Notes under the pieces: model-generated | Seen by the model: only the letters and a program-made list of their open reading frames with translations | Database searches by the model: none | Told to the model about the DNA's origin: nothing | Assembly: GCA_009746045.1 (NCBI GenBank) | Contig: RPFO01000165.1 | Span: 248,001-312,000, forward strand | Direction: 5' to 3' | Length of the DNA stretch: 64,000 nt | From: Mesostigma viride | Taxonomy: Eukaryota; Streptophyta; Mesostigmatophyceae; Mesostigmatales; Mesostigmataceae | Part shown: in pieces, positions 1-64,000 of the stretch | How the letters are laid out: every line of letters starts with the position of its first letter | Position numbering within the stretch: position 1 is the stretch's first letter | Program-made: the position numbers and the translations under genes

Positions 1-357
1 TGCGCTAGTTTCAGCTATACTGTCTGCACTCGTTTCAGTGCTATATAAACTGTGCCGGAAAGGTCACGGCAAGCCCTACCTAGCCTATTCAAGGTGTGCC
101 AGAAATACGGCAGGCGGGTGCGATTATTAATGACGCAACCCTAATACCTCCGTTTACAACATGATGGCCAGATATTAAAAACATGAAGGGCAGTTGGGCC
201 CACAGGGAAAAGTCTACATCGCAACAAGGCACCATGCGACTCCATAGTCAGTGATCACAAACGTTTGCTTCACCCTTTCCGTGCGCTTCTGCTCATGCTG
301 TTTAGGGTACCTGCACATAAGAAACGTGCCAAGACACACAACCACACACCATAATAA
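1..357. other. No recognisable feature
   Basis: I see no coding frame with family resemblance, no LTR and no clear repeat. The sequence is of mixed composition and precedes the microsatellite cluster. Confidence 0.4.
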
Positions 358-377
358 TGCATTACAAATGCGAAGTA

Positions 378-645
378 CAATGTTGTTGTTGTTGTTGGTG
401 GTGGTTGTTGTGGTGGTGGTGGTGGCGGCAGCGGCGGCGGTACATGGTGGTGGTGGGGGGTGGGGGTTGGGGTGGGGGTGGGGGTGTGGGGGTGTGGGGG
501 TGTGGGGGGGTGCGTCCCTGTGTTGTGGTGCGTGTGCGTGTGACAGTGCATATGTACGTGTGATGTACGCGTGATGTGTGATGTGTGATGTGTGATGTGC
601 GATGTGTGATGTGTGATGTGTGATGTGTGATGTGTGATGTGTGTG
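378..645. repeat. Compound microsatellite: TTG, GGT, G-rich, TGTGATG
   Basis: A run of TTG triplets passes into GGT triplets (about 380-430), then G-rich GGGGGT-like units (about 440-515). From about 559 to 645 a 7-bp unit TGTGATG is repeated head to tail roughly a dozen times with few changes. Open frames over it (Gly/Val, Pro/His rich) are composition artefacts. The G-rich middle could form quadruplexes. Confidence 0.85.
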
Positions 646-843
646 TGCTCATACGCCTACTAATATGTTGGCCCATTTGATCATGCCGGCGTGACCTGTC
701 GCATGTGTGCGGTAGACCTATTATGTACTGCATGCTACCTAGTCACACATGGCATGGGTTTGCAGAGTTACATACAGAGTGTACATTCTTGTCACATAAA
801 TGGTCCAGTATATCTTGGAGCCAACCCATGCAACGATACTTAC

Positions 844-1022
844 TTGACCACCATGCGCCAGTGGTTGTCATACTTCTTTGCATACGGGCCCTGTGGGTCA
901 GGGTTTCCGTAGTACGTCAGGCCGTCACCATACAAGGTGAAAACCCATGGTATTTGGCCCAGTCCGCCGTTGTCAGCACCTCGGCATGCTTTGCCACAGT
1001 GCGCTGTGGCGGAAGCTCGAGA
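844..1022 (-). pseudogene. Exon-like fragment cut off by element A1
   Basis: On the minus strand an open frame ends in an LYGDGLTYYGNP-type segment and an NHWRMVV end, followed directly by a good splice donor (CAA|GTAAGT, intron from 843 downward). An acceptor-like CAG lies near 1004. The upstream side is interrupted at 1022 by the 3' LTR of A1; across that insertion the strand continues at 8829. It may belong to the same gene as the CENP-B-like exon at 9331-9876, since both lie on the minus strand on either side of A1. I do not recognise the domain. The link between the pieces is inference. Confidence 0.3.
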
Positions 1023-1622
1023 AGTTGTATGAGAGTGAATTCCGCCATGGTTCTTGCAGGAAGTTGCCTTTATTAATAACAAGGAACACAGACGTAAGTC
1101 ACGTCACTTCCAAGACTGCACGCAGCACAGACGACAGGGTCGCAGTGCCAAGAGAACGTGCACGCAAGAACTAGCGTCCTAGAGCTACCAAGTCACACAT
1201 ATAGGTTGCTAGGGACGCGTCCAAGTATTCAGCTGCACTGTCACAGCTGAACTGTCAATCAATTGATTACACAGACTCTGGCACGCCTTTGGCGCGCAGA
1301 TCTATCAATTGTCCATACGGCTAGTCCTGTGGACCTATCCGTACACTACTCAGCATCAATTGTCTCATAGGTCCTGGCGCGCTACAGCACGCCTACCTAT
1401 CAATTGACCATCAAGTCCTGTACAAGTCCTGTCAACGTCCTGCGGACTATCAAAGTGACACTTGTACATCCTGTGTCCGTACGCCGGGCGCGCCGGGTAC
1501 TGTCGGCACAGCCTAGGAAACGTCATAACTTTTACGTTCCTTAACCAAATGAGGCGTTCAAGGTGCCGTTGGAAAGAGCGTAACAATCTATATCCATCTA
1601 ACGTAAATCCTTTACGTTAACT
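1023..1622 (-). repeat. 3' LTR of element A1 (600 bp)
   Basis: Near-identical to 8213-8828 apart from small differences: a 9-bp block near the AGTT end, a short divergent patch near 1180, and a few bases near 1485. AGTT at 1023-1026 and AACT at 1619-1622 mark the ends. Confidence 0.93.
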
Positions 1623-2571
1623 CCAATCCCTTCTTTTCTTTAGGGATCACATCCCCTGCCAGGGACCCTTGAAGTAGCTTGAAATGTCCTTCACTCCAGC
1701 TTGAAGCTTGAACAGATGTCTTTAATGGCCATTGCCATTCCCCCAGCCTTTTCTTTTAAGGAACTGGAAAAGAACAGATCTGCCACAGGGAAAACCATTC
1801 CATGAGAAATGGATAAAAACCTATGGAAGTGGCATTACAGAGTACCACCAGATATTAGAAGCACACAAAATTAAATACATACAGGTTAATTCTATGAGGT
1901 CTTCTCCAGGAATTAATCCCATCACCTCGGTAGAGCCTCCAGTACAATGACCTTCTGGCGGTGAGTTACATTAATCCCAGATACTAATCCCATAAAACCC
2001 AGTACATATTCAATATAAGTACAATAAATCCATGACAATTAAAATACCACTTGACAAAGTAAGGCGTATTACAATAGTTTGCCTGTCATTCTCTCAACAG
2101 GGGTCTATTGGCGCCCGTCTTACGGCGCCCGTCTACTTGCCAGATGGTAAACTGCCACAGCAAACAAATGACAAAATGAAACACATAGGCAACAATTAAA
2201 TCCTGCCCTGGGGAACTAGGGAAGTCTGAACAGGCAAACACCTGAACAGGCCAGCTTGTAGAAACATAATACCAGGGAATCGAACCCCGCCCTATAAACC
2301 CCAGAATAAAGGTTCCCAGACCATTGTGAGAAGTATGTACAAATATACATTTCTTTTAAAATAGAATACATGGTCTGTAATGGACCTGTCAACCTTGTGT
2401 AGTCAACAGCATGAACCCCAGCCAAAACCTGGCTGTATCCTGATTAAAATCAGAGTGAGTGTACCATGGTCCATGAGCCTTAGTACAGACTAAAATACAG
2501 GTATTATGCCAGTCACAATGCTGACACTACCACACAATCTGCTCTCCAATGCCCTATAACCAGGCACCAGC
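1623..2571 (-). other. 3' untranslated region of element A1
   Basis: There is no open frame of note. It holds the polypurine tract beside the LTR, two GGCGCCCGTCT motifs (2110-2134), and at about 2270-2290 a minus-strand segment resembling a tRNA T-arm (GGTTCGATTCC with flanking G/C pairs) but without a cloverleaf. The same order of motifs is seen in the A2 3' region (35955-35980 and about 50225-50245). Confidence 0.6.
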
Positions 2572-5500
2572 TTAGACAGCTTGCTGAGATGGGTCCATCA
2601 GAGACTGAAGAACCTTGTATTGCACTGCTGCCTTCTGCACTAGCTTGGTCAAAGCATCAGCAGGATTGTCAACCCCAGGGATATGCTCAATATTGGCCAA
2701 GGAGGACAACTCCTTAAGAAGGAGATAATCCAAGTCCCTACTTCTGGCCATCTGCCTGTGCACAAACTGCACCATCCCCATGGAGTCTGTTTTTAGAAGA
2801 GTGGTAACCTGAAGTGGCCAAGGAGTGTTAGAAGTCATCTGATGAAGCAACTCCTTCAGATAAAGGCTTGTGTGAATGCCTTCACAAATAGCCCTGCATT
2901 CTGCCACATCACTGCTGACAGCCACCCGTTTGTGCAGGCGACTAAACCAGCTCACCAAACTCCCCAGGCCTTCCTGTCTGAGCACAAAGAGCCCTGCAGC
3001 CCTGCCCCTGACCTTGGAGACCTGCCTGCTGTCCATTGAGCTATCCACATACAGCTCCATGCAAATGGGTTGTGATAAATCCACTGCAGACAACAGAATG
3101 CCAGATGAAGCCCTGACCTGATCAGCCACCTTGGCAGACCCTAGCTCCACCAGCATGTCATCAGGCAACCTGGCTATGACCATAAGGTCTGGCCTGGAAA
3201 TGCCTGCCACCCAAGCAACCATGCCCCTCACCATGGGACACAGTGCCTGTGTGATGGTTGGAGGAAGCTTGCTAATGAGGGTCTCTTGATAATCATTGCC
3301 CCCCACCAGCAGCATACGCCACTCCCCCCCTTCTTCACCAGTGTGGCCTCCATGCCCACAAACAGCAGAGGCTCATTCTCCACCTGCCATTGCTCCCTAC
3401 CCAGAGGAAACTTGGACTTAATGATGGAGATCAGCTCCTTAAGCCACGACGTGGGAGCTATCAGATGTAGGTCATCCCCGTGCAGCGAAGCATACACTGG
3501 CAGGCCTTCCCATTGCCCCAGAAACAGACAGGGGTCTACAGGAGAGACCTTCAAGTTGCAATGCTCCTTCAGGAAACGGTTGAGAGTCTCCCTCCAGATT
3601 ATTGGACTTGACCTCAGGCCCTCCAGGCCCTTGAGGATTTTAAGGAACTCCGTGTGGATGTCCCTTTTCCATACAGCAGGCACCCTAACATAGAAAGGCG
3701 TCTTGCCCTCCCACTTTTCCTGTGCCACATCTGCATCCCCTCCAGAAATGCCCTCTTGAAGTCTACCACCACTGAGCCATAGTCCAAGCCCTTGTTGAGA
3801 AGGCCTAGAAATACACACAGCAGCAGCCTCCAAGTATCATGCAACATGCCAGGGGTATACAACTCCTCAGCAGTGCACTCACCAGTACCCTTGAACTCAT
3901 TCAGCACTGGCCTGACATGTGGTACCTTGACCCCGTCCACCTCCTTCATCTTGATGACAAACTTGAGCTTGAGTAGACGTCGTGCAGGAGGCAGGTCATT
4001 GACAGGTTCCACGCATTTCTTGGAGATCCAGTCCTCCCCAGATTTAATCAGACCCAGTGTGACCTGGGGACACATAATGGGAGAGGACATGAGCTTCACC
4101 AGGCCTTGGTAGTTGATAGGGCTGTGTCCAGCAAGTGAGTGAGGACCAATGCCCAAACTGCTTGGATGACTAGCAGCTGGCAGTATGAGGTCATCAACCA
4201 AGGGCTCCTGCCCCTGGCACACTTGCACACGCTTAACCGACCTGGTTACTGCACGTGATAGGTGAGTGGTCCTGAAATTAATCAGTGGGACCTGACCAGC
4301 CCCTTCCTTAGTCAGGAGAGAGGACGTGATCACTACCCCATCCTGGCATAGGAAATTCTGCCCCAGAAGAGCAGGTCCTTGATAGCCCTCCAAGACACAA
4401 AAAGCAGTGTCCTGTCCAAGGATAGGAATGAATACCTCACCCAGTACCTTCACGTGTACCCCGCCACTGAAGTCAGACACAAACTGATAGCTGGGTTCAG
4501 ACATGCTGTACCCTGCTGCAGCCCTGGTCCCAATGATGGAAACCTGAGAATTAGTGTCTACCTCTAAGGCAGTGTCCAGCCCCAGATTGCCATGCCACCT
4601 GAGCTTGGCTACCTTGGGCTGCTTCTTGGCTCTTTGTAGAGCCCCAATCAATCCAGCCAAACTTGTCCCCCTGGGCTTGGTTAGTGCCTTGGGCTTGACA
4701 GTTGACTCCCCAGCTGTTGACCTTGCAGCCTGTTCAACAAGTACCTCTGCAACCTGGCCAGGGCTGACAGATTCCCCTGCAACAGATGTGGTCGTTGCGT
4801 CAGTGATGTCACTTGGGACCTGAAAATCCTGCAGATCCTGTGAGCCTTGTGCCTGACTGCCCTCATTCATCAGGTTAGGCTTGACATATGACCAACTCAG
4901 CCGGTGCACATGCTTTGGTTCGTCCTCCATGCTGACCAAGCATGCGTGGCTAGCTTCATCAACCTGGGTAACCACCCCAGGACTCCAGCTACCACGTTTG
5001 CCATAAAGGCTAGGTTCCTTCCAAGCTAGGACCTTCTGACCCACTTGTGGCTCCAGCATCTTCCAACCCCGGTCCTTCTCCCTCAGCTTGGCAAAGGTGA
5101 CATGTGCAGCATGTTTCCAGCCCTCCAGCACATGTGGTGGGCACAGGCCATGATATAGACCCATTGGGCTGACAGCAACTCCATCATAGTAGAAGTTAAC
5201 CCTGCTGTTCAGCTGCTGCTCCACGTTCCTCAGCCATGCACTCCTGACAAGTGCAGGTGCAGACAAGGGTACCCAGTCTTCAGAGATGATCAATTTCTTG
5301 ACCTCCTGGATTGCCCTCTCGATAGCACCCTGCTGCCCATGAGCCTCCCTAGGTGTAACCAGCAACTCAGGAAGGGTAGGATCACCCTTGAGATGCTGAA
5401 ACTGCATGTCCACCTGGATCCTTGTGGTAGGAAACTTGGCTCTTACATTCTGCAGGGCAGCCAGCAAGTACCTGTTCTTCATAGAAGGTAAATGCTCCAG

Positions 5501-6055
5501 CACCTTGTATTTCGTGTACCTGTCCACGCACACCAACAGTTGCATGCCCCTGATGTGTTGGATATCACACTGCAGATCACCAATGCTCTGAGGTAGAGCT
5601 TTGGCATGTGATTTCCTGGGCTTGTTGGAGGACAACTGGCACTTACACCGTGAGGCAGCTTGCTGACACGCCTTAAGAAGGGGTGCCCTGCCCATACGGA
5701 AGGCAAAGTTGTTTGACAGAGAAGTGGCATGCCCAAACATGTTGTGGATTCGGGCACCCAACTCCTGGTACACAGAGGAAGCAGTCCCTGGCACAGTCAG
5801 GACTGTGCTGTCAGGTTGTCCAGCATCACCATGCTGACTTCCATCCTGTTCTGACTCAGAGCCTGAGTCACCCTGCTCATGCCCAACACCTGGACCGCCA
5901 GCAGGGACCACATGCATACCACCAGAGGCCTTCACACCCCTCTGTGGTTGTACATTGGTTTCTCTCAAAATGAGAGGTCCACCCTCGTGCCCAGCACGAG
6001 GATGCATGGGGTCAGACATTCTTACAGCTGCACCAGCTGTCAAGGACGTCTTCAT
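2572..6055 (-). pseudogene. Copia-like Pol of A1: integrase, protease, RT, RNase H (frameshifted)
   Basis: Three successive frames (6055-3614, 3833-3228, 3315-2572) together encode a Pol. From the ATG at 6055: a zinc-binding HNMFGH motif near residue 103 with cysteines after it; an integrase core with aspartates in CDIQHIRG and VDMQF and a glutamate in QQGAIER, the last two only 29 residues apart; a retropepsin-like stretch (EVDTNSQVSII and then ALLGQNFL) placed after the integrase; RT with DFKRAFL and, in the next frame, LHGDD in place of YVDD; then RNase H (YVDSSMD, DVAECRAI, ADALTK). Canonical copia order is PR-IN-RT-RH, so the order here is unusual. Frameshifts near 3700 and 3270 break it. 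Confidence 0.88.
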
Positions 6056-6195
6056 AGGAACCTGTACCTCTCCAGGTGACCTGGGGCCACCCTGAACCTG
6101 GAGATCACCCTCTTGTTGCCCAGATATAAAATCTGCATTGGAGCACCTGGCCTCCCCCTGGGTGAATTAAGGTGTGTAGGGGTTGCCTCAGACAG

Positions 6196-7303
6196 TCACT
6201 GCTCCTTGTTGTCTTCTTGCTGACTGCCCTTTGAAGGCTGGCCTGCCTGGGACTTGTTGTTGTTCTTCTTGTTGTTGTTGTTATTCTTGTTGCTGCCCTG
6301 GCCCTGGGACTTCTTGAAGCTGGGACACTCCTTCTTGATGTGCCCCCACCCCTTGCACAGGTAGCATTGTATCTTTGACTTGCCCTGGCCACTGCCCCCG
6401 TTGTCAGACGCGTTGCCCTGCTTGGGCTGACCACCCACCCGCCTGAACACCGACTTGGAGTGTGACCTCCTGTCAGGTCGGGTGAATGATTCCCTTGCGC
6501 TTGTTGTGGTTGCCCCTACGCCCTCCTTGGCTTCTGTCAGCCTCAGACGTCTTGGAGCCACCCTGGGTACGCCCACCTGCCTGGGTAGCCTTCACTGCTG
6601 GCACTCCACCCTCAAACAGCTCCTCTGCCTCGAGTGCTTGTTTGATTATGACCTTGTAGGCCTTGAGGGTTGAGTGTGGGGCACACATGACCTTTAAGGA
6701 GCCACGTGTAGCCTTGTCCAGCCCAGAAACCTTGAGCCAGTTGGTCAGGGCTATGTTATCAGCAACATTAAAGCCGTGAGCCCTGCCCTCCTCAACCATT
6801 TTACAATAGTTAAGGAAGTTCTGGATCAGGTCCCCTTGACCTCCCACCCCTGGTATTTATCCTGCCAATGGATCCCCACTTTCTTCCTCTGATCCTCTAG
6901 CAGCTCCTTTAACTCTGCCACGTAGCTGGACCAGGCCTTGTTGGCCTTCTTACACTCTCTAGTGAGGTCCTTTATCTGATCTGTACACTTGCCAAAAGTC
7001 TGGCTACCTATCCAGATCTGGTAATAGTTTGTACCACCGTACAAACTTGGAAACCCCTCTAGTCCCTCCACAAACTCCTCAGCCTGCTTGGGCTTGGTGT
7101 CTGACGTGACAGGTTGCAGTTGATTCACAATAAGCAAACCCTGGGTAGTGAGATCATAACCAAGAACAGCTTGTGCATTATTATTATTTGGAGATTGGTA
7201 ATCTCTCCGGTACCCCCACGTCATCTACGTGAGCGGTCCCACTACCAGCACCACCATTATTCCCACTGGCTGGGGCACCTTTGCTACGGCGCCCGTCTGC
7301 CAT
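6196..7303 (-). pseudogene. Gag of element A1 (frameshifted)
   Basis: The likely start is the ATG at 7303, read for about 40 codons before a shift into the frame 7224-6826, then 6847-6473, then 6576-6196. The middle pieces are mostly helical and resemble retrotransposon capsid (an AWSSYVAELKELLEDQ segment, then a GLDKATRGSLKVM segment). The last frame carries one CCHC knuckle, CYLCKGWGHIKKEC, and an Asn/Lys-rich tail. The role would be particle assembly and RNA packaging in the cytoplasm. At least three frameshifts make this copy non-functional. Confidence 0.8.
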
Positions 7304-7471
7304 TCTGCACTAGAAGCTATTCAAAAACACCTCAGCAAAGCAGCAGAATAAAGTATGTACAAAAAATTGTCGCAACTGCCGCCTGCGCCGGTGTCGCCTC
7401 CGCCCCCGCGAATCGCCGTTGAAAATTCGACAAAAATGTCGACGAGTACTGGAAAATAAAAATTGGCCGAC

Positions 7472-8188
7472 TCAGTAGTCGAGGCCCCGGAAATCACAGT
7501 ACTCATAAGCAAACTCACGATCCTCCATATCCGGCGTGTGTGCCGGACCTGCACCGGTATGTATCAAAACCGGTGTGCTCCCCGTCGCGAAAGTTGCGAT
7601 GCGCCGACGCGCGACGAGGCGCAGAGGATGAGTAAAAATGGACAACAATTCCCAACCTGCGGGAATCCACTCTCGCAAAGATGCGAGAAAAGCCACCAGG
7701 TTAATGAGAACCTGGCGTTCGCGACTGCGTACGCCGCGAGTGAGCAGCGACAGCAACGCGAGGTCTTGAAATAAGTTTGTCGACACCACCGGCGCGCCCC
7801 CCGTGCGTAGTGATGCCCAGTTTTGTAAATTTCTCTGGTAGCCGGTCAACGAAGAGATGGCGTTGTCCAGCTCCTCGATGGCAGTGGTGACTTCGTTCAC
7901 CGACCGCAAACCTCCTCGCACCTGGACCGTAAATTGCGATAAAATGTTGCGAATCTGGTCCAACGGTGTGCGGATAGCCGGCACCAGCTGCGGCAAGTCG
8001 GGGTCCTCGGGGAAATCCCCGAGCAATGGAAGAGCTGCGCGCTGCCGACGATGAAGTTCGTCCAGCGATATCGTGACCTCGTCAAGCAATTGCTGCCACG
8101 ATGGCGCAGCCGGGCGTGGTAAAGGATCAGCCGGCGGAGCGGCTATCTCCTCATCGCCGGGAATTCGGAATTCTTCAGAATTTGGCAT
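7472..8188 (-). CDS. Extra ORF (238 aa) between 5' LTR and Gag of A1
   Basis: The open frame begins with the ATG at 8188 (MPNSEEF), 25 bp inside the 5' LTR edge, and runs to a stop at 7472. The frame stays open further upstream into the LTR, but an internal start is more plausible. The product starts with an acidic, proline-rich segment, then about 150 residues of predicted helix (DELHRRQRAAL, AIEELDNAISSL) and ends acidic and aromatic. I recognise no domain. Element A2 has an ORF at the same place (61878-63041) with a weakly similar spacing of Leu, Trp and Gly residues, so this looks like a lineage-specific additional gene. Function unknown; it could be an N-terminal Gag unit. Confidence 0.6.
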   Translation of the reverse strand: MPNSEEFRIPGDEEIAAPPADPLPRPAAPSWQQLLDEVTISLDELHRRQRAALPLLGDFPEDPDLPQLVPAIRTPLDQIRNILSQFTVQVRGGLRSVNEVTTAIEELDNAISSLTGYQRNLQNWASLRTGGAPVVSTNLFQDLALLSLLTRGVRSRERQVLINLVAFLASLREWIPAGWELLSIFTHPLRLVARRRIATFATGSTPVLIHTGAGPAHTPDMEDREFAYEYCDFRGLDY

Positions 8189-8212
8189 ATTTGGAACAAG
8201 GCGTGTAATACG

Positions 8213-8828
8213 AGTTGTATGAGAGTGAATGCCACGAATTCCGCCATGGTTCTTGCAGGAAGTTGCCTTTATTAATAACAAGGAACACAGACGTAAGTCA
8301 CGTCACTTCCAAGACTGCACGCAGCACAGACGACAGGGTCGCAGTGCCAAGAGAACGTGCACGCAAGAACTAGCGTCCCGGTGCGACCAAGTCACACATA
8401 TAGGTTGCTAGGGACGCGTCCAAGTATTCAGCTGCACTGTCACAGCTGAACTGTCAATCAATTGATTACACAGACTCTGGCACGCCTTTGGCGCGCAGAT
8501 CTATCAATTGTCCATACGGCTAGTCCTGTGGACCTATCCGTACACTACTCAGCATCAATTGTCTCATAGGTCCTGGCGCGCTACAGCACGCCTACCTATC
8601 AATTGACCATCAAGTCCTGTACAAGTCCTGTCAACGTCCTGCGGACTATCAAAGTGACACTTGTACATCCTGTGTCCGTACGCGCCCACAGTGGCGCGCC
8701 GGGTACTGTCGGCACAGCCTAGGAAACGTCATAACTTTTACGTTCCTTAACCAAATGAGGCGTTCAAGGTGCCGTTGGAAAGAGCGTAACAATCTCTATC
8801 CATCTAACGTAAATCCTTTACGTTAACT
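8213..8828 (-). repeat. 5' LTR of element A1 (616 bp)
   Basis: Paired with 1023-1622. AGTT at 8213-8216, AACT at 8825-8828. The base pairs directly inside (plus strand ...TAATACG) give the CGTATTA motif shared with A2 at the primer-binding position. Confidence 0.93.
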
Positions 8829-9330
8829 CGAGAGGAGGGAGAGAAGGCTTGGACTTTTTCTTGGCTGGGCGGGTGGCCTGATCCGTTGGTGGTGGTGCTC
8901 CCGCGGCTGGGTTGCCGACCCCTGCTGCCCCCACCTGGTCGGCTGCCCCCCCCCTTCCCACCACGTCAGCTGCCTCACATCCGGCCTTGTCCCAGGTTGC
9001 CTTCACTGCTCCAGCCTTCTTGCATCATGAGCAATATCTTTCAAATAAAGGGGGGGCAGCTGGGATATCGCCAAGAAATGAGCAAGACTGCTAGTTTCCA
9101 ACCCTTACATAATTCATGATCACCCGTTGCTGGGTGGTTACGCTGCATCATTTGGCTGCATATGCATGCAACGAAGAAGACCATTACATACTTTCGGCTC
9201 TTCCACGTCAAATTCTCACGGGGCCGGGCTGCATGCATACTCATGAAACAATCGAAACTCAGCAAACTAGTGCGACATGTACAAAATGCAGCAGGAAAAA
9301 TACCGACAATTATGATGGAAATAAACTTAC
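8829..9330 (-). other. Probable intron and exon remnants downstream of the CENP-B-like exon
   Basis: The minus strand continues from the splice donor at 9330. A frame at 9005-8829, rich in Gly, Ala, Pro and Lys and ending PAKKKSKPSLPP, follows an acceptor-like CAG (9008-9006) and is then cut by A1. Its phase does not match the complete-codon end of the upstream exon, so at least one more exon or a different splice site would be needed. Otherwise nothing is recognised. Confidence 0.3.
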
Positions 9331-9876
9331 GCGCACAAGCGCGCGGTTGACCATGTACCCCTTGCTCCGATACTCGCGAATCTCAGTGGCCACCTCTTTC
9401 TCCACCAAGGGAAACTTGGCCGTAGTCGGGTTTCTGACACGACTTGGGCACTTCTTCCCCGCTAGCTTGGGGTTGTCTGCTGCAGCCTTGATGGCCGCCT
9501 CCTCTGTGAGCATGCGGTTGAAGGTTGAAATCGGGATGGGGGGGTCGCTAGTTTTGCAGAATTGGCGCTGCGACAATCCGCTCTCGTGAAAGGCGTCCAG
9601 AATCTTCCGCTTGGTGCGCATATCCCTGAACGTAATTTCATCTCGCGGCGCACGGCTTACTTTTTCGCCCTTGTCAGCTGGTTTGTCGGAGTTTACCAGC
9701 CCCGCTTCTGATGCCGTGGTTAGCCCTGCCTGTCGTAGATGCTTTTCCCTCGTCCTCGGTGACATGCGGCACAAGAAAGCTTGCAGGTCCAGACCTGCGG
9801 GGGCATCACCCGAGCTGCCGACAGCTGGCCCTGCGGATGATGGACTGCACTCCGGCTCGCCTGAGCCGCTCGCCAT
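9331..9876 (-). CDS. First exon of a CENP-B / pogo-type HTH protein (partial)
   Basis: The exon starts at the ATG at 9876 and reads 182 complete codons, ending exactly at a consensus donor (CGC|GTAAGT). The N-terminal 85 residues are low complexity. Residues about 90-180 contain a helix-turn-helix segment (KRKILDAFHESGLSQRQF) followed by FPLVEKEVATEIREYRSKG, the layout of the two DNA-binding helix modules in CENP-B and Tigger/pogo transposases. No DDE catalytic domain is visible; the remainder would lie beyond the intron and is interrupted by A1. It may be a domesticated DNA-binding gene or a transposase relic. The family call rests on motif resemblance only. Confidence 0.5.
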
Positions 9877-9984
9877 AGCGGCTCACCGTATATTCTGATC
9901 AGGCACTCCGCAAAGGTGAAAACCTTTGCGTTCAGTGCCGGGCCGCGGAAAACGCGGAAAACGCGATCTGCAAATGAATCCGAC

Positions 9985-10047
9985 CGGAATCGAACTGGGG
10001 ACCTCTCGCACCAATTTTGCTGACTATAGGACGGACGTCTCCGGTTA
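9985..10047 (-). other. tRNA-like fragment with a B-box-like sequence
   Basis: The minus strand contains GCGAGAGGTCC followed by AGTTCGATTCC and a 3' GGTCGGA that pairs, with one mismatch, with TCCGTCC 50 bases upstream. The distance is only about 57 nt, too short for a full cloverleaf, so this is a decayed tRNA or a tRNA-derived SINE head rather than a working tRNA gene. Confidence 0.3.
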
Positions 10048-10381
10048 CCATGGCATCGCCAACTTACACCTACAGTCATCCGCAAAAGTTCTCCTGTCCG
10101 GGGAGTGATGCAAGCCTTATATAGTTAGAGACCTCAGACCACGGATGCAGTCACGTGTTCAATAATGAGTTAATTGATCATTAACTGATGCAGCTGACTA
10201 GCACTCTCTAACAAAAGTCACGTGCCAACGTACTGTACATACGTAGCCAGCGTGTGCCTCTCTCACCTCCTTTATACAGTATACCATGTTAATTACGCCG
10301 GCAGAAGGGGAATTCATAAGGTGGGGCGCCTACAGTGCCACGTGTACTGATGTACGTTTATTGTGGATGCGACAGCCCACC

Positions 10382-10700
10382 GACCAACGCAGCAAGGTGG
10401 GCCACCTGTTCCACGTACTCAGATTTTGGAAGAGCCAGTCCCACCAACGCAGCAACTCAACGCAGCAAGGTGGGGCACCTGTTCCACGTACTCAGATTTT
10501 GGATGGGACTGTTCCACCTACGCAGCAAGGTGGGGCACCTGTTCCTCGTACTCAGATTTTGGATGGGACTGTTCCACATACGCAGCAAGGTGGGCCACAT
10601 GTTCCACGTACTCGGATTTTGGATGGGACTGTCCCACCTACGCGGCAAGGTGGGGCACCTGTTCCACGTACTCAGATTGTGGTTGAGACCGTCCCACAGG
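10382..10700 (+). repeat. 60-bp minisatellite, about five copies
   Basis: Five head-to-tail units of about 60 bp share ACGCAGCAAGGTGGG, TGTTCCACGTACTC and GATTTTGGATGGGACTG. One unit boundary has a short extra CAACGCAG segment. Because the unit length is divisible by three, long open frames appear in several phases and are not evidence of a gene. Confidence 0.9.
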
Positions 10701-10815
10701 CGCATACAGCCCACTTCCACGGCTACGTGGTACGCGAACCGTCCCACTTTCACGGCTAAGTGGTACGCGAACCGTCCCACTTTCACGGCTACGTAGTACG
10801 CAAACGTCCCACTTC
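10701..10815 (+). repeat. 33-36-bp minisatellite, about three copies
   Basis: Units built on TTTCACGGCTACGTGGTACG and GAACCGTCCCAC follow directly on the 60-bp array and share its GTCCCAC ends. Confidence 0.8.
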
Positions 10816-11046
10816 CATGTGGTGTGGGAACAGCCCAAGTACCCGTGAGGCGGTGTACTGTACTGTACTGTGTACATATACACACAAGTGGTCACATATC
10901 ACTACCAAGACCTATATTTCACTACACCGCACATACGTATTGTACATAATTCGACGTGGCTTTATTATCAAGTATCGTTAACTGCATAAATACTTCACTA
11001 CGTGAGCAGCTAGCGGTACATATAGCTTGTTTTTCTTCTTGAAACA

Positions 11047-11555
11047 ATGGATAAAGCGCTTCATCATGGTTCAGAGGCAGATTCGGAGGCTGCTTATGAG
11101 GCAGCTTCCGGGGCCTCTACACCGGTGAAGGTCCAGCCCAGCGTTGATGTTGATGATGAGTTGAACTCCACCCCAGACCTAGCGATGAGGACATAAGTAC
11201 CAAGGCATCGCCTTCAGGTCTTACAGTGATCCAGGAAGAACAACCAGCTTCTGCATCCTTGGCTTCTGAGACTCACAACCGGCAAGGGAATGAAGCGGAG
11301 GCCGTTTTGGCAAGAACAGATTCCGGGGGGTCTTCAGATTCCGGGGATTCGGAGAAGTTTTGGAAGCTGGTGCGCACCCAGAAAGGCATTATCTTACCGA
11401 TCAAGAAGCCGGGGCAGTTTCTACACGTCGCAGCTGGTTCAAGCTCTGAGCCCAGCGATTCAAGTTCTGAGGATAATGAAGGGAATTCCAGTGACGAAGA
11501 GTGGTCCGTGGACGTCAGCTCTGGTCAACCCGATGTCGGTTCTCTGCAAATATGA
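11047..11555 (+). pseudogene. Acidic Ser/Glu-rich ORF with one frameshift
   Basis: A TATA-like GCATAAATA lies at 10984 and the frame opens at the ATG at 11047 (MDKALHHGSEADSE). It ends early at about 11195, but a +1/-1 shift near 11175 leads into a frame open to 11555 with a KFWKLVRTQKGIILPIKK core and a strongly acidic Ser/Asp/Glu tail. Together this is about 169 residues. Acidic serine-rich N-terminal regions occur in several transposases and chromatin proteins, but nothing here identifies a family. It lies inside the repeat-bounded block 10300-14450, so it may be the remnant of a gene carried by a mobile element. Confidence 0.35.
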
Positions 11556-12390
11556 CTGAACACAGGTGCGTGATTCAGAATCCTTCCAATCACGAATCCC
11601 GTTGCTGGGTTCCTCATGATGGCCATTGTGCTGATGCTTAAAGGGTTTTCGCATGAGTAAATGTGAGGCCATGTGCATTATAACCGCGTTGTTCAGTTTG
11701 GGGTAATTCCAAGTGTGGGCACAAAGTTTGCGCATTCATTCATTGTGTTCATGTAGTTCTGTTTTGTGCAACCATGCACTACATGCAGGCTGCAGGCTAG
11801 GCGTATTGTGTTGATGGACAGTTTTTTGCAAGCACGATCGAATGCGAGGCCTTGTGAATTTTAATGCCTGTGTGGATGTCATAGGCAATCATGCATACAT
11901 GGGCGTGTGCATAATAAAAATGCTGTCAATTTTCACAACCATACACGTGCAGGCACACACATAGCCGTGTGGATGATGTGAAATTTTTTGCCACCATGTA
12001 TATGCATGGCCATGAGGTGCGGCATGGTTATTCATGATTCCTTACTTGAAAATCTGGCACCCTTTTTACACCATTACAACAACCATGGATGCATTCTCTT
12101 GCCCACATCTTGCTAGCACGGTAATTGTTTGAGTCAATCTTTTATGATCCTAATCCAAAGCTTCCGAGTTATGACGTGGTTGTACATGTGCATCACTTGG
12201 ATTATGGCGATTGCAGACCCAGTCATCAAGTTTCGCACGTACGAGCGCTTGGCTGACCTGGAGCCTGTTGTCTTGTACATGATTGCCCGAATTCTCCCGA
12301 TTTCTGGCCTGCGCAGGTTGTCTCCTTGATGATGGCGGTGGCGACTGCACCACGATGTCATTTCTTATCGTGGTGTTGTTATGTTGTTGT
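11556..12390. other. AT-richer stretch without a convincing gene
   Basis: Many CATGCA/TGCAT motifs occur at 11740-12010. A short plus-strand frame at 12129-12330 has a fair hydrophobic pattern but no recognisable domain. Nothing else supported. Confidence 0.3.
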
Positions 12391-12391
12391 T

Positions 12392-12602
12392 ATTTGGTGG
12401 GGGTGGGGGTGGGGTGGGGTGGGGGTGGGGTGGGGGTGGGGGTGGGTGGGGGTGGGGTGGGGGTGGGGGTGGGGGTGGGGGTGGGGTGGGGGTGGGGTGG
12501 GGGTGGGGGTGGGTGGGGGTGGGGGTGGGGGTGGGGTGGGGGTGGGGGTGGGGTGGGGGTGGGGTGGGGGTGGGGGTGGGGGTGGGGGTGGGGGTGGGGG
12601 TC
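12392..12602 (+). repeat. G-rich microsatellite (GGGGT/GGGGGT), left array
   Basis: About 210 bp of uninterrupted G4-5T units on the plus strand, capable of G-quadruplex formation. It abuts the left inverted repeat of the 12610-13378 element. Confidence 0.95.
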
Positions 12603-12609
12603 ATTACAA

Positions 12610-13378
12610 TTCGTTCAAGTGGCCCGCCGGAGCGGCTGTACAATTTTTCCCAGTGAGCGCGCTGCCAAGTGTACTTGTGGGCAAATTTTTAGGTGCCCCG
12701 TCACTTCGAGGTACTAAAAATTAGGCTACGGTACGAATTCAGCGAATTTCAGCGAATTTTCAGTCGAACCAAAGGAAGTGACGGCAACTACCAAAAAGTT
12801 TCCGTTACGAATTTTCAGCCCAACACTCGCGCAAAATGAGGTGACGGCAACTACCAAAAAGTTTCCGTTACGAATTTTCACTCCCACAAGTTTGCACAAG
12901 AGGAAGTGACGGCAACTACCAAAAAGTTTCCGTTACGAATTTTCAGTCCCACACTTCGCGCAAATTTTAGTAGGGCTGCACGCAAGCTACCTTTCAAAAT
13001 TTTGCGCTAGTATGGAACGCATTTCATTCGTCTGGAGGAACGCTGCCCGCCAACTACCCCCGTTCAGAAAGTTCCGCCGAAATTTACTTGAGATTTGGAA
13101 ATCTGAACGTCCGCGCAAATTTTAGTAGGGCTGCACGCAAGCTACCTTTCAAAATTTTGCGCAAGTATGGAACGCAATTCATTCGTCCGGAGGAATGCTG
13201 CTCGTCAACTGCCCCCGTTCAGAAAGTTGCGCCGAACTTTACTTGAGATTTGGAAATCTGAACGTGCGGTTGGAGTTTCGCGGGGAAACCCAAGTTCCCG
13301 AGTAATTCACCAATGACGCGCTTCGAACACTTGCCCGCTAAAACCTAAGCAGCCGCTCCGGCTGGCCACTTAAACGAA
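12610..13378. mobile_element. 770-bp inverted-repeat element between two G-rich arrays
   Basis: The 29 bp at 12610-12638 and the reverse complement of 13350-13378 agree at 27 positions (core AAGTGGCC, then GCCGGAGCGGCTG). Between them are two families of internal tandem repeats: a 63-65-bp unit carrying GTGACGGCAACTACC, three copies starting at 12778, 12841 and 12906; and a 155-bp unit carrying GTAGGGCTGCACGC, two copies starting about 12958 and 13113. There is no coding frame. This is the form of a small non-autonomous DNA transposon (MITE-like). No target duplication can be read because both flanks are microsatellite. Confidence 0.6.
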
Positions 13379-13383
13379 ACTTG

Positions 13384-13770
13384 ATGGTGGGGTGGGGGTG
13401 GGGTGGGGGTGGGGGTGGGGTGGGGGTGGGTGGGTGGGCTGGGGTGGGGGTGGGGTGGGGTGGGGGTGGGGGGGGGGTGGGGGTGGGGGTGGGGGTGGGG
13501 TGGGGTGGGGGTGGGGGTGGTGGGGTGGGGGGGGTGGGTGGGGTGGGGGTGGGGGTGGGGTGGGGTGGGGGTGGGTGGGGGGGGGTGGGGTGGGGGTGGG
13601 GTGGGGGTGGGGTGGGGTGGGGGTGGGGTGGGTGGGGGTGGGTGGGGGGGGGTGGGGTGGGTGGGGGTGGGGTGGGGGGTGGGTGGGGGGGGTGGGGGTG
13701 GGGGTGGGGGTGGGTGGGGGTGGGGGGTGGGGTGGGGGTGGGGGTGGGGTGGGGGTGGGGTGGGGGTGGG
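13384..13770 (+). repeat. G-rich microsatellite, right array
   Basis: About 390 bp of GGGGT/GGGGGT units in the same strand orientation as the left array, beginning 6 bp outside the right inverted repeat. Six-frame translation gives long Gly/Val/Trp or Pro/His/Thr frames that are artefacts. Confidence 0.95.
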
Positions 13771-13951
13771 GTGAAGTGGGGTGAAGTGGGGTGAAGTGGG
13801 GTGAAGTGGGGTGAAGTGGGGTGAAGTGGGGTGAAGTGGGGTGAAGTGGGGTGAAGTGGGGTGAAGTGGGGTGAAGTGGGGTGAAGTGGGGTGAAGTGCG
13901 GTGAAGTGGGGTGAAGTGGGGTGAAGTGGGGTGAAGTGCGGTGAAGTGGGG
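13771..13951 (+). repeat. 10-bp satellite GGGGTGAAGT, about 18 copies
   Basis: A nearly perfect decamer array continues directly from the G-rich array; only two units carry a G to C change. It appears to be a derived expansion of the neighbouring GGGGTG tract. Confidence 0.93.
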
Positions 13952-14214
13952 TACGTGGGGGTGGGGGGTTCTAACCCCACCCCCATGCACCATATAACAA
14001 TAACATTGTTGTCATACAAATCTGCAAGAACTACCATGTTTGCACTTGATTGATTTAATTTCCAGCGTATCATCGGTTGCACACAGATCAAGTGTCCCTA
14101 CGCCATGAGCAAACGTGCAGAATAGGTAGCATGCCCCATAGGAGTAATAGGGACATGTATGTATAACATATGTAGGAGTATGAGACATAGAGCCCGTATG
14201 TGCGTAGCCACTTC

Positions 14215-14450
14215 ATTCACGAAGGTGGGACACATAGAAACATACAGTTAGGTGGGACACAGCTTCAAGTTCGGGTAGGTGAGACAGACCTGTATCACAA
14301 ATGCCGGTAGGTGGGACACCATGTTTTTCCAAAGTCAACAAGGTGGGACATAATTTCAGTTAGGTGGGACACCTGAACATGTCCCGCTTTGCTGAATTTG
14401 TCCCACCTCCTGGAGTTGGGACACTGTCCCACCTACGTGAGCTGCCCCTG
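14215..14450 (+). repeat. Scattered GGTGGGACA repeats
   Basis: Eight or so copies of AGGTGGGACA or close variants, spaced 25-40 bp, followed near 14390-14440 by copies in the opposite orientation (TGTCCCACCT). The same TGTCCCACCTACG word ends the units of the 10382-10815 minisatellite. The stretch ends GAGCTGCCCCTG. Confidence 0.75.
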
Positions 14451-15095
14451 TAGCATATTGCTAGGTGGATGCAGGTTGAGGAGACCTTTCCAACGCCGTG
14501 TCAACCGCCTAGAACAGAAGAGGGACTAGAGAGATATCAGGTCCCGAAGTACTGCCGACCGGCGGGCGGGGGCGGTGCACTCTCAGGGCATAGTGGACAG
14601 GACACGTGGCAGGCAGTGCCTGCACAGGCTTAGCCTGAACCATCACGTGACTGGGACACAGTGTACTGAGGACGCAACGGTCCTGTGGCTAGTAGAAGCC
14701 AGTAGCCAGCCAGCAGGTCTGCAAGGATGTAAGTCCATGCAGAACTGTGGCAGGTCCTGTGCTGTCCTATACACAGGATAGCCAGAGATTCCTGTATGCT
14801 GCCTGCAACGAGGATGCAGGGCAGCGATACGAGGCTCTGGCAAAGTAGCGTTGCACAGCGTTGCTCATGACCGAGGAACAAGGATGGATCGAACGAGGTT
14901 GCATATAGCTCGAGGCTCAACGAGGCAACGAGCGTCTTCACACACGAACCTTGGTCGTCACGACGAGTGGCGAGCCTATCGAGGGTCGTAGGCCTGGTGT
15001 GAGGATAAAGGTTGCTAGCCAGCAGCCTAGGGTCATTCCAGCCAGCAAGACCAGGAGCTCACAAGCTCTGCTGACGAGTTGCTGTGCAAATCCTA
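14450..15095 (+). repeat. Old LTR of the A2 type, plus orientation
   Basis: The reverse complement of the A2 LTR (63075-63721) aligns along the whole stretch, for example GACCTTTCCAACGCCGTG near 14485 and GTGGACAGGACACGTGGCAG near 14590, with many substitutions. It is clearly older than the A2 LTRs. The gag fragment at 21237-21763 is on the same strand and may have belonged to the same element, with B1 inserted between. Confidence 0.7.
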
Positions 15096-15100
15096 CCTAG

Positions 15101-15431
15101 CGGCTCAGCTATGGCGGTCGGTCACGTTGAGCTTGGGATAAGGAGAACACAGAGAACTACCGTCGGAGCTGGCCCACCACTGGTTTATGTCTTAGCCAGC
15201 AAACCCTATCCGGTTAGCCGTAACCGTGGGACAAGCTAGCCGTCCGTACTGACCCGGATAAGGCCCCGGACTGGGGCCTAGGTGGCGCCGGCCCTAGGCG
15301 CCGCCCTTAGACCGGTCGCCCGCATCGGACCGCCGGATTATAGCCGGCGGCTGAGCGGACGCTAGCGGATGGCGTGCGGACGGACATGGGGAACTCAGAG
15401 CCAGATCCTAGGGCTCTAGAGTTACTCAACT
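15101..15431 (-). repeat. 3' LTR of B1 (outer end lost)
   Basis: Matches the other B LTRs from GGCTCAGCTATGG to the terminal AACT at 15428-15431; the usual AGTTAAAGCCC start is missing. Confidence 0.9.
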
Positions 15432-15808
15432 CCGACATACTCTTTTGTTCTTTGATTAATTATCAAAATAATTACATCAAATGCAGACCATACAAAACCC
15501 TCTAAGGTAGGGAACTCAAGGGGGCCTCAAGGCCGTCAAAATCACCACGGTATCGACCCGCGCCCTTGTGATCACACATGAATAGTGATGTAATAAGTAG
15601 CGAGAAAAAAACAACTATGCCACCAGACAAAAGGTGACCCATTTATTAGGACCAGTGACCCGCCGACGGGCCCAAGGCACCGTCCAACGTGGCTAGGGTA
15701 TGGTCAGGACAAGCAAAAAAACTACCACCATGATATTCGTGAATGCTAGCAACACAGGGTGAGTTATGGCTGTATTCATAAAGCGCCCGAGCCGTAACCC
15801 TGTGTGGC
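15432..15808 (-). other. 3' untranslated region of B1
   Basis: Noncoding. It corresponds base for base to 60170-60546 of B3. A purine-rich stretch (minus strand AAAGAACAAAAGAG) lies beside the LTR and is the likely polypurine tract. Confidence 0.7.
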
Positions 15809-18126
15809 TCACGGGTGTTGCATCGTCATGCGCTTGCGCAACACTGCGTACTGCGGGGCAGCCTCCCGCGCCTCCTTGGTGAGTGCATCCGCGGGATTGA
15901 GTTCATCCGCGATGTGCTGGAGACGCGTGACGCAGGAGGCCGCCTCAGCGAGTACGAGGTAATCAACGTCCTGTGACCGCGCATAGGGATTGTCAAGGAA
16001 GGCCAAACAACTTTGTGAGTCAGTGTGCACCGTGCTAGTCCAGTGAAGAGTGAACCCACACGAGCCAAATACCCAACCCAGCAAGTACCGCAGCCACATG
16101 CCATGTGAGATAGCTGAAACAATGCCCCGGCATTCAGCCGTGTTGGGGCTAGTGGCAATGCGGCTGTGCAAGCGCGAGTACCAATCTAACAACATGCCAG
16201 GCTGCCCTCATTGCTGATAAAGAACAGTGCCCCCATGCGGGCCCGCACTTGGCTGACTGTGCGCGTCTCTAGATTAGCATCCGTCACTATCTCGAGGTGC
16301 ACCGGCTGTGAGCAATCGAGCCCACGAAGCACAATGCCGGGCGTCATGGCCAGCTGCCGCCGAACATGAATGGACCCTAGTCCTTCCAGCACATCATCGG
16401 GCAGGCGAGCGAGCACTGCCAAATCAGGTGCCACCGTGTCCGCCAACCACCCGAGCTTGCCCTTAACCGAGGGCCCATGGGTTGCCAACAGCGGGGACGG
16501 GAGGTCGGCCAGCAGGTCAACCACATAGTTGCGGCTATCCTGCATGTGCATGACCCATTCGCCAGAACGCGAATCCCGCTGCAACGTAGACTGCACGCCG
16601 CAAAACACCACGGGTTTACCCTCCTCATGATCCACCGCCCTGCCCAGGGGAAACTTAGCCGCCACTGCAGCAAGAAACTGGGTAGCAAAGGTGCGAGGTG
16701 CCACCAGCTTGAAGTCATCGCCATGCCACACGAAGAGGGCTGGCTCGCCAGGGACGCCGGTGGGGACCACAAAGAAGTTAGGATCCGCGCGATGGTACGT
16801 GGCCCCTAAGCTCTGCAAGACCTCCTCCGCGGAAATGCGGAAGATGATGGGAGAGCTCTGCAGCCCCTCCACCCCTGTCAACAGCTCGATATACTCGCTG
16901 CCAATGGTGCCATCCTGCCAGACCACCGGGACCTTCACCACGTAGCGGGTGCCTTGCCATGTTTGCTGCGCGACCCCAGCGTCGCTGTGGAGGAATGCCC
17001 GCTGAAAGTCACCGCACCACATCCCGTAGTCCTTGCCCGCGTTCCGCTTGCCCAAGTAGATGACCGTCAGTAGCCGATGCGAAACATGGTTGAGCCCAGG
17101 GGTATAAAGATCCTTGGCGTCCAGCGGGGAGGACCCCTTCGTCTCCGTGACCACGGGCCTTACCCGGAACACCACCGAAGAGTTGGTCTCGTCCGGCTTG
17201 TAGGTGAGCACGAACTTCAACCGCAACCGCGTGGCCCCGGCTGGCACACTCTCCAATCCTCGGTAGACCTCGCGCTCTCGCCACTGCTCCTTGGCTCGAA
17301 TGAACGCGTCGCGCCACAAAGCAAACTTGAGAGGATCTTGACAGTCCAGGACAAGTTGCTCCCACGTCACAGGGCTATCCGCCGCCAGTGAGTGTGAGTG
17401 GAGGCCGAAGCTGCGCGGGTGCCAATCCTGAGGCTGAATGATGGACTGGACGAGCGGCGGTGTGGAAAACGCCGCCATCGGTAAGCGCCGCACGACGCCG
17501 GGCTGCCCGACCACCACCCCCAATGGAGCGTGGTACTCGCGAAGCGGGATGCTGCCCACCCCCGCGACTGACAGCAAGTCAGCGGACACTGAGAACCCCG
17601 GGTATGATACGAAAGGTTCGCCCAGCAAGGCCACATCCTCGTAGCCATCCACGACGTGAAACGGCGTGTCAATGCCCAACACCGGCAGCACCACCATCCC
17701 GGTAACTTGATATGCCGAAGTGCCTGCAAAGTCGGTCACCGATTTGTACGGCGACTCTAGCACTGGATACAGGGTGGCTGCCCGACGAGAGATAATAGAC
17801 ACGGATGCTTGCGTGTCCACAGCCACCAGCTGCCACGGTCTACACGTAGGAAACAAGGCTGACTTAACCGGCCTGACCCCCTGTGAGAGAGTTTTGACCT
17901 GAGCCACCCCTGATGCAGCTTTCGCTTTAAGCGCCTGAGCACGCCACAAGGCCGTGACCGTTGAAGCCAGGTCCCTAGGTGGGCGAGGCGCATGGGCAGG
18001 ACCCTGACCCTCCGGCGAGGCCACGCTAGGCGGGCCTCCCACATTATCCGTGGCTAGCACAGGAGGTGAGTCACTACGTGCACTAGGTCCCGTCAAACCC
18101 ACCCCATCCTCATCCCACCCATCCAC
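15809..18126 (-). pseudogene. PR-RT-RH of element B1
   Basis: The frame 18126-16186 carries the protease-like DTQASVSII and ALLGEPF segments, RT with GDFQRAFL and WHGDD, and the start of RNase H. A single-base deletion near 16197 shifts to 16195-15809, which finishes RNase H with ECRGIV, TDSQSC and ADALTK. Apart from that shift it is almost identical to the intact B3 protein. The start follows the same C8 run that separates it from Gag-IN in B3. Confidence 0.88.
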
Positions 18127-20872
18127 GGGGTCATATTGGGGCCCAGGGGAGGGGGGGGTGTAGCTGTGTCTGCCCCTGGGAGCGACCCGTGGGGTACCAC
18201 CTCAGATGCTACGACAGGCGCATTATCCTTCACTACCCACCCCAGTGCCCTGTTGGCTGCCAGCTCACTCTCCATGCTATCCCCTTGCTTATAGCCTGCC
18301 ACCGATGCCCATGGTACCCTATACACCCGATCATTCCACTCTATGTCTATGACCCGCAGCGGCCAGTCTAACTTTGTGATGGCCCCAGGCCCCTGCATGG
18401 TGCCCCGTTTGCCGCTGGGCGAGCTCTCCTTGTGGAACATGACCAACTGCCCGACCTCAAAAGCGCTAGACAAATCAGGCAGCGTGGCATCCTTGAGCCG
18501 CAGCTTGGCGGCGGTATCCTGTAGATGCTGTTGGTATGCCTCTACTACCTCGGGTGAGTAGGTGCCCGCTGACAGCCCCCGAGGCGTGACTAGCCCAAAG
18601 CCCTTGACATCAAGCACGTGCCTATGGTTGCACACATGCATGAGCTCCTTGCACCACGCCGTCTTGACCGCGTAGGATTTGCCATGTGGGTTATCCTGTC
18701 GCTTGGCTGCCACAGTCTTGACATAGCTTACAGTGCGATCTATCATGCCCATATTGCCGTGATCCTCACGCCCCACGATGACCACGGCCTCCATCCCCGG
18801 CAAACCTTGCACACAGCGGAACTGCTGGTCTAGCATGAGCTCCACTACGGGATGAAAGAAAGCCAGGCTGATCTTGATAGCCCTGTGCAGGTCAGCCTCA
18901 ACATGTGGGGCAGCGGCTCAATGTAGGTGGCCTTGCTGAACCTATCCTTGACTATGAAATAGGTGTCCCCCCCTTCCATGTGCATGACATCCCCCACAAG
19001 GTACCCTCGCTCCAAGGGTGGAGTCTTGGCATGCCGCCTACGCGACTTCTTCCTGATCTTGATGCAGGCAGGACACTGAGCACGCACATTCTTCAGCTCG
19101 TTGTATAAAGGTGCCCCCAACATGTGTGCCCCCTCTACCTCGGCTTGGGCCTCATGCCCGTATGCACGGTGCATCTGGTATGCTAACAGTTTCAGGGTGA
19201 CAGCCTGAGGTGCAGTGGCATTGTCAGGATTCTCAACAGGTGGGGTGACTACTGGGGTAGTGACATTGGCTAACTGGGCAGCTTCAGAGGCTGCACGAAA
19301 GGCCGCCCGTGTGAGCACCTTGCCAATGTGAAGATCCACACTAGGGTGGTGTGTACCGAGAACATCTGCCCGCCCAGCATTCTCTTGCACTGTCACAACA
19401 TTCCTCATAGGCCCAACCGCCCCAGTATCTAGCTGGGGTGCTGCAGTAGTGCTTGGTCGCTCGGCGTTGTACACACCCGACCTAGAAGACACCACATTGC
19501 TTAGGTCACGCATTGTAGACCCGTGCTCAGGAAGCACGTGATCCTGGCGCGACAGAGCCAGAGCAGCATCAACGGATTGCGTGAGCACATCACGGAATGA
19601 GACAGAGGATGCAGTCACGTTGCTTTTAGGAACGACGTCAGGCTCTACGACGGCCCGGTTCAGCGTGACGCATTGAGCAAAAGAAGGGGTATCGAGCGTG
19701 CTCTCACCTGACTTTCGTGCTGCCCGTCGCTCTGCCCACTCCTCGCGTGTGCCGTGGACGACGATGCGCTTGGCCTTGCACGCCTCCACGCTGTGACCAC
19801 GCAGAACGTCGTGGCACTTGCGGCAAAGGTTGTCCTCGAGCTCCAGGTCCGGGCGAACTCGGCAGTCATCCCGGACATGGCGACGTCCGAAGCAGCGCTC
19901 ACAGCGTTGCTTGCGGTCAGTAGACGCCCCCTGCTGCCGCTTGGCCGGGGGATTATCACCCTGCTTGGCGTCGCCACCATGCCCGCGCTTGCGCCCTCGC
20001 TGGCCCCCGTTGTTGCCGTGGCCGACGACCTTTTTCAGGATGGCCGTAAGCTCCGACCGCGTAATGGAGCCTCTGCGCCTGAAGAAGAAGACGCGCCGGC
20101 ATCCACCTTGCGCAGGGATGGCAGAGCAGCCGAGGCAGCCGGCTTGGACTGCGCACTCTTGAAGCATGAATCAAATACAGCATGCCCTCGTCGAAACTGA
20201 CGGCACTCTTCTTTTTGAGTTCCGTCGCTATGGTCAGATGCACATCCGACGACAGGTCGCATTTCTTGAGAAATCGATTGCACAGGAAAATGGGCTTGAG
20301 AGTATCTAGCAGCTTGTGCTTGTGCACGAAGACCTGGAAATCACGTGCAGCCCCGGGCAAATTTGCCTTATTAACTGCATAGCCCTCGAAGTCGTTGAAG
20401 GCTTGCTCGTCGGCCTCTTCCTTAGACCGCGACAAGTGGGCATCTAGACCGTTGTAAAAAACTTCCCAGGTTTGTTTGTTGTCGTCCGCAATGCGAACTA
20501 GATTGGCAATGTTTGGGTGCTTTGTTGTACTGCAGAATACTGCACGGAACTTGCCAATCAGCTCCGAATCTTTGTCTGCGCGTCCATCGCGCAGACGCTT
20601 GAGAGCAGCTAGAAAATCTGCTGCGTCGTCCGCCGTATAGTCGGCCGGTAGATCTGCGGGCACCTCCGTTTGCTTGAGAGGGCCGCGATTTAGTGCATCG
20701 TCAGCAGCCAGCATGAGATGCTTGAACTGCTTGGCCAGTTCGGTTGCGCCACGAGGGTTTGCATCAACCTCGTGGCCTCGTCCGCACTAAAGCGTGGCAG
20801 GACGGACCCTGCGGCCTCGCCACTTGGCGTATCTGTGTGTTCGCCCGTGCGGCTCCGTGTACCGGAAGCCAT
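18093..20872 (-). pseudogene. Gag-integrase of element B1
   Basis: Homologous along its length to the 927-residue B3 Gag-IN. It starts at the ATG at 20872 (MASGTRSRTG) but is shifted by small deletions near 20738 (one G in the CCGG of a GCAACCGG run), near 20170 and 20066, and near 18905 (one T inside the integrase core). Gag, both zinc motifs and the integrase HH-CC motif are still readable. Confidence 0.88.
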
Positions 20873-20891
20873 CGGGATTTTTATGAATACA

Positions 20892-21236
20892 AGTTAAAGC
20901 CCGACCGGCTCAGCTATGGCGCTCGGTCACGTTGAGCTTGGGATAAGGAGAACACAGAGAACTACCGTCGGAGCTGGCCCACCACTGGTTTATGTCTTAG
21001 CCAGCAAACCCTATCCGGTTAGCCGTAACCGTGGGACAAGCTAGCCGTCCGTACTGACCCGGATAAGGCCCCGGACTGGGGCCTAGGTGGCGCCGGCCCT
21101 AGGCGCCGCCCTTAGACCGGTCGACCGCATCGGACCGCCGGATTATAGCCGGCGGCTGAGCGGACGCTAGCGGATGGCGTGCGGACGGACATGGGGAACT
21201 CAGAGCCAGATCCTAGGGCTCTAGAGTTACTCAACT
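20892..21236 (-). repeat. 5' LTR of B1 (345 bp)
   Basis: AGTT at 20892-20895, AACT at 21233-21236; same length as the B3 LTRs. Confidence 0.93.
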
Positions 21237-21763
21237 TAGCCCCCTTGGTGCAGCGGACCCCAAAACCCCGCGTGAATGCACTGGAACTCAATGAGCTGGG
21301 AGGCGCCCCCGTGTGGGTGGATGAGCTACAGTGCGAGGTCCTGGACATTAATGCCTTGGACACTTCCCGGATTCAGTGCTACCACTGCAACCGCGTGGGG
21401 CACATCAAACGCGAGTGCCCTGTCAGATCTCCCTCCGCTGGACCAGGCACCGCCTGTGCAACGCAACAACTTCCAAGCGGCCTCCCCGCAAATGGCCTCG
21501 AGGCCACCACCGGCGCAAAATATGCGCACAGCTCCCAGTGCAGGTGAGCGTGCCCGACGCTTGCAACAAGCGCGCCAACAGCCCCGGCTGTACCAACAAC
21601 CCAAGGCGCCCGGCCCAAGCGCCTACCAGCAAGCTGGGCATGCCCTCAACCAACTGGATGCCGCAGACGCGGCCGAGCCTGATGATGGCTCTTCCGCAGC
21701 CGCATCTGGCCACCTGCGAGGCACACTGGTGGGCGAGGGGCCTGCAGGAGAGGCGTTGGACTG
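21237..21763 (+). pseudogene. Gag C-terminal fragment with zinc knuckle, interrupted by B1
   Basis: On the plus strand immediately right of B1, a frame reads from LAPLVQRTPKPRV into a CCHC knuckle CYHCNRVGHIKREC and then stops at 21547. A shifted frame continues with a Gln/Ala/Pro-rich tail to 21763. This is the nucleocapsid end of an older LTR retrotransposon; its upstream part would be left of B1, next to the old LTR at 14450-15095. No Pol follows, so the element is reduced to a remnant. Confidence 0.65.
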
Positions 21764-22609
21764 AGAGGCCGGGAGGGCACTCCGGGCGACACCTTACCCG
21801 GCCATGAACAAGTCGCCCGAGTTTTGTTACCATGTAATGTGGTGACAGAGACCCAGGAGTGGCAAGCGGAGCCTAGCGAAGGCCCGCGGCAACTACACTA
21901 CAGTAGCCCCTCATTGGTCTTGCAGCCGATTTTCCGCCAAAAATCGAGTTCCAGCCGATGCATCGGCTGCTCCGCGGGGGACCAAATTGCGCGAAAACTA
22001 ATGAGAATTAGGAAAAGTTTAGCTGAGAAGATTGAAAGTTTATAATTTTCCTCACAGCATGGTACTAGGGTTCGCATACTTCTGACAAAGTTAGAGGTGC
22101 ATGTTCTGGCCGGTCAAAGTACAAGGGGTCAGGGTACTTCATCACGTACAACGTGCGTTTCGGAAAACGACGACCTGGCCATGGCGGCTTGCGCCCACGC
22201 ATGGAATTTTATGTTTGCGTTCGAATTTTCTGCCAAACTTAGGAAATTGATTTTATACGTCCTAAAGATCACACAGGCCAATTTTTGGTTCGCGGGAATG
22301 CCATTTGATAGGTGTCGGCAGCGTTCTTGCTGGAAAAAACTGCGATCAGGCTGGACGATAGAAACGTTGACAGCAATACCTTTACGGCGTATTTTAAAGG
22401 ATATATTGGTTTCTTTGTACTTATTATGATTAATTGTAGTCGTAAACGTGTAAGGGTGGCCAGAAATCGCCGAATCTAGCGACCATGCTGCACAACTTTG
22501 GTGTGCCGAAATGCGCCATTTTGCGGCCATCGCCTGGGCCAAGGTAACGCCATCCATGCCTGGTAAAGCTTCAGCATCGTTTTCCTATCGATGTTTGACG
22601 TATATATAT
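21764..22609. other. No recognisable gene
   Basis: Short frames only, no family resemblance, no repeat shared with the rest of the window. Confidence 0.4.
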
Positions 22610-22747
22610 CCCGTTAGGCGTTTCCATTGGTCTTATCGTAGTATAGAGCTTTGACATGGCTCTGTATATAGGTTTATAGCTGGGCGTTTGCTTTGGTTTG
22701 AGTGATTTCACTCTGCTGTAAGTAATTATATTTTTAATATATATACG
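22610..22747 (+). mobile_element. 3' end of a non-LTR retrotransposon (severely truncated copy)
   Basis: 138 bp from CCCGTTAGGCGTTTCC to TTTTTAATATATATA is the same as 24391-24530 and 33678-33800, the tails that follow the non-LTR ORF. Only the 3' UTR survives here, the usual result of incomplete reverse transcription. Confidence 0.8.
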
Positions 22748-23582
22748 TTCTAGCTTGTGTAGCACATTCTTTTTGCATTATTCATGCTCTTTCTTGACCC
22801 TGGCCTGGCCCCTTTCTAAAACACCCTTCTTAGATGCTTCCCTCAGTCAGTTGACCTGCCACAGTGTGATGGTGATAAGTTTTAGATGCTGTATGGGTTT
22901 GAATACCTCCACATATGTTTGTTATACATTTCCCATACACATATTGCATGATTGTGAGGCAGTTGGCTGGTCTCTGTGGCATCATCAAGCACGTAACTGG
23001 TGAGTAAAAGCTTCCCATTGACAGCATGTGCCACCAGGTGTGCTGGCCATCACCTGGCAAGCTATAGCAGCTTAGGCCTAGTTTATCCTTGCTAGGGCAG
23101 GCTGAAATAGGCTCAACACCACTAGTTTGTTGGTGGCTGCCTCCTAGAATGCATGCCTTGCGTAGGGTATTCGTACCACGTTACCTACATTCATGGACAA
23201 GGTAGCACATGCACATAGGTGCCATGTAAGGGCAGTGTGATGATGCAGTCATGTTTCCCCATCATTGTGGAAGGGAAATGTATTGTTTGGCATGGTTGGT
23301 GGCCATATTAGTAGGTAGTATGCCCACCCTTACCCCCTTGGTTGCTTTTTACCAACGGTACCCGTATGGGCTGTACTGGGGGTAACTGCTGGTATGCCCA
23401 CCCAAATGATGACCCCAATGGCTCAAACTGTTCAGCAACTATTTGTTCATCATCCCTGAAGTGGTAGGTGCCTAGGTCTTATAACATACTTCAAAATGCA
23501 CATTCTACCAAAAATGAAAACGCGCGTCTTGACCCCCCTGACTTTGACGGCAGTTATATACGGCTGATTGGATTGCTCTTTT
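22748..23582. other. No recognisable gene
   Basis: Mixed sequence with no coding signal I can support. Confidence 0.4.
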
Positions 23583-24530
23583 CGCGGACCTCAACGCCCA
23601 GGGACGTGCGTGGCTGTTCTCGCTTTCCTTGCGGAGTGTGGGCTCGGCGTACCTTCGTGCTCTTCCCATGGCCCCCCCATTCGCCTTGGCTCCCAGCCAC
23701 TACTCGGTGGCGCTCCGGCACCAGCTATTTGCCCCGCAGCCTCTTGTTCCGGCCGGGCGGCCTTGTGGTAGCTGTGGGCAGCCGCTGGATCCCACGGGGA
23801 CTCACTACCTTTCCTGCATGGGGGGCCAACAGAATCAGAATTGGTATTTGTATTTGCACACTGTCCTCCTGACGGTGGTGCTCGCCATGATTCGGTCGGT
23901 TTTCCCCCACGCGAACATCCGGTCCGAGGATGCGGATGGCGCTGCCTTTTATTCCCCCAACCACCGGCCTGACATCGTGGTGCTGGACTTTGAGGGGGGT
24001 GGCCGGCATCTGCTTATCGACGTTTCGGTGGCGCGGCCCTTGGCTCTTAGCCACGTGGCTGGGGCCTCCCTCACGGCAGGTTACACGGCGGACCGGGCGG
24101 AGCGGGCCAAGCTCCTGGCCTACGGCGACGTCGGGCACCATCGTGTGGTGCCCTTTGTCCTGGAGGAGTTTGGGGCCATGGGGCCCCTGACCTCCGCCTT
24201 CTTCAAGGAGTGTTGCCGGCTCCGGGAGGACCGGCTGGACCTGGAGGGCCAGCGGGCCCCATGGTCGGCGCGGACCTGGACGTCATATTGGCGTCAGCGC
24301 TTGTCGGTGGCGCTGACTGGGGCCATGGCTGACATCATGCTCCGCCGTACGCGGGCTGATTTTGCGGTGCAGCAGGGCTATTAGGTTCCTCCCGTTAGGC
24401 GTTTCCATTGGTCTTATCGTAGTATAGAGCTTTGACATGGCTCTGTATATAGGTTTATAGCTGGGCGTTTGCTTTGGTTTGAGTGATTTCACTCTGCTGT
24501 AAGTAATTATATTTTTAATATATATATTAA
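23583..24530 (+). mobile_element. 5'-truncated non-LTR retrotransposon copy
   Basis: Contains the C-terminal coding part (to the stop at 24384) and the AT-rich 3' tail ending in TTTTTAATATATATATT. The 5' side is lost. A second copy follows directly at about 24550. Confidence 0.8.
23602..24384 (+). pseudogene. C-terminal part of a non-LTR retrotransposon ORF with CCHC and endonuclease-like motif
   Basis: About 260 residues, open to the stop at 24384. First a zinc motif CGSCGQPL...THYLSC (C-x2-C-x9-H-x3-C), then RPDIVVLDFEGGGRHLLIDV, which fits the PD...D pattern of the restriction-like endonuclease that follows a CCHC motif in site-specific non-LTR elements such as the R2 and CRE groups. The tail is Arg/Ala-rich. 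The reverse transcriptase should lie upstream but is absent through 5' truncation. The family call is by motif order only; an alternative is an RT-linked ORF of another class. Confidence 0.55.
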
Positions 24531-24549
24531 TACCTTGCATATATGTGAT

Positions 24550-24790
24550 CTCTTCGCGGCCCAGGGACGTGCGTGGCTGTTCTCGCTTTCCTTGCGGAGT
24601 GTGGGCTCGGCGTACCTTCGTGCTCTTCCCATGGCCCCCCCATTCGCCTTGGCTCCCAGCCACTACTCGGTGGCGCTCCGGCACCAGCTATTTGCCCCGC
24701 AGCCTCTTGTTCCGGCCGGGCGGCCTTGTGGTAGCTGCGGGCAGCCGCTGGATCCCACGGGGACTCACTACCTTGCCTGCATGGGGGGCC
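24550..24790 (+). mobile_element. Left part of a second non-LTR copy, split by B2
   Basis: Almost identical to 23597-23837. It ends in GGGCC, the target duplicated by B2, and continues at 33107. Confidence 0.85.
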
Positions 24791-25137
24791 AGTTAAAGCC
24801 CCCAACCGGCTGAGCTATGGCGGTCGGTCACGTTGAGCTTGGGATAAGGTGAACACAGAGAACTGCCGTCGGAGCTGGCCAACCACTGGTTTATGTCTTA
24901 GCCAGCAAAGCCTATCCGGTTAGGCTTAACCGTTGGACAAGCTAGCTGTCCGTACCGACCCGGATAAGGCCCCGGACTGGGGCCTAGGTGGCGCCGGCCC
25001 TAGGCGCCGCCCTTAGACCGGTCGACCGCATCGGACCGCCGGATTATAGCCGGCGGCTTAGCGGACGCTAGCGGAAGGCGTGCGGACAGACATGGGGAAC
25101 TTGAAGCCAGATCCTAGGGCTCTAGAGTTACTCAACT
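24791..25137 (-). repeat. 3' LTR of B2 (347 bp)
   Basis: AGTT at 24791-24794, AACT at 25134-25137. It shares with 32760-33106 changes not found in the B1 and B3 LTRs. Confidence 0.94.
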
Positions 25138-25177
25138 CCGACAGTACTCTTTTGTTCTTTGATCAATTATCAAATCG

Positions 25178-27483
25178 GTTTTCTCTGAATTAACGCATGC
25201 GGGAAAGATAAGGCCGCCATGCCTTGGCCTGGATGTGGAAGGCTGCCTGCGACATGGGCTGACTAATTCGATCTGTACAAAGGGTTTCCTGCTCGCCCGA
25301 ATTTTCCTTGGATGACCCGGTTGTTTATAAGGGTCGGTGGCTGTTAATTAGCGGTCCGAGAGAATTAATTGTAGGTTTTATACGACTTCACTTGCAAAGA
25401 TTCGTGTTTGGTTGCACCAGCTGAGGTTAGGTGGGGACCTGTAGGGTCGGCTGGTTGCTTACCGAATCTTTGGCTGATTTGGGTTATTTAGTGAGTCGTG
25501 ATTAATTATTGTATAGTGGATTCGGACCGGCCCAAGGGGTCGATGGGCGAGTTTTATGTTTGTCAGTCTTGGGAACCTTGTACAACTACCTGTACGGTTA
25601 ACGCACTAGCCTGGGGGTGCGTGGCCACGCTGTTTGTAGTGGCGTTTTCAGCACTGTTCAGGCCGGTGTGTGACGCATGCCGGTGTTAATTAATTTAGGA
25701 TGATGTCAGCTTGTGTGTCGGCGGGCCATGCAAGCTAGGCAGGCAATGATCCGCAATTGTTTCTTTCACAATGGCGGCAATGGCCGCCTGTGCAAAATTG
25801 CACATTCTAGCGCGGCTTGCATCTGTCTTGTAGCGGCCGAGGCAGATGGTGGCACAACCGCTAAGTTGTTCGACCAAGCATAGTATCGTTGGTCGTGCAA
25901 CGGAAAGAAAATTTAAATTTACCCCCATGTCGTTTTCCCCGGCTGCGGGTCTTTTTGACATGGGCGAAGGATGGGGCGCTACTCCGGCGGTTGGGCCAGC
26001 TTCGGCGGAGCTGTTTATAAGTTTCTAAAACAGCTCTAGTGTCACATCGCAGGCTTGCCACCTTGCGATGGTGCGTGGGACGTGACCTGGACTCAAAAGG
26101 TCCTGAACCAGGTTCCTGTCAGCAACGGCCTGTTTTTTTCATAAATTATTTTTTGTGGCGGCAGGTCAGTTGTCCAGCTGCCCCTGCCGAGGAGGGGTGG
26201 TTGGGGACAATAGGAGCCGCGCGAGAGTTGCGCTCCAAAGCTAGAAATTTCCCTATTGCGAGACTCGAGTTGGGGAGGGCGTCTCAGGGAGGCGAGGCTA
26301 CGCCAGACCTTTGTCGTTCCTTTTCGTCTCAGCACCTGCTGCGCGGCTCAGTCTATTATGGTGTCGTAAAACCTCTTTCCTTTTTGGACGGTTCCGGAAT
26401 TGCGAAATGCTGGCTCTTTTTGAGGGCTTGCTTTTGGGGTGGTCACCGGCTTGTGTCGCATTGAACCAGCGGGCCCCTGCGGGGGTTAATATAGCCTAGC
26501 GCGGGCTGAGTCGCCATTTAAGATGTTGCGACACTCTCTTTCGCGCACGGTGGTCATGAGTTTAATCGGCGCAATGGGGTTGGCGCCAGGGGGGGGTAAT
26601 TGGGTGGAGGCTTCTTGCTTCCGCGTGCGGATAGAGAAACCTTAAGGCCACTGTTAACTGCTGCATTTGTGGCAGGGCTCCACTTATTGTATTCAATCAA
26701 ATGCTGGTCTTCTTGGGAGCTGAGTGATTTTAATCGGTTTTCTCTGAATATAGTTTAATTAACGCATGCGGGAAAGATAAGGCCGTCATGCCTTGGCCTG
26801 GATGTGGAAGGCTGCCTGCGACATGGGCTGACTAATTCGATCTGTACAAAGGGTTTCCTGCTCGCCCGAATTTTCCTTGGATGACCCGGTTGTTTATAAG
26901 GGTCGGTGGCTGTTAATTAGCGGTCCGAGAGAATTAATTGTAGGTTTTATACGACTTCACTTGCAAAGATTCGTGTTTGGTTGCACCAGCTGAGGTTAGG
27001 TGGGGACCTGTAGGGTCGGCTGGTTGCTTACCGAATCTTTGGCTGATTTGGGTTATTTAGTGAGTCGTGATTAATTATTGTATAGTGGATTCGGACCGGC
27101 CCAAGGGGTCGATGGGCGAGTTTTATGTTTGTCAGTCTTGGGAACCTTGTACAACTACCTGTACGGTTAACGCACTAGCCTGGGGGTGCGTGGCCACGCT
27201 GTTTGTAGTGGCGTTTTCAGCACTGTTCAGGCCGGTGTGTGACGCATGCCGGTGTTAATTAATTTAGGATGATGTCAGCTTGTGTGTCGGCGGGCCATGC
27301 CTTAAGCAAGCTAGGCAGGCAATGATCCGCAATTGTTTCTTTCCCCTCCCTCCCACCCTAGAGGCTTCTTGCTTCCGCGTGCGGATTGAGAAACCTTAAG
27401 GCCACTGTTAACTGCTGCATTTGTGGCAGGGCTCCACTTATTGTATTCAATCAAATGCTGGTCTTGTTGGGAGCTGAGTGATC
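25178..27483 (+). mobile_element. Unclassified head-to-tail dimer inserted in the B2 3' UTR
   Basis: The flanking B2 sequence (ATCAAA left, ATAATT right) joins to exactly the uninterrupted sequence of B3, so the insertion left no target duplication. It is made of two head-to-tail units, each starting TCGGTTTTCTCTG and ending GAGTGAT(T/C)TTAA: unit 1 is 25178-26734, unit 2 is 26735-27483. Unit 2 lacks about 830 bp of the centre of unit 1, replaced by a short C/T-rich filler near 27344-27360. The identical 63-residue frames at 25498-25689 and 27067-27258 follow from the duplication and show no coding character. No transposase or terminal inverted repeats are seen. Confidence 0.6.
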
Positions 27484-27839
27484 TTAAATAATTACATCAA
27501 ATGCAGACCATACAAAACCCTCTAAGGTAGGGAACTCAAGGGGGCCTCAAGGCCGTCAAAATCACCACGGTATCGACCCGCGCCCTTGTGATCACACAAT
27601 GATGAATAGTGATGTAATAAGTATCGAGCAAAAAACAAACTATGCCACCAGACAAAAGGTGACCCATTTATTAGGACCAGTGACCCGCCGACGGGCCCAA
27701 GGCACCGTCCAACGTGGCTAGGGTATGGTCAGGACAAGCCAAAAAAAAAAAACTACCACCATGATAGTCGTGAATGCTAGCAACACAGGGTGAGTTATGG
27801 CTGTATTCATAAAGCGCCCGAGCCGTAACCCTGTGTGGC

Positions 27840-30180
27840 TCACGGGTGTTGCATCGTCATGCGCTTGCGCAACACTGCGTACTGCGGGGCAGCCTCCCGC
27901 GCCTCCTTGGTGAGTGCATCCGCGGGATTGAGTTCATCCGCGATGTGCTGGAGACGCGTGACGCAGGAGGCCGCCTCAGCGAGTACGAGGTAATCAACGT
28001 CCTGTGACCGCGCATAGGGATTGTCAAGGAAGGCCAAACAACTTTGTGAGTCAGTGTGCACCGTGCTAGTCCAGTGAAGTGTGAACCCACACGAGCCAAA
28101 TACCCAACCCAGCAAGTACCGCAGCCACATGCCATGTGAGATAGCTGAAACAATGCCCCGGCATTCAGCCGTGTTGGGGCTAGTGGCAATGCGGCTGTGC
28201 AAGCGCGAGTACCAATCTAACAACATGCCAGGCTGTCCCTCATTGCTGATAAAGAACAGCGCCCCCATGCGGGCCCGCACTTGGCTGACTGTGCGCGTCT
28301 CTAGATTAGCATCCGTCACTATCTCGAGGTGCACCGGCTGTGAGCAATCGAGCCCACGAAGCACAATACCGGGCGTCATGGCCAGCTGCCGCCGAACATT
28401 AATGGACCCTAGTCCTTCCAGCACATCATCGGGCAGGCGAGCGAGCACTGCCAAATCAGGTGCCACCGTGTCCGCCAACCACCCGAGCTTGCCCTTAACC
28501 GAGGGCCCATGGGTCGCCAACAGCGGGGACGGGAGATCGGCCAGCAGGTCAACCACATAGTTGCGGCTATCCTGCATGTGCATGACCCATTCGCCAGAAC
28601 GCGAATCCCGCTGCAACGTAGACTGCACGCCGCAAAACACCACGGGTTTACCCTCCTCATGATCCACCGCCCTGCCCAGGGGAAACTTAGCCGCCACTGC
28701 AGCAAGAAACTGGGTAGCAAATGTGCGAGGTGCCACCAGCTTGAAGTCATCGCCATGCCACACGAAGAGGGCTGGCTCGTCAGGGACGCCGGTGGGGACC
28801 ACAAAGAAGTTAGGATCAGCGCGATGGTACGTGGCCCCTAAGCTCTGCAAGACCTCCTCCGTGGAAATGCGGAAGATGATGGGAGAGCTCTGCAGCCCCT
28901 CCACCCCTGTCAACAGCTCGATATACTCGCTGCCAATGGTGCCATCCTGCCAGACCACCGGGATCGACCTTCACCACGTAGCGGGTGCCTTACCATGTTT
29001 GCTGCGCGACCCCAGCGTCGCTGTGGAGGAATGCCCGCTGAAAGTCACCGCACCACATCCCGTAGTCCTTGCCCGCGTTCCGCTTGCCCAAGTAGATGAC
29101 CGTCAGTAGCCGATGCGAAACATGGTTGAGCCCAGGGGTATAAAGATCCTTGGCATCCAGCGGGGAGGACCCCTTCGTCTCCGTGACCACGGGCCTAACC
29201 CGGAACACCACCGAAGAGTTGGTCTCGTCCGGCTTGTAGTTGAGCACGAACTTCAACCGCAACCGCGTGGCCCCGGCTGGCACACTCTCCAATCCTCGGT
29301 AGACCTCGCGCTCTCGCCACTGCTCCTTGGCTCGAATGAACGCGTCGCGCCACAGAGCAAACTTGAGAGGATCTTGACAGTCCAGGACAAGTTGCTCCCA
29401 CGTCACAGGGCTATCCGCCGCCAGTGAGTGTGAGTGGAGGCCGAAGCTGCGCGGGTGCCAATCCTGAGGCTGAATGATCGACTGGACTAGCGGCGGTGTG
29501 GAAAACGCCGCCATCGGTAAGCGCCGCACGACGCCGGGCTGCCCGACCACCACCCCCAATGGAGCGTGGTACTTGCGAAGCGGGATGCTGCCCACCCCCG
29601 CGACCGACATCAAGTCAGTGGACACTGAGAACCCTGGGTATGATACGAAAGGTTCGCCCAGCAAGGCCACATCCTCGTAGCCATCCACGACGTGAAACGG
29701 CGTGTCAATGCCCAACACCGGCAGCACCACCATCCCGGTAACTTGATATGCCGAAGTGCCTGCAAAGTCGGTCACCGATTTGTACGGCGACTCTAGCACT
29801 GGATACAGGGTGGCCGCCCGACGAGAGATAATAGACACGGATGCTTGCGTGTCCACAGCCACCAGCTTCCACGGTCTACACGTAGGAAACAAGGCTGACT
29901 TAACCGGCCTGACCCCCTGTGAGAGAGTTTTGACATGAGCCACCCCTGATGCAGCTTTCGCTTTAAGCGCCTGAGCACGCCACAAGGCCGTGACCGTTGA
30001 AGCCAGGTCCCTAGGTGGGCGAGGCGCATGGGCAGGACCCTGACCCTCCGGCGAGGCCACGCTAGGCGGGCCTCCCACATTATCCGTGGCTAGCACAGGA
30101 GGTGAGTCACTACTTGCACTAGGTCCCGTCAAACCCACCCCATCCTCATCCCACCCATCCACAGGGTCATATTGGGGCCC
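27840..30180 (-). pseudogene. PR-RT-RH of element B2
   Basis: Two frames, broken by a 4-bp insertion near 28963, carry the same protease-like, RT (WHGDD) and RNase H segments as B3. Unlike B1 and B3, the upstream C run has nine bases instead of eight, so this frame is continuous with the end of Gag-IN (the open frame starts at 30270). Otherwise differences from B3 are scattered substitutions. Confidence 0.87.
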
Positions 30181-32740
30181 AGGGGAGGGGGGGGGTGTAG
30201 CTGTGTCTGCCCCTGGGAGCGACCCGTGGGGTACCACCTCAGATGCTACGACAGGCGCATTATCCTTCACTACCCACCACGTGCCAGTGCCCTGTTGGCT
30301 GCCAGCTCACTCTCCATGCCATCCCCTTGCTTATAGCCTGCCACCGATGCCCATGGAATCCTATACACCCGATCATTCCACTCTATGTCTATGACCCGCA
30401 GCGGCCAGTCTAACTTTGTGATGGCCCCAGGCCCCTGCATGGTGCCCCGTTTGCCGCTGGGCGAGCTCTCTTGTGGAACATGACCAACTGCCCGACCTCA
30501 AAAGCGCTAGACAAATCAGGCAGCGTGGCATCCTTGAGCCGCAGCTTGGCGGCGGTATCCTGTAGATGCTGTTGGTATGCCTCTACTACCTCGGGTGAGT
30601 AGGTGCCCGCTGACAGCCCCCGAGGCGTGACTAGCCCAAAGCCCTTGACATCGAGCACGTGCCTATGGTTGCACACATGCATGAGCTCCTTGCACCACGT
30701 CGTCTTGACCGCGTAGGATTTGCCATGTGGGTTATCCTGTCGCTTGGCTGCCACAGTCTTGACATAGCTTACAGTGCGATCTATCATGCCCATATTGCCA
30801 TGATCCTCACGCCCCACGATGACCACGGCCTCCATCCCCGGCATGACATCCCCCACAAGGTACCCTCGCTCCAAGGGTGGAGTCTTGGCATGCCGCCTAC
30901 GCGACTTCTTCCTGATCTTGATGCATGCAGGCAGGACACTGAGCACGCACATTCTTCAGCTCGTTGTATAAAGGTGCCCCCAACATGTGTGCCCCCTCTA
31001 CCTCGGCTTGGGCCTCATGCCCGTATGCACGGTGCATCTGGTATGCTAACAGTTTCAGGGTGACAGCCTGAGGTGCAGTGGCATTGTCAGGATTCTCAAC
31101 AGGTGGGGTGACTACTGGGGTAGTGACATTGGCTAACTGGGCAGCTTCAGAGGCTGCACGAAAGGCCGCCCGTGTGAGCACCTTGCCAATGTGAAGATCC
31201 ACACTAGGGTGGTGTGTACCGAGAACATCTGCCCGCCCAGCATTCTCTTGCACTGTCACAACATTCCTCACAGGCCCAACCGCCCCAGTATCTAGCTGGG
31301 GTGCTGCAGTAGTGCTTGGTCGCTCGGCGTTGTACACACCCGACCTAGAAGACACCACATTGCTTAGGTCACGCATTGTAGACCCGTGCTCAGAAAGCAC
31401 GTGATCCTGGCGCGACAGAGCCAGAGCAGCATCAACGGATTGCGTGAGCACATCACGGAAGGAGACAGAGGATGCAGTCACGTTGCTTTTAGGAACGACG
31501 TCAGGCTCTACAACGGCCCGGTTCAGCGTGACGCACTGAGCAAAAGAAGGGGTATCGAGCGTGCTCTCACCTGACTTTCGTGCTGCCCGTCGCTCTGCCC
31601 ACTCCTCGCGTGTGCCGTGGACGACGATGCGCTTGGCCTTGCACGCCTCCACGCTGTGACCACGCAGAACGTCGTGGCACTTGCGGCAAAGGTTGTCCTC
31701 GAGCTCCAGGTCCGGGCGAACTCGGCAGTCATCCCGGACATGGCGACGTCCGAAGCAGCGCTCACAGCGTTGCTTGCGGTCAGTAGACGCCCCCTGCTGC
31801 CGCTTGGCCGGGGGATTATCACCCTGCTTGGCGTCGCCACCATGCCCGCGCTTGCGCCCTCGCTGGCCTCCGTTGTTGCCGTGGCCGACGACCTTTTTCA
31901 GGATGGCCGTAAGCTCCGACCGCGTAATGGGAGCCTCTGTGCCTGAAGAAGAAGACGCGCCGGTATCCACCTTGCGCAGGGATGGCAGAGCAGCCGAGGC
32001 AGCCGGCTTGGACTGCGCACTCTTGAAGCATGAGATCAAATACAGCATGCCCTCGTCGAAACTGACGGCACTCTTCTTTTTGAGTTCCGTCGCTATGGTC
32101 AGATGCACATCCGACGACAGGTCGCATTTCTTGAGAAATCGATTGCACAGGAAAATGGGCTTGAGAGTATCTAGCAGCTTATGCTTGTGCACGAAGACCT
32201 GGAAATCACGTGCAGCCCCGGGCAAATTTGCATTATTAACTGCATATAGCCCTCGAAATCGTTGAAGGCTTGCTCGTCGGCCTCTTCCTTAGACCGCGAC
32301 AAGTGGGCATCTAGACCGTTGTAAAAAACTTCCCAGGTTTGTTTGTTGTCGTCCGCAATGCGAACTAGATTGGCAATGTTTGGGTGCTTGGTTGCACTGC
32401 AGAATACTGCACGGAACTTGCCAATCAGCTCCGAATCTTTGTCCGCGCGTCCATCGCGCAGACGCTTGAGAGCAGCCAGAAAATCTGCTGCGTCGTCCGC
32501 CGTATAGTCGGCAGGTAGATCAGCGGGCACCTCCGTTTGCTTGAGAGGGCCGCGATTCAGTGCGTCGTCAGCAGCAAGCATCAAATGCTTGAACTGCTTG
32601 GCCAGTTCAGGTTGCGCCACGAGGGTTTGCATCAACCTCGTGGCCTCGTCCGCACTAAAGCGTGGCAGGACGGACCCTGCGGCCTCGCCACTTGGCGTAT
32701 CTGTGTGTTCGCCCGTGCGGCTCCGTGTACCGGAAGCCAT
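30181..32740 (-). pseudogene. Gag-integrase of element B2 with deleted integrase core
   Basis: It begins at the ATG at 32740. Gag is shifted by an inserted AT near 32245. The zinc motifs and integrase HH-CC part are readable to about 30920, where a short duplication shifts the frame. Then an in-frame deletion of 183 bp relative to B3 (56994-57176 there) joins GYLVGDVM directly to PGMEAVV, removing the second catalytic aspartate of the integrase. A further base is lost near 30470. This copy could not encode an active integrase. Confidence 0.87.
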
Positions 32741-32759
32741 CGGGAATTTTATGAATACA

Positions 32760-33106
32760 AGTTAAAGCCCCCGACCGGCTGAGCTATGGCGCTCGGTCAC
32801 GTTGAGCTTGGGATAAGGTGAACACAGAGAACTGCCGTCGGAGCTGGCCAACCACTGGTTTATGTCTTAGCCAGCAAAGCCTATCCGGTTAGCCCTAACC
32901 GTTGGACAAGCTAGCTGTCCGTACCGACCCGGATAAGGCCCCGGACTGGGGCCTAGGTGGCGCCGGCCCTAGGCGCCGCCCTTAGACCGGTCGACCGCAT
33001 CGGACCGCCGGATTATAGCCGGCGGCTTAGCGGACGCTAGCGGAAGGCGTGCGGACGGACATGGGGAACTTAGAGCCAGATCCTAGGGCTCTAGAGTTAC
33101 TCAACT
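32760..33106 (-). repeat. 5' LTR of B2 (347 bp)
   Basis: AGTT at 32760-32763, AACT at 33103-33106. TTGTATTCATAAAATTCCC follows on the minus strand before the Gag ATG. Confidence 0.94.
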
Positions 33107-33805
33107 GGGCCAACAGAATCAGAATTGGTATTTGTATTTGCACCCTGTCCTCCTGACGGTGGTGCTCGCCATGATTCGGTCGGTTTTCCCCCACGCGAAC
33201 ATCCGGTCAGAGGATGCGGATGGCGCTGCCTTTTATTCCCCCAACCACCGGCCTGACATCGTGGTGCTGGACTTTGAGGGGGGTGGCCGGCATCTGCTTA
33301 TTGACGTTTCGGTGGCGCGGCCCTTGGCTCTTAGCCACGTGGCTGGGGCCAGCTCCCTCACGGCAGGTTACACGGCGGACCGGGCGGAGCGGGCCAAGCT
33401 CCTGGCCTACGGCGACGTCGGGCACCATCGTGTGGTGCCCTTTGTCCTGGAGGAGTTTGGGGCCATGGGGCCCCTGACCTCCGCCTTCTTCAAGGAGTGT
33501 TGCCGGCTCCGGGAGGACCGGTTGGACCTGGAGGGCCAGCGGGCCCCATGGTCGGCGCGGACCTGGACGTCATATTGGCGTCAGCGCTTGTCGGTGGCGC
33601 TGACTGGGGCCATGGCTGACAACATGCTCCGCCGTACGCGGGCTGATTTTGCGGTGCAGCAGGGCTATTAGGTTCCTCCCGTTAGGCGTTTCCATTGGTC
33701 TTATCGTAGTATAGAGCTTTGACATGGCTCTGTATATAGGTTTATAGCTGGGCGTTTGCTTTGGTTTGAGTGATTTCACTCTGCTGTAAGTAATTTTTTT
33801 TTTAT
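33107..33805 (+). mobile_element. Right part of the non-LTR copy split by B2
   Basis: Continues the ORF of 24550-24790 (open frame to the stop at 33671, with RPDIVVLDFEGG and IDVSVARP) and the 3' tail from 33678. It is about 98 percent like 23838-24530 by eye, with one 3-bp insertion (AGC) near 33350. Confidence 0.85.
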
Positions 33806-34544
33806 ATACGTGAGATTGTGAGATACCAACCCGAAGGGCAACTCATGGACATGCTTGGCCCCCAAGGACAGCCATTGGATATGGGTAGTTTGGATGGCAT
33901 CTGGTTTGCAAAATTGTGAAGATCCAGCCGATTTATCGGCAGGATCTCAGACCATTTAGGGGTTATTAATGAGTCGCTTGACGCATTGCCGGGGTCCTGT
34001 ACTTCTGCAAAAAAAAGAATCCGTTGTGCAACCAGAACATGCATGAAATAGCATAAGGCTAGGTGACTGTACTAGATTTATAAAGCCGTCAAGAACCCAT
34101 TGATTCATACTAACCATTCAGCGGCGGTTCTGAAATTGTAACCATTGATCATTTAATGAATCATCTATACAACACTGTGTCAGAAATATTGAGACTTGTA
34201 GGTCGAAAACGATAGTGACAATTCAAGATTACGCTTTATTATCATTGCATATTAAATCCCGGACTACCACCGTTTGTCCACCAAAACCATGATGTGGCTC
34301 CCGGGTGGGGACCATAAGCGTCAGCCATAACTCATGGCTCAGACCTTAGGTAAGTGCAACGTAGGGCGCGTCTTCCTCTTATGCACAAGGGTGCACAAAG
34401 TGTGAGTGCTTGACAGGCTGGCACAAAGATTGCGTAGCTTATCTGAAACGTGCTGAGAATGCGTTACGCTAGCCAGATTCTGTTCACACTCTCTAGTCGA
34501 GTAGTACGACTGAATAGTACGCTAGCTATAGGTCGTAGGACCCT
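33806..34544. other. No recognisable gene; left flank of A2
   Basis: Likely includes the rest of the gypsy element seen at 63834-64000, because the two are contiguous when A2 is removed. I could not recognise an integrase in any frame. Confidence 0.3.
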
Positions 34545-34549
34545 GAACG

Positions 34550-35605
34550 AGTTAGCAACAAAGCCCAGAGCGTGAGCTCCTGGTCTTTCACGCACAACGG
34601 GATGAGCCAAAGTTGCAGGCAGCAACCTTTTAACCCGTGCACCAAGCCACGACCACGGTGGTCACTTCCACGTCCAATGTGGGCGCCCACGGTTCGTGCT
34701 TGCCAAGATAGCTGGTCATCCCCCATGACCAAGCTATATCCTTTGTGTTGTTCCTCGTTCCCATCGGCGTGACGAGGCACGTGCAGGCGTGCAAGCAAAT
34801 CCTCAACGTCCACTGGCATCAGTGCAGAGCCAGGACGAACTGGATTTGCCTAGACTCTGCAACCTAGGAAGTACAGGACCTGTCACAAGCCTGCAAGGTC
34901 TAGTATCCTTGCAGTCCTGTGCCAGCTCCAGTACCCCACCAGTCACAGGCTGCTGCTCAAAGCCCAGAGCGTGAGCTCCTGGTCTTTCACGCACAGCGGG
35001 ATGAGCCAAAGTTGCAGGCAGCAACCTTTTGACCCGTGCACCAAGCCACGACCACGGTGGTCACTTCCACGTCCAATGTGGGCGCCCACGGTTCGTGCTT
35101 GCCAAGATAGCTGGTCATCCCCCATGACCAAGCTATATCCTTTGTGTTGTTCCTCGTTCCCATCGGCGTGACGAGGCACGTGCAGGCGTGCAAGCAAATC
35201 CTCAACGTCCACTGGCATCAGTGCAGAGCCAGGACGAACTGGATTTGCCTAGACTCTGCAACCTAGGAAGTACAGGACCTGTCACAAGCCTGCAAGGTCT
35301 AGTATCCTTGCAGTCCTGTGCCAGCTCCAGTACCCCACCAGTCACAGGCTGCTGCTCCTCCTGGTCTACGTGGACCACAGTCACGTGATAGTCAGGCTAA
35401 GCCTGTGCAGGCACGGCCTGCCACGTGTCCTGTCCACTATACCAGAGGACTGCACCGTGCAAAGGCGTAGTCGGCCACGGACGGCTAGGACTTCGGGACC
35501 TCATATCTTTCTCGTCCCTTGTCTGTTTCAGGCGGTCAGCACGGCGTTGGAAAGGTCTTTCCAGACTGCATCCACTTAGCATATTGGTTGCCCAAAATGC
35601 TAACT
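34550..35605 (-). repeat. 3' LTR of A2 with internal 399-bp tandem duplication
   Basis: 34562-34960 and 34961-35359 are near-identical direct repeats. Without one of them the LTR is about 657 bp, matching the 647-bp 5' LTR at 63075-63721. The duplication is confined to this LTR. Confidence 0.93.
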
Positions 35606-36091
35606 CCAACCCTTTCTTCTTTTGGAGCTGGACCAGCTTGAAACAAGCCTAACCTTGCTTGTGCCCACTCAGCCACAGACCACTTGGTTCCTTGAGGTTG
35701 ATCAGACCTGTTAGGGCCCAGGGTCCTGCCTCCTTTTGGGTAACAACATATCTGCCCTTGGACCAGGCCAGGTGTACTGACCAGTGAATCAGAGGTCACC
35801 CCGGGTTATCCCCTGACCCCTTGGTCAGCTCCCAACCTTTCCTTGGGAACTTGGTGCTAGATTAAAGTCAAGGCACATTACCTAGTCCAATGGCTGGGAT
35901 TAAAGGATGCCAAGAACGTATTATTGTGAGTTCCTGATCTTTCACAGTTATCACAGGCGCCCGTTCTTATGGCGCCCGCCTTGGCCAAGCTTTCCCTTTT
36001 ATGCTCAAAGAGACTTAGGTAGCACCCATGCAAATGCTGCCTTATTGGGGAGCCCATGTCATCACTGGGTGTTAAGCCCAGGATTCACTCA
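35606..36091 (-). other. Distal 3' UTR of A2
   Basis: The minus strand reads a polypurine tract (CCAAAAGAAGAAAGGGTTGG) against the LTR, and GGCGCCCG motifs at 35955-35980 as in A1. Noncoding. Confidence 0.6.
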
Positions 36092-36259
36092 TGTCGCGTC
36101 TGCGTACCACAATCTCCGGCGCCACCATGGCGGCTGGCCATGCTCAGCTTTGGTAAAACCCAAATGAGCTGAGCTGACGTGCCTGCCTTAACTGCATGCC
36201 CGGTGGGTTGGGCGAGGAGCTGTCCCATGATTCCCCCCCTCGCTGGCTCTCATGGCTCC

Positions 36260-37112
36260 TCACATGGCCAGCGACCGTGCCAACACCACAGCAGCTAAGG
36301 AAATGGTGACGCTACTGGTTGCGAAACGGGCAGCGACACAAACTGGGCAAAACCACTGGCCCGCTGGCACGGTGGTGAGCGCTGGCTGCAAGCAGTGCAT
36401 GTGCCACCCACAATTACAGTGATCACACAGCAACATGGTATCCCCCTGGTCTACGCGATGGCAAACCTGACACTGTGCGTCCTTGACCCGCCTGGCCGTG
36501 TGCGGGGCGAGGTCAGGCAATAAGTTGGGCAACGAACACGGACTGAGGTTGCTTACGTTATCGGTGGTGCGACTGCCGTCGACGCCCTCCAAAATGGCGA
36601 CCCCAGATGGCTTGATGGCGACGATCCGCAAGATGGTCGGCCCCGCAGTCACGTCAAGAGTGTCGGTCAGCTGCGTGCGGAGAAATACGAACTGCCCCGG
36701 ACGAAAATGCAGCTGACGGGCCATGTAAGCGCCCCCCCGGCGCTGAGCGTAGCGCAGGGTATCTCGGTGCTGGGCGATGAACAAGTTGTTCATGGCGATG
36801 GGCATAACCTTGCGGAAAGTAGCCGCCCGTGCGGTCACCTCAGCCAGAAACTGACTGGCGTTGTCAAACGCCATAGGGGTGGGGTGTGCACTCTGCGCCT
36901 CCGTGGGGAGCAAGGGTGCGCGCCCAAACAACAGGAAATACGGGGAGAAACAGGCGAGCGACTCCTGGGGTGACATTCGGTAACCCATGGCTATCCACGC
37001 CAGTTCACGATCCCACATAGTGAATGATGCTGACTGCAGGCTCCACTTGCGCAAAGCCTGCTTGACAGTCTGCACCAATCTCTCAGCCAAACCATTGGCC
37101 TGAGGATGCTCC
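36260..37112 (-). pseudogene. Gypsy integrase C-terminal region fused to a PHD finger
   Basis: The frame (37090-36260) opens inside the integrase core at AERLVQTVKQAL, whose glutamate is the third catalytic residue. It passes through the core end (GYRMSPQESL...FGRAP), a basic/aromatic GPF-like segment (FRPGQFVFLRTQL), and ends with a C4HC3 zinc finger around residues 205-252: CQVC, then CDHC, then HMHC, then CPVC, with the tryptophan of GQWFCPVC in the usual place. PHD fingers bind histone H3 tails; chromoviruses normally carry a chromodomain here. The role, targeting integration to marked chromatin, is inference. It is joined to the preceding integrase frame by a shift near 37110. Confidence 0.85.
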
Positions 37113-37600
37113 GAGAAGTGCGACGGTGATCAATGAGACATGCATCCAACAATTCCTGAAATTCCCCCGAAACTCCCCGCCCTGGTCGGTGACCACCTCC
37201 GCGGGGGCGCCAAACCTGGCGATGATGTCGGCGAAGTGCTTGGCGGTGGTGGCGGCCTGCTTGTCAGCAATGGGGATGAGCTCGACCCACTTGCTAAAAC
37301 TTTCGACACACACCATGACATACTTGTGGCCATCTGCACTTTCATCAAAGGGCCCACACAGGTCTACGTGCCAGCGGTAGAAGAGCCCTCTGATGGGTAG
37401 GCTCATCAATTCTTTCGCATCGTGGTCCACATTGAACCGGGCCTTCACCCGGGCACACTGCGCGCAGCGCGCGACGACCTGCGCGACTGTGGCACGCATG
37501 CCGTTCCACCAATAAGAGGCGCGCACTAGCGCCAAAGTGCGGTTACCACCCAGGTGGCCATACCGCTCATGGCTTGCTGGACGATGGCGACCCGCTTGTG
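37113..37600 (-). pseudogene. Gypsy integrase, zinc and catalytic part
   Basis: The frame 37661-37083 carries the HERYGHLGG zinc histidines with CAQC, the first catalytic aspartate in WHVDLCGPF and the second in VVTDQGGEF, all standard for Ty3/gypsy integrases. It follows the RT frame through a one-base shift near 37575 and runs into the C-terminal frame through another near 37110. Role: insertion of the cDNA into chromosomes. Confidence 0.88.
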
Positions 37601-39436
37601 AGGCGGCGGCACCACCACTTTGCGCTTGCCGATCATTTTGTGGAGGACCCCGGCATCCCACGAGTAGGTGACCGCCCTATGTTGCACCCTATTCAACTCA
37701 GCGTCACGCTGGGCTGAGGACCAATCAACAGGGGTTGGGGTGAGAGCTATCCCTTGGACCTGCTCCAACACACGCCCATCGAGCCACACATCACCCATGT
37801 TGCATTCCACTGTGAGATGGCCAACCAACACCACCTGGAGTGCTAGGTATCGTGCCAAGGTATTGTCAATGTCAAAGGACGGAGAATTACCTTCCTCCAA
37901 CGCGAGGAGGCCAGCGGCAGGGGTGAAGGGAGAAGGGTGAACTGCATTGCAGCTTGCCGCAAAGTCTGCGACTGTATACTCGACTGCGCGCCAGTCTGCC
38001 TCGGCGTCGGCGTCAGCGAAGCCTGCAGCATTAACAAAAACCACAGACCCAGGCGAGCTCTCGGCCCCTAGGGCCCGCGCACCAGTGTTGTCAACAGTGG
38101 TTGGTAGAGCATACCTGGACAGGACGTCCGCGTTGGAGTGATCCACACCTGGCCGATGGACGATTGTCAGGTGGTACTCCTGAATGATCATTGCCCACCG
38201 GGCCAGCTTACCCGTGAGTTTGTCGCTGGTCATCAACCACAATAAGGGCTGGTGATCAGTGACAAGTGTGAACACCCGCCCAAAGAGATATGGCCTGAAG
38301 TGCTTGATGGCCCACACAACGGCTAACGCTTCCCCCTCGTAGGAAGAGTACCGACTCTCGGCAGAGTTGTTACTCCGACTAGCGTACGCGATAACATGCT
38401 CGCGCCCCGCATCGTCCTTTTGTGCTAGCACAGCCCCTAGGCCTACCTTGGACCAATCGGTGTAAAGAATGAAGGGCAGAGCATAGTCGGGGGCGCGTAG
38501 GATAGGAGCGGCAGTCAGTTCCTGTTTGATGGTATCGATGGCTCGCTGCTGAGCCGGACCCCACGCCCAGACATTGCCCTTCTTCAACAACTCAGTCAGG
38601 GGTTTGACTTTGGTGCTGAAATTCTGAATATATCCTCGATAATAGCCAGCTAGCCCGAGATACGCGCGCACCCCCGAGATGTCGATGGGCACTGCGGCGT
38701 TGCTGATGGCTTCCACTTTGGCTGCCTCAGGGGTCCGGCCACCTGGTACAATCTGATGGCCAAGAAACCCTATGGTCTGTTGGGCGAACTTGCACTTTTC
38801 AGGGTGCAGCCGCAGGTTGGCCTTATCTAGGGCGATCCGAACCTGATCGAGGTGAGCTAAGTGCTGGTCAAACGTCTCGCTAAAGACAATGACATCGTCT
38901 ATGTAGCAGGCTGCAAATGGCAACCCTGCCAGCACCTGGTCCATGGCACGTTGGAACACCGCACTAGCGTTGCGATGTCCGAATGGCATGCGAACCCACT
39001 CGTACAGACGGGTCCCACCCCAAAAGGCCAGCTTGCGCTGATCTGCCTCTACGACCTTGATCTGATGGAAGCCGCTACGCAAATCTAGCGACGACACATA
39101 CTTGACCTGGGGAGATATTTTATCCAAAACATCATCGACCCGAGGCATGGGGTACCTATCAACAGGAGTGTGCGCGTTCAGCTGACGCAGGTCAGTGGCC
39201 ATGCGCATACCTGTCCACTCGCCTGTGATGGTATCCTTCTTGGGTGCAACCACCGTGGCAGCTGCATAACTGGAGGATGAAGCGCGGATGATCCCAGCTG
39301 CCTCTAGCTCTCGACAGTTAGCATCTACGAATTCCAGCTCAGCCAAGCTCAGCCTATGCTGCCGCCTGAATAAGGGCTGATCCGTATCTAGTGGGACCCC
39401 CATGCAGCCCCCGTTGTAGCACCCTAGTTCTTCACT
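37576..39436 (-). pseudogene. Gypsy reverse transcriptase and RNase H
   Basis: The frame 39403-37526 (open further upstream to about 39436 without an ATG) holds a full gypsy RT: VVAPKKD, RMATDLRQLN, SLDLRSGFHQI, MPFGHRNA and the active site YIDDVIVF. RNase H follows (LYTDWSKVGLGAVL, YEGEALAVVWAI, TDHQPLLWL, NADVLSRYAL), then a tether toward the integrase. These are canonical motifs, in contrast with the HGDD of the copia-like elements nearby. The reading frame itself is uninterrupted over 600 residues. Confidence 0.92.
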
Positions 39437-41185
39437 GCTGAAAGCAAAACTGAGCGTGCAGAATGCAACCAGTGCTCCATAGCCTTGCGTTGCGCGGCGG
39501 TGAGGTGCTCACCTATGGCCCATATGTGAGAGGCAGCAGGATCTGCGACTGCGGCACTCCTACTGTCGAGACAAGGCCCCCGGACAGCGGCATCGTGGAA
39601 AAGGGAAAATGCGGCTACACCGGGTGTGACGCTCACCTGCTGAATGGCACGGACTGCGCGACCGACCGATTGCTGCAGGGTGGGCGCTCCAGCGAACACC
39701 GTGCTGGACAACAAGGACGTCATGAGGATAACGCTCCATAGTTGAAGCAGCCGCGATCTCCATGGCGACCCAGTGCCGCCGGACGCTGTTGGCCGGACAC
39801 CAGCCGCGTGGGCACTGACAGGCGGTGGCGGTGTGGGGATATCTCCCCCACCCTGGCGCACTTGCATTGCGGCCCGCAGAACATACCCAACCTGGAAGGC
39901 TGACATGGCTTGCCCAACGAGAGACCACCTAGTGGCCTCTAAAACCCCCTCAGCGGCGGACGCCCCCACATGGAACCCCATGCTCACCTCCGAAACTCAG
40001 CGGGCGGCTGCACCAACAAACCCGTACCGGTGTCCCATACCAAACCCTTGCCCCGGTCCCTGTAGGCCGATGACCCCTGGTAACTAACCAAGGTGGGAAG
40101 AGCGCACATAGGCTTACCTACGTGATTGACGGGTGCGTAAGGGTGCCGATCGGCGACATCTACACGCTGCGTGACCAAATGTGGTGGCAGCGCCACCTCC
40201 GCGGGCATGCCGTCGTGCTGTCGTGTGATCGCATCTACCACTGCCTGGATGGTGGTGGTGAGTGCAAGGTTGGTCCAGAATGCGCGGTACCTGTGGGTGA
40301 GCCCGCCCAATCCTGCATTGTCGCACGTGACTGGGCCCCTAAGATATCCACGATCTGGGCCCAGTCCTTCCTCACTACCTCGTGAGGGCTGTCGTCGGCC
40401 ACCACGTTCTCAAAAAGATACGCTAGTGGCTGGTCCTGCAGCTGCTGCAAGAGTCCAACGACTCGAAGCAGATCCCAAAACAACCCGCTCCTAGGATCCG
40501 CAAGCCCGCGTCCTACGCCGGCCTGACTCAACCCTTGACATTCCCAGCCCGCGAGGACGAGGTCTATCCTCTTGTGCCGCCTCAAAAGGCCTCGCACATG
40601 AACCTCCCCAATAGCACGGATATCCTGAGGGCACTCCCCAAACGGATCTGTCCACGCAGACGGAGGGAACTGAGATGGATACAGGGCAGACAGCTGGGCA
40701 CAGTGATGCCTATACACTGCCCGAGCGGTAGGAGACGGCTCTACGGCGATCAACGTGTGGCACGTACCGCCTGCAGCGAGAAAGCCAGCCAGCCCCCCTC
40801 CCATCCCAGCAAACAATTCTAGCAATACAACCCCTTCGGACAAGACCCGCGACTCTGCCACAACATCGGCACAGAAGTTACCTTCGGTTGTCGCGACAGC
40901 CACTTGGGACTGCGATTGCCGCGGGAGATCAGAGAGAGTTGTTGCTGCCGCACCGCGTTGGTGACGTGCTGACGCAAAAGGGCCTGCCGCGCTTGCGGCT
41001 GCTGTCGCAGTTGGATGGAGACTAGGGACGACGAACAACTGCTGAAGCTGAAAGCGAATGATGATTGTATTACAATAATACAATGAGAGAGCAATGGAAG
41101 CTGAGGGCTCAGAATGGAACGTCTGGGCAAACTCGGGTGCTGTGGCACTCCCCAGTGCTACGCCTATATGCCTATGGCGGTGCTA
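39424..41185 (-). pseudogene. DNA (cytosine-5) methyltransferase domain of the gypsy element (two frameshifts)
   Basis: Three successive frames give one DNMT3-like domain. Frame 1 (about 41185-40235): motif I LELFAGMGGGLAGF, the catalytic cysteine in AGWECQGLS, LFWDLLRVV and motif VI FENVVADD. Frame 2 (40310-39984): motif VIII HRYRAFWTN and the target-recognition segment KPMCALPT. Frame 3 (39987-39424): MGFHVGAS and motif X SLVGQAMSAFQVGYVL, then a Pro-rich linker toward RT. The shifts lie at a GGGG run near 40340 and near 39998. DNMT3-type enzymes methylate cytosine de novo. No N-terminal ATG is seen before motif I, so this may be an internal part of a larger polyprotein. Spacing fits fusion to the Pol downstream. 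Confidence 0.85.
41064..41084. repeat. Perfect 9-bp inverted repeat at the start of the methyltransferase frame
   Basis: ATTGTATTA, three bases, TAATACAAT. It could form a small hairpin in RNA or be a protein site; significance unknown. Confidence 0.5.
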
Positions 41186-43860
41186 CCTGCAGCACACGAC
41201 CAGTGGACAACTGTACACTGCAATGCCATGCGACCACGTCACTAGCATCGACTACACTCGGCCCGTCCAGAACCGGATAACCCGGGTCTGGCGGGTCGAG
41301 CTAGAGTCTAGGCACAGTCTGGCACTAACCGCACATCGGTCCACATGACACCTCAGTACCGTACACCCTGCCGTACTGTACTGAGGTGTCCCGCTCAGCC
41401 GCGGTAGGCAATACGCGGCGCGCAGGCCGGAAATCCGTGTGTCAGCCTAAGCATCTCATCTAACTCCCATTATGTTTTCCTTTCAGTGTCTAATCACCAA
41501 GAAAATGTCCTCAAATGAGGACATTTTTAAGCATGGAGACCATTTGTAATAACTCACACATGTCAACAAATCCATGGGTACGGTATGGAACCATGTTCAT
41601 TTATGATATGTTCAAGAGTTGCAATGCTTAACATCCATGAAATATGATCATTGTATAATTGTTTACAATTTATGAATGCAGGGGGGTCGCTACGCGAGTG
41701 ACCAAATAGCACTCAAGTCAACAATATGCCAAGAAAGAAGGCATGGCCAGGTCATGGCTGGTCCTGAAAATGCACCCAGGGTGCCCACAGCATGTCTATG
41801 TTACACCCTCGCAGTCCTAGACCCTGCAGCCTGCCAGGGGGGGGCACAAAATGTAAATGGCAGCCAGGGACCATGGTGCAGGCCAAACAGCAGGTGTAAA
41901 GCTAGCTCAGTCCAAAGAGTGAAATATGAAGCAAATACTTGCCATGGTTAGGTCCATGATCGTTAGTAGAGGCTCGGCTGCCACCACGGTGCTAAACCAT
42001 GATACTGAACCCTTACGTTATATATGAAACATATACTGCAAAGAGGCACAAGTTGTAACACAAGCACAATGTAAACATGACAAGCTCAAGTTTCCAAGCC
42101 AGTCTTGATCACTTGGACATGAGTTGAAGCATTAGAAACATATGGGCAACATACCAGCAAGCCTTGAAAAACTTCTCAGCAACAAGGCAGTATATGTGTT
42201 GAATCAAACTACCACATCGCAATTAAGCACAGCGACTTATACTTGCTGCTGTTTTGATAACGCAAGGCCGTTTACCTTTTCAGTGACGCAACGGGAAAAG
42301 AAAGTACTGCCCAGCAAACTTCCGTTATTCCCCGGACATAAACGTAATCAAAACCACGAAGTTGGGCATTGAAAGCAACCGGAATTATCACGTCTGCGGG
42401 AGTTACAGGTTACAATCCGCTTAACACGCTTACTTAGAACGATGCGGTTGAGAATGACAGGCGGAACCTTGTTCTTGACGTGCGCCCAGGCCGCCAGCTG
42501 CGCGGGCCAGCTCAAGAAATATATATTAAAGGACGGTGACGCGTGGGAAGCACCCAGCCTTGCGGCAAAAGAAAAATATGGCTCGCGCTCGCCCTGGTTT
42601 TCGCCAGGCGCGACTGCGACATCACAACGAAAAAATAGAGACTCTTTGACGCATGCAACTGCCCAGGTCCCTCTTCTCCCCATGTCGCCCATAAGCCCAG
42701 AAGCGTACCATAACCCATACTCGCGATATCCGCAGCGCCTGGGCGGAAAAAGATATTGTAAAACCGATCTGCGAACTGACCTATCATGCGATCTACATAG
42801 CTCTCAGATTTTCTTCAACAATGCCAAAATCCGTTCATGAACAAAATTTTCGACATATACAAAGCACCTGCACGTGAAGAATAGCATCTTCGAAATCACT
42901 AGATGACGATCTAAAATGCTGTCTTCGTCCGGGGCAAAATAATGCCCTATAACATTCAGGCAAGCCTCGGAACTGGCACGACCCCATAGCCGCCACTCGA
43001 CAAAACACTCGATTGCATTGCGATGTTCTTGCTGTTGTAGGTACTTTTCGTCGCCTCATATTTTCCAGGTACGGTCGACCCCTGTCGACCCCAGGGGCTT
43101 GGCGCGCTCAGTACCTATCCCAGTTTCGCGCCAAAACCCACCAAGTGACCCTAGGACCAAATTTGGCGCCAAAACCACGCCCCTGACCCCCCCCGTCTCA
43201 AACGAGGACTATGTCCTCAAATGAGGACATTTGGTTTTTGGACATCAGGTTGAAGGCTAGCGACTTCAAGCCTGACCCTGCCCAGCTAGGAGACTGACTC
43301 CAAGCTGACTGAGGTGCTGAGCAACTGACACCCATACTGCCACATCTGGACTGAAAAAGATGGGCCCCAGAACTCGTGCAATACTTGTGATGGCATCACG
43401 TTTAGCTCAACATGCCCGGGGAGTTCCTCCTCCTCGCGAGCTCACAAGGGAGATAGCTATGCCTGTCTGCCTATCCAGGGAGTGCATCACCAGCCAAGAG
43501 AGCCATTGTAAAAAATGCCAAGGTAACCGTTTAAGAGGTTCCATGTTGTTCCATCATCATCGCCCACTCAGAGAAAAAATACCCAGCCAGGCTGGGTCAA
43601 CTGAGCTCAGGTTACCTGCAACCTGAGGAGGGACAGTGAACAGGTTTATTGCACCCTGCACTGTCCATGTTGTGCCTGGACAACATGTGAGGACCAGCCA
43701 CCCCTGCCCTGCACAGAGGGGGCGGAAGTCCTAGTGACAGGTGACAGGACTATGACATCCTGGACCTGTCCACATGGCACCTGCACCACGTGTGAGATAC
43801 ATCCCATGCCCACCTATGAAGGTGTGCATAACGAAATTCCATGGTGTTGAAAAAATCAAA
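41186..43860. other. Unassigned noncoding DNA between the gypsy element and C1
   Basis: No coding family is recognised. It contains a 13-bp perfect inverted repeat (GACACCTCAGTAC at 41347-41359 and its complement at 41378-41390) and two identical copies of the 20-bp near-palindrome ATGTCCTCAAATGAGGACAT at 41505-41524 and 43211-43230. These may be ends of a degenerate element, but I could not define one. Confidence 0.35.
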
Positions 43861-43866
43861 ACAGAT

Positions 43867-43872
43867 TTTATT
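43867..43872 (-). terminator. Polyadenylation signal AATAAA downstream of C1
   Basis: The minus strand reads CCCAATAAAATC about 130 bp after the C1 stop codon. Just upstream is a purine-rich AGCAAGGGGGGTTGG, similar to the tracts next to the A-family 3' LTRs, so a 3' LTR may begin near 43910; no matching 5' copy was found. Confidence 0.5.
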
Positions 43873-44003
43873 GGGCATAGGGCACGCAGATGTATGAAAA
43901 AACAGACTTCAACCAACCCCCCTTGCTGGAAGCCACAACCTACCCCTTGGACCTGCCCAAGGGGTACTGGGTGACCTAGGCGGCCCTGGTGAACAGGACC
44001 CTG

Positions 44004-47000
44004 CTAGGCGTCCCCCCTATGGGGCAGGGTTGCCTGCTTGCCATAGGGGTTCATCAAGTGGTACAACAGCTGGTATTGGTCAGCTGCCTGCTGAGGCACT
44101 TTAGTGAGTGCATCAGCAGCGTTGTGTTTGTCCTCCACGTGACGGGTGGACTCCCAGTAGGTGGACTCCTGTTTCAGGACCACCCAGTCAAGATCAGTGT
44201 GGACAGCATAAGGGTTAGCAAGGAAACTGAGGACTGACTGACTGTCAGTGAGCAAGTGTGCCACCACCCCAGCATTGCTGCCTGCTTGCATCTGCAACCA
44301 AACCAGCACATGATTCAAGTACCTGGCATGAAGCACTGCTGACACCACTGCCCTGCACTCAGCAGCATTGCTGCTGACAGCCTTGCGTCTATGCAACCGG
44401 CTGTACCACGAAATGAGAGACAAGGGTGCATCATCATTCTGCACAAAATACAAGCCTGACTCCCTTGCCTGCAACTTGGTAATCTGCCTGGACTCCATGG
44501 AACTATCCATCATAGCTTGGATGTGAATGGTTTTGTGGAGATCCAAGGAGTGTAAGATAAGGGGAGGGCCTTCCTGGAGAGTTTTGGTGATGGCTTTGTG
44601 ACCTACTTGCATCAAGACATCATCATCAACTCTGCTAACCACAGCCATGTGAGGTGCACATGTTGAGCACAACCACCCCAGCTTGCCTCTAATGGTGGGA
44701 CAGTCTCCAGGTTTGATTTTGGATTGCAAAACCTCCAAGCAGCTGTGCATGTAGTCGTTGGGAGAGTAGAGTGCACACACCCACTGGTTTTGATGCTGCT
44801 GGAGTTGTAACATTGTGCCACAAAATTTTATGGCAGTGGTGCCCAGCTCTACTTGCTTGCCAATCTCAAAATGCTGTGACACTTGTTGAATAAAATCCTC
44901 CACAGCACGCCTTGGCCCAGCAATCAGCTGATCATCCCCATGCCACACAAAGGTGAGAATGCCATGAGGGTGTGGGACCACAAAGAAGCAAGGGTCTATG
45001 TCATCATATGTAGCCCCTAGCTTTTCAAACACAGCCTGAGCTGACATCCTGAAAATGCGAGGAGCTGATTGCAGCCCTTCAACCCCTATGTTAGCTTTCA
45101 GGTACTGCTGAGGAATGTGTTTTGCCCAAACTCTGGGAGTGGAGACTACATACACCTGACCATGCCACACTTGTTGTGCTATCTCAGGTGAGCCTTTCAA
45201 GAAAGCCCTTTTAATGTCTGTAGCCTTACATACATAGTCATCCCCATCATTGAGATGACCCACAAAGACAGACAGCAAGATTTTTAAGGAGGTTTGCTGA
45301 ATGCCTGGCGTGTACAACTCTGCCTCTGTCAGATCAGTGGTGCCCTTGAACTCTGTCACACAAGGTCTAGCATGAAAAATGACTGACCCATCTGCTGCTG
45401 GCTTATGTTTACACACAAACTTCAGGCGCAAATGCTTGCACCCTGCAGGCTTTTTGTCAATAGGTGTGACAGGAGGAGTATGAGAAGGGCTAAGAGGATC
45501 TGGCACTACCCATTCTTCCCTGGCCTTGTTAAAGGCCTCCACCCATTTTAGGAATCCTATGTGTGTGCGACAGTCTTGCTCTATCTGTTCATAAGAAAGA
45601 GGAGACATTTTAGCCACATCATGCGCCGCCCACGTACTTTGCAATGAGGCCCGTCCCACCAGCGCTGTTGGGATGCACGGTCGATGCCTATCACGCACAG
45701 CCCCCCCAGCTGCCGTGACGACCCCCATCCGGACCTCCACCACCGCATCGCGCAACCCAGCCTCGACCCGGTTGACCGTCGAGACACGCACTGCCCCAGT
45801 GTCCGAGCTGTAGCAGCTCACCGGGATGCTTGCTTGGCGCATGGCGTCACCGTCTCTGTCAACGATGTACACCGCGCGGCCCTCCCACATGCGTACCTCG
45901 AGCCGCATGGGAAACATGACCTCCATGCCGACCAGCACGTCATACGATGACTGCTCGGTCACAAGGGCATTCACAGGGATGCAGGCCATGTCGGATGGCC
46001 TGAGCGGGTTGAGGATGACCATTACCTGGACCGCAGTCATGGCAAAGGGTTTAGCGGCAGGGCCCTGCCAGCCCGCCACGGACACATGACTGTCCCGCAG
46101 CCCGCCATTCTCCCTGGTTAGGTTGAGCAACTGGGCCAGCCGAGCACTGATGACGAGTGGCTGGGCCCCGCTGTCCAGTTTCACGACCAATTCATGGTCA
46201 GTACTGTAGACCACGTTGCTCAGGGGCTCCCCATGCCCCTGCGCCTGAAACGCCATTGCTGGCTCACCATCCGGATATGAGGTGACAGTGGGTGCCCTAG
46301 GCACGACGCACGCCCGCTGCGCGTTGTCCAAGACACCATGAGCGACATGACCCACGACTACCGAAGCCGATGCAGGGCGATGCTCAACAAATGTGGCTGT
46401 CTCAGCGTTGTGCAACCTACGGGCGTCCATTGTGTCAGCGTACCGCTGTACCTCTGACGCATGCGACCCGAGCACCTCCACGGCCCGCTGACCGAACCAC
46501 TCGACCACTTGCCGGGGAGTGTATGCCGGCGTGTCCACGACCGATGGCATAGGGTATAATGGCAACAACCTGCGCCGCTGCTCTGCCCCAGCAGGATTGT
46601 CGTGTTCCAGGGTGGAGCCGGTCCGAGCGGGAGCCATGCGAAAGGACTGAGGCAACTGCCCCACAGTCTCACTTGGCTGCCCCACCTGAAACGACGGTGG
46701 TGCACGTGCTTGCTTCCTGCGCGCGCCAACTGCGTGGATGTCCAACGCCATCACGTCGGCTGGCCGCCAGAAATCTTCGTCCCTGTATTGAACCTGCAAT
46801 CCCCCATCCTCCCTTTCACGCCCCCCTGCCTCGCCCGTCGGCTGAATGATGACCACCCCCGCGTCCACCTTCTTGTCCTCCACGTCCGCAAAGTGCACCC
46901 CCGGCGCTGGGCACTGCCCCGCCAGATGGGTTCGGACCGTTGCTGGGTGTGACTTCTTACACGCCTTGGGACAATCACGTTTGATGTGCCCATCCTGACC

Positions 47001-48733
47001 GCACAGGAAGCAGCCCGATTTGCGCGCATCCGTCCTACCCGTCTGTGAGGACGTGCCCCCCCCAGCTCGCGTCGGGGCGGCAGCGTCCTTGTTGCCGCCA
47101 GCGGCGTTACCGGCCTGGGTTGCATCATGCGATGAGGCGTTGCGAGACCCCCCTTGGTTCCTGCTAGCACTGTGGCCACCTTGCGGGCGCGCTTGTCTTG
47201 TGGCAGACGACTCACCCGACTTGGCCTTGGTCAGCGCGTCGACCTTGGCCTGCAGCTCGGCCACCACCGTGCTTACCGAGATCCAGCCTTGCGCGTGTCG
47301 TCGCATCATGGCCCTGACCTCAATGCACAGTGACCGCAATCGCCACGGCTGGCCGTTGGGCGGCGTGGGCAGCTCCATCTCCTTGGAGCCTAGCGCTTGC
47401 AGCCATTTCTGACACGCCAGCTTTTCGGACCAGTCCTCCACTTCGCCGGCGAACTCCATGAGGCGCTCGTAAGATTGCTCCGGGGTTTCACCCTCGGCTA
47501 TCTTGAAACTGCGCCACTCACGCTCCGCCTTGATGGTCTCCACTGGGTATTCCTGGCGAAGGAGGTCCCACGGTTCCTCAGCAGGGTCGACACCATACAT
47601 GATGTTGTCATAGTCGGGCTGGCCACGCCCGTCGAAGCCGAACCACACGTCCGTGTGACGCGTGTACAGCGAGACCTCTCTCCACTGCTCCACCAGCCTA
47701 GCCACTCGCCTCAGCGTAAGGCCGTGAAAGAAAAAATGCATGTTGTTCATCACAAACTCATGCATTACAGCGCCTTGCGTAGTCATGTATTGCAGATCAA
47801 TCCATGACTTGTACGCGTTGTAGGCCTGCGCCAGCGTGGCCAGATTGCCGGTTGTGGAGAACTTCTCGCGCATGTCCACCCGTGGTAGGGTGGGCATCTT
47901 CGCGCCTTCAGGATTGAGGCGCACCCTTTGCGGGTACTGCACCCCATTGGCATCCTCCGGCGGTCGCTGAGCTGCGCGTCCCTGCGCCAGCGTGCTTGGG
48001 CGTGCTGCCTCCCGTACTCGGAAAGCCAGCGGCGTGGTTATGTCCTCCATGGGCGGAATGCGCCCGATTGGCACACTTGACCACCGTGCAGTCGACCCGC
48101 CGGTCAGCGCCCCACCGCCTCGCCCAAACGGAATTGAGACCCCGCCTGGCAGCATGCGTCCTGGTGCACCCCTGCGTGGGTCCATCGCGCGCGCCAGCCC
48201 TGCCCCGTTCTCCTCGTGCAATCCGTCTCGCGCTTGATCGAAAGGCAGGCGCCTGGGCGCCAGCGTATACTCGCCCCGTGGCTGACCATCCGCCTCACCA
48301 AGCAAGTCGTGTTGTGTTTGGGCGACCCAGCCAAAACCCCCGGTTCCATCGGAGCCCTTCCCGCCGCATTACCTGAGGTTGGCGGCTGGTCCCGCTCCCT
48401 CGGCTCCGCGGCAACACCACTGGGGCCCGGCATCGATGCCTGCCCGTCCCATGGTGTGGACTGCAGATGACGACCCTCTACGGCCACCAATCTGTCGGTC
48501 ACTTCCCGCATCTGCAGCGCCAGTTGCTGCTGCAACTGTTGCGACTGTTGCTGCATCTGCGCTTGCATCTGCGCGAACAGCGCCACCATACTCAGCGGCG
48601 CTTCTTGGTGTCGACTCTCACCCACTGCGGGTACGGCGGAAGGAATCCCGCCATTCGACCCCGGAGCGGACGTGTCGGCATCTGCTCTATTTGCATCCGC
48701 CATGGCTCGAGTCTGCGCTCGCGTCAGTGGCAT
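44004..48733 (-). CDS. Copia-like polyprotein C1: Gag, protease, RT, RNase H, no integrase
   Basis: One frame of 1433 residues (48305-44004) is open without interruption. Upstream, the frame from the ATG at 48733 (or 48703) supplies a Gln-rich coiled N-terminus (MQAQMQQQSQQL) and joins it if one base is changed in the GGGGGTTTT run at about 48333-48341. Domains by residue of the long frame: Gag about 130-400; CCHC knuckle CFLCGQDGHIKRDC about 431-445; retropepsin with canonical LDSGAQ near 710 and YDVLVGMEVM; about 130 residues of linker; RT with TDIKRAFLKG and WHGDD near 1120; RNase H with AECRAV, TDSQSV and ADALTK at the end. No HH-CC motif or DDE core occurs anywhere in it. RT and RNase H clearly belong with the A and B families. 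Confidence 0.88.
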
Positions 48734-50190
48734 GCACCAGCTGACCGATGGGCAAAACAAGAACCAACAAGCCTAGGTTTCGCTGATAAGAAGCAACAAC
48801 CAAAGGCTTTATAACAGGCGTCAAGGATAACGACTCGACTAGCCTGCCAGAAAAAGACAAGAGCCAGCAAATTCTGGCTAGTTCTATTTTCTTAAAATCT
48901 GTCTCAAGACACTTCCTTTACAAACTGTCAGCCAGGCCGTTCCCTGTACTGCTGATGGTTGATAAACACTAAAGCCAACGTCTTGGCTTCGAACAGAAGG
49001 AAGCAGACTACCGGGTAGTCCCTTCGAGTAACGAAAGGAGGGCTCTCAGCCGAGGACAAGGAACTGTCCCTCGTGCCTGATGACCACCTTATTGCCTCCC
49101 CTGCTACAGAATAATGCTTTCACAACACACACTTTGCACAGTCTGATGATGAAGCCGCACATGCGGAATTTATCGAGAAAGTATAAATTACAATTACAAC
49201 ACGTTGATAGTCTCAATATCGATGCACTCCATGCTCACGAGCCCGCAGTTAGGCAGCGCTCCATGACATGCTACCGGCCTTGCTCCCAAGGAAAGGGAGA
49301 AACACGAAGGCCACTAACGAGAGACTCGAAGAGACTACACGCTGCGTGAGAGTCCTCTTCGACTATGAACCAAACCATTCGTCATGCCACACGCATGACA
49401 CACGCCACACTTGTCAGTCCAGCCAGGAATGCCAAAACTATCTTGCTGCCTGAACCATGCAAACAGAAACCGCATTCCAGTTGCCGTCCTGGCTTACTAC
49501 CACACATGCCAACAAAAACAGGAAGGCATCCCGACAAATCTAAATTGCTACCCTGTTGCCGATCTCATCTCCTAGAGGCTCCGGCATTTCTGTCCCTGGG
49601 AATGTCCGGCATTTAGTCACGACCACCAAGGTCGAAGCATAATATCCTTCAAACAATCTGCACGCTCACACCTTGCGTGTGAGTGGCCCAGCAAACATTG
49701 CTTCTAATCTTTCCTTTCTAGAAGAAATCCCTTTGTAGGGCTGCCAGCGATTTCGCATTCATTCCAGCGATCTGGCTCCGCACCGCAAATTGTCCTTTTC
49801 CATTTTCCGTCCAGTCCTCATAACGTTGACCCGCTATTCTACACCACAAAGACACCTGGCCTGTCAATAGCCTCGGCGCTGTTGAAGTCCAGCAGTCCAG
49901 CTCCAGCTCCAGCTCCAGCTCCAGCTCCAGCTGTCCACTAACTCGCGTATGATCCTCTCGACGCTGCGCACTTGTGCTGCCGTCCGCTCAAGTACGTCAG
50001 TGCTGCGCGCCCAGCCGTGCCTGGCCCGGCGCGCGCGCACGTGCACTTTCCTCCGCTCTTATGCTGCAAGTGCTAGTGTCCCCCCCCCGGTCACTAGCCT
50101 TTGTCGAAAATGCGCAGAAAACAAATTCCTTGCGCACGTCACCGGTCTTGTGCATAGTGGGCGCCCGGATGACATAGCTCGCGTCCGTGA
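48734..50190. other. Noncoding stretch upstream of C1, with a CTCCAG microsatellite
   Basis: A hexanucleotide CTCCAG/AGCTCC array occupies about 49893-49931. The rest shows no gene and no repeat matching the 3' side of C1, so I cannot identify a C1 LTR. AACT followed by CGCGTATG at about 49937 resembles the LTR-end/CGTATT arrangement of the A family but in the plus direction. Confidence 0.35.
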
Positions 50191-50199
50191 CACTCATGC

Positions 50200-50716
50200 C
50201 AGGCTGTGGCTCTGCTGGGGAATTGAACCCCACCCCAACCTCCAGGTTTATAGGTAACCTGGAACTTTACACAAGACAAACATTACAACCATGAGAACAA
50301 CATGAAAATGACATGATTATGTTTTATTCAATCATTATATAACCCAGAATGTGGCTCCCTGGCAACCATGTGCCACATGGTCACACAACCAGGAACTTTA
50401 TTAGCAACAGGTTGGAAACAAGCACTAGAAAACATATGTACAGCAACCTGTAAGAACCAGCATTCGGGTTGCCCTCGCATGGCCTAACTGTTAGAGGCCA
50501 AAGGCGTCGACTTAAGTCCTGGCGACTCTTCTGAACCCCATGGGGAGGGCCAGGCAGGATTCTCAGCTGGTAGGAGTGCATTCCACACCAACTCCTGTCC
50601 AGGAGGGTGTACCTAACCCTGAAGGACCGGCTGTCAACCAGTAAGCACCAGTCACCACTTGGTACTTTGGTCAAGCAGCCCACTGGGGACACCCAAGCTG
50701 AAGCAAGGCCTGGTCT
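50200..50716 (-). other. Proximal 3' UTR of A2
   Basis: Noncoding. It contains at about 50225-50245 a minus-strand T-arm-like GGGGTTCAATTCCCC with perfect stem, in the same relative place as the T-arm-like piece of A1 (about 2275). The foreign DNA starts left of this. Confidence 0.5.
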
Positions 50717-53700
50717 CTATGGCCGCCCATGTAAGGGGTCCATGAGCCCACGGAGCAGAGGGTACTGCCGCTCCGCCTTCTCCTCCAGCTTGGTGAGGGC
50801 ATCTGCAGGGTTGTCCACACCAGGCACATGTTCAATGTGAGCTAGGTAGGACATCTCCTTGAGCAGCAAGTAGTCAAGGTCCCTGCTCCTGGCCAGCTGC
50901 CTGCATGTGCACAAATTGCACCATGCCCATGCTATCAGTCCTCACCAGTGTGTGCAGCTGCAACCTACAGGAAGCCACTTGACATAGCTGGTAGAAGAGC
51001 TCCCTCAAGTAAAGAGCAGTATGCAGCCCTTCACAGATTGCCCTGCACTCAGCAATATCACTGCTGGGTGTAACCCTGTTCTGCAACCGACTGTACCAGG
51101 TAACAAGTGAGGTGTGATCTTGCTCCAGGGTAACTAATGCTGCTGCCCTGCCCCTGACCTCTGTGACCTTCCTATTATCCATAGAACTGTCCACATAGAG
51201 AACCATGTCAAGGGGCTTGTACAAATCCACAGGACCCAGTATAAGAGGGGGAGACAGCATGACAGCCTGCACCACACTCTCAGCACCCACCTCAACTAGC
51301 TGGGAATCAGTAAGTCGACTCAAAACCAGCAAGTCAGGGGCACATATACTTGCAAGCCATGCCAGCATGCCCCTGATGGTAGCACACCTAGCCTGCGTGA
51401 TGGGCTCCTGCAATGCATCTACAATCTGCTGTGGATAGTCCTTACCACCCTCCATCTTGATGAACCACGAGCCCTTGGCCTGGAACAACGTAGCCTGCAT
51501 GCCACAGAAGACCATAGGCTCATTCTCCACCATGTGCTGTACCTTACCGAGCTCAAACCGCTTCTGGATCTTGGCCAAAACAGCCTCAACCCAGTCTGGT
51601 GGACCTATGAGATGCAGGTCATCACCATGCAGTGAGGCAAAGACAGGGAGGCCATTGTGGGACCCTTGGAACAAACAGGGATCCACTGGAGACACAGAAA
51701 ACCCACAGGTATTCTTCAGGAATTTTTTCTAGGCTCTTTCTCCAGATGATGGGACTGGACCTGAGACCTTCCAACCCTTTTAGAATTCTCAGGTACCTGG
51801 CCTTTATCTCTGCTCTCCATACAGCAGGTACAGTCACAAAGAAAGGAGGGATATCTCTCCAAGTCTGCCTAGCCTGATCCTGGTCACCCTTAAGAAAAGC
51901 CCTCTTGAAATCAATCAGTACAGAGATATAGGGTACACCCAGAAAAGACAGAAATATACACAGCAGAATCCTCCACGTGTCATGCAGCATCCCTGGAGTA
52001 TAGAGCTCCTCATCTAACAACTGGCCAGTGCCATGATACTCGGTTACAACTGGTCTGACATGTGGCACCTGGACACCATCCACCTCCTTGAGCTTGAGGA
52101 CAAACATCAATCTGAGCAGCTGGTGAACTTCTGGCAGCTCATCCACAGGTTCTGCACAGTTGGAAACTATCCACTCATGCCCAGAAGCAACAAAGCCAAG
52201 AGTCCATGCCTTAGCCATCTTGGGGCTTTGCATCATCTCGACTAGCTGGCGCCAGGGAATAGGACTGTGAGCAGCTATCTGGTACCTGTTTACCCCTAAC
52301 TGCCGTGGATCAAAGGTGGTTGGGATGATCAACAGGTCCTCAGCCATGGGCTCCTGTCCTTGGGGACCCTCAGCATGCTGACTCTTAACAGCCTTTACCG
52401 CCACTGCAAGACCCTGGGAATAGTGATATCTTTCAAGGGGGAGGCTGCCTCTGCCTTCTAGTGCCAACTCCTCAGAGGTCAAGGTAACCCCTGGCATGCA
52501 CAAGAAGTTCTGACCCAGTATGGCAGGCCCCTGATAGCCCTCTACCACACAAAACGTGGTGGGCACCCCTAAGATAGGCACACTCACTTCCCCTAATAAT
52601 GATCTTCATGGACACCTTTCCTGAGAAATCAGACACAGCAAGGCAACTGGGATGGGACATCTGCAAGCCTACAGCATCCTCTTCCCTGATGACAGACACC
52701 TGTGAGCTGGTATCTACCTCTATTGTAGCTGCCCAACACGACCCCCACCCCGTGAGCTTGGATACCTTGGGATCATGTTTGCTGCGCATGAGTGCTCGGA
52801 TGACGTCCGCCATGAGAGGCCCCCGGGCCTTAGGTGGCTGCCCCGTCCCCTCTGGCCTTGTGACAGTTGCTTCAGCAGCCTCTTCCTGCTCGTCATCCTC
52901 CAGCAGGGACAGACCATCATCCACCACCAGAGGATTGTTAGCTGCTGCTGCCTGGCTCTGGCCTGGCTCCTCAACCCAGCTGGGAGGGGGCCTGGCCCGT
53001 CTGCAGGCCAGATTGCATGTGGCCTTCTCTCCTTGACATGAGCCCAGGACAACCTGTACACGTGCCTTGGATCCTTTTCCAAAGCCACCAGGCAAGATCT
53101 GTTAGCTTCTTCCACACGAGTGACAACCCCATCCTGCCACTTCCCCCGCTTTTGCCTGGGATAGATGGTTCCTTCCACATCCTGACCTTCAGCCCCACCT
53201 GAGGCCTCAGCACATTCCAGTTCTTGTCCTTACGTCTCAGCTGGGCAAACAGCCTGTCTGCCTTCCTAAGACTGGCCTGCACCACGTTTTCAGGTAATAA
53301 GCTATACTGCAGGGCCAGGGGAGAGACAGCCACACCATCAAAGTAATAGTTAACCCTGTGGTTCAGCTGCTCTTCTATCCCCTTACACCAGGCTGCCCTT
53401 TCTAAGGCAGATGCCACAAGTGGCACTGTCTCTGCTGCTAGCACCACAGTCTGTCTTCACCTCACGAATGGATCTCTCTACAGCCCCTTGCTGCCCATGA
53501 CTCTCTCTGGGGACTACTACCAGCTTACAAGGCAGCTGGTCCTGATGCTTGAGCAAACAGTCAAACTGCAAGTCTGCCTGCACACTCTTGCACACCCCAA
53601 AGCCTGGGACCAGGGCCTTCATACCCAACAACAAGTGGTGCTCCTGCATACCAGGCAGAACGTCTATCAGCCTGTATCTACTGAACCTGTCCACCCCCAC

Positions 53701-54252
53701 CAATATGTACAAGCCCCTAATATGCTGGATATCCATCTGGATGTCGCCACGCTCCCTAGCAGGCTCCCTAGCATGGGACTGAGGTGGGTGAACAGCATTC
53801 TCCTGGCAACCACAGTTCTCAGCAGCAGCCTGGCAAGCCTCCCACAAAGGCTCCCTACCTAGCTTCCAAGCAAACATTGCAGCCTGCCCAGAATGCCCAA
53901 ACATGTGATGCAACCTATGGCCAGCCTCAGCATAGCTCAGCACTCTCTCAGTACTGACCTGGCGAGACGTCTGAACCGTGTGTGGGGACACATGATCCAC
54001 TCCTGAGGTTCCAGGGCTTCCCTGCAGGCCATCCTGACTCCCCAAGCCAGGCCCTGCACCCTGGACCGCTCCAGGCCCTTCCAGCAAGGTCCCTTGGCCC
54101 TCCAGGCCAGCACCTGCTGGAGACCCACCACCTGCATGAGGAATAGGGAATTCAGCTGCAGCATTGTTATTGCAATCCAGTGGAAGAACAACATCTTTAC
54201 ACCCTTGGTGCTGCACAAGGGGCACACCCCTATCCTTATGTACATCCAACAC
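50717..54252 (-). pseudogene. Pol of element A2: integrase, protease, RT, RNase H (heavily frameshifted)
   Basis: Seven successive frames give the same order as A1. Integrase (54252-53383): HHMFGH zinc motif, DIQMDIQHIRG, VQADLQF and HGQQGAVERS, with D and E only 31 residues apart. A linker and C-terminal part (53447-52720). Protease-like TIEVDTSSQVSVI (53095-52472) and ILGQNFL (52587 onward), again after the integrase. RT (52587-51622 and 51695-50874) with LIDFKRAFLKG and LHGDD. RNase H with YVDSSMD, DIAECRAI and, in 50914-50717, ADALTK. At least six frameshifts; inactive. Closest relative in the window is A1. Confidence 0.86.
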
Positions 54253-54300
54253 ACCTTCCCCAAGGGGTGATTGACTATTTACAGGGGATAGCGTAACTAG

Positions 54301-54736
54301 TCACTGCTGCCCAGACTGGCCTCCTGCCAAAGCGGGCTTGGCCTTCCTGTCAGGGCACTCACGACGCCAGTGACCCTCTTTGCCACACACACAGCATGCT
54401 CCACCCTTCTTCCCAGACCCAGCCCCACCCTTGCCAGGCTTCCCCTGGCCTCCCTGAGACTGCCCACCCTGCTTGCCCTGGTTGCCTTGAGCTTGGCCCT
54501 TGCCTTGCCCTTGGCCACCCTTACCCTGCTGACCACCAGCTTGCTGGCTCCCAACCCCTCCTTGGGAACCTGCACCCTTGCCACCCTGAGCCCCCTGCCT
54601 CTGGCGCCTGAAGCGCTTACGCTTGTTAGGCCTTGCCCCATCACGGGCTGGGTACCCGGGGACATCACCTTGGCCCTGCACAGCGGAGGTGGCATTGCTG
54701 CCATGGGACTGGATAGCTTTGCAGGCAGGATCTGGC
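54301..54736 (-). pseudogene. Gag C-terminal part of A2 with zinc knuckle
   Basis: A Gly/Gln/Lys-rich, highly basic stretch ends in one CCHC knuckle, CCVCGKEGHWRREC, and a stop at 54301. The frame is in phase with 61252-60892 when B3 and one copy of its target duplication are removed, showing that B3 split a formerly continuous Gag. Confidence 0.85.
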
Positions 54737-55081
54737 AGTTGAGTAACTCTAGAGCCCTAGGATCTGGCTCTAAGTTCCCCATGTCCGTCCGCACGCCTCC
54801 CGCTAGCGTCCGCTAAGCCGCCGGCTATAATCCGGCGGTCCGACGCGGGCGACCGGTCTAAGGGCGGCGCCTAGGGCCGGCGCCACCTAGGCCCCAGTCC
54901 GGGGCCTTATCCGGGTCAGTACGAACGGCTAGCTTGTCCCACGGTTACGGCTAACCGGATAGGGTTTGCTGGCTAAGACATAAACCAGTGGTGGGCCAGC
55001 TCCGACAGTAGTTCTCTGTGTTCACCTTATCCCAAGCTCAACGTGACCGACCGCCATAGCTGAGCCGGTCGGGCTTTAACT
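54737..55081 (+). repeat. 5' LTR of B3 (345 bp)
   Basis: AGTT at 54737-54740, AACT at 55078-55081. It is followed directly by TGTATTCATAAAAATCCCG and the Gag ATG, leaving only 19 bp of leader. It contains GC-rich inverted repeats, for example GGCGCCTAGGGCCGGCGCC near 54870. Confidence 0.95.
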
Positions 55082-55100
55082 TGTATTCATAAAAATCCCG

Positions 55101-57884
55101 ATGGCTTCCGGTACACGGAGCCGCACGGGCGAACACACAGATACGCCAAGTGGCGAGGCCGCAGGGTCCGTCCTGCCACGCTTTAGTGCGGACGAGGCCA
55201 CGAGGTTGATGCAAACCCTCGTGGCGCAACCGGAACTGGCCAAGCAGTTCAAGCATCTCATGCTGGCTGCTGACGATGCACTAAATCGCGGCCCTCTCAA
55301 GCAAACGGAGGTGCCCGCAGATCTACCGGCCGACTATACGGCGGACGACGCAGCAGATTTTCTAGCTGCTCTCAAGCGTCTGCGCGATGGACGCGCAGAC
55401 AAAGATTCGGAGCTGATTGGCAAGTTCCGTGCAGTATTCTGCAGTACAACAAAGCACCCAAACATTGCCAATCTAGTTCGCATTGCGGACGACAACAAAC
55501 AAACCTGGGAAGTTTTTTACAACGGTCTAGATGCCCACTTGTCGCGGTCTAAGGAAGAGGCCGACGAGCAAGCCTTCAACGACTTCGAGGGCTATGCAGT
55601 TAATAAGGCAAATTTGCCCGGGGCTGCACGTGATTTCCAGGTCTTCGTGCACAAGCACAAGCTGCTAGATACTCTCAAGCCCATTTTCCTGTGCAATCGA
55701 TTTCTCAAGAAATGCGACCTGTCGTCGGATGTGCATCTGACCATAGCGACGGAACTCAAAAAGAAGAGTGCCGTCAGTTTCGACGAGGGCATGCTGTATT
55801 TGATCTCATGCTTCAAGAGTGCGCAGTCCAAGCCGGCTGCCTCGGCTGCTCTGCCATCCCTGCGCAAGGTGGATGCCGGCGCGTCTTCTTCTTCAGGCGC
55901 AGAGGCTCCAATTACGCGGTCGGAGCTTACGGCCATCCTGAAAAAGGTCGTCGGCCACGGCAACAACGGGGGCCAGCGAGGGCGCAAGCGCGGGCATGGT
56001 GGCGACGCCAAGCAGGGTGATCATCCCCCGGCCAAGCGGCAGCAGGGGGCGTCTACTGACCGCAAGCAACGCTGTGAGCGCTGCTTCGGACGTCGCCATG
56101 TCCGGGATGACTGCCGAGTTCGCCCGGACCTGGAGCTCGAGGACAACCTTTGCCGCAAGTGCCACGACGTTCTGCGTGGTCACAGCGTGGAGGCGTGCAA
56201 GGCCAAGCGCATCGTCGTCCACGGCACACGCGAGGAGTGGGCAGAGCGACGGGCAGCACGAAAGTCAGGTGAGAGCACGCTCGATACCCCTTCTTTTGCT
56301 CAATGCGTCACGCTGAACCGGGCCGTCGTAGAGCCTGACGTCGTTCCTAAAAGCAACGTGACTGCATCCTCTGTCTCATTCCGTGATGTGCTCACGCAAT
56401 CCGTTGATGCTGCTCTGGCTCTGTCGCGCCAGGATCACGTGCTTCCTGAGCACGGGTCTACAATGCGTGACCTAAGCAATGTGGTGTCTTCTAGGTCGGG
56501 TGTGTACAACGCCGAGCGACCAAGCACTACTGCAGCACCCCAGCTAGATACTGGGGCGGTTGGGCCTATGAGGAATGTTGTGACAGTGCAAGAGAATGCT
56601 GGGCGGGCAGATGTTCTCGGTACACACCACCCTAGTGTGGATCTTCACATTGGCAAGGTGCTCACACGGGCGGCCTTTCGTGCAGCCTCTGAAGCTGCCC
56701 AGTTAGCCAATGTCACTACCCCAGTAGTCACCCCACCTGTTGAGAATCCTGACAATGCCACTGCACCTCAGGCTGTCACCCTGAAACTGTTAGCATACCA
56801 GATGCACCGTGCATACGGGCATGAGGCCCAAGCCGAGGTAGAGGGGGCACACATGTTAGGGGCACCTTTATACAACGAGCTGAAGAATGTGCGTGCTCAG
56901 TGTCCTGCCTGCATCAAGATCAGGAAGAAGTCGCGTAGGCGGCATGCCAAGACTCCACCCTTGGAGCGAGGGTACCTTGTGGGGGATGTCATGCACATGG
57001 AAGGGGGGGACACCTATTTCATAGTCAAGGATAGGTTCAGCAAGGCCACCTACATTGAGCCGCTGCCTCACATGTTTGAGGCTGACCTGCACAGGGCTAT
57101 CAAGATCAGCCTGGCTTTCTTTCATCCCGTAGTGGAGCTCATGCTAGACCAGCAGTTCCGCTGTGTGCAAGGTTTGCCGGGGATGGAGGCCGTGGTCATC
57201 GTGGGGCGTGAGGATCACGGCAATATGGGCATGATAGATCGCACTGTAAGCTATGTCAAGACTGTGGCAGCCAAGCGACAGGATAACCCACATGGCAAAT
57301 CCTACGCGGTCAAGACGGCGTGGTGCAAGGAGCTCATGCATGTGTGCAACCATAGGCACGTGCTTGATGTCAAGGGCTTTGGGCTAGTCACGCCTCGGGG
57401 GCTGTCAGCGGGCACCTACTCACCCGAGGTAGTAGAGGCATACCAACAGCATCTACAGGATACCGCCGCCAAGCTGCGGCTCAAGGATGCCACGCTGCCT
57501 GATTTGTCTAGCGCTTTTGAGGTCGGGCAGTTGGTCATGTTCCACAAGGAGAGCTCGCCCAGCGGCAAACGGGGCACCATGCAGGGGCCTGGGGCCATCA
57601 CAAAGTTAGACTGGCCGCTGCGGGTCATAGACATAGAGTGGAATGATCGGGTGTATAGGGTACCATGGGCATCGGTGGCAGGCTATAAGCAAGGGGATAG
57701 CATGGAGAGTGAGCTGGCAGCCAACAGGGCACTGGGGTGGGTAGTGAAGGATAATGCGCCTGTCGTAGCATCTGAGGTGGTACCCCACGGGTCGCTCCCA
57801 GGGGCAGACACAGCTACACCCCCCCCTCCCCTGGGCCCCAATATGACCCCGTGGATGGGTGGGATGAGGATGGGGTGGGTTTGA
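55101..57884 (+). CDS. Gag-integrase polyprotein of B3 (927 aa)
   Basis: ATG at 55101, 20 bp after the LTR. Residues 1-250 are a helical Gag; two zinc motifs lie at 325-338 (CERCFGRRHVRDDC) and 351-366 (CRKC...H...C). The integrase has H569, H574, C601 and C604, then a core with candidate acidic residues D629 (GYLVGDVMHME), D683 (LMLDQQF) and D713 (NMGMIDR). The last is Asp where A1 and A2 have Glu, and only 29 residues separate it from D683. The same residue is Asp in B1 and B2. No protease is seen between Gag and integrase. The reading frame ends at 57884, past a C8 run at 57819-57826; adding one C would join it to the next ORF. Confidence 0.92.
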   Translation: MASGTRSRTGEHTDTPSGEAAGSVLPRFSADEATRLMQTLVAQPELAKQFKHLMLAADDALNRGPLKQTEVPADLPADYTADDAADFLAALKRLRDGRADKDSELIGKFRAVFCSTTKHPNIANLVRIADDNKQTWEVFYNGLDAHLSRSKEEADEQAFNDFEGYAVNKANLPGAARDFQVFVHKHKLLDTLKPIFLCNRFLKKCDLSSDVHLTIATELKKKSAVSFDEGMLYLISCFKSAQSKPAASAALPSLRKVDAGASSSSGAEAPITRSELTAILKKVVGHGNNGGQRGRKRGHGGDAKQGDHPPAKRQQGASTDRKQRCERCFGRRHVRDDCRVRPDLELEDNLCRKCHDVLRGHSVEACKAKRIVVHGTREEWAERRAARKSGESTLDTPSFAQCVTLNRAVVEPDVVPKSNVTASSVSFRDVLTQSVDAALALSRQDHVLPEHGSTMRDLSNVVSSRSGVYNAERPSTTAAPQLDTGAVGPMRNVVTVQENAGRADVLGTHHPSVDLHIGKVLTRAAFRAASEAAQLANVTTPVVTPPVENPDNATAPQAVTLKLLAYQMHRAYGHEAQAEVEGAHMLGAPLYNELKNVRAQCPACIKIRKKSRRRHAKTPPLERGYLVGDVMHMEGGDTYFIVKDRFSKATYIEPLPHMFEADLHRAIKISLAFFHPVVELMLDQQFRCVQGLPGMEAVVIVGREDHGNMGMIDRTVSYVKTVAAKRQDNPHGKSYAVKTAWCKELMHVCNHRHVLDVKGFGLVTPRGLSAGTYSPEVVEAYQQHLQDTAAKLRLKDATLPDLSSAFEVGQLVMFHKESSPSGKRGTMQGPGAITKLDWPLRVIDIEWNDRVYRVPWASVAGYKQGDSMESELAANRALGWVVKDNAPVVASEVVPHGSLPGADTATPPPPLGPNMTPWMGGMRMGWV

Positions 57885-60169
57885 CGGGACCTAGTGCACG
57901 TAGTGACTCACCTCCTGTGCTAGCCACGGATAATGTGGGAGGCCCGCCTAGCGTGGCCTCGCCGGAGGGTCAGGGTCCTGCCCATGCGCCTCGCCCACCT
58001 AGGGACCTGGCTTCAACGGTCACGGCCTTGTGGCGTGCTCAGGCGCTTAAAGCGAAAGCTGCATCAGGGGTGGCTCAGGTCAAAACTCTCTCACAGGGGG
58101 TCAGGCCGGTTAAGTCAGCCTTGTTTCCTACGTGTAGACCGTGGCAGCTGGTGGCTGTGGACACGCAAGCATCCGTGTCTATTATCTCTCGTCGGGCAGC
58201 CACCCTGTATCCAGTGCTAGAGTCGCCGTACAAATCGGTGACCGACTTTGCAGGCACTTCGGCATATCAAGTTACCGGGATGGTGGTGCTGCCGGTGTTG
58301 GGCATTGACACGCCGTTTCACGTCGTGGATGGCTACGAGGATGTGGCCTTGCTGGGCGAACCTTTCGTATCATACCCGGGGTTCTCAGTGTCCGCTGACT
58401 TGCTGTCAGTCGCGGGGGTGGGCAGCATCCCGCTTCGCGAGTACCACGCTCCATTGGGGGTGGTGGTCGGGCAGCCCGGCGTCGTGCGGCGCTTACCGAT
58501 GGCGGCGTTTTCCACACCGCCGCTCGTCCAGTCCATCATTCAGCCTCAGGATTGGCACCCGCGCAGCTTCGGCCTCCACTCACACTCACTGGCGGCGGAT
58601 AGCCCTGTGACGTGGGAGCAACTTGTCCTGGACTGTCAAGATCCTCTCAAGTTTGCTTTGTGGCGCGACGCGTTCATTCGAGCCAAGGAGCAGTGGCGAG
58701 AGCGCGAGGTCTACCGAGGATTGGAGAGTGTGCCAGCCGGGGCCACGCGGTTGCGGTTGAAGTTCGTGCTCACCTACAAGCCGGACGAGACCAACTCTTC
58801 GGTGGTGTTCCGGGTAAGGCCCGTGGTCACGGAGACGAAGGGGTCCTCCCCGCTGGACGCCAAGGATCTTTATACCCCTGGGCTCAACCATGTTTCGCAT
58901 CGGCTACTGACGGTCATCTACTTGGGCAAGCGGAACGCGGGCAAGGACTACGGGATGTGGTGCGGTGACTTTCAGCGGGCATTCCTCCACAGCGACGCTG
59001 GGGTCGCGCAGCAAACATGGCAAGGCACCCGCTACGTGGTGAAGGTCCCGGTGGTCTGGCAGGATGGCACCATTGGCAGCGAGTATATCGAGCTGTTGAC
59101 AGGGGTGGAGGGGCTGCAGAGCTCTCCCATCATCTTCCGCATTTCCGCGGAGGAGGTCTTGCAGAGCTTAGGGGCCACGTACCATCGCGCGGATCCTAAC
59201 TTCTTTGTGGTCCCCACCGGCGTCCCTGGCGAGCCAGCCCTCTTCGTGTGGCATGGCGATGACTTCAAGCTGGTGGCACCTCGCACCTTTGCTACCCAGT
59301 TTCTTGCTGCAGTGGCGGCTAAGTTTCCCCTGGGCAGGGCGGTGGATCATGAGGAGGGTAAACCCGTGGTGTTTTGCGGCGTGCAGTCTACGTTGCAGCG
59401 GGATTCGCGTTCTGGCGAATGGGTCATGCACATGCAGGATAGCCGCAACTATGTGGTTGACCTGCTGGCCGACCTCCCGTCCCCGCTGTTGGCAACCCAT
59501 GGGCCCTCGGTTAAGGGCAAGCTCGGGTGGTTGGCGGACACGGTGGCACCTGATTTGGCGGTGCTCGCTCGCCTGCCCGATGATGTGCTGGAAGGACTAG
59601 GGTCCATTCATGTTCGGCGGCAGCTGGCCATGACGCCCGGCATTGTGCTTCGTGGGCTCGATTGCTCACAGCCGGTGCACCTCGAGATAGTGACGGATGC
59701 TAATCTAGAGACGCGCACAGTCAGCCAAGTGCGGGCCCGCATGGGGGCACTGTTCTTTATTAGCAATGAGGGACAGCCTGGCATGTTGTTAGATTGGTAC
59801 TCGCGCTTGCACAGCCGCATTGCCACTAGCCCCAACACGGCTGAATGCCGGGGCATTGTTTCAGCTATCTCACATGGCATGTGGCTGCGGTACTTGCTGG
59901 GTTGGGTATTTGGCTCGTGTGGGTTCACTCTTCACTGGACTAGCACGGTGCACACTGACTCACAAAGTTGTTTGGCCTTCCTTGACAATCCCTATGCGCG
60001 GTCACAGGACGTTGATTACCTCGTACTCGCTGAGGCGGCCTCCTGCGTCACGCGTCTCCAGCACATCGCGGATGAACTCAATCCCGCGGATGCACTCACC
60101 AAGGAGGCGCGGGAGGCTGCCCCGCAGTACGCAGTGTTGCGCAAGCGCATGACGATGCAACACCCGTGA
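57851..60169 (+). CDS. Protease-RT-RNase H polyprotein of B3 (772 aa)
   Basis: Starts at the ATG at 57851, overlapping Gag-IN by 34 bp in the -1 frame, or is reached by slippage at the C8 run. Protease-like region at 100-175: aspartate 104 in VDTQASVSII and ALLGEPF at 166-172, without the usual glycine of DTG/DSG. RT: GDFQRAFL at 372-379 and the active site HGDD at 468-471 where copia elements have YVDD. RNase H: D616, E665 and D703 in VTDAN, NTAECR and HTDSQS, then ADALTKEA. No frameshift or stop. It would copy element RNA to DNA and process the polyprotein. Confidence 0.93.
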   Translation: MDGWDEDGVGLTGPSARSDSPPVLATDNVGGPPSVASPEGQGPAHAPRPPRDLASTVTALWRAQALKAKAASGVAQVKTLSQGVRPVKSALFPTCRPWQLVAVDTQASVSIISRRAATLYPVLESPYKSVTDFAGTSAYQVTGMVVLPVLGIDTPFHVVDGYEDVALLGEPFVSYPGFSVSADLLSVAGVGSIPLREYHAPLGVVVGQPGVVRRLPMAAFSTPPLVQSIIQPQDWHPRSFGLHSHSLAADSPVTWEQLVLDCQDPLKFALWRDAFIRAKEQWREREVYRGLESVPAGATRLRLKFVLTYKPDETNSSVVFRVRPVVTETKGSSPLDAKDLYTPGLNHVSHRLLTVIYLGKRNAGKDYGMWCGDFQRAFLHSDAGVAQQTWQGTRYVVKVPVVWQDGTIGSEYIELLTGVEGLQSSPIIFRISAEEVLQSLGATYHRADPNFFVVPTGVPGEPALFVWHGDDFKLVAPRTFATQFLAAVAAKFPLGRAVDHEEGKPVVFCGVQSTLQRDSRSGEWVMHMQDSRNYVVDLLADLPSPLLATHGPSVKGKLGWLADTVAPDLAVLARLPDDVLEGLGSIHVRRQLAMTPGIVLRGLDCSQPVHLEIVTDANLETRTVSQVRARMGALFFISNEGQPGMLLDWYSRLHSRIATSPNTAECRGIVSAISHGMWLRYLLGWVFGSCGFTLHWTSTVHTDSQSCLAFLDNPYARSQDVDYLVLAEAASCVTRLQHIADELNPADALTKEAREAAPQYAVLRKRMTMQHP

Positions 60170-60546
60170 GCCACACAGGGTTACGGCTCGGGCGCTTTAT
60201 GAATACAGCCATAACTCACCCTGTGTTGCTAGCATTCACGAATATCATGGTGGTAGTTTTTTTGCTTGTCCTGACCATACCCTAGCCACGTTGGACGGTG
60301 CCTTGGGCCCGTCGGCGGGTCACTGGTCCTAATAAATGGGTCACCTTTTGTCTGGTGGCATAGTTGTTTTTTTCTCGATACTTATTACATCACTATTCAT
60401 GTGTGATCACAAGGGCGCGGGTCGATACCGTGGTGATTTTGACGGCCTTGAGGCCCCCTTGAGTTCCCTACCTTAGAGGGTTTTGTATGGTCTGCATTTG
60501 ATGTAATTATTTTGATAATTAATCAAAGAACAAAAGAGTATGTCGG
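60170..60546 (+). other. 3' UTR of B3
   Basis: Noncoding; contains CCTAATAAATGGG (AATAAA near 60329) and ends in AAAGAACAAAAGAG, the probable polypurine tract, 13 bp from the LTR. Confidence 0.75.
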
Positions 60547-60891
60547 AGTTGAGTAACTCTAGAGCCCTAGGATCTGGCTCTAAGTTCCCCATGTCCGTCC
60601 GCACGCCTCCCGCTAGCGTCCGCTAAGCCGCCGGCTATAATCCGGCGGTCCGACGCGGGCGACCGGTCTAAGGGCGGCGCCTAGGGCCGGCGCCACCTAG
60701 GCCCCAGTCCGGGGCCTTATCCGGGTCAGTACGGACGGCTAGCTTGTCCCACGGTTACGGCTAACCGGATAGGGTTTGCTGGCTAAGACATAAACCAGTG
60801 GTGGGCCAGCTCCGACAGTAGTTCTCTGTGTTCACCTTATCCCAAGCTCAACGTGACCGACCGCCATAGCTGAGCCGGTCGGGCTTTAACT
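60547..60891 (+). repeat. 3' LTR of B3 (345 bp)
   Basis: AGTT at 60547-60550, AACT at 60888-60891. Confidence 0.95.
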
Positions 60892-61824
60892 CTGGCTTCC
60901 TTATGCTGAGGATTACAAGCTCCAGAGCACGCAAGGAGCCATCAGTCTGGTTAAGAAACATGCGGGCACTGTTCCTACCATCCACACTCAGACCCATACG
61001 ATCCAGGAAATAATCTGCTAAGGCCCTATCTGTGACCAGGAAGCCATACTTGGCCCCCTTGTCCCTGATACGGTTGAGCCTAGCCCATTCCTCTGCCACA
61101 GGGCCCACTATCTCAAAGGTGTCATACTGGTGTTTATAGTATATGGTGAGGTTGAGAACCTTGTCAGAGAACTCTTCCCTCAACCCATCCAGGAACTGTG
61201 CCCAGGTCAACCTATCCTTGACAGCAGTCCTAGCCTTCTCCCTGACATGCACGCTCTGAGGAGTCCCTGTTGCATGTGGACGAGTGAAACACCTGCACTA
61301 GGTTGACAGTGGGGTCCACGGAGAGCACAACCAACTCCATGTCCTCTAGCCACTTGTCTAAAGCTTCCTGTGCTAGTGGTGGGTTAAGAGGCTTTTGTCC
61401 ATTCATGACAGTGACTGCACTCATGTGAGGCCTCGACCCTGGCACCGCCTTCGCTGGCTCCCCCACTGCGGGTGTCACAACATGCAACAGCACCACTAGG
61501 TCCAGCAGGCGCAGGGGAGGGCACATCCACATGAAGCCTCTTACCATTGCCGTCAGCGGAGGTATCCCTCTTACGCTTCTCCACGGCTGGTTGCCCGTTT
61601 GCCATCGTCATCGCGTCAGATGGCCATGTCGCCCGCACCTTCCTCGCCTCCTCCACGGAGTCCTCGTGCCGTCTCTTGCTCCCTGGCCGCTTTCCCCCAT
61701 CGCCGTCGCTGGTAGGGATTGCCTCCCCCACCAGCTGCTCTTTGTCCTTCCTAGGCTCCTGGCTTTCCCTTGCCGGTGCCTCCGCCTCGCCCTTGTCGCC
61801 GTCGCCCGGTTTGCCACGAGGCAT
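60892..61824 (-). pseudogene. Gag N-terminal and capsid part of A2
   Basis: The ATG at 61824 (MPRGKPGDGDKG) opens a charged frame to 61384. Frames 61547-61230 and 61252-60892 continue with a capsid-like segment (LTWAQFLDGLREEFSD, then YKHQYDTFEIVG and ARLNRIRDKGAKYGF), typical of retrotransposon Gag. The frames must be joined by shifts near 61420 and 61240. The segment is cut by B3 at 60892 and continues at 54736. Confidence 0.8.
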
Positions 61825-61877
61825 TATATACAGTGGGACGACACAACAACACAGGCGAAGGGAAAAGAAGAACAAGC

Positions 61878-63041
61878 TCAAGCGCTGGTACTGCCTGAAG
61901 AGGCCGTCGGCTGCTCTCCAGGTGCTGCTTCCGCCTCACGCTCTTGTGCAGTTCGCGCCACCGGTGTTCCCACTCGAGGAACTGCTCGGACCTCCTCCGC
62001 GTTGTAAGGACCAAGCACGCGGCTCACCGGCCTACCGTCTGCCGTCTGCTCCACCGGCACTCTGGGCGCGCTGCCTCGGCGATACCACTGAAGGTTCCTG
62101 ACCCACCTGCTACCACCACCCCGTCGGTCGTTGCGAGACCCCCGACCTATCTCAGCAAAATCGTGCTCCGGCTCAAAGGGAATATGCAACTCTGCCCTGC
62201 GCCGAGCGGAGTACCCCTCGTTCGTACCGTCGCCCTCGTCGATTTGCTGCGACGACCTGGCGATGATGCCTGTTGGTCGGTCCACGAACTGCATGGTCGT
62301 GGAACTCCTCGACGGTCACCTCGCGACCGGTGATTACCGTCACGGTTGGCCCCGTTGCCCCTGGCGCCCTATGCACTCTGGGCGTGTCCAACGTTGACCA
62401 GATGCCTGGCGGACGTGTGGTGATAACCCAGTGCATGGTCTGCGTGCCCCCGCGACTCCTGGATCAATATGTTGACCAAGTGCTCGCAGCTTTGAGCAAC
62501 GACCTCTGCGGAACCCCACGGGTAACTTGTCTTCCTCGCGCGTCTGCGCGTCCCGAATAATGTGCGACGCGTCGGTGCCCTCTCCCAAAGAGCTCGTCGC
62601 CACCCAGTGATTGTACAATCTGGCGCCACCTAAGCAGATGGCCGTCAGCTGGCTCAGCGTTTCTCTTGCCAAGTCCAATGCTTGAATTGTCACGTGCCCG
62701 CCCTGGTACGCGACCTCCAGACTGCAAATCAGCGAAGCAATCTCGTCTCGTATACCTACGAGACGCTCCGTGGCCACTCTCCCGGTTTCACCTGGCGACG
62801 TCGTCGCCCTTATCCTCATCACCACCGGGTCGTTTGCAGACGGCCCTGCTGCGTTTCCAAACACAGCCACCCAACCACCCTCAGCAAGTCCTCGCGCAAC
62901 GTATGCCGCTTGCACGAAGGTGGAGGCGTTGGACTGATGAGTATAAGGATAAAAAGAGCTCTCGCGCGCCGGCGGCTCCGGTGTAGTTTGGCGGTTGGGA
63001 GAAGACAACTCAGGCGTTTCTGCCCGAGCTTCGGCCGACAT
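61878..63041 (-). pseudogene. Extra ORF between 5' LTR and Gag of A2
   Basis: ATG at 63041 (MSAEARAETPELSS), 34 bp inside the LTR. The first frame stops at 62340; shifted frames (62436-62173, then 62294-61878) continue with similar composition to a stop 54 bp before the Gag ATG, so the original product was probably near 390 residues. The first 200 residues are acidic/Pro-rich then helical (ALDLARETLSQL), matching the layout of the 238-residue ORF in A1. No known domain. Confidence 0.5.
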
Positions 63042-63074
63042 GAAAAACCTTGCAACAGGAAATGCAATAATACG

Positions 63075-63721
63075 AGTTAGCAACAAAGCCCAGAGCGTGA
63101 GCTCCTGGTCTTTCACGCACAGCGGGATGAGCCAAAGTTGCAGGCAGCAACCTTTTAACCCGTGCACCAAGCCACGACCACGGTGGTCACTTCCACGTCC
63201 AATGTGGGCGCCCACGGTTCGTGCTTGCCAAGATAGCTGGTCATCCCCCATGACCAAGCTATATCCTTTGTGTTGTTCCTCGTTCCCATCGGCGTGACGA
63301 GGCACGTGCAGGCGTGCAAGCAAATCCTCAACGTCCACTGGCATCAGTGCAGAGCCAGGACGAACTGGATTTGCCTAGACTCTGCAACCTAGGAAGTACA
63401 GGACCTGTCACAAGCCTGCAAGGTCTAGTATCCTTGCAGTCCTGTGCCAGCTCCAGTACCCCACCAGTCACAGGCTGCTGCTCCTCCTGGTCTACGTGGA
63501 CCACAGTCACGTGATAGTCAGGCTAAGCCTGTGCAGGCACGGCCTGCCACGTGTCCTGTCCACTATACCAGAGGACTGCACCTTAGTCGGCCACGGACGG
63601 CTAGGACTTCGGGACCTCATATCTTTCTCGTCCCTTGTCTGTTTCAGGCGGTCAGCACGGCGTTGGAAAGGTCTTTCCAAACTGCATCCACTTAGCATAT
63701 TGGTTGCCCAAAATGCTAACT
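63075..63721 (-). repeat. 5' LTR of A2 (647 bp)
   Basis: AGTT at 63075-63078, AACT at 63718-63721. The minus strand continues CGTATTATTGC, the putative primer-binding region. Confidence 0.95.
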
Positions 63722-63833
63722 GAACGTACAAGTCTTGATATAATGTGCCGGTTCTCGTAGCTTCGGCACTAATATCTTAGTCACTCCGTGACCAAATCAT
63801 GAGCCGTAACATGACACGTGCTCACTGCCCCAA

Positions 63834-64000
63834 TTAATAGTCGGGGCGACGTGACAGGGCGTCAGGGACCGTGTTGTCAAGGCCCTTGACATATTCGATC
63901 TTGAACGGACCGAACTGCATGTGCCAAATATTCAAGCCAACGGGCTTGGCGTGGCGTAAGCATGGGCTGCGTCAACAAGTGCGTGAGGGGCCGATGGTCG
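63834..64000 (-). pseudogene. RNase H C-terminus of a second gypsy element (truncated by window end)
   Basis: The minus strand reads DHRPLTHLLTQPMLTPRQAR and then, after a one-base shift near 63925, FKIEYVKGLDN, VPDALSRRPDY and a stop at 63834. This is the standard end of a Ty3/gypsy RNase H (TDHxxL ... RW ... YxxGxxNxxxDALSR). It extends beyond the window. A2 is inserted about 110 bp downstream of its stop. Confidence 0.8.

Follow-up and report, generated by a model that had tools for sequence, protein, structure and literature searches.

A multi-copy Gypsy retrotransposon of Mesostigma viride with a DNMT3-type methyltransferase, a PHD finger and termini inside its LTR: a proposed route of integration through end-joined cDNA

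As far as the available parts of the sources cited here go, the closest described system is KnitGypsy-Dnmt3 from the streptophyte alga Klebsormidium nitens, published in 2018 by de Mendoza et al. (PMC5890265), where a Dnmt3-type methyltransferase (MTase) lies within the Gypsy Pol ORF and the repeats are likened to those of a DIRS element. The Mesostigma viride element described here also carries a Dnmt3-type MTase within a Gypsy Pol ORF and, in its long form, split repeats, whereas it differs in having a PHD finger, a term absent from the main text of PMC5890265. Also, neither target duplications nor a primer site nor a mode of integration were seen for KnitGypsy-Dnmt3 in the available part of that paper. 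SymbioDIRS-Dnmt3 from Symbiodinium shares the presence of Dnmt3 with a reverse transcriptase (RT) and split repeats, but it is a DIRS element with a tyrosine recombinase (PMC5890265). This type of recombinase is also used by the PAT and Ngaro elements, with which the M. viride element has in common the A1-B1-A2-B2 layout of split direct repeats (PMC4157794). In contrast, the M. viride element encodes a DDE integrase and is flanked by 4-bp target duplications. In the self-primed Tf1/sushi LTR elements (Tj1, PMC4600332), the primer site can pair with an LTR segment from the 5' part of the transcript. The candidate primer site of M. viride likewise matches an LTR stretch that is predicted to form the 5' part of the transcript, although in M. 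viride the integration termini lie inside the LTR and the MTase and PHD finger are additional. Finally, both the foamy virus integrase acting on 2-LTR circles (PMC1180852) and a circle-junction model from 1984 (PMC11054761) involve cutting of the palindrome formed by the joined ends of a circle, being similar in this to the route proposed below. However, in those cases the LTR-LTR joint itself forms the palindrome, whereas in the M. viride element the palindrome is located inside each LTR and the joint would be left uncut.

The window, a stretch of 64,000 nucleotides from contig RPFO01000165.1 of M. viride, contains a copy of this element belonging to subfamily C, on the minus strand from 41008 to 36092, its 5' end being on the high-coordinate side. 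A Pfam search with six pieces confirmed on this strand the domains that an earlier note had read from the letters, namely a DNMT3-type MTase, RT-RNase H, a DDE integrase and a PHD finger; the single strand also stands, with the pieces in differing frames and the copy disrupted by small indels. The first MTase frame (40235-41008), with motifs I to VI (LELFAGMGGG, AGWECQ, ENVV), matches PF00145 DNA_methylase at 8.9e-12 (piece 40235-41182). The remainder of the MTase and a linker (39424-40409) occupy two other frames, where motifs VIII (HRYRAFWTN) and X (GQAMS) were read directly, and these two middle pieces gave no Pfam match above the cut-off; the counterparts of both motifs are in a single frame in the sister copies (P0246/P0248). 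RT and RNase H follow at 37526-39508 (RVT_1 4.2e-28, RT_RNaseH 1.1e-38), then the integrase zinc-binding region and the first part of the DDE core at 37083-37676 (Integrase_H2C2 1.8e-14, rve 2.7e-10), and the C-terminal part of the integrase with the PHD finger at 36260-37129 (PF00628 1.9e-09, residues 220-264, the PHD being approximately at 36338-36472). A poly-G run corresponding to the polypurine tract (36233-36239), read directly and matched in position in the sister copies, immediately precedes the B1 repeat (36092-36232), which ends in the right terminus CGCGACA; the A2 and B2 repeats are missing.

A comparison with the copies C1956 (99.4% identity over 4923 columns) and C1107 (99.1% over 2025 columns) defines the extent of the window copy. 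Since the homology to both sister copies begins at 41008, the MTase ORF of 315 aa opens with ~57 residues (41009-41182) that are flank and not part of the element; other rows of the MTase search align to this ORF only from residue 49 onward. The window copy is truncated at its 5' end, being devoid of the upstream part common to both sister copies, which in families A and B is the region of gag and the protease-like stretch, and it terminates at 36092 with CGCGACA. Therefore, the element accounts for 36092-41008, and of the element previously drawn at 36260-41185 the domain content holds while the extent does not. No conventional LTRs were found flanking the window copy.

Regarding the whole family, the encoded parts are a Gag-like ORF, a protease-like stretch (a motif recognized by eye, with no Pfam match), the DNMT3-type MTase, RT, RNase H, DDE integrase and PHD finger, with the order RT-RNase H-DDE integrase in Pol typical of Ty3/Gypsy. 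The earlier note had asked whether MTase and RT share one ORF, and in the two Pol ORFs scanned (2/2) all these domains do. Open frames of 1642 and 2074 aa were found in 6 and 20 of 127 search rows, respectively, and because these single frames recur, the possibility of a separate host gene into which a Gypsy element inserted, one of the two refutations that the earlier note had offered, was rejected. The Pfam scan, which covered the six window pieces and four ORFs, gave no match to a tyrosine recombinase. Likewise, no chromodomain, the mark of chromoviruses, was detected after the integrase among the Pfam matches, the PHD finger being in its place.

The assignment of the MTase to the DNMT3 type was borne out by a profile search, where DNMT3A ranks first (8.5e-12), and by its fold, with DNMT3 entries at ranks 1-48 of the best 50 Foldseek rows, obtained with a low-confidence model (mean pLDDT 56.9). 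The motif order is unpermuted, as expected for DNMT3. In a single-sequence search DRM was the top match, and no DNMT3 was among the matches with E values of up to 1. A 12-row tree of MTases is weakly supported (59/64), a support too low to prove a single origin, and no viral relatives were confirmed in scans of P0003 and the window MTase. The MTase and PHD motifs are intact, and dN/dS between families A and B is ~0.11 for both domains, with dS above 2. The CpG observed/expected ratio is 0.78 in family A, 0.85 in family B and 0.80 in the window copy, compared with 0.69 elsewhere in the window and 0.89 in a pool of three flanks; for TpG/CpA, the values are 1.35-1.46 in the elements versus 1.30 and 1.19, respectively. 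From this comparison, CpG depletion as a mark of self-methylation is equivocal. The MTase may perhaps methylate the cDNA or the insertion site. On the other hand, the first matches of the PHD finger are BAZ2B, Lid/KDM5, BAZ2A, WSTF, ATXR5 and CHD4, its structure model having a mean pLDDT of 67.1 and a pTM of 0.31. From this resemblance and the ligands of these relatives, the finger may read H3K4, and it may help to anchor the integration complex on chromatin where H3K4 is unmodified.

The ends of the inserted copies depart from the canonical Gypsy layout. The LTR has the structure B-gc-A, bounded by the G-run at one border and by a self-complementary primer site at the other. However, the inserted copies are not bounded by these borders, being either A-coding-B or A-coding-B-gc-A-B, and their termini, TGTCRCG...CGCGACA, are positioned inside the LTR. 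Among 25 copies examined for their ends, 17 had one or both outside the stretches analyzed, and in this small sample the remaining 8, two of which (C2200 and C224c) were examined at the ends alone, without the middle, all begin with an A repeat, finish with a B repeat and carry an exact 4-bp target duplication. Thus, TG...CA ends with a short duplication are present as in Ty3/Gypsy, a boundary of identical LTRs is absent, and the long form displays the split direct repeats of DIRS/PAT elements. The palindrome CGCGACAgcTGTCRCG, formed where B meets A, yielded 409+405 matches versus 0+0 for the control, the GCG form being counted on both strands. The LTR blocks that families were found to have in common (A-B and B-D) are all located at this palindrome, and the LTRs of families A and D had no common block in the comparison. 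Moreover, in families A, B and D the first 13-14 nt after A1 are complementary to a site internal to the LTR, a complementarity matched by only 0-1 of 2000 shuffles. This suggests a self-primed element with a candidate Tf1-like primer site.

The explanation that we favor as probable, taken as a whole, is a multi-copy self-primed Gypsy-Pol retrotransposon of M. viride, of which the window holds a broken copy, whose end-joined cDNAs would be cut by the integrase in the LTR-internal palindrome. The linear cDNA (BA-coding-BA) would be closed on itself or linked end to end with another cDNA molecule, the DDE integrase would cut the palindrome within an LTR with loss of the 2 bp between, and insertion would follow with a 4-bp stagger. 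Only A-coding-B-A-B would retain what is needed for another round, and therefore the spread of the element would depend on end-joining. The joined circle or concatemer is deduced from the inserted structures. The A-coding-B form could also arise from a linear cDNA cut in both LTRs. At one locus (C133), a complete B-A-coding-B-A is found exactly between A'' and B'' of another, short element, with one GGGG duplication flanking the whole composite. In the literature searched, which covered titles and abstract openings and few subscription papers, no report was found that an LTR element inserts via a site within its own LTR.

Two other routes deserve consideration. DIRS/PAT-like replication with Gypsy proteins, where B1-A2 would be an internal complementary region aligning the cDNA ends for circles and there would be no usual LTR, agrees with the A1-coding-B1-A2-B2 topology, which equals that of PAT elements (PMC4157794), and with the DIRS-like repeats described for KnitGypsy-Dnmt3 in the available part of PMC5890265. 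Nonetheless, we consider it unlikely, given the DDE integrase without a tyrosine recombinase among the Pfam matches, the 4-bp duplications in every two-ended copy, the location of the G-run exactly at the B1 start and of the self-primer site exactly at the A1 end, and the primer-site bases at some A2|B2 joints. A little less credible still is that only linear DNA integrates, the palindrome being cut in both LTRs to give A-coding-B, and that the long form results from later recombination of tandem or nested copies. The A-coding-B copies with target duplications (C1579, C224 and C224c) fit this scenario, and so does C111, where two family B units have a common LTR. The predicted left end of C111 was looked for and not found. 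Against it, single exact duplications also flank the long form (C2100, C1613, C113 and C2200), its A2|B2 joint adopts 4 forms among 5 family A copies, where the extra bases are the first ones after A1, and a comparison of A1 with A2 in three family A copies gave 0-2 differences over 1127 positions. As for the full reading of the earlier note, where the MTase marks cDNA or target, the PHD steers integration and the ends are conventional, it is highly improbable because the ends of inserted copies contradict it, with the CpG signal equivocal and both roles putative, despite the intact motifs, the low dN/dS and the CG methylation by SymbioDIRS DNMTs in yeast (PMC5890265, available part, where the KnitGypsy result is inconclusive).

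The pairing of MTase and PHD is less singular than the earlier note supposed, since PHD-bearing relatives are many, MTase-bearing streptophyte relatives exist and one kind is published. PHD fingers are present in 23 of 120 RT relatives among the matches listed, being thus recurrent in this Gypsy group, and MTase pieces adjoin RT in Marchantia and Closterium. A K. nitens integrase-PHD protein (P0058) has 40% identity. In the same literature, with its few subscription papers, no report was found of a Gypsy element with an MTase that also carries a PHD finger. The acquisition is treated as independent in K. nitens in the available part of PMC5890265, whereas relatives are found also in Mesostigma, Closterium and Marchantia, the comparison with KnitGypsy being by description. 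A broader reading, to which we give even chances, is that a whole streptophyte lineage of DDE-integrase retroelements would require end-joined cDNA and cut an LTR-buried palindrome, the DIRS-like split repeats being the scar. In this reading, the joined intermediate would be long-lived, and this would be the reason for retaining a DNMT3-type MTase, an enzyme that works on double-stranded DNA.

The end structure is a larger surprise than the domain combination. If the proposed route is true, it would be a natural case of an integrase acting on joined retroelement DNA at an attachment site in its interior, different from the route of textbook relatives; in the available part of PMC11054761, circle-junction integration was proposed for retroviruses in 1984 and later dropped in favor of linear DNA. 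It would also explain the origin of split direct repeats in an element without tyrosine recombinase. Moreover, MTase-bearing Gypsy elements, previously described in one charophyte, now have relatives in Mesostigma, Closterium and Marchantia. Finally, bisulfite data for M. viride are published (PMC6947507, available part), and the presence of both an MTase and a PHD finger in the same polyprotein makes the use of DNA methylation by a retroelement testable in this alga.

A truncated, frameshifted MTase-Gypsy copy lies on the minus strand of the window, from 36092 to 41008. Six minus-strand pieces were scanned against Pfam, and four of them carry the domains named in the earlier note, in the order cytosine methyltransferase (MTase), reverse transcriptase (RT), RNase H, integrase and PHD finger, with the domain pieces in different reading frames. 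Two sister copies, on contigs C1956 (99.4% identity over 4923 columns) and C1107 (99.1% over 2025 columns), differ from it by small indels, resemble the window only from 41008 downwards and have in common an upstream sequence that the window copy lacks. Thus, the window copy is 5'-truncated, and the first ~57 residues of the MTase ORF described in the earlier note correspond to flanking DNA, outside the element. The right end, at 36092, reads ...CGCGACA, the right terminus known from other copies. Past this end, a ~399-bp tandem repeat is found at 34559-35357, and again near the window end (63072-63721). The window also holds a Copia-like element (44004-48368, minus strand, encoding RVT_2 and a zinc knuckle in one 1454-aa frame), an inverted pair of 6.1-kb repeats (15101-21236 and 54737-60877, 99.5% identical; further copies at 27486-33107) with no Pfam match in the long ORFs tested, and a strong GC skew at 12001-14000 (0.475 over 2 kb).

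In the host genome, PF00145 as query gave 127 matches (123 of 415 candidates scored), other MTases among them, six having a 1642-aa frame, and the window MTase as query also gave 127 (126 of 1445 candidates scored), 20 having a 2074-aa frame; both numbers are lower bounds. We distinguish three subfamilies, A with a 1642-aa Pol, B with a 2074-aa Pol and C, to which the window copy belongs; A and B are 55.5% and 70% identical to the window MTase ORF. In agreement with the single-element architecture proposed in the earlier note, MTase, RT, RNase H, integrase and PHD finger share one ORF in the two copies read, one each of A and B. In the family B locus L014, this ORF contains the MTase from residue 550, RT at 1079-1243, RNase H at 1331-1435, integrase at 1625-1794 and the PHD finger at 2005-2049, in addition to a zinc knuckle match at 32-48 that is too weak to pass its cut-off (E 0.0018) and, at residue 311, an LDSGA that resembles the retroviral-type protease motif, with no protease match in Pfam. 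In the family A locus L003, the MTase starts at 107, followed by RT (648-812), RNase H (900-1004), integrase (1192-1361) and PHD finger (1572-1616). In L014, the Pol ORF follows a 615-aa ORF with no Pfam match, and in L003 it follows one of 1081 aa whose zinc knuckle match is weak (0.0035); both first ORFs are Gag-like by position. By eye, the family A first ORF ends in a sequence that is also found as the N-terminal part of the EukProt protein P0001 (Mesvir1). In both loci, the MTase shows motifs I, IV (AGWECQ), VI, VIII and X, and the integrase its D, D and E motifs. Open frames that match a different kind of C5-MTase also recur in the genome (364 aa in 10 rows, 313 aa in 17 and 309 aa in 7; for example, C35:17404-18288, C67:20746-21285 and C1413:3606814-3607356), and L020, a locus near such frames, showed no MTase match in three ORFs.

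Self-comparison of naturally adjacent stretches revealed the repeat layout A1-coding-B1-gc-A2-B2 or A-coding-B, A being 1127 bp and B 136 bp in family A. Among 25 copies examined, all eight with both termini present in the stretches covered (left TGTCRCG, right CGCGACA) show an exact 4-bp duplication (CTTG, GGCC, TACT, GGTT, AACC, GGGG, AGTT and CGCG). Four of these are long forms (C2100, C1613, C113, C2200), three are short (C1579, C224, C224c) and one is a composite (C133), C2200 and C224c being represented by their two ends alone, taken separately. In the stretches covered, the other 17 copies lack one or both ends, some being truncated and two having the left end outside the stretch.

Moreover, B begins immediately 3' of a G run, and the 13-14 nt right after A1 pair exactly, as reverse complement, with an LTR-internal stretch in five copies from families A and B and from the short element D (matched by 0-1 of 2000 shuffles), a layout like that described for the self-primed Tj1/Tf1 elements in the part of PMC4600332 consulted. 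Minus-strand and plus-strand starts together would give a cDNA ending B...A, so that the LTR is B-gc-A and the inserted termini lie inside it. The A2/B2 joint of family A takes four forms among five copies, TCTTA/AGAAAAG (C2100), TCTT/AGAAAAG (C1613, C1690), TCTTATC/AGAAAAG (C2200) and TCTTATCCA/AGAAAAG (C777), the extra bases being those first after A1; this variability is the expected outcome if ends with primer remnants are joined anew. On C133, a family B form that is complete and bounded by LTRs occupies exactly the space between A'' and B'' of element D, with GGGG at either side of the whole, which we read as two cDNAs joined before one integration, and on C111 one LTR is common to two family B units. 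Element D itself (L033 and L024, G000:C133:11900-16199) has ~300 bp between its repeats and is non-autonomous; its termini, G run and self-primer layout are those of the MTase-Gypsy elements, which probably mobilise it.

The palindrome CGCGACAGCTGTCRCG occurs 409 times forward and 405 times in reverse in the genome, its symmetrical form being counted on both strands, with 0 occurrences of a control pattern. At E 1e-3, the LTR blocks common to families A and B (33 columns) and to B and D (27 columns) both fall at this palindrome, with nothing else in common among the three LTRs and no match between A and D; the palindrome looks like an integrase recognition site. The termini and duplications are observed, and the route that we infer would start with LTR transcription, self-primed cDNA synthesis and G-run priming, yielding BA-coding-BA. 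The cDNA ends would then be joined, within one molecule or between molecules, and the integrase would cut the palindrome in one LTR, with loss of the 2 bp between termini and insertion with a 4-bp stagger. A-coding-B copies, which have no second LTR, are probably dead ends; transcription of A-coding-B-A-B copies could yield a complete template.

Regarding the class of the MTase, a five-row profile against PDB ranks DNMT3A first (8.5e-12), then DNMT3B, plant DRM and bacterial enzymes, and Foldseek with a weak AlphaFold2 model (mean pLDDT 56.9) gives DNMT3 entries at ranks 1-48 of the best 50. A single-sequence search places DRM on top at 6.8e-05, with no DNMT3 up to E 1. The motif order is unpermuted in the element, unlike that of DRM. 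Two features are common to the retroelement MTases, an AGW(P/E)CQ motif and an insertion ahead of motif IV, and both are absent from DNMT3A and DRM where the aligned rows extend that far. The support in a tree of 12 MTase rows (59/64) is too weak to prove a single origin.

With the integrase-PHD piece as query, which itself contains the finger, 51 of the best 120 of 168 proteins carry PF00628 (hand count), including proteins from Calypogeia fissa and Klebsormidium nitens. The RT piece lacks the finger, and 23 of the best 120 of its 1088 relatives carry PF00628 (hand count); judging from these domain matches, the PHD finger is a recurrent trait of this Gypsy group. Outside Mesostigma, a survey of 249 proteins shows MTase homology beside RT in Marchantia P0175 and in the metagenome proteins P0200, P0182 and P0199, with partial matches before RT in Closterium P0188, P0230 and P0214 and weaker fragments after RNase H in P0180 and P0202; MTase absence in the other rows means little, because the search misses polyproteins >1155 aa. 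The Marchantia polymorpha protein (Mp_2g26090) has MTase and RT in one frame, although, according to a passage in PMC6338049, land plants such as tracheophytes lack methylase-encoding transposons. A quick RT tree, built from the 106 longer matches of 122, places the Mesostigma families in a single clade inside a 73-row group (100*) that also contains the MTase-bearing relatives. A 181-aa EukProt protein labelled Prorocentrum lima (P0006) is 99% identical to the end of family B Pol, being either Mesostigma contamination of that data set or a transfer; if a transcript, it would be a hint of expression.

Between A and B, dN/dS is 0.108 for both the MTase and the PHD finger, values that are unreliable with dS >2, and dS is saturated for RT-RNase H and integrase. 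Between the window copy and B, dN/dS is 0.115 (MTase), 0.060 (RT-RNase H) and 0.085 (integrase-PHD). The PHD finger resembles those of BAZ2B, Lid/KDM5, BAZ2A, WSTF, ATXR5 and CHD4, several of which read unmodified H3K4. CpG observed/expected is 0.78 in A, 0.85 in B and 0.80 in the window copy, compared with 0.69 for the window outside this copy and 0.89 for a three-flank pool, with TpG/CpA somewhat higher in the element, so this signal is equivocal. According to the parts consulted of the respective reports, 5mC in the M. viride genome is mostly CG (PMC6947507), and two MTases of the Symbiodinium elements SymbioDIRS methylate CG in yeast, the KnitGypsy result being inconclusive (de Mendoza et al., PMC5890265).

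The closest known element is KnitGypsy-Dnmt3 of K. nitens, for which the consulted parts of PMC5890265 describe Gypsy domains with DIRS-like repeats, and contain no mention of a PHD finger in the same polyprotein, 4-bp duplications, a self-primer site, variable joints, a composite insertion or a wider host range. Since canonical terminal LTRs were looked for and are not present, and the ORFs scanned contain no tyrosine recombinase, we file the Mesostigma element neither with ordinary LTR elements nor with DIRS, but alongside KnitGypsy-Dnmt3, as the same kind of Gypsy-Pol element.
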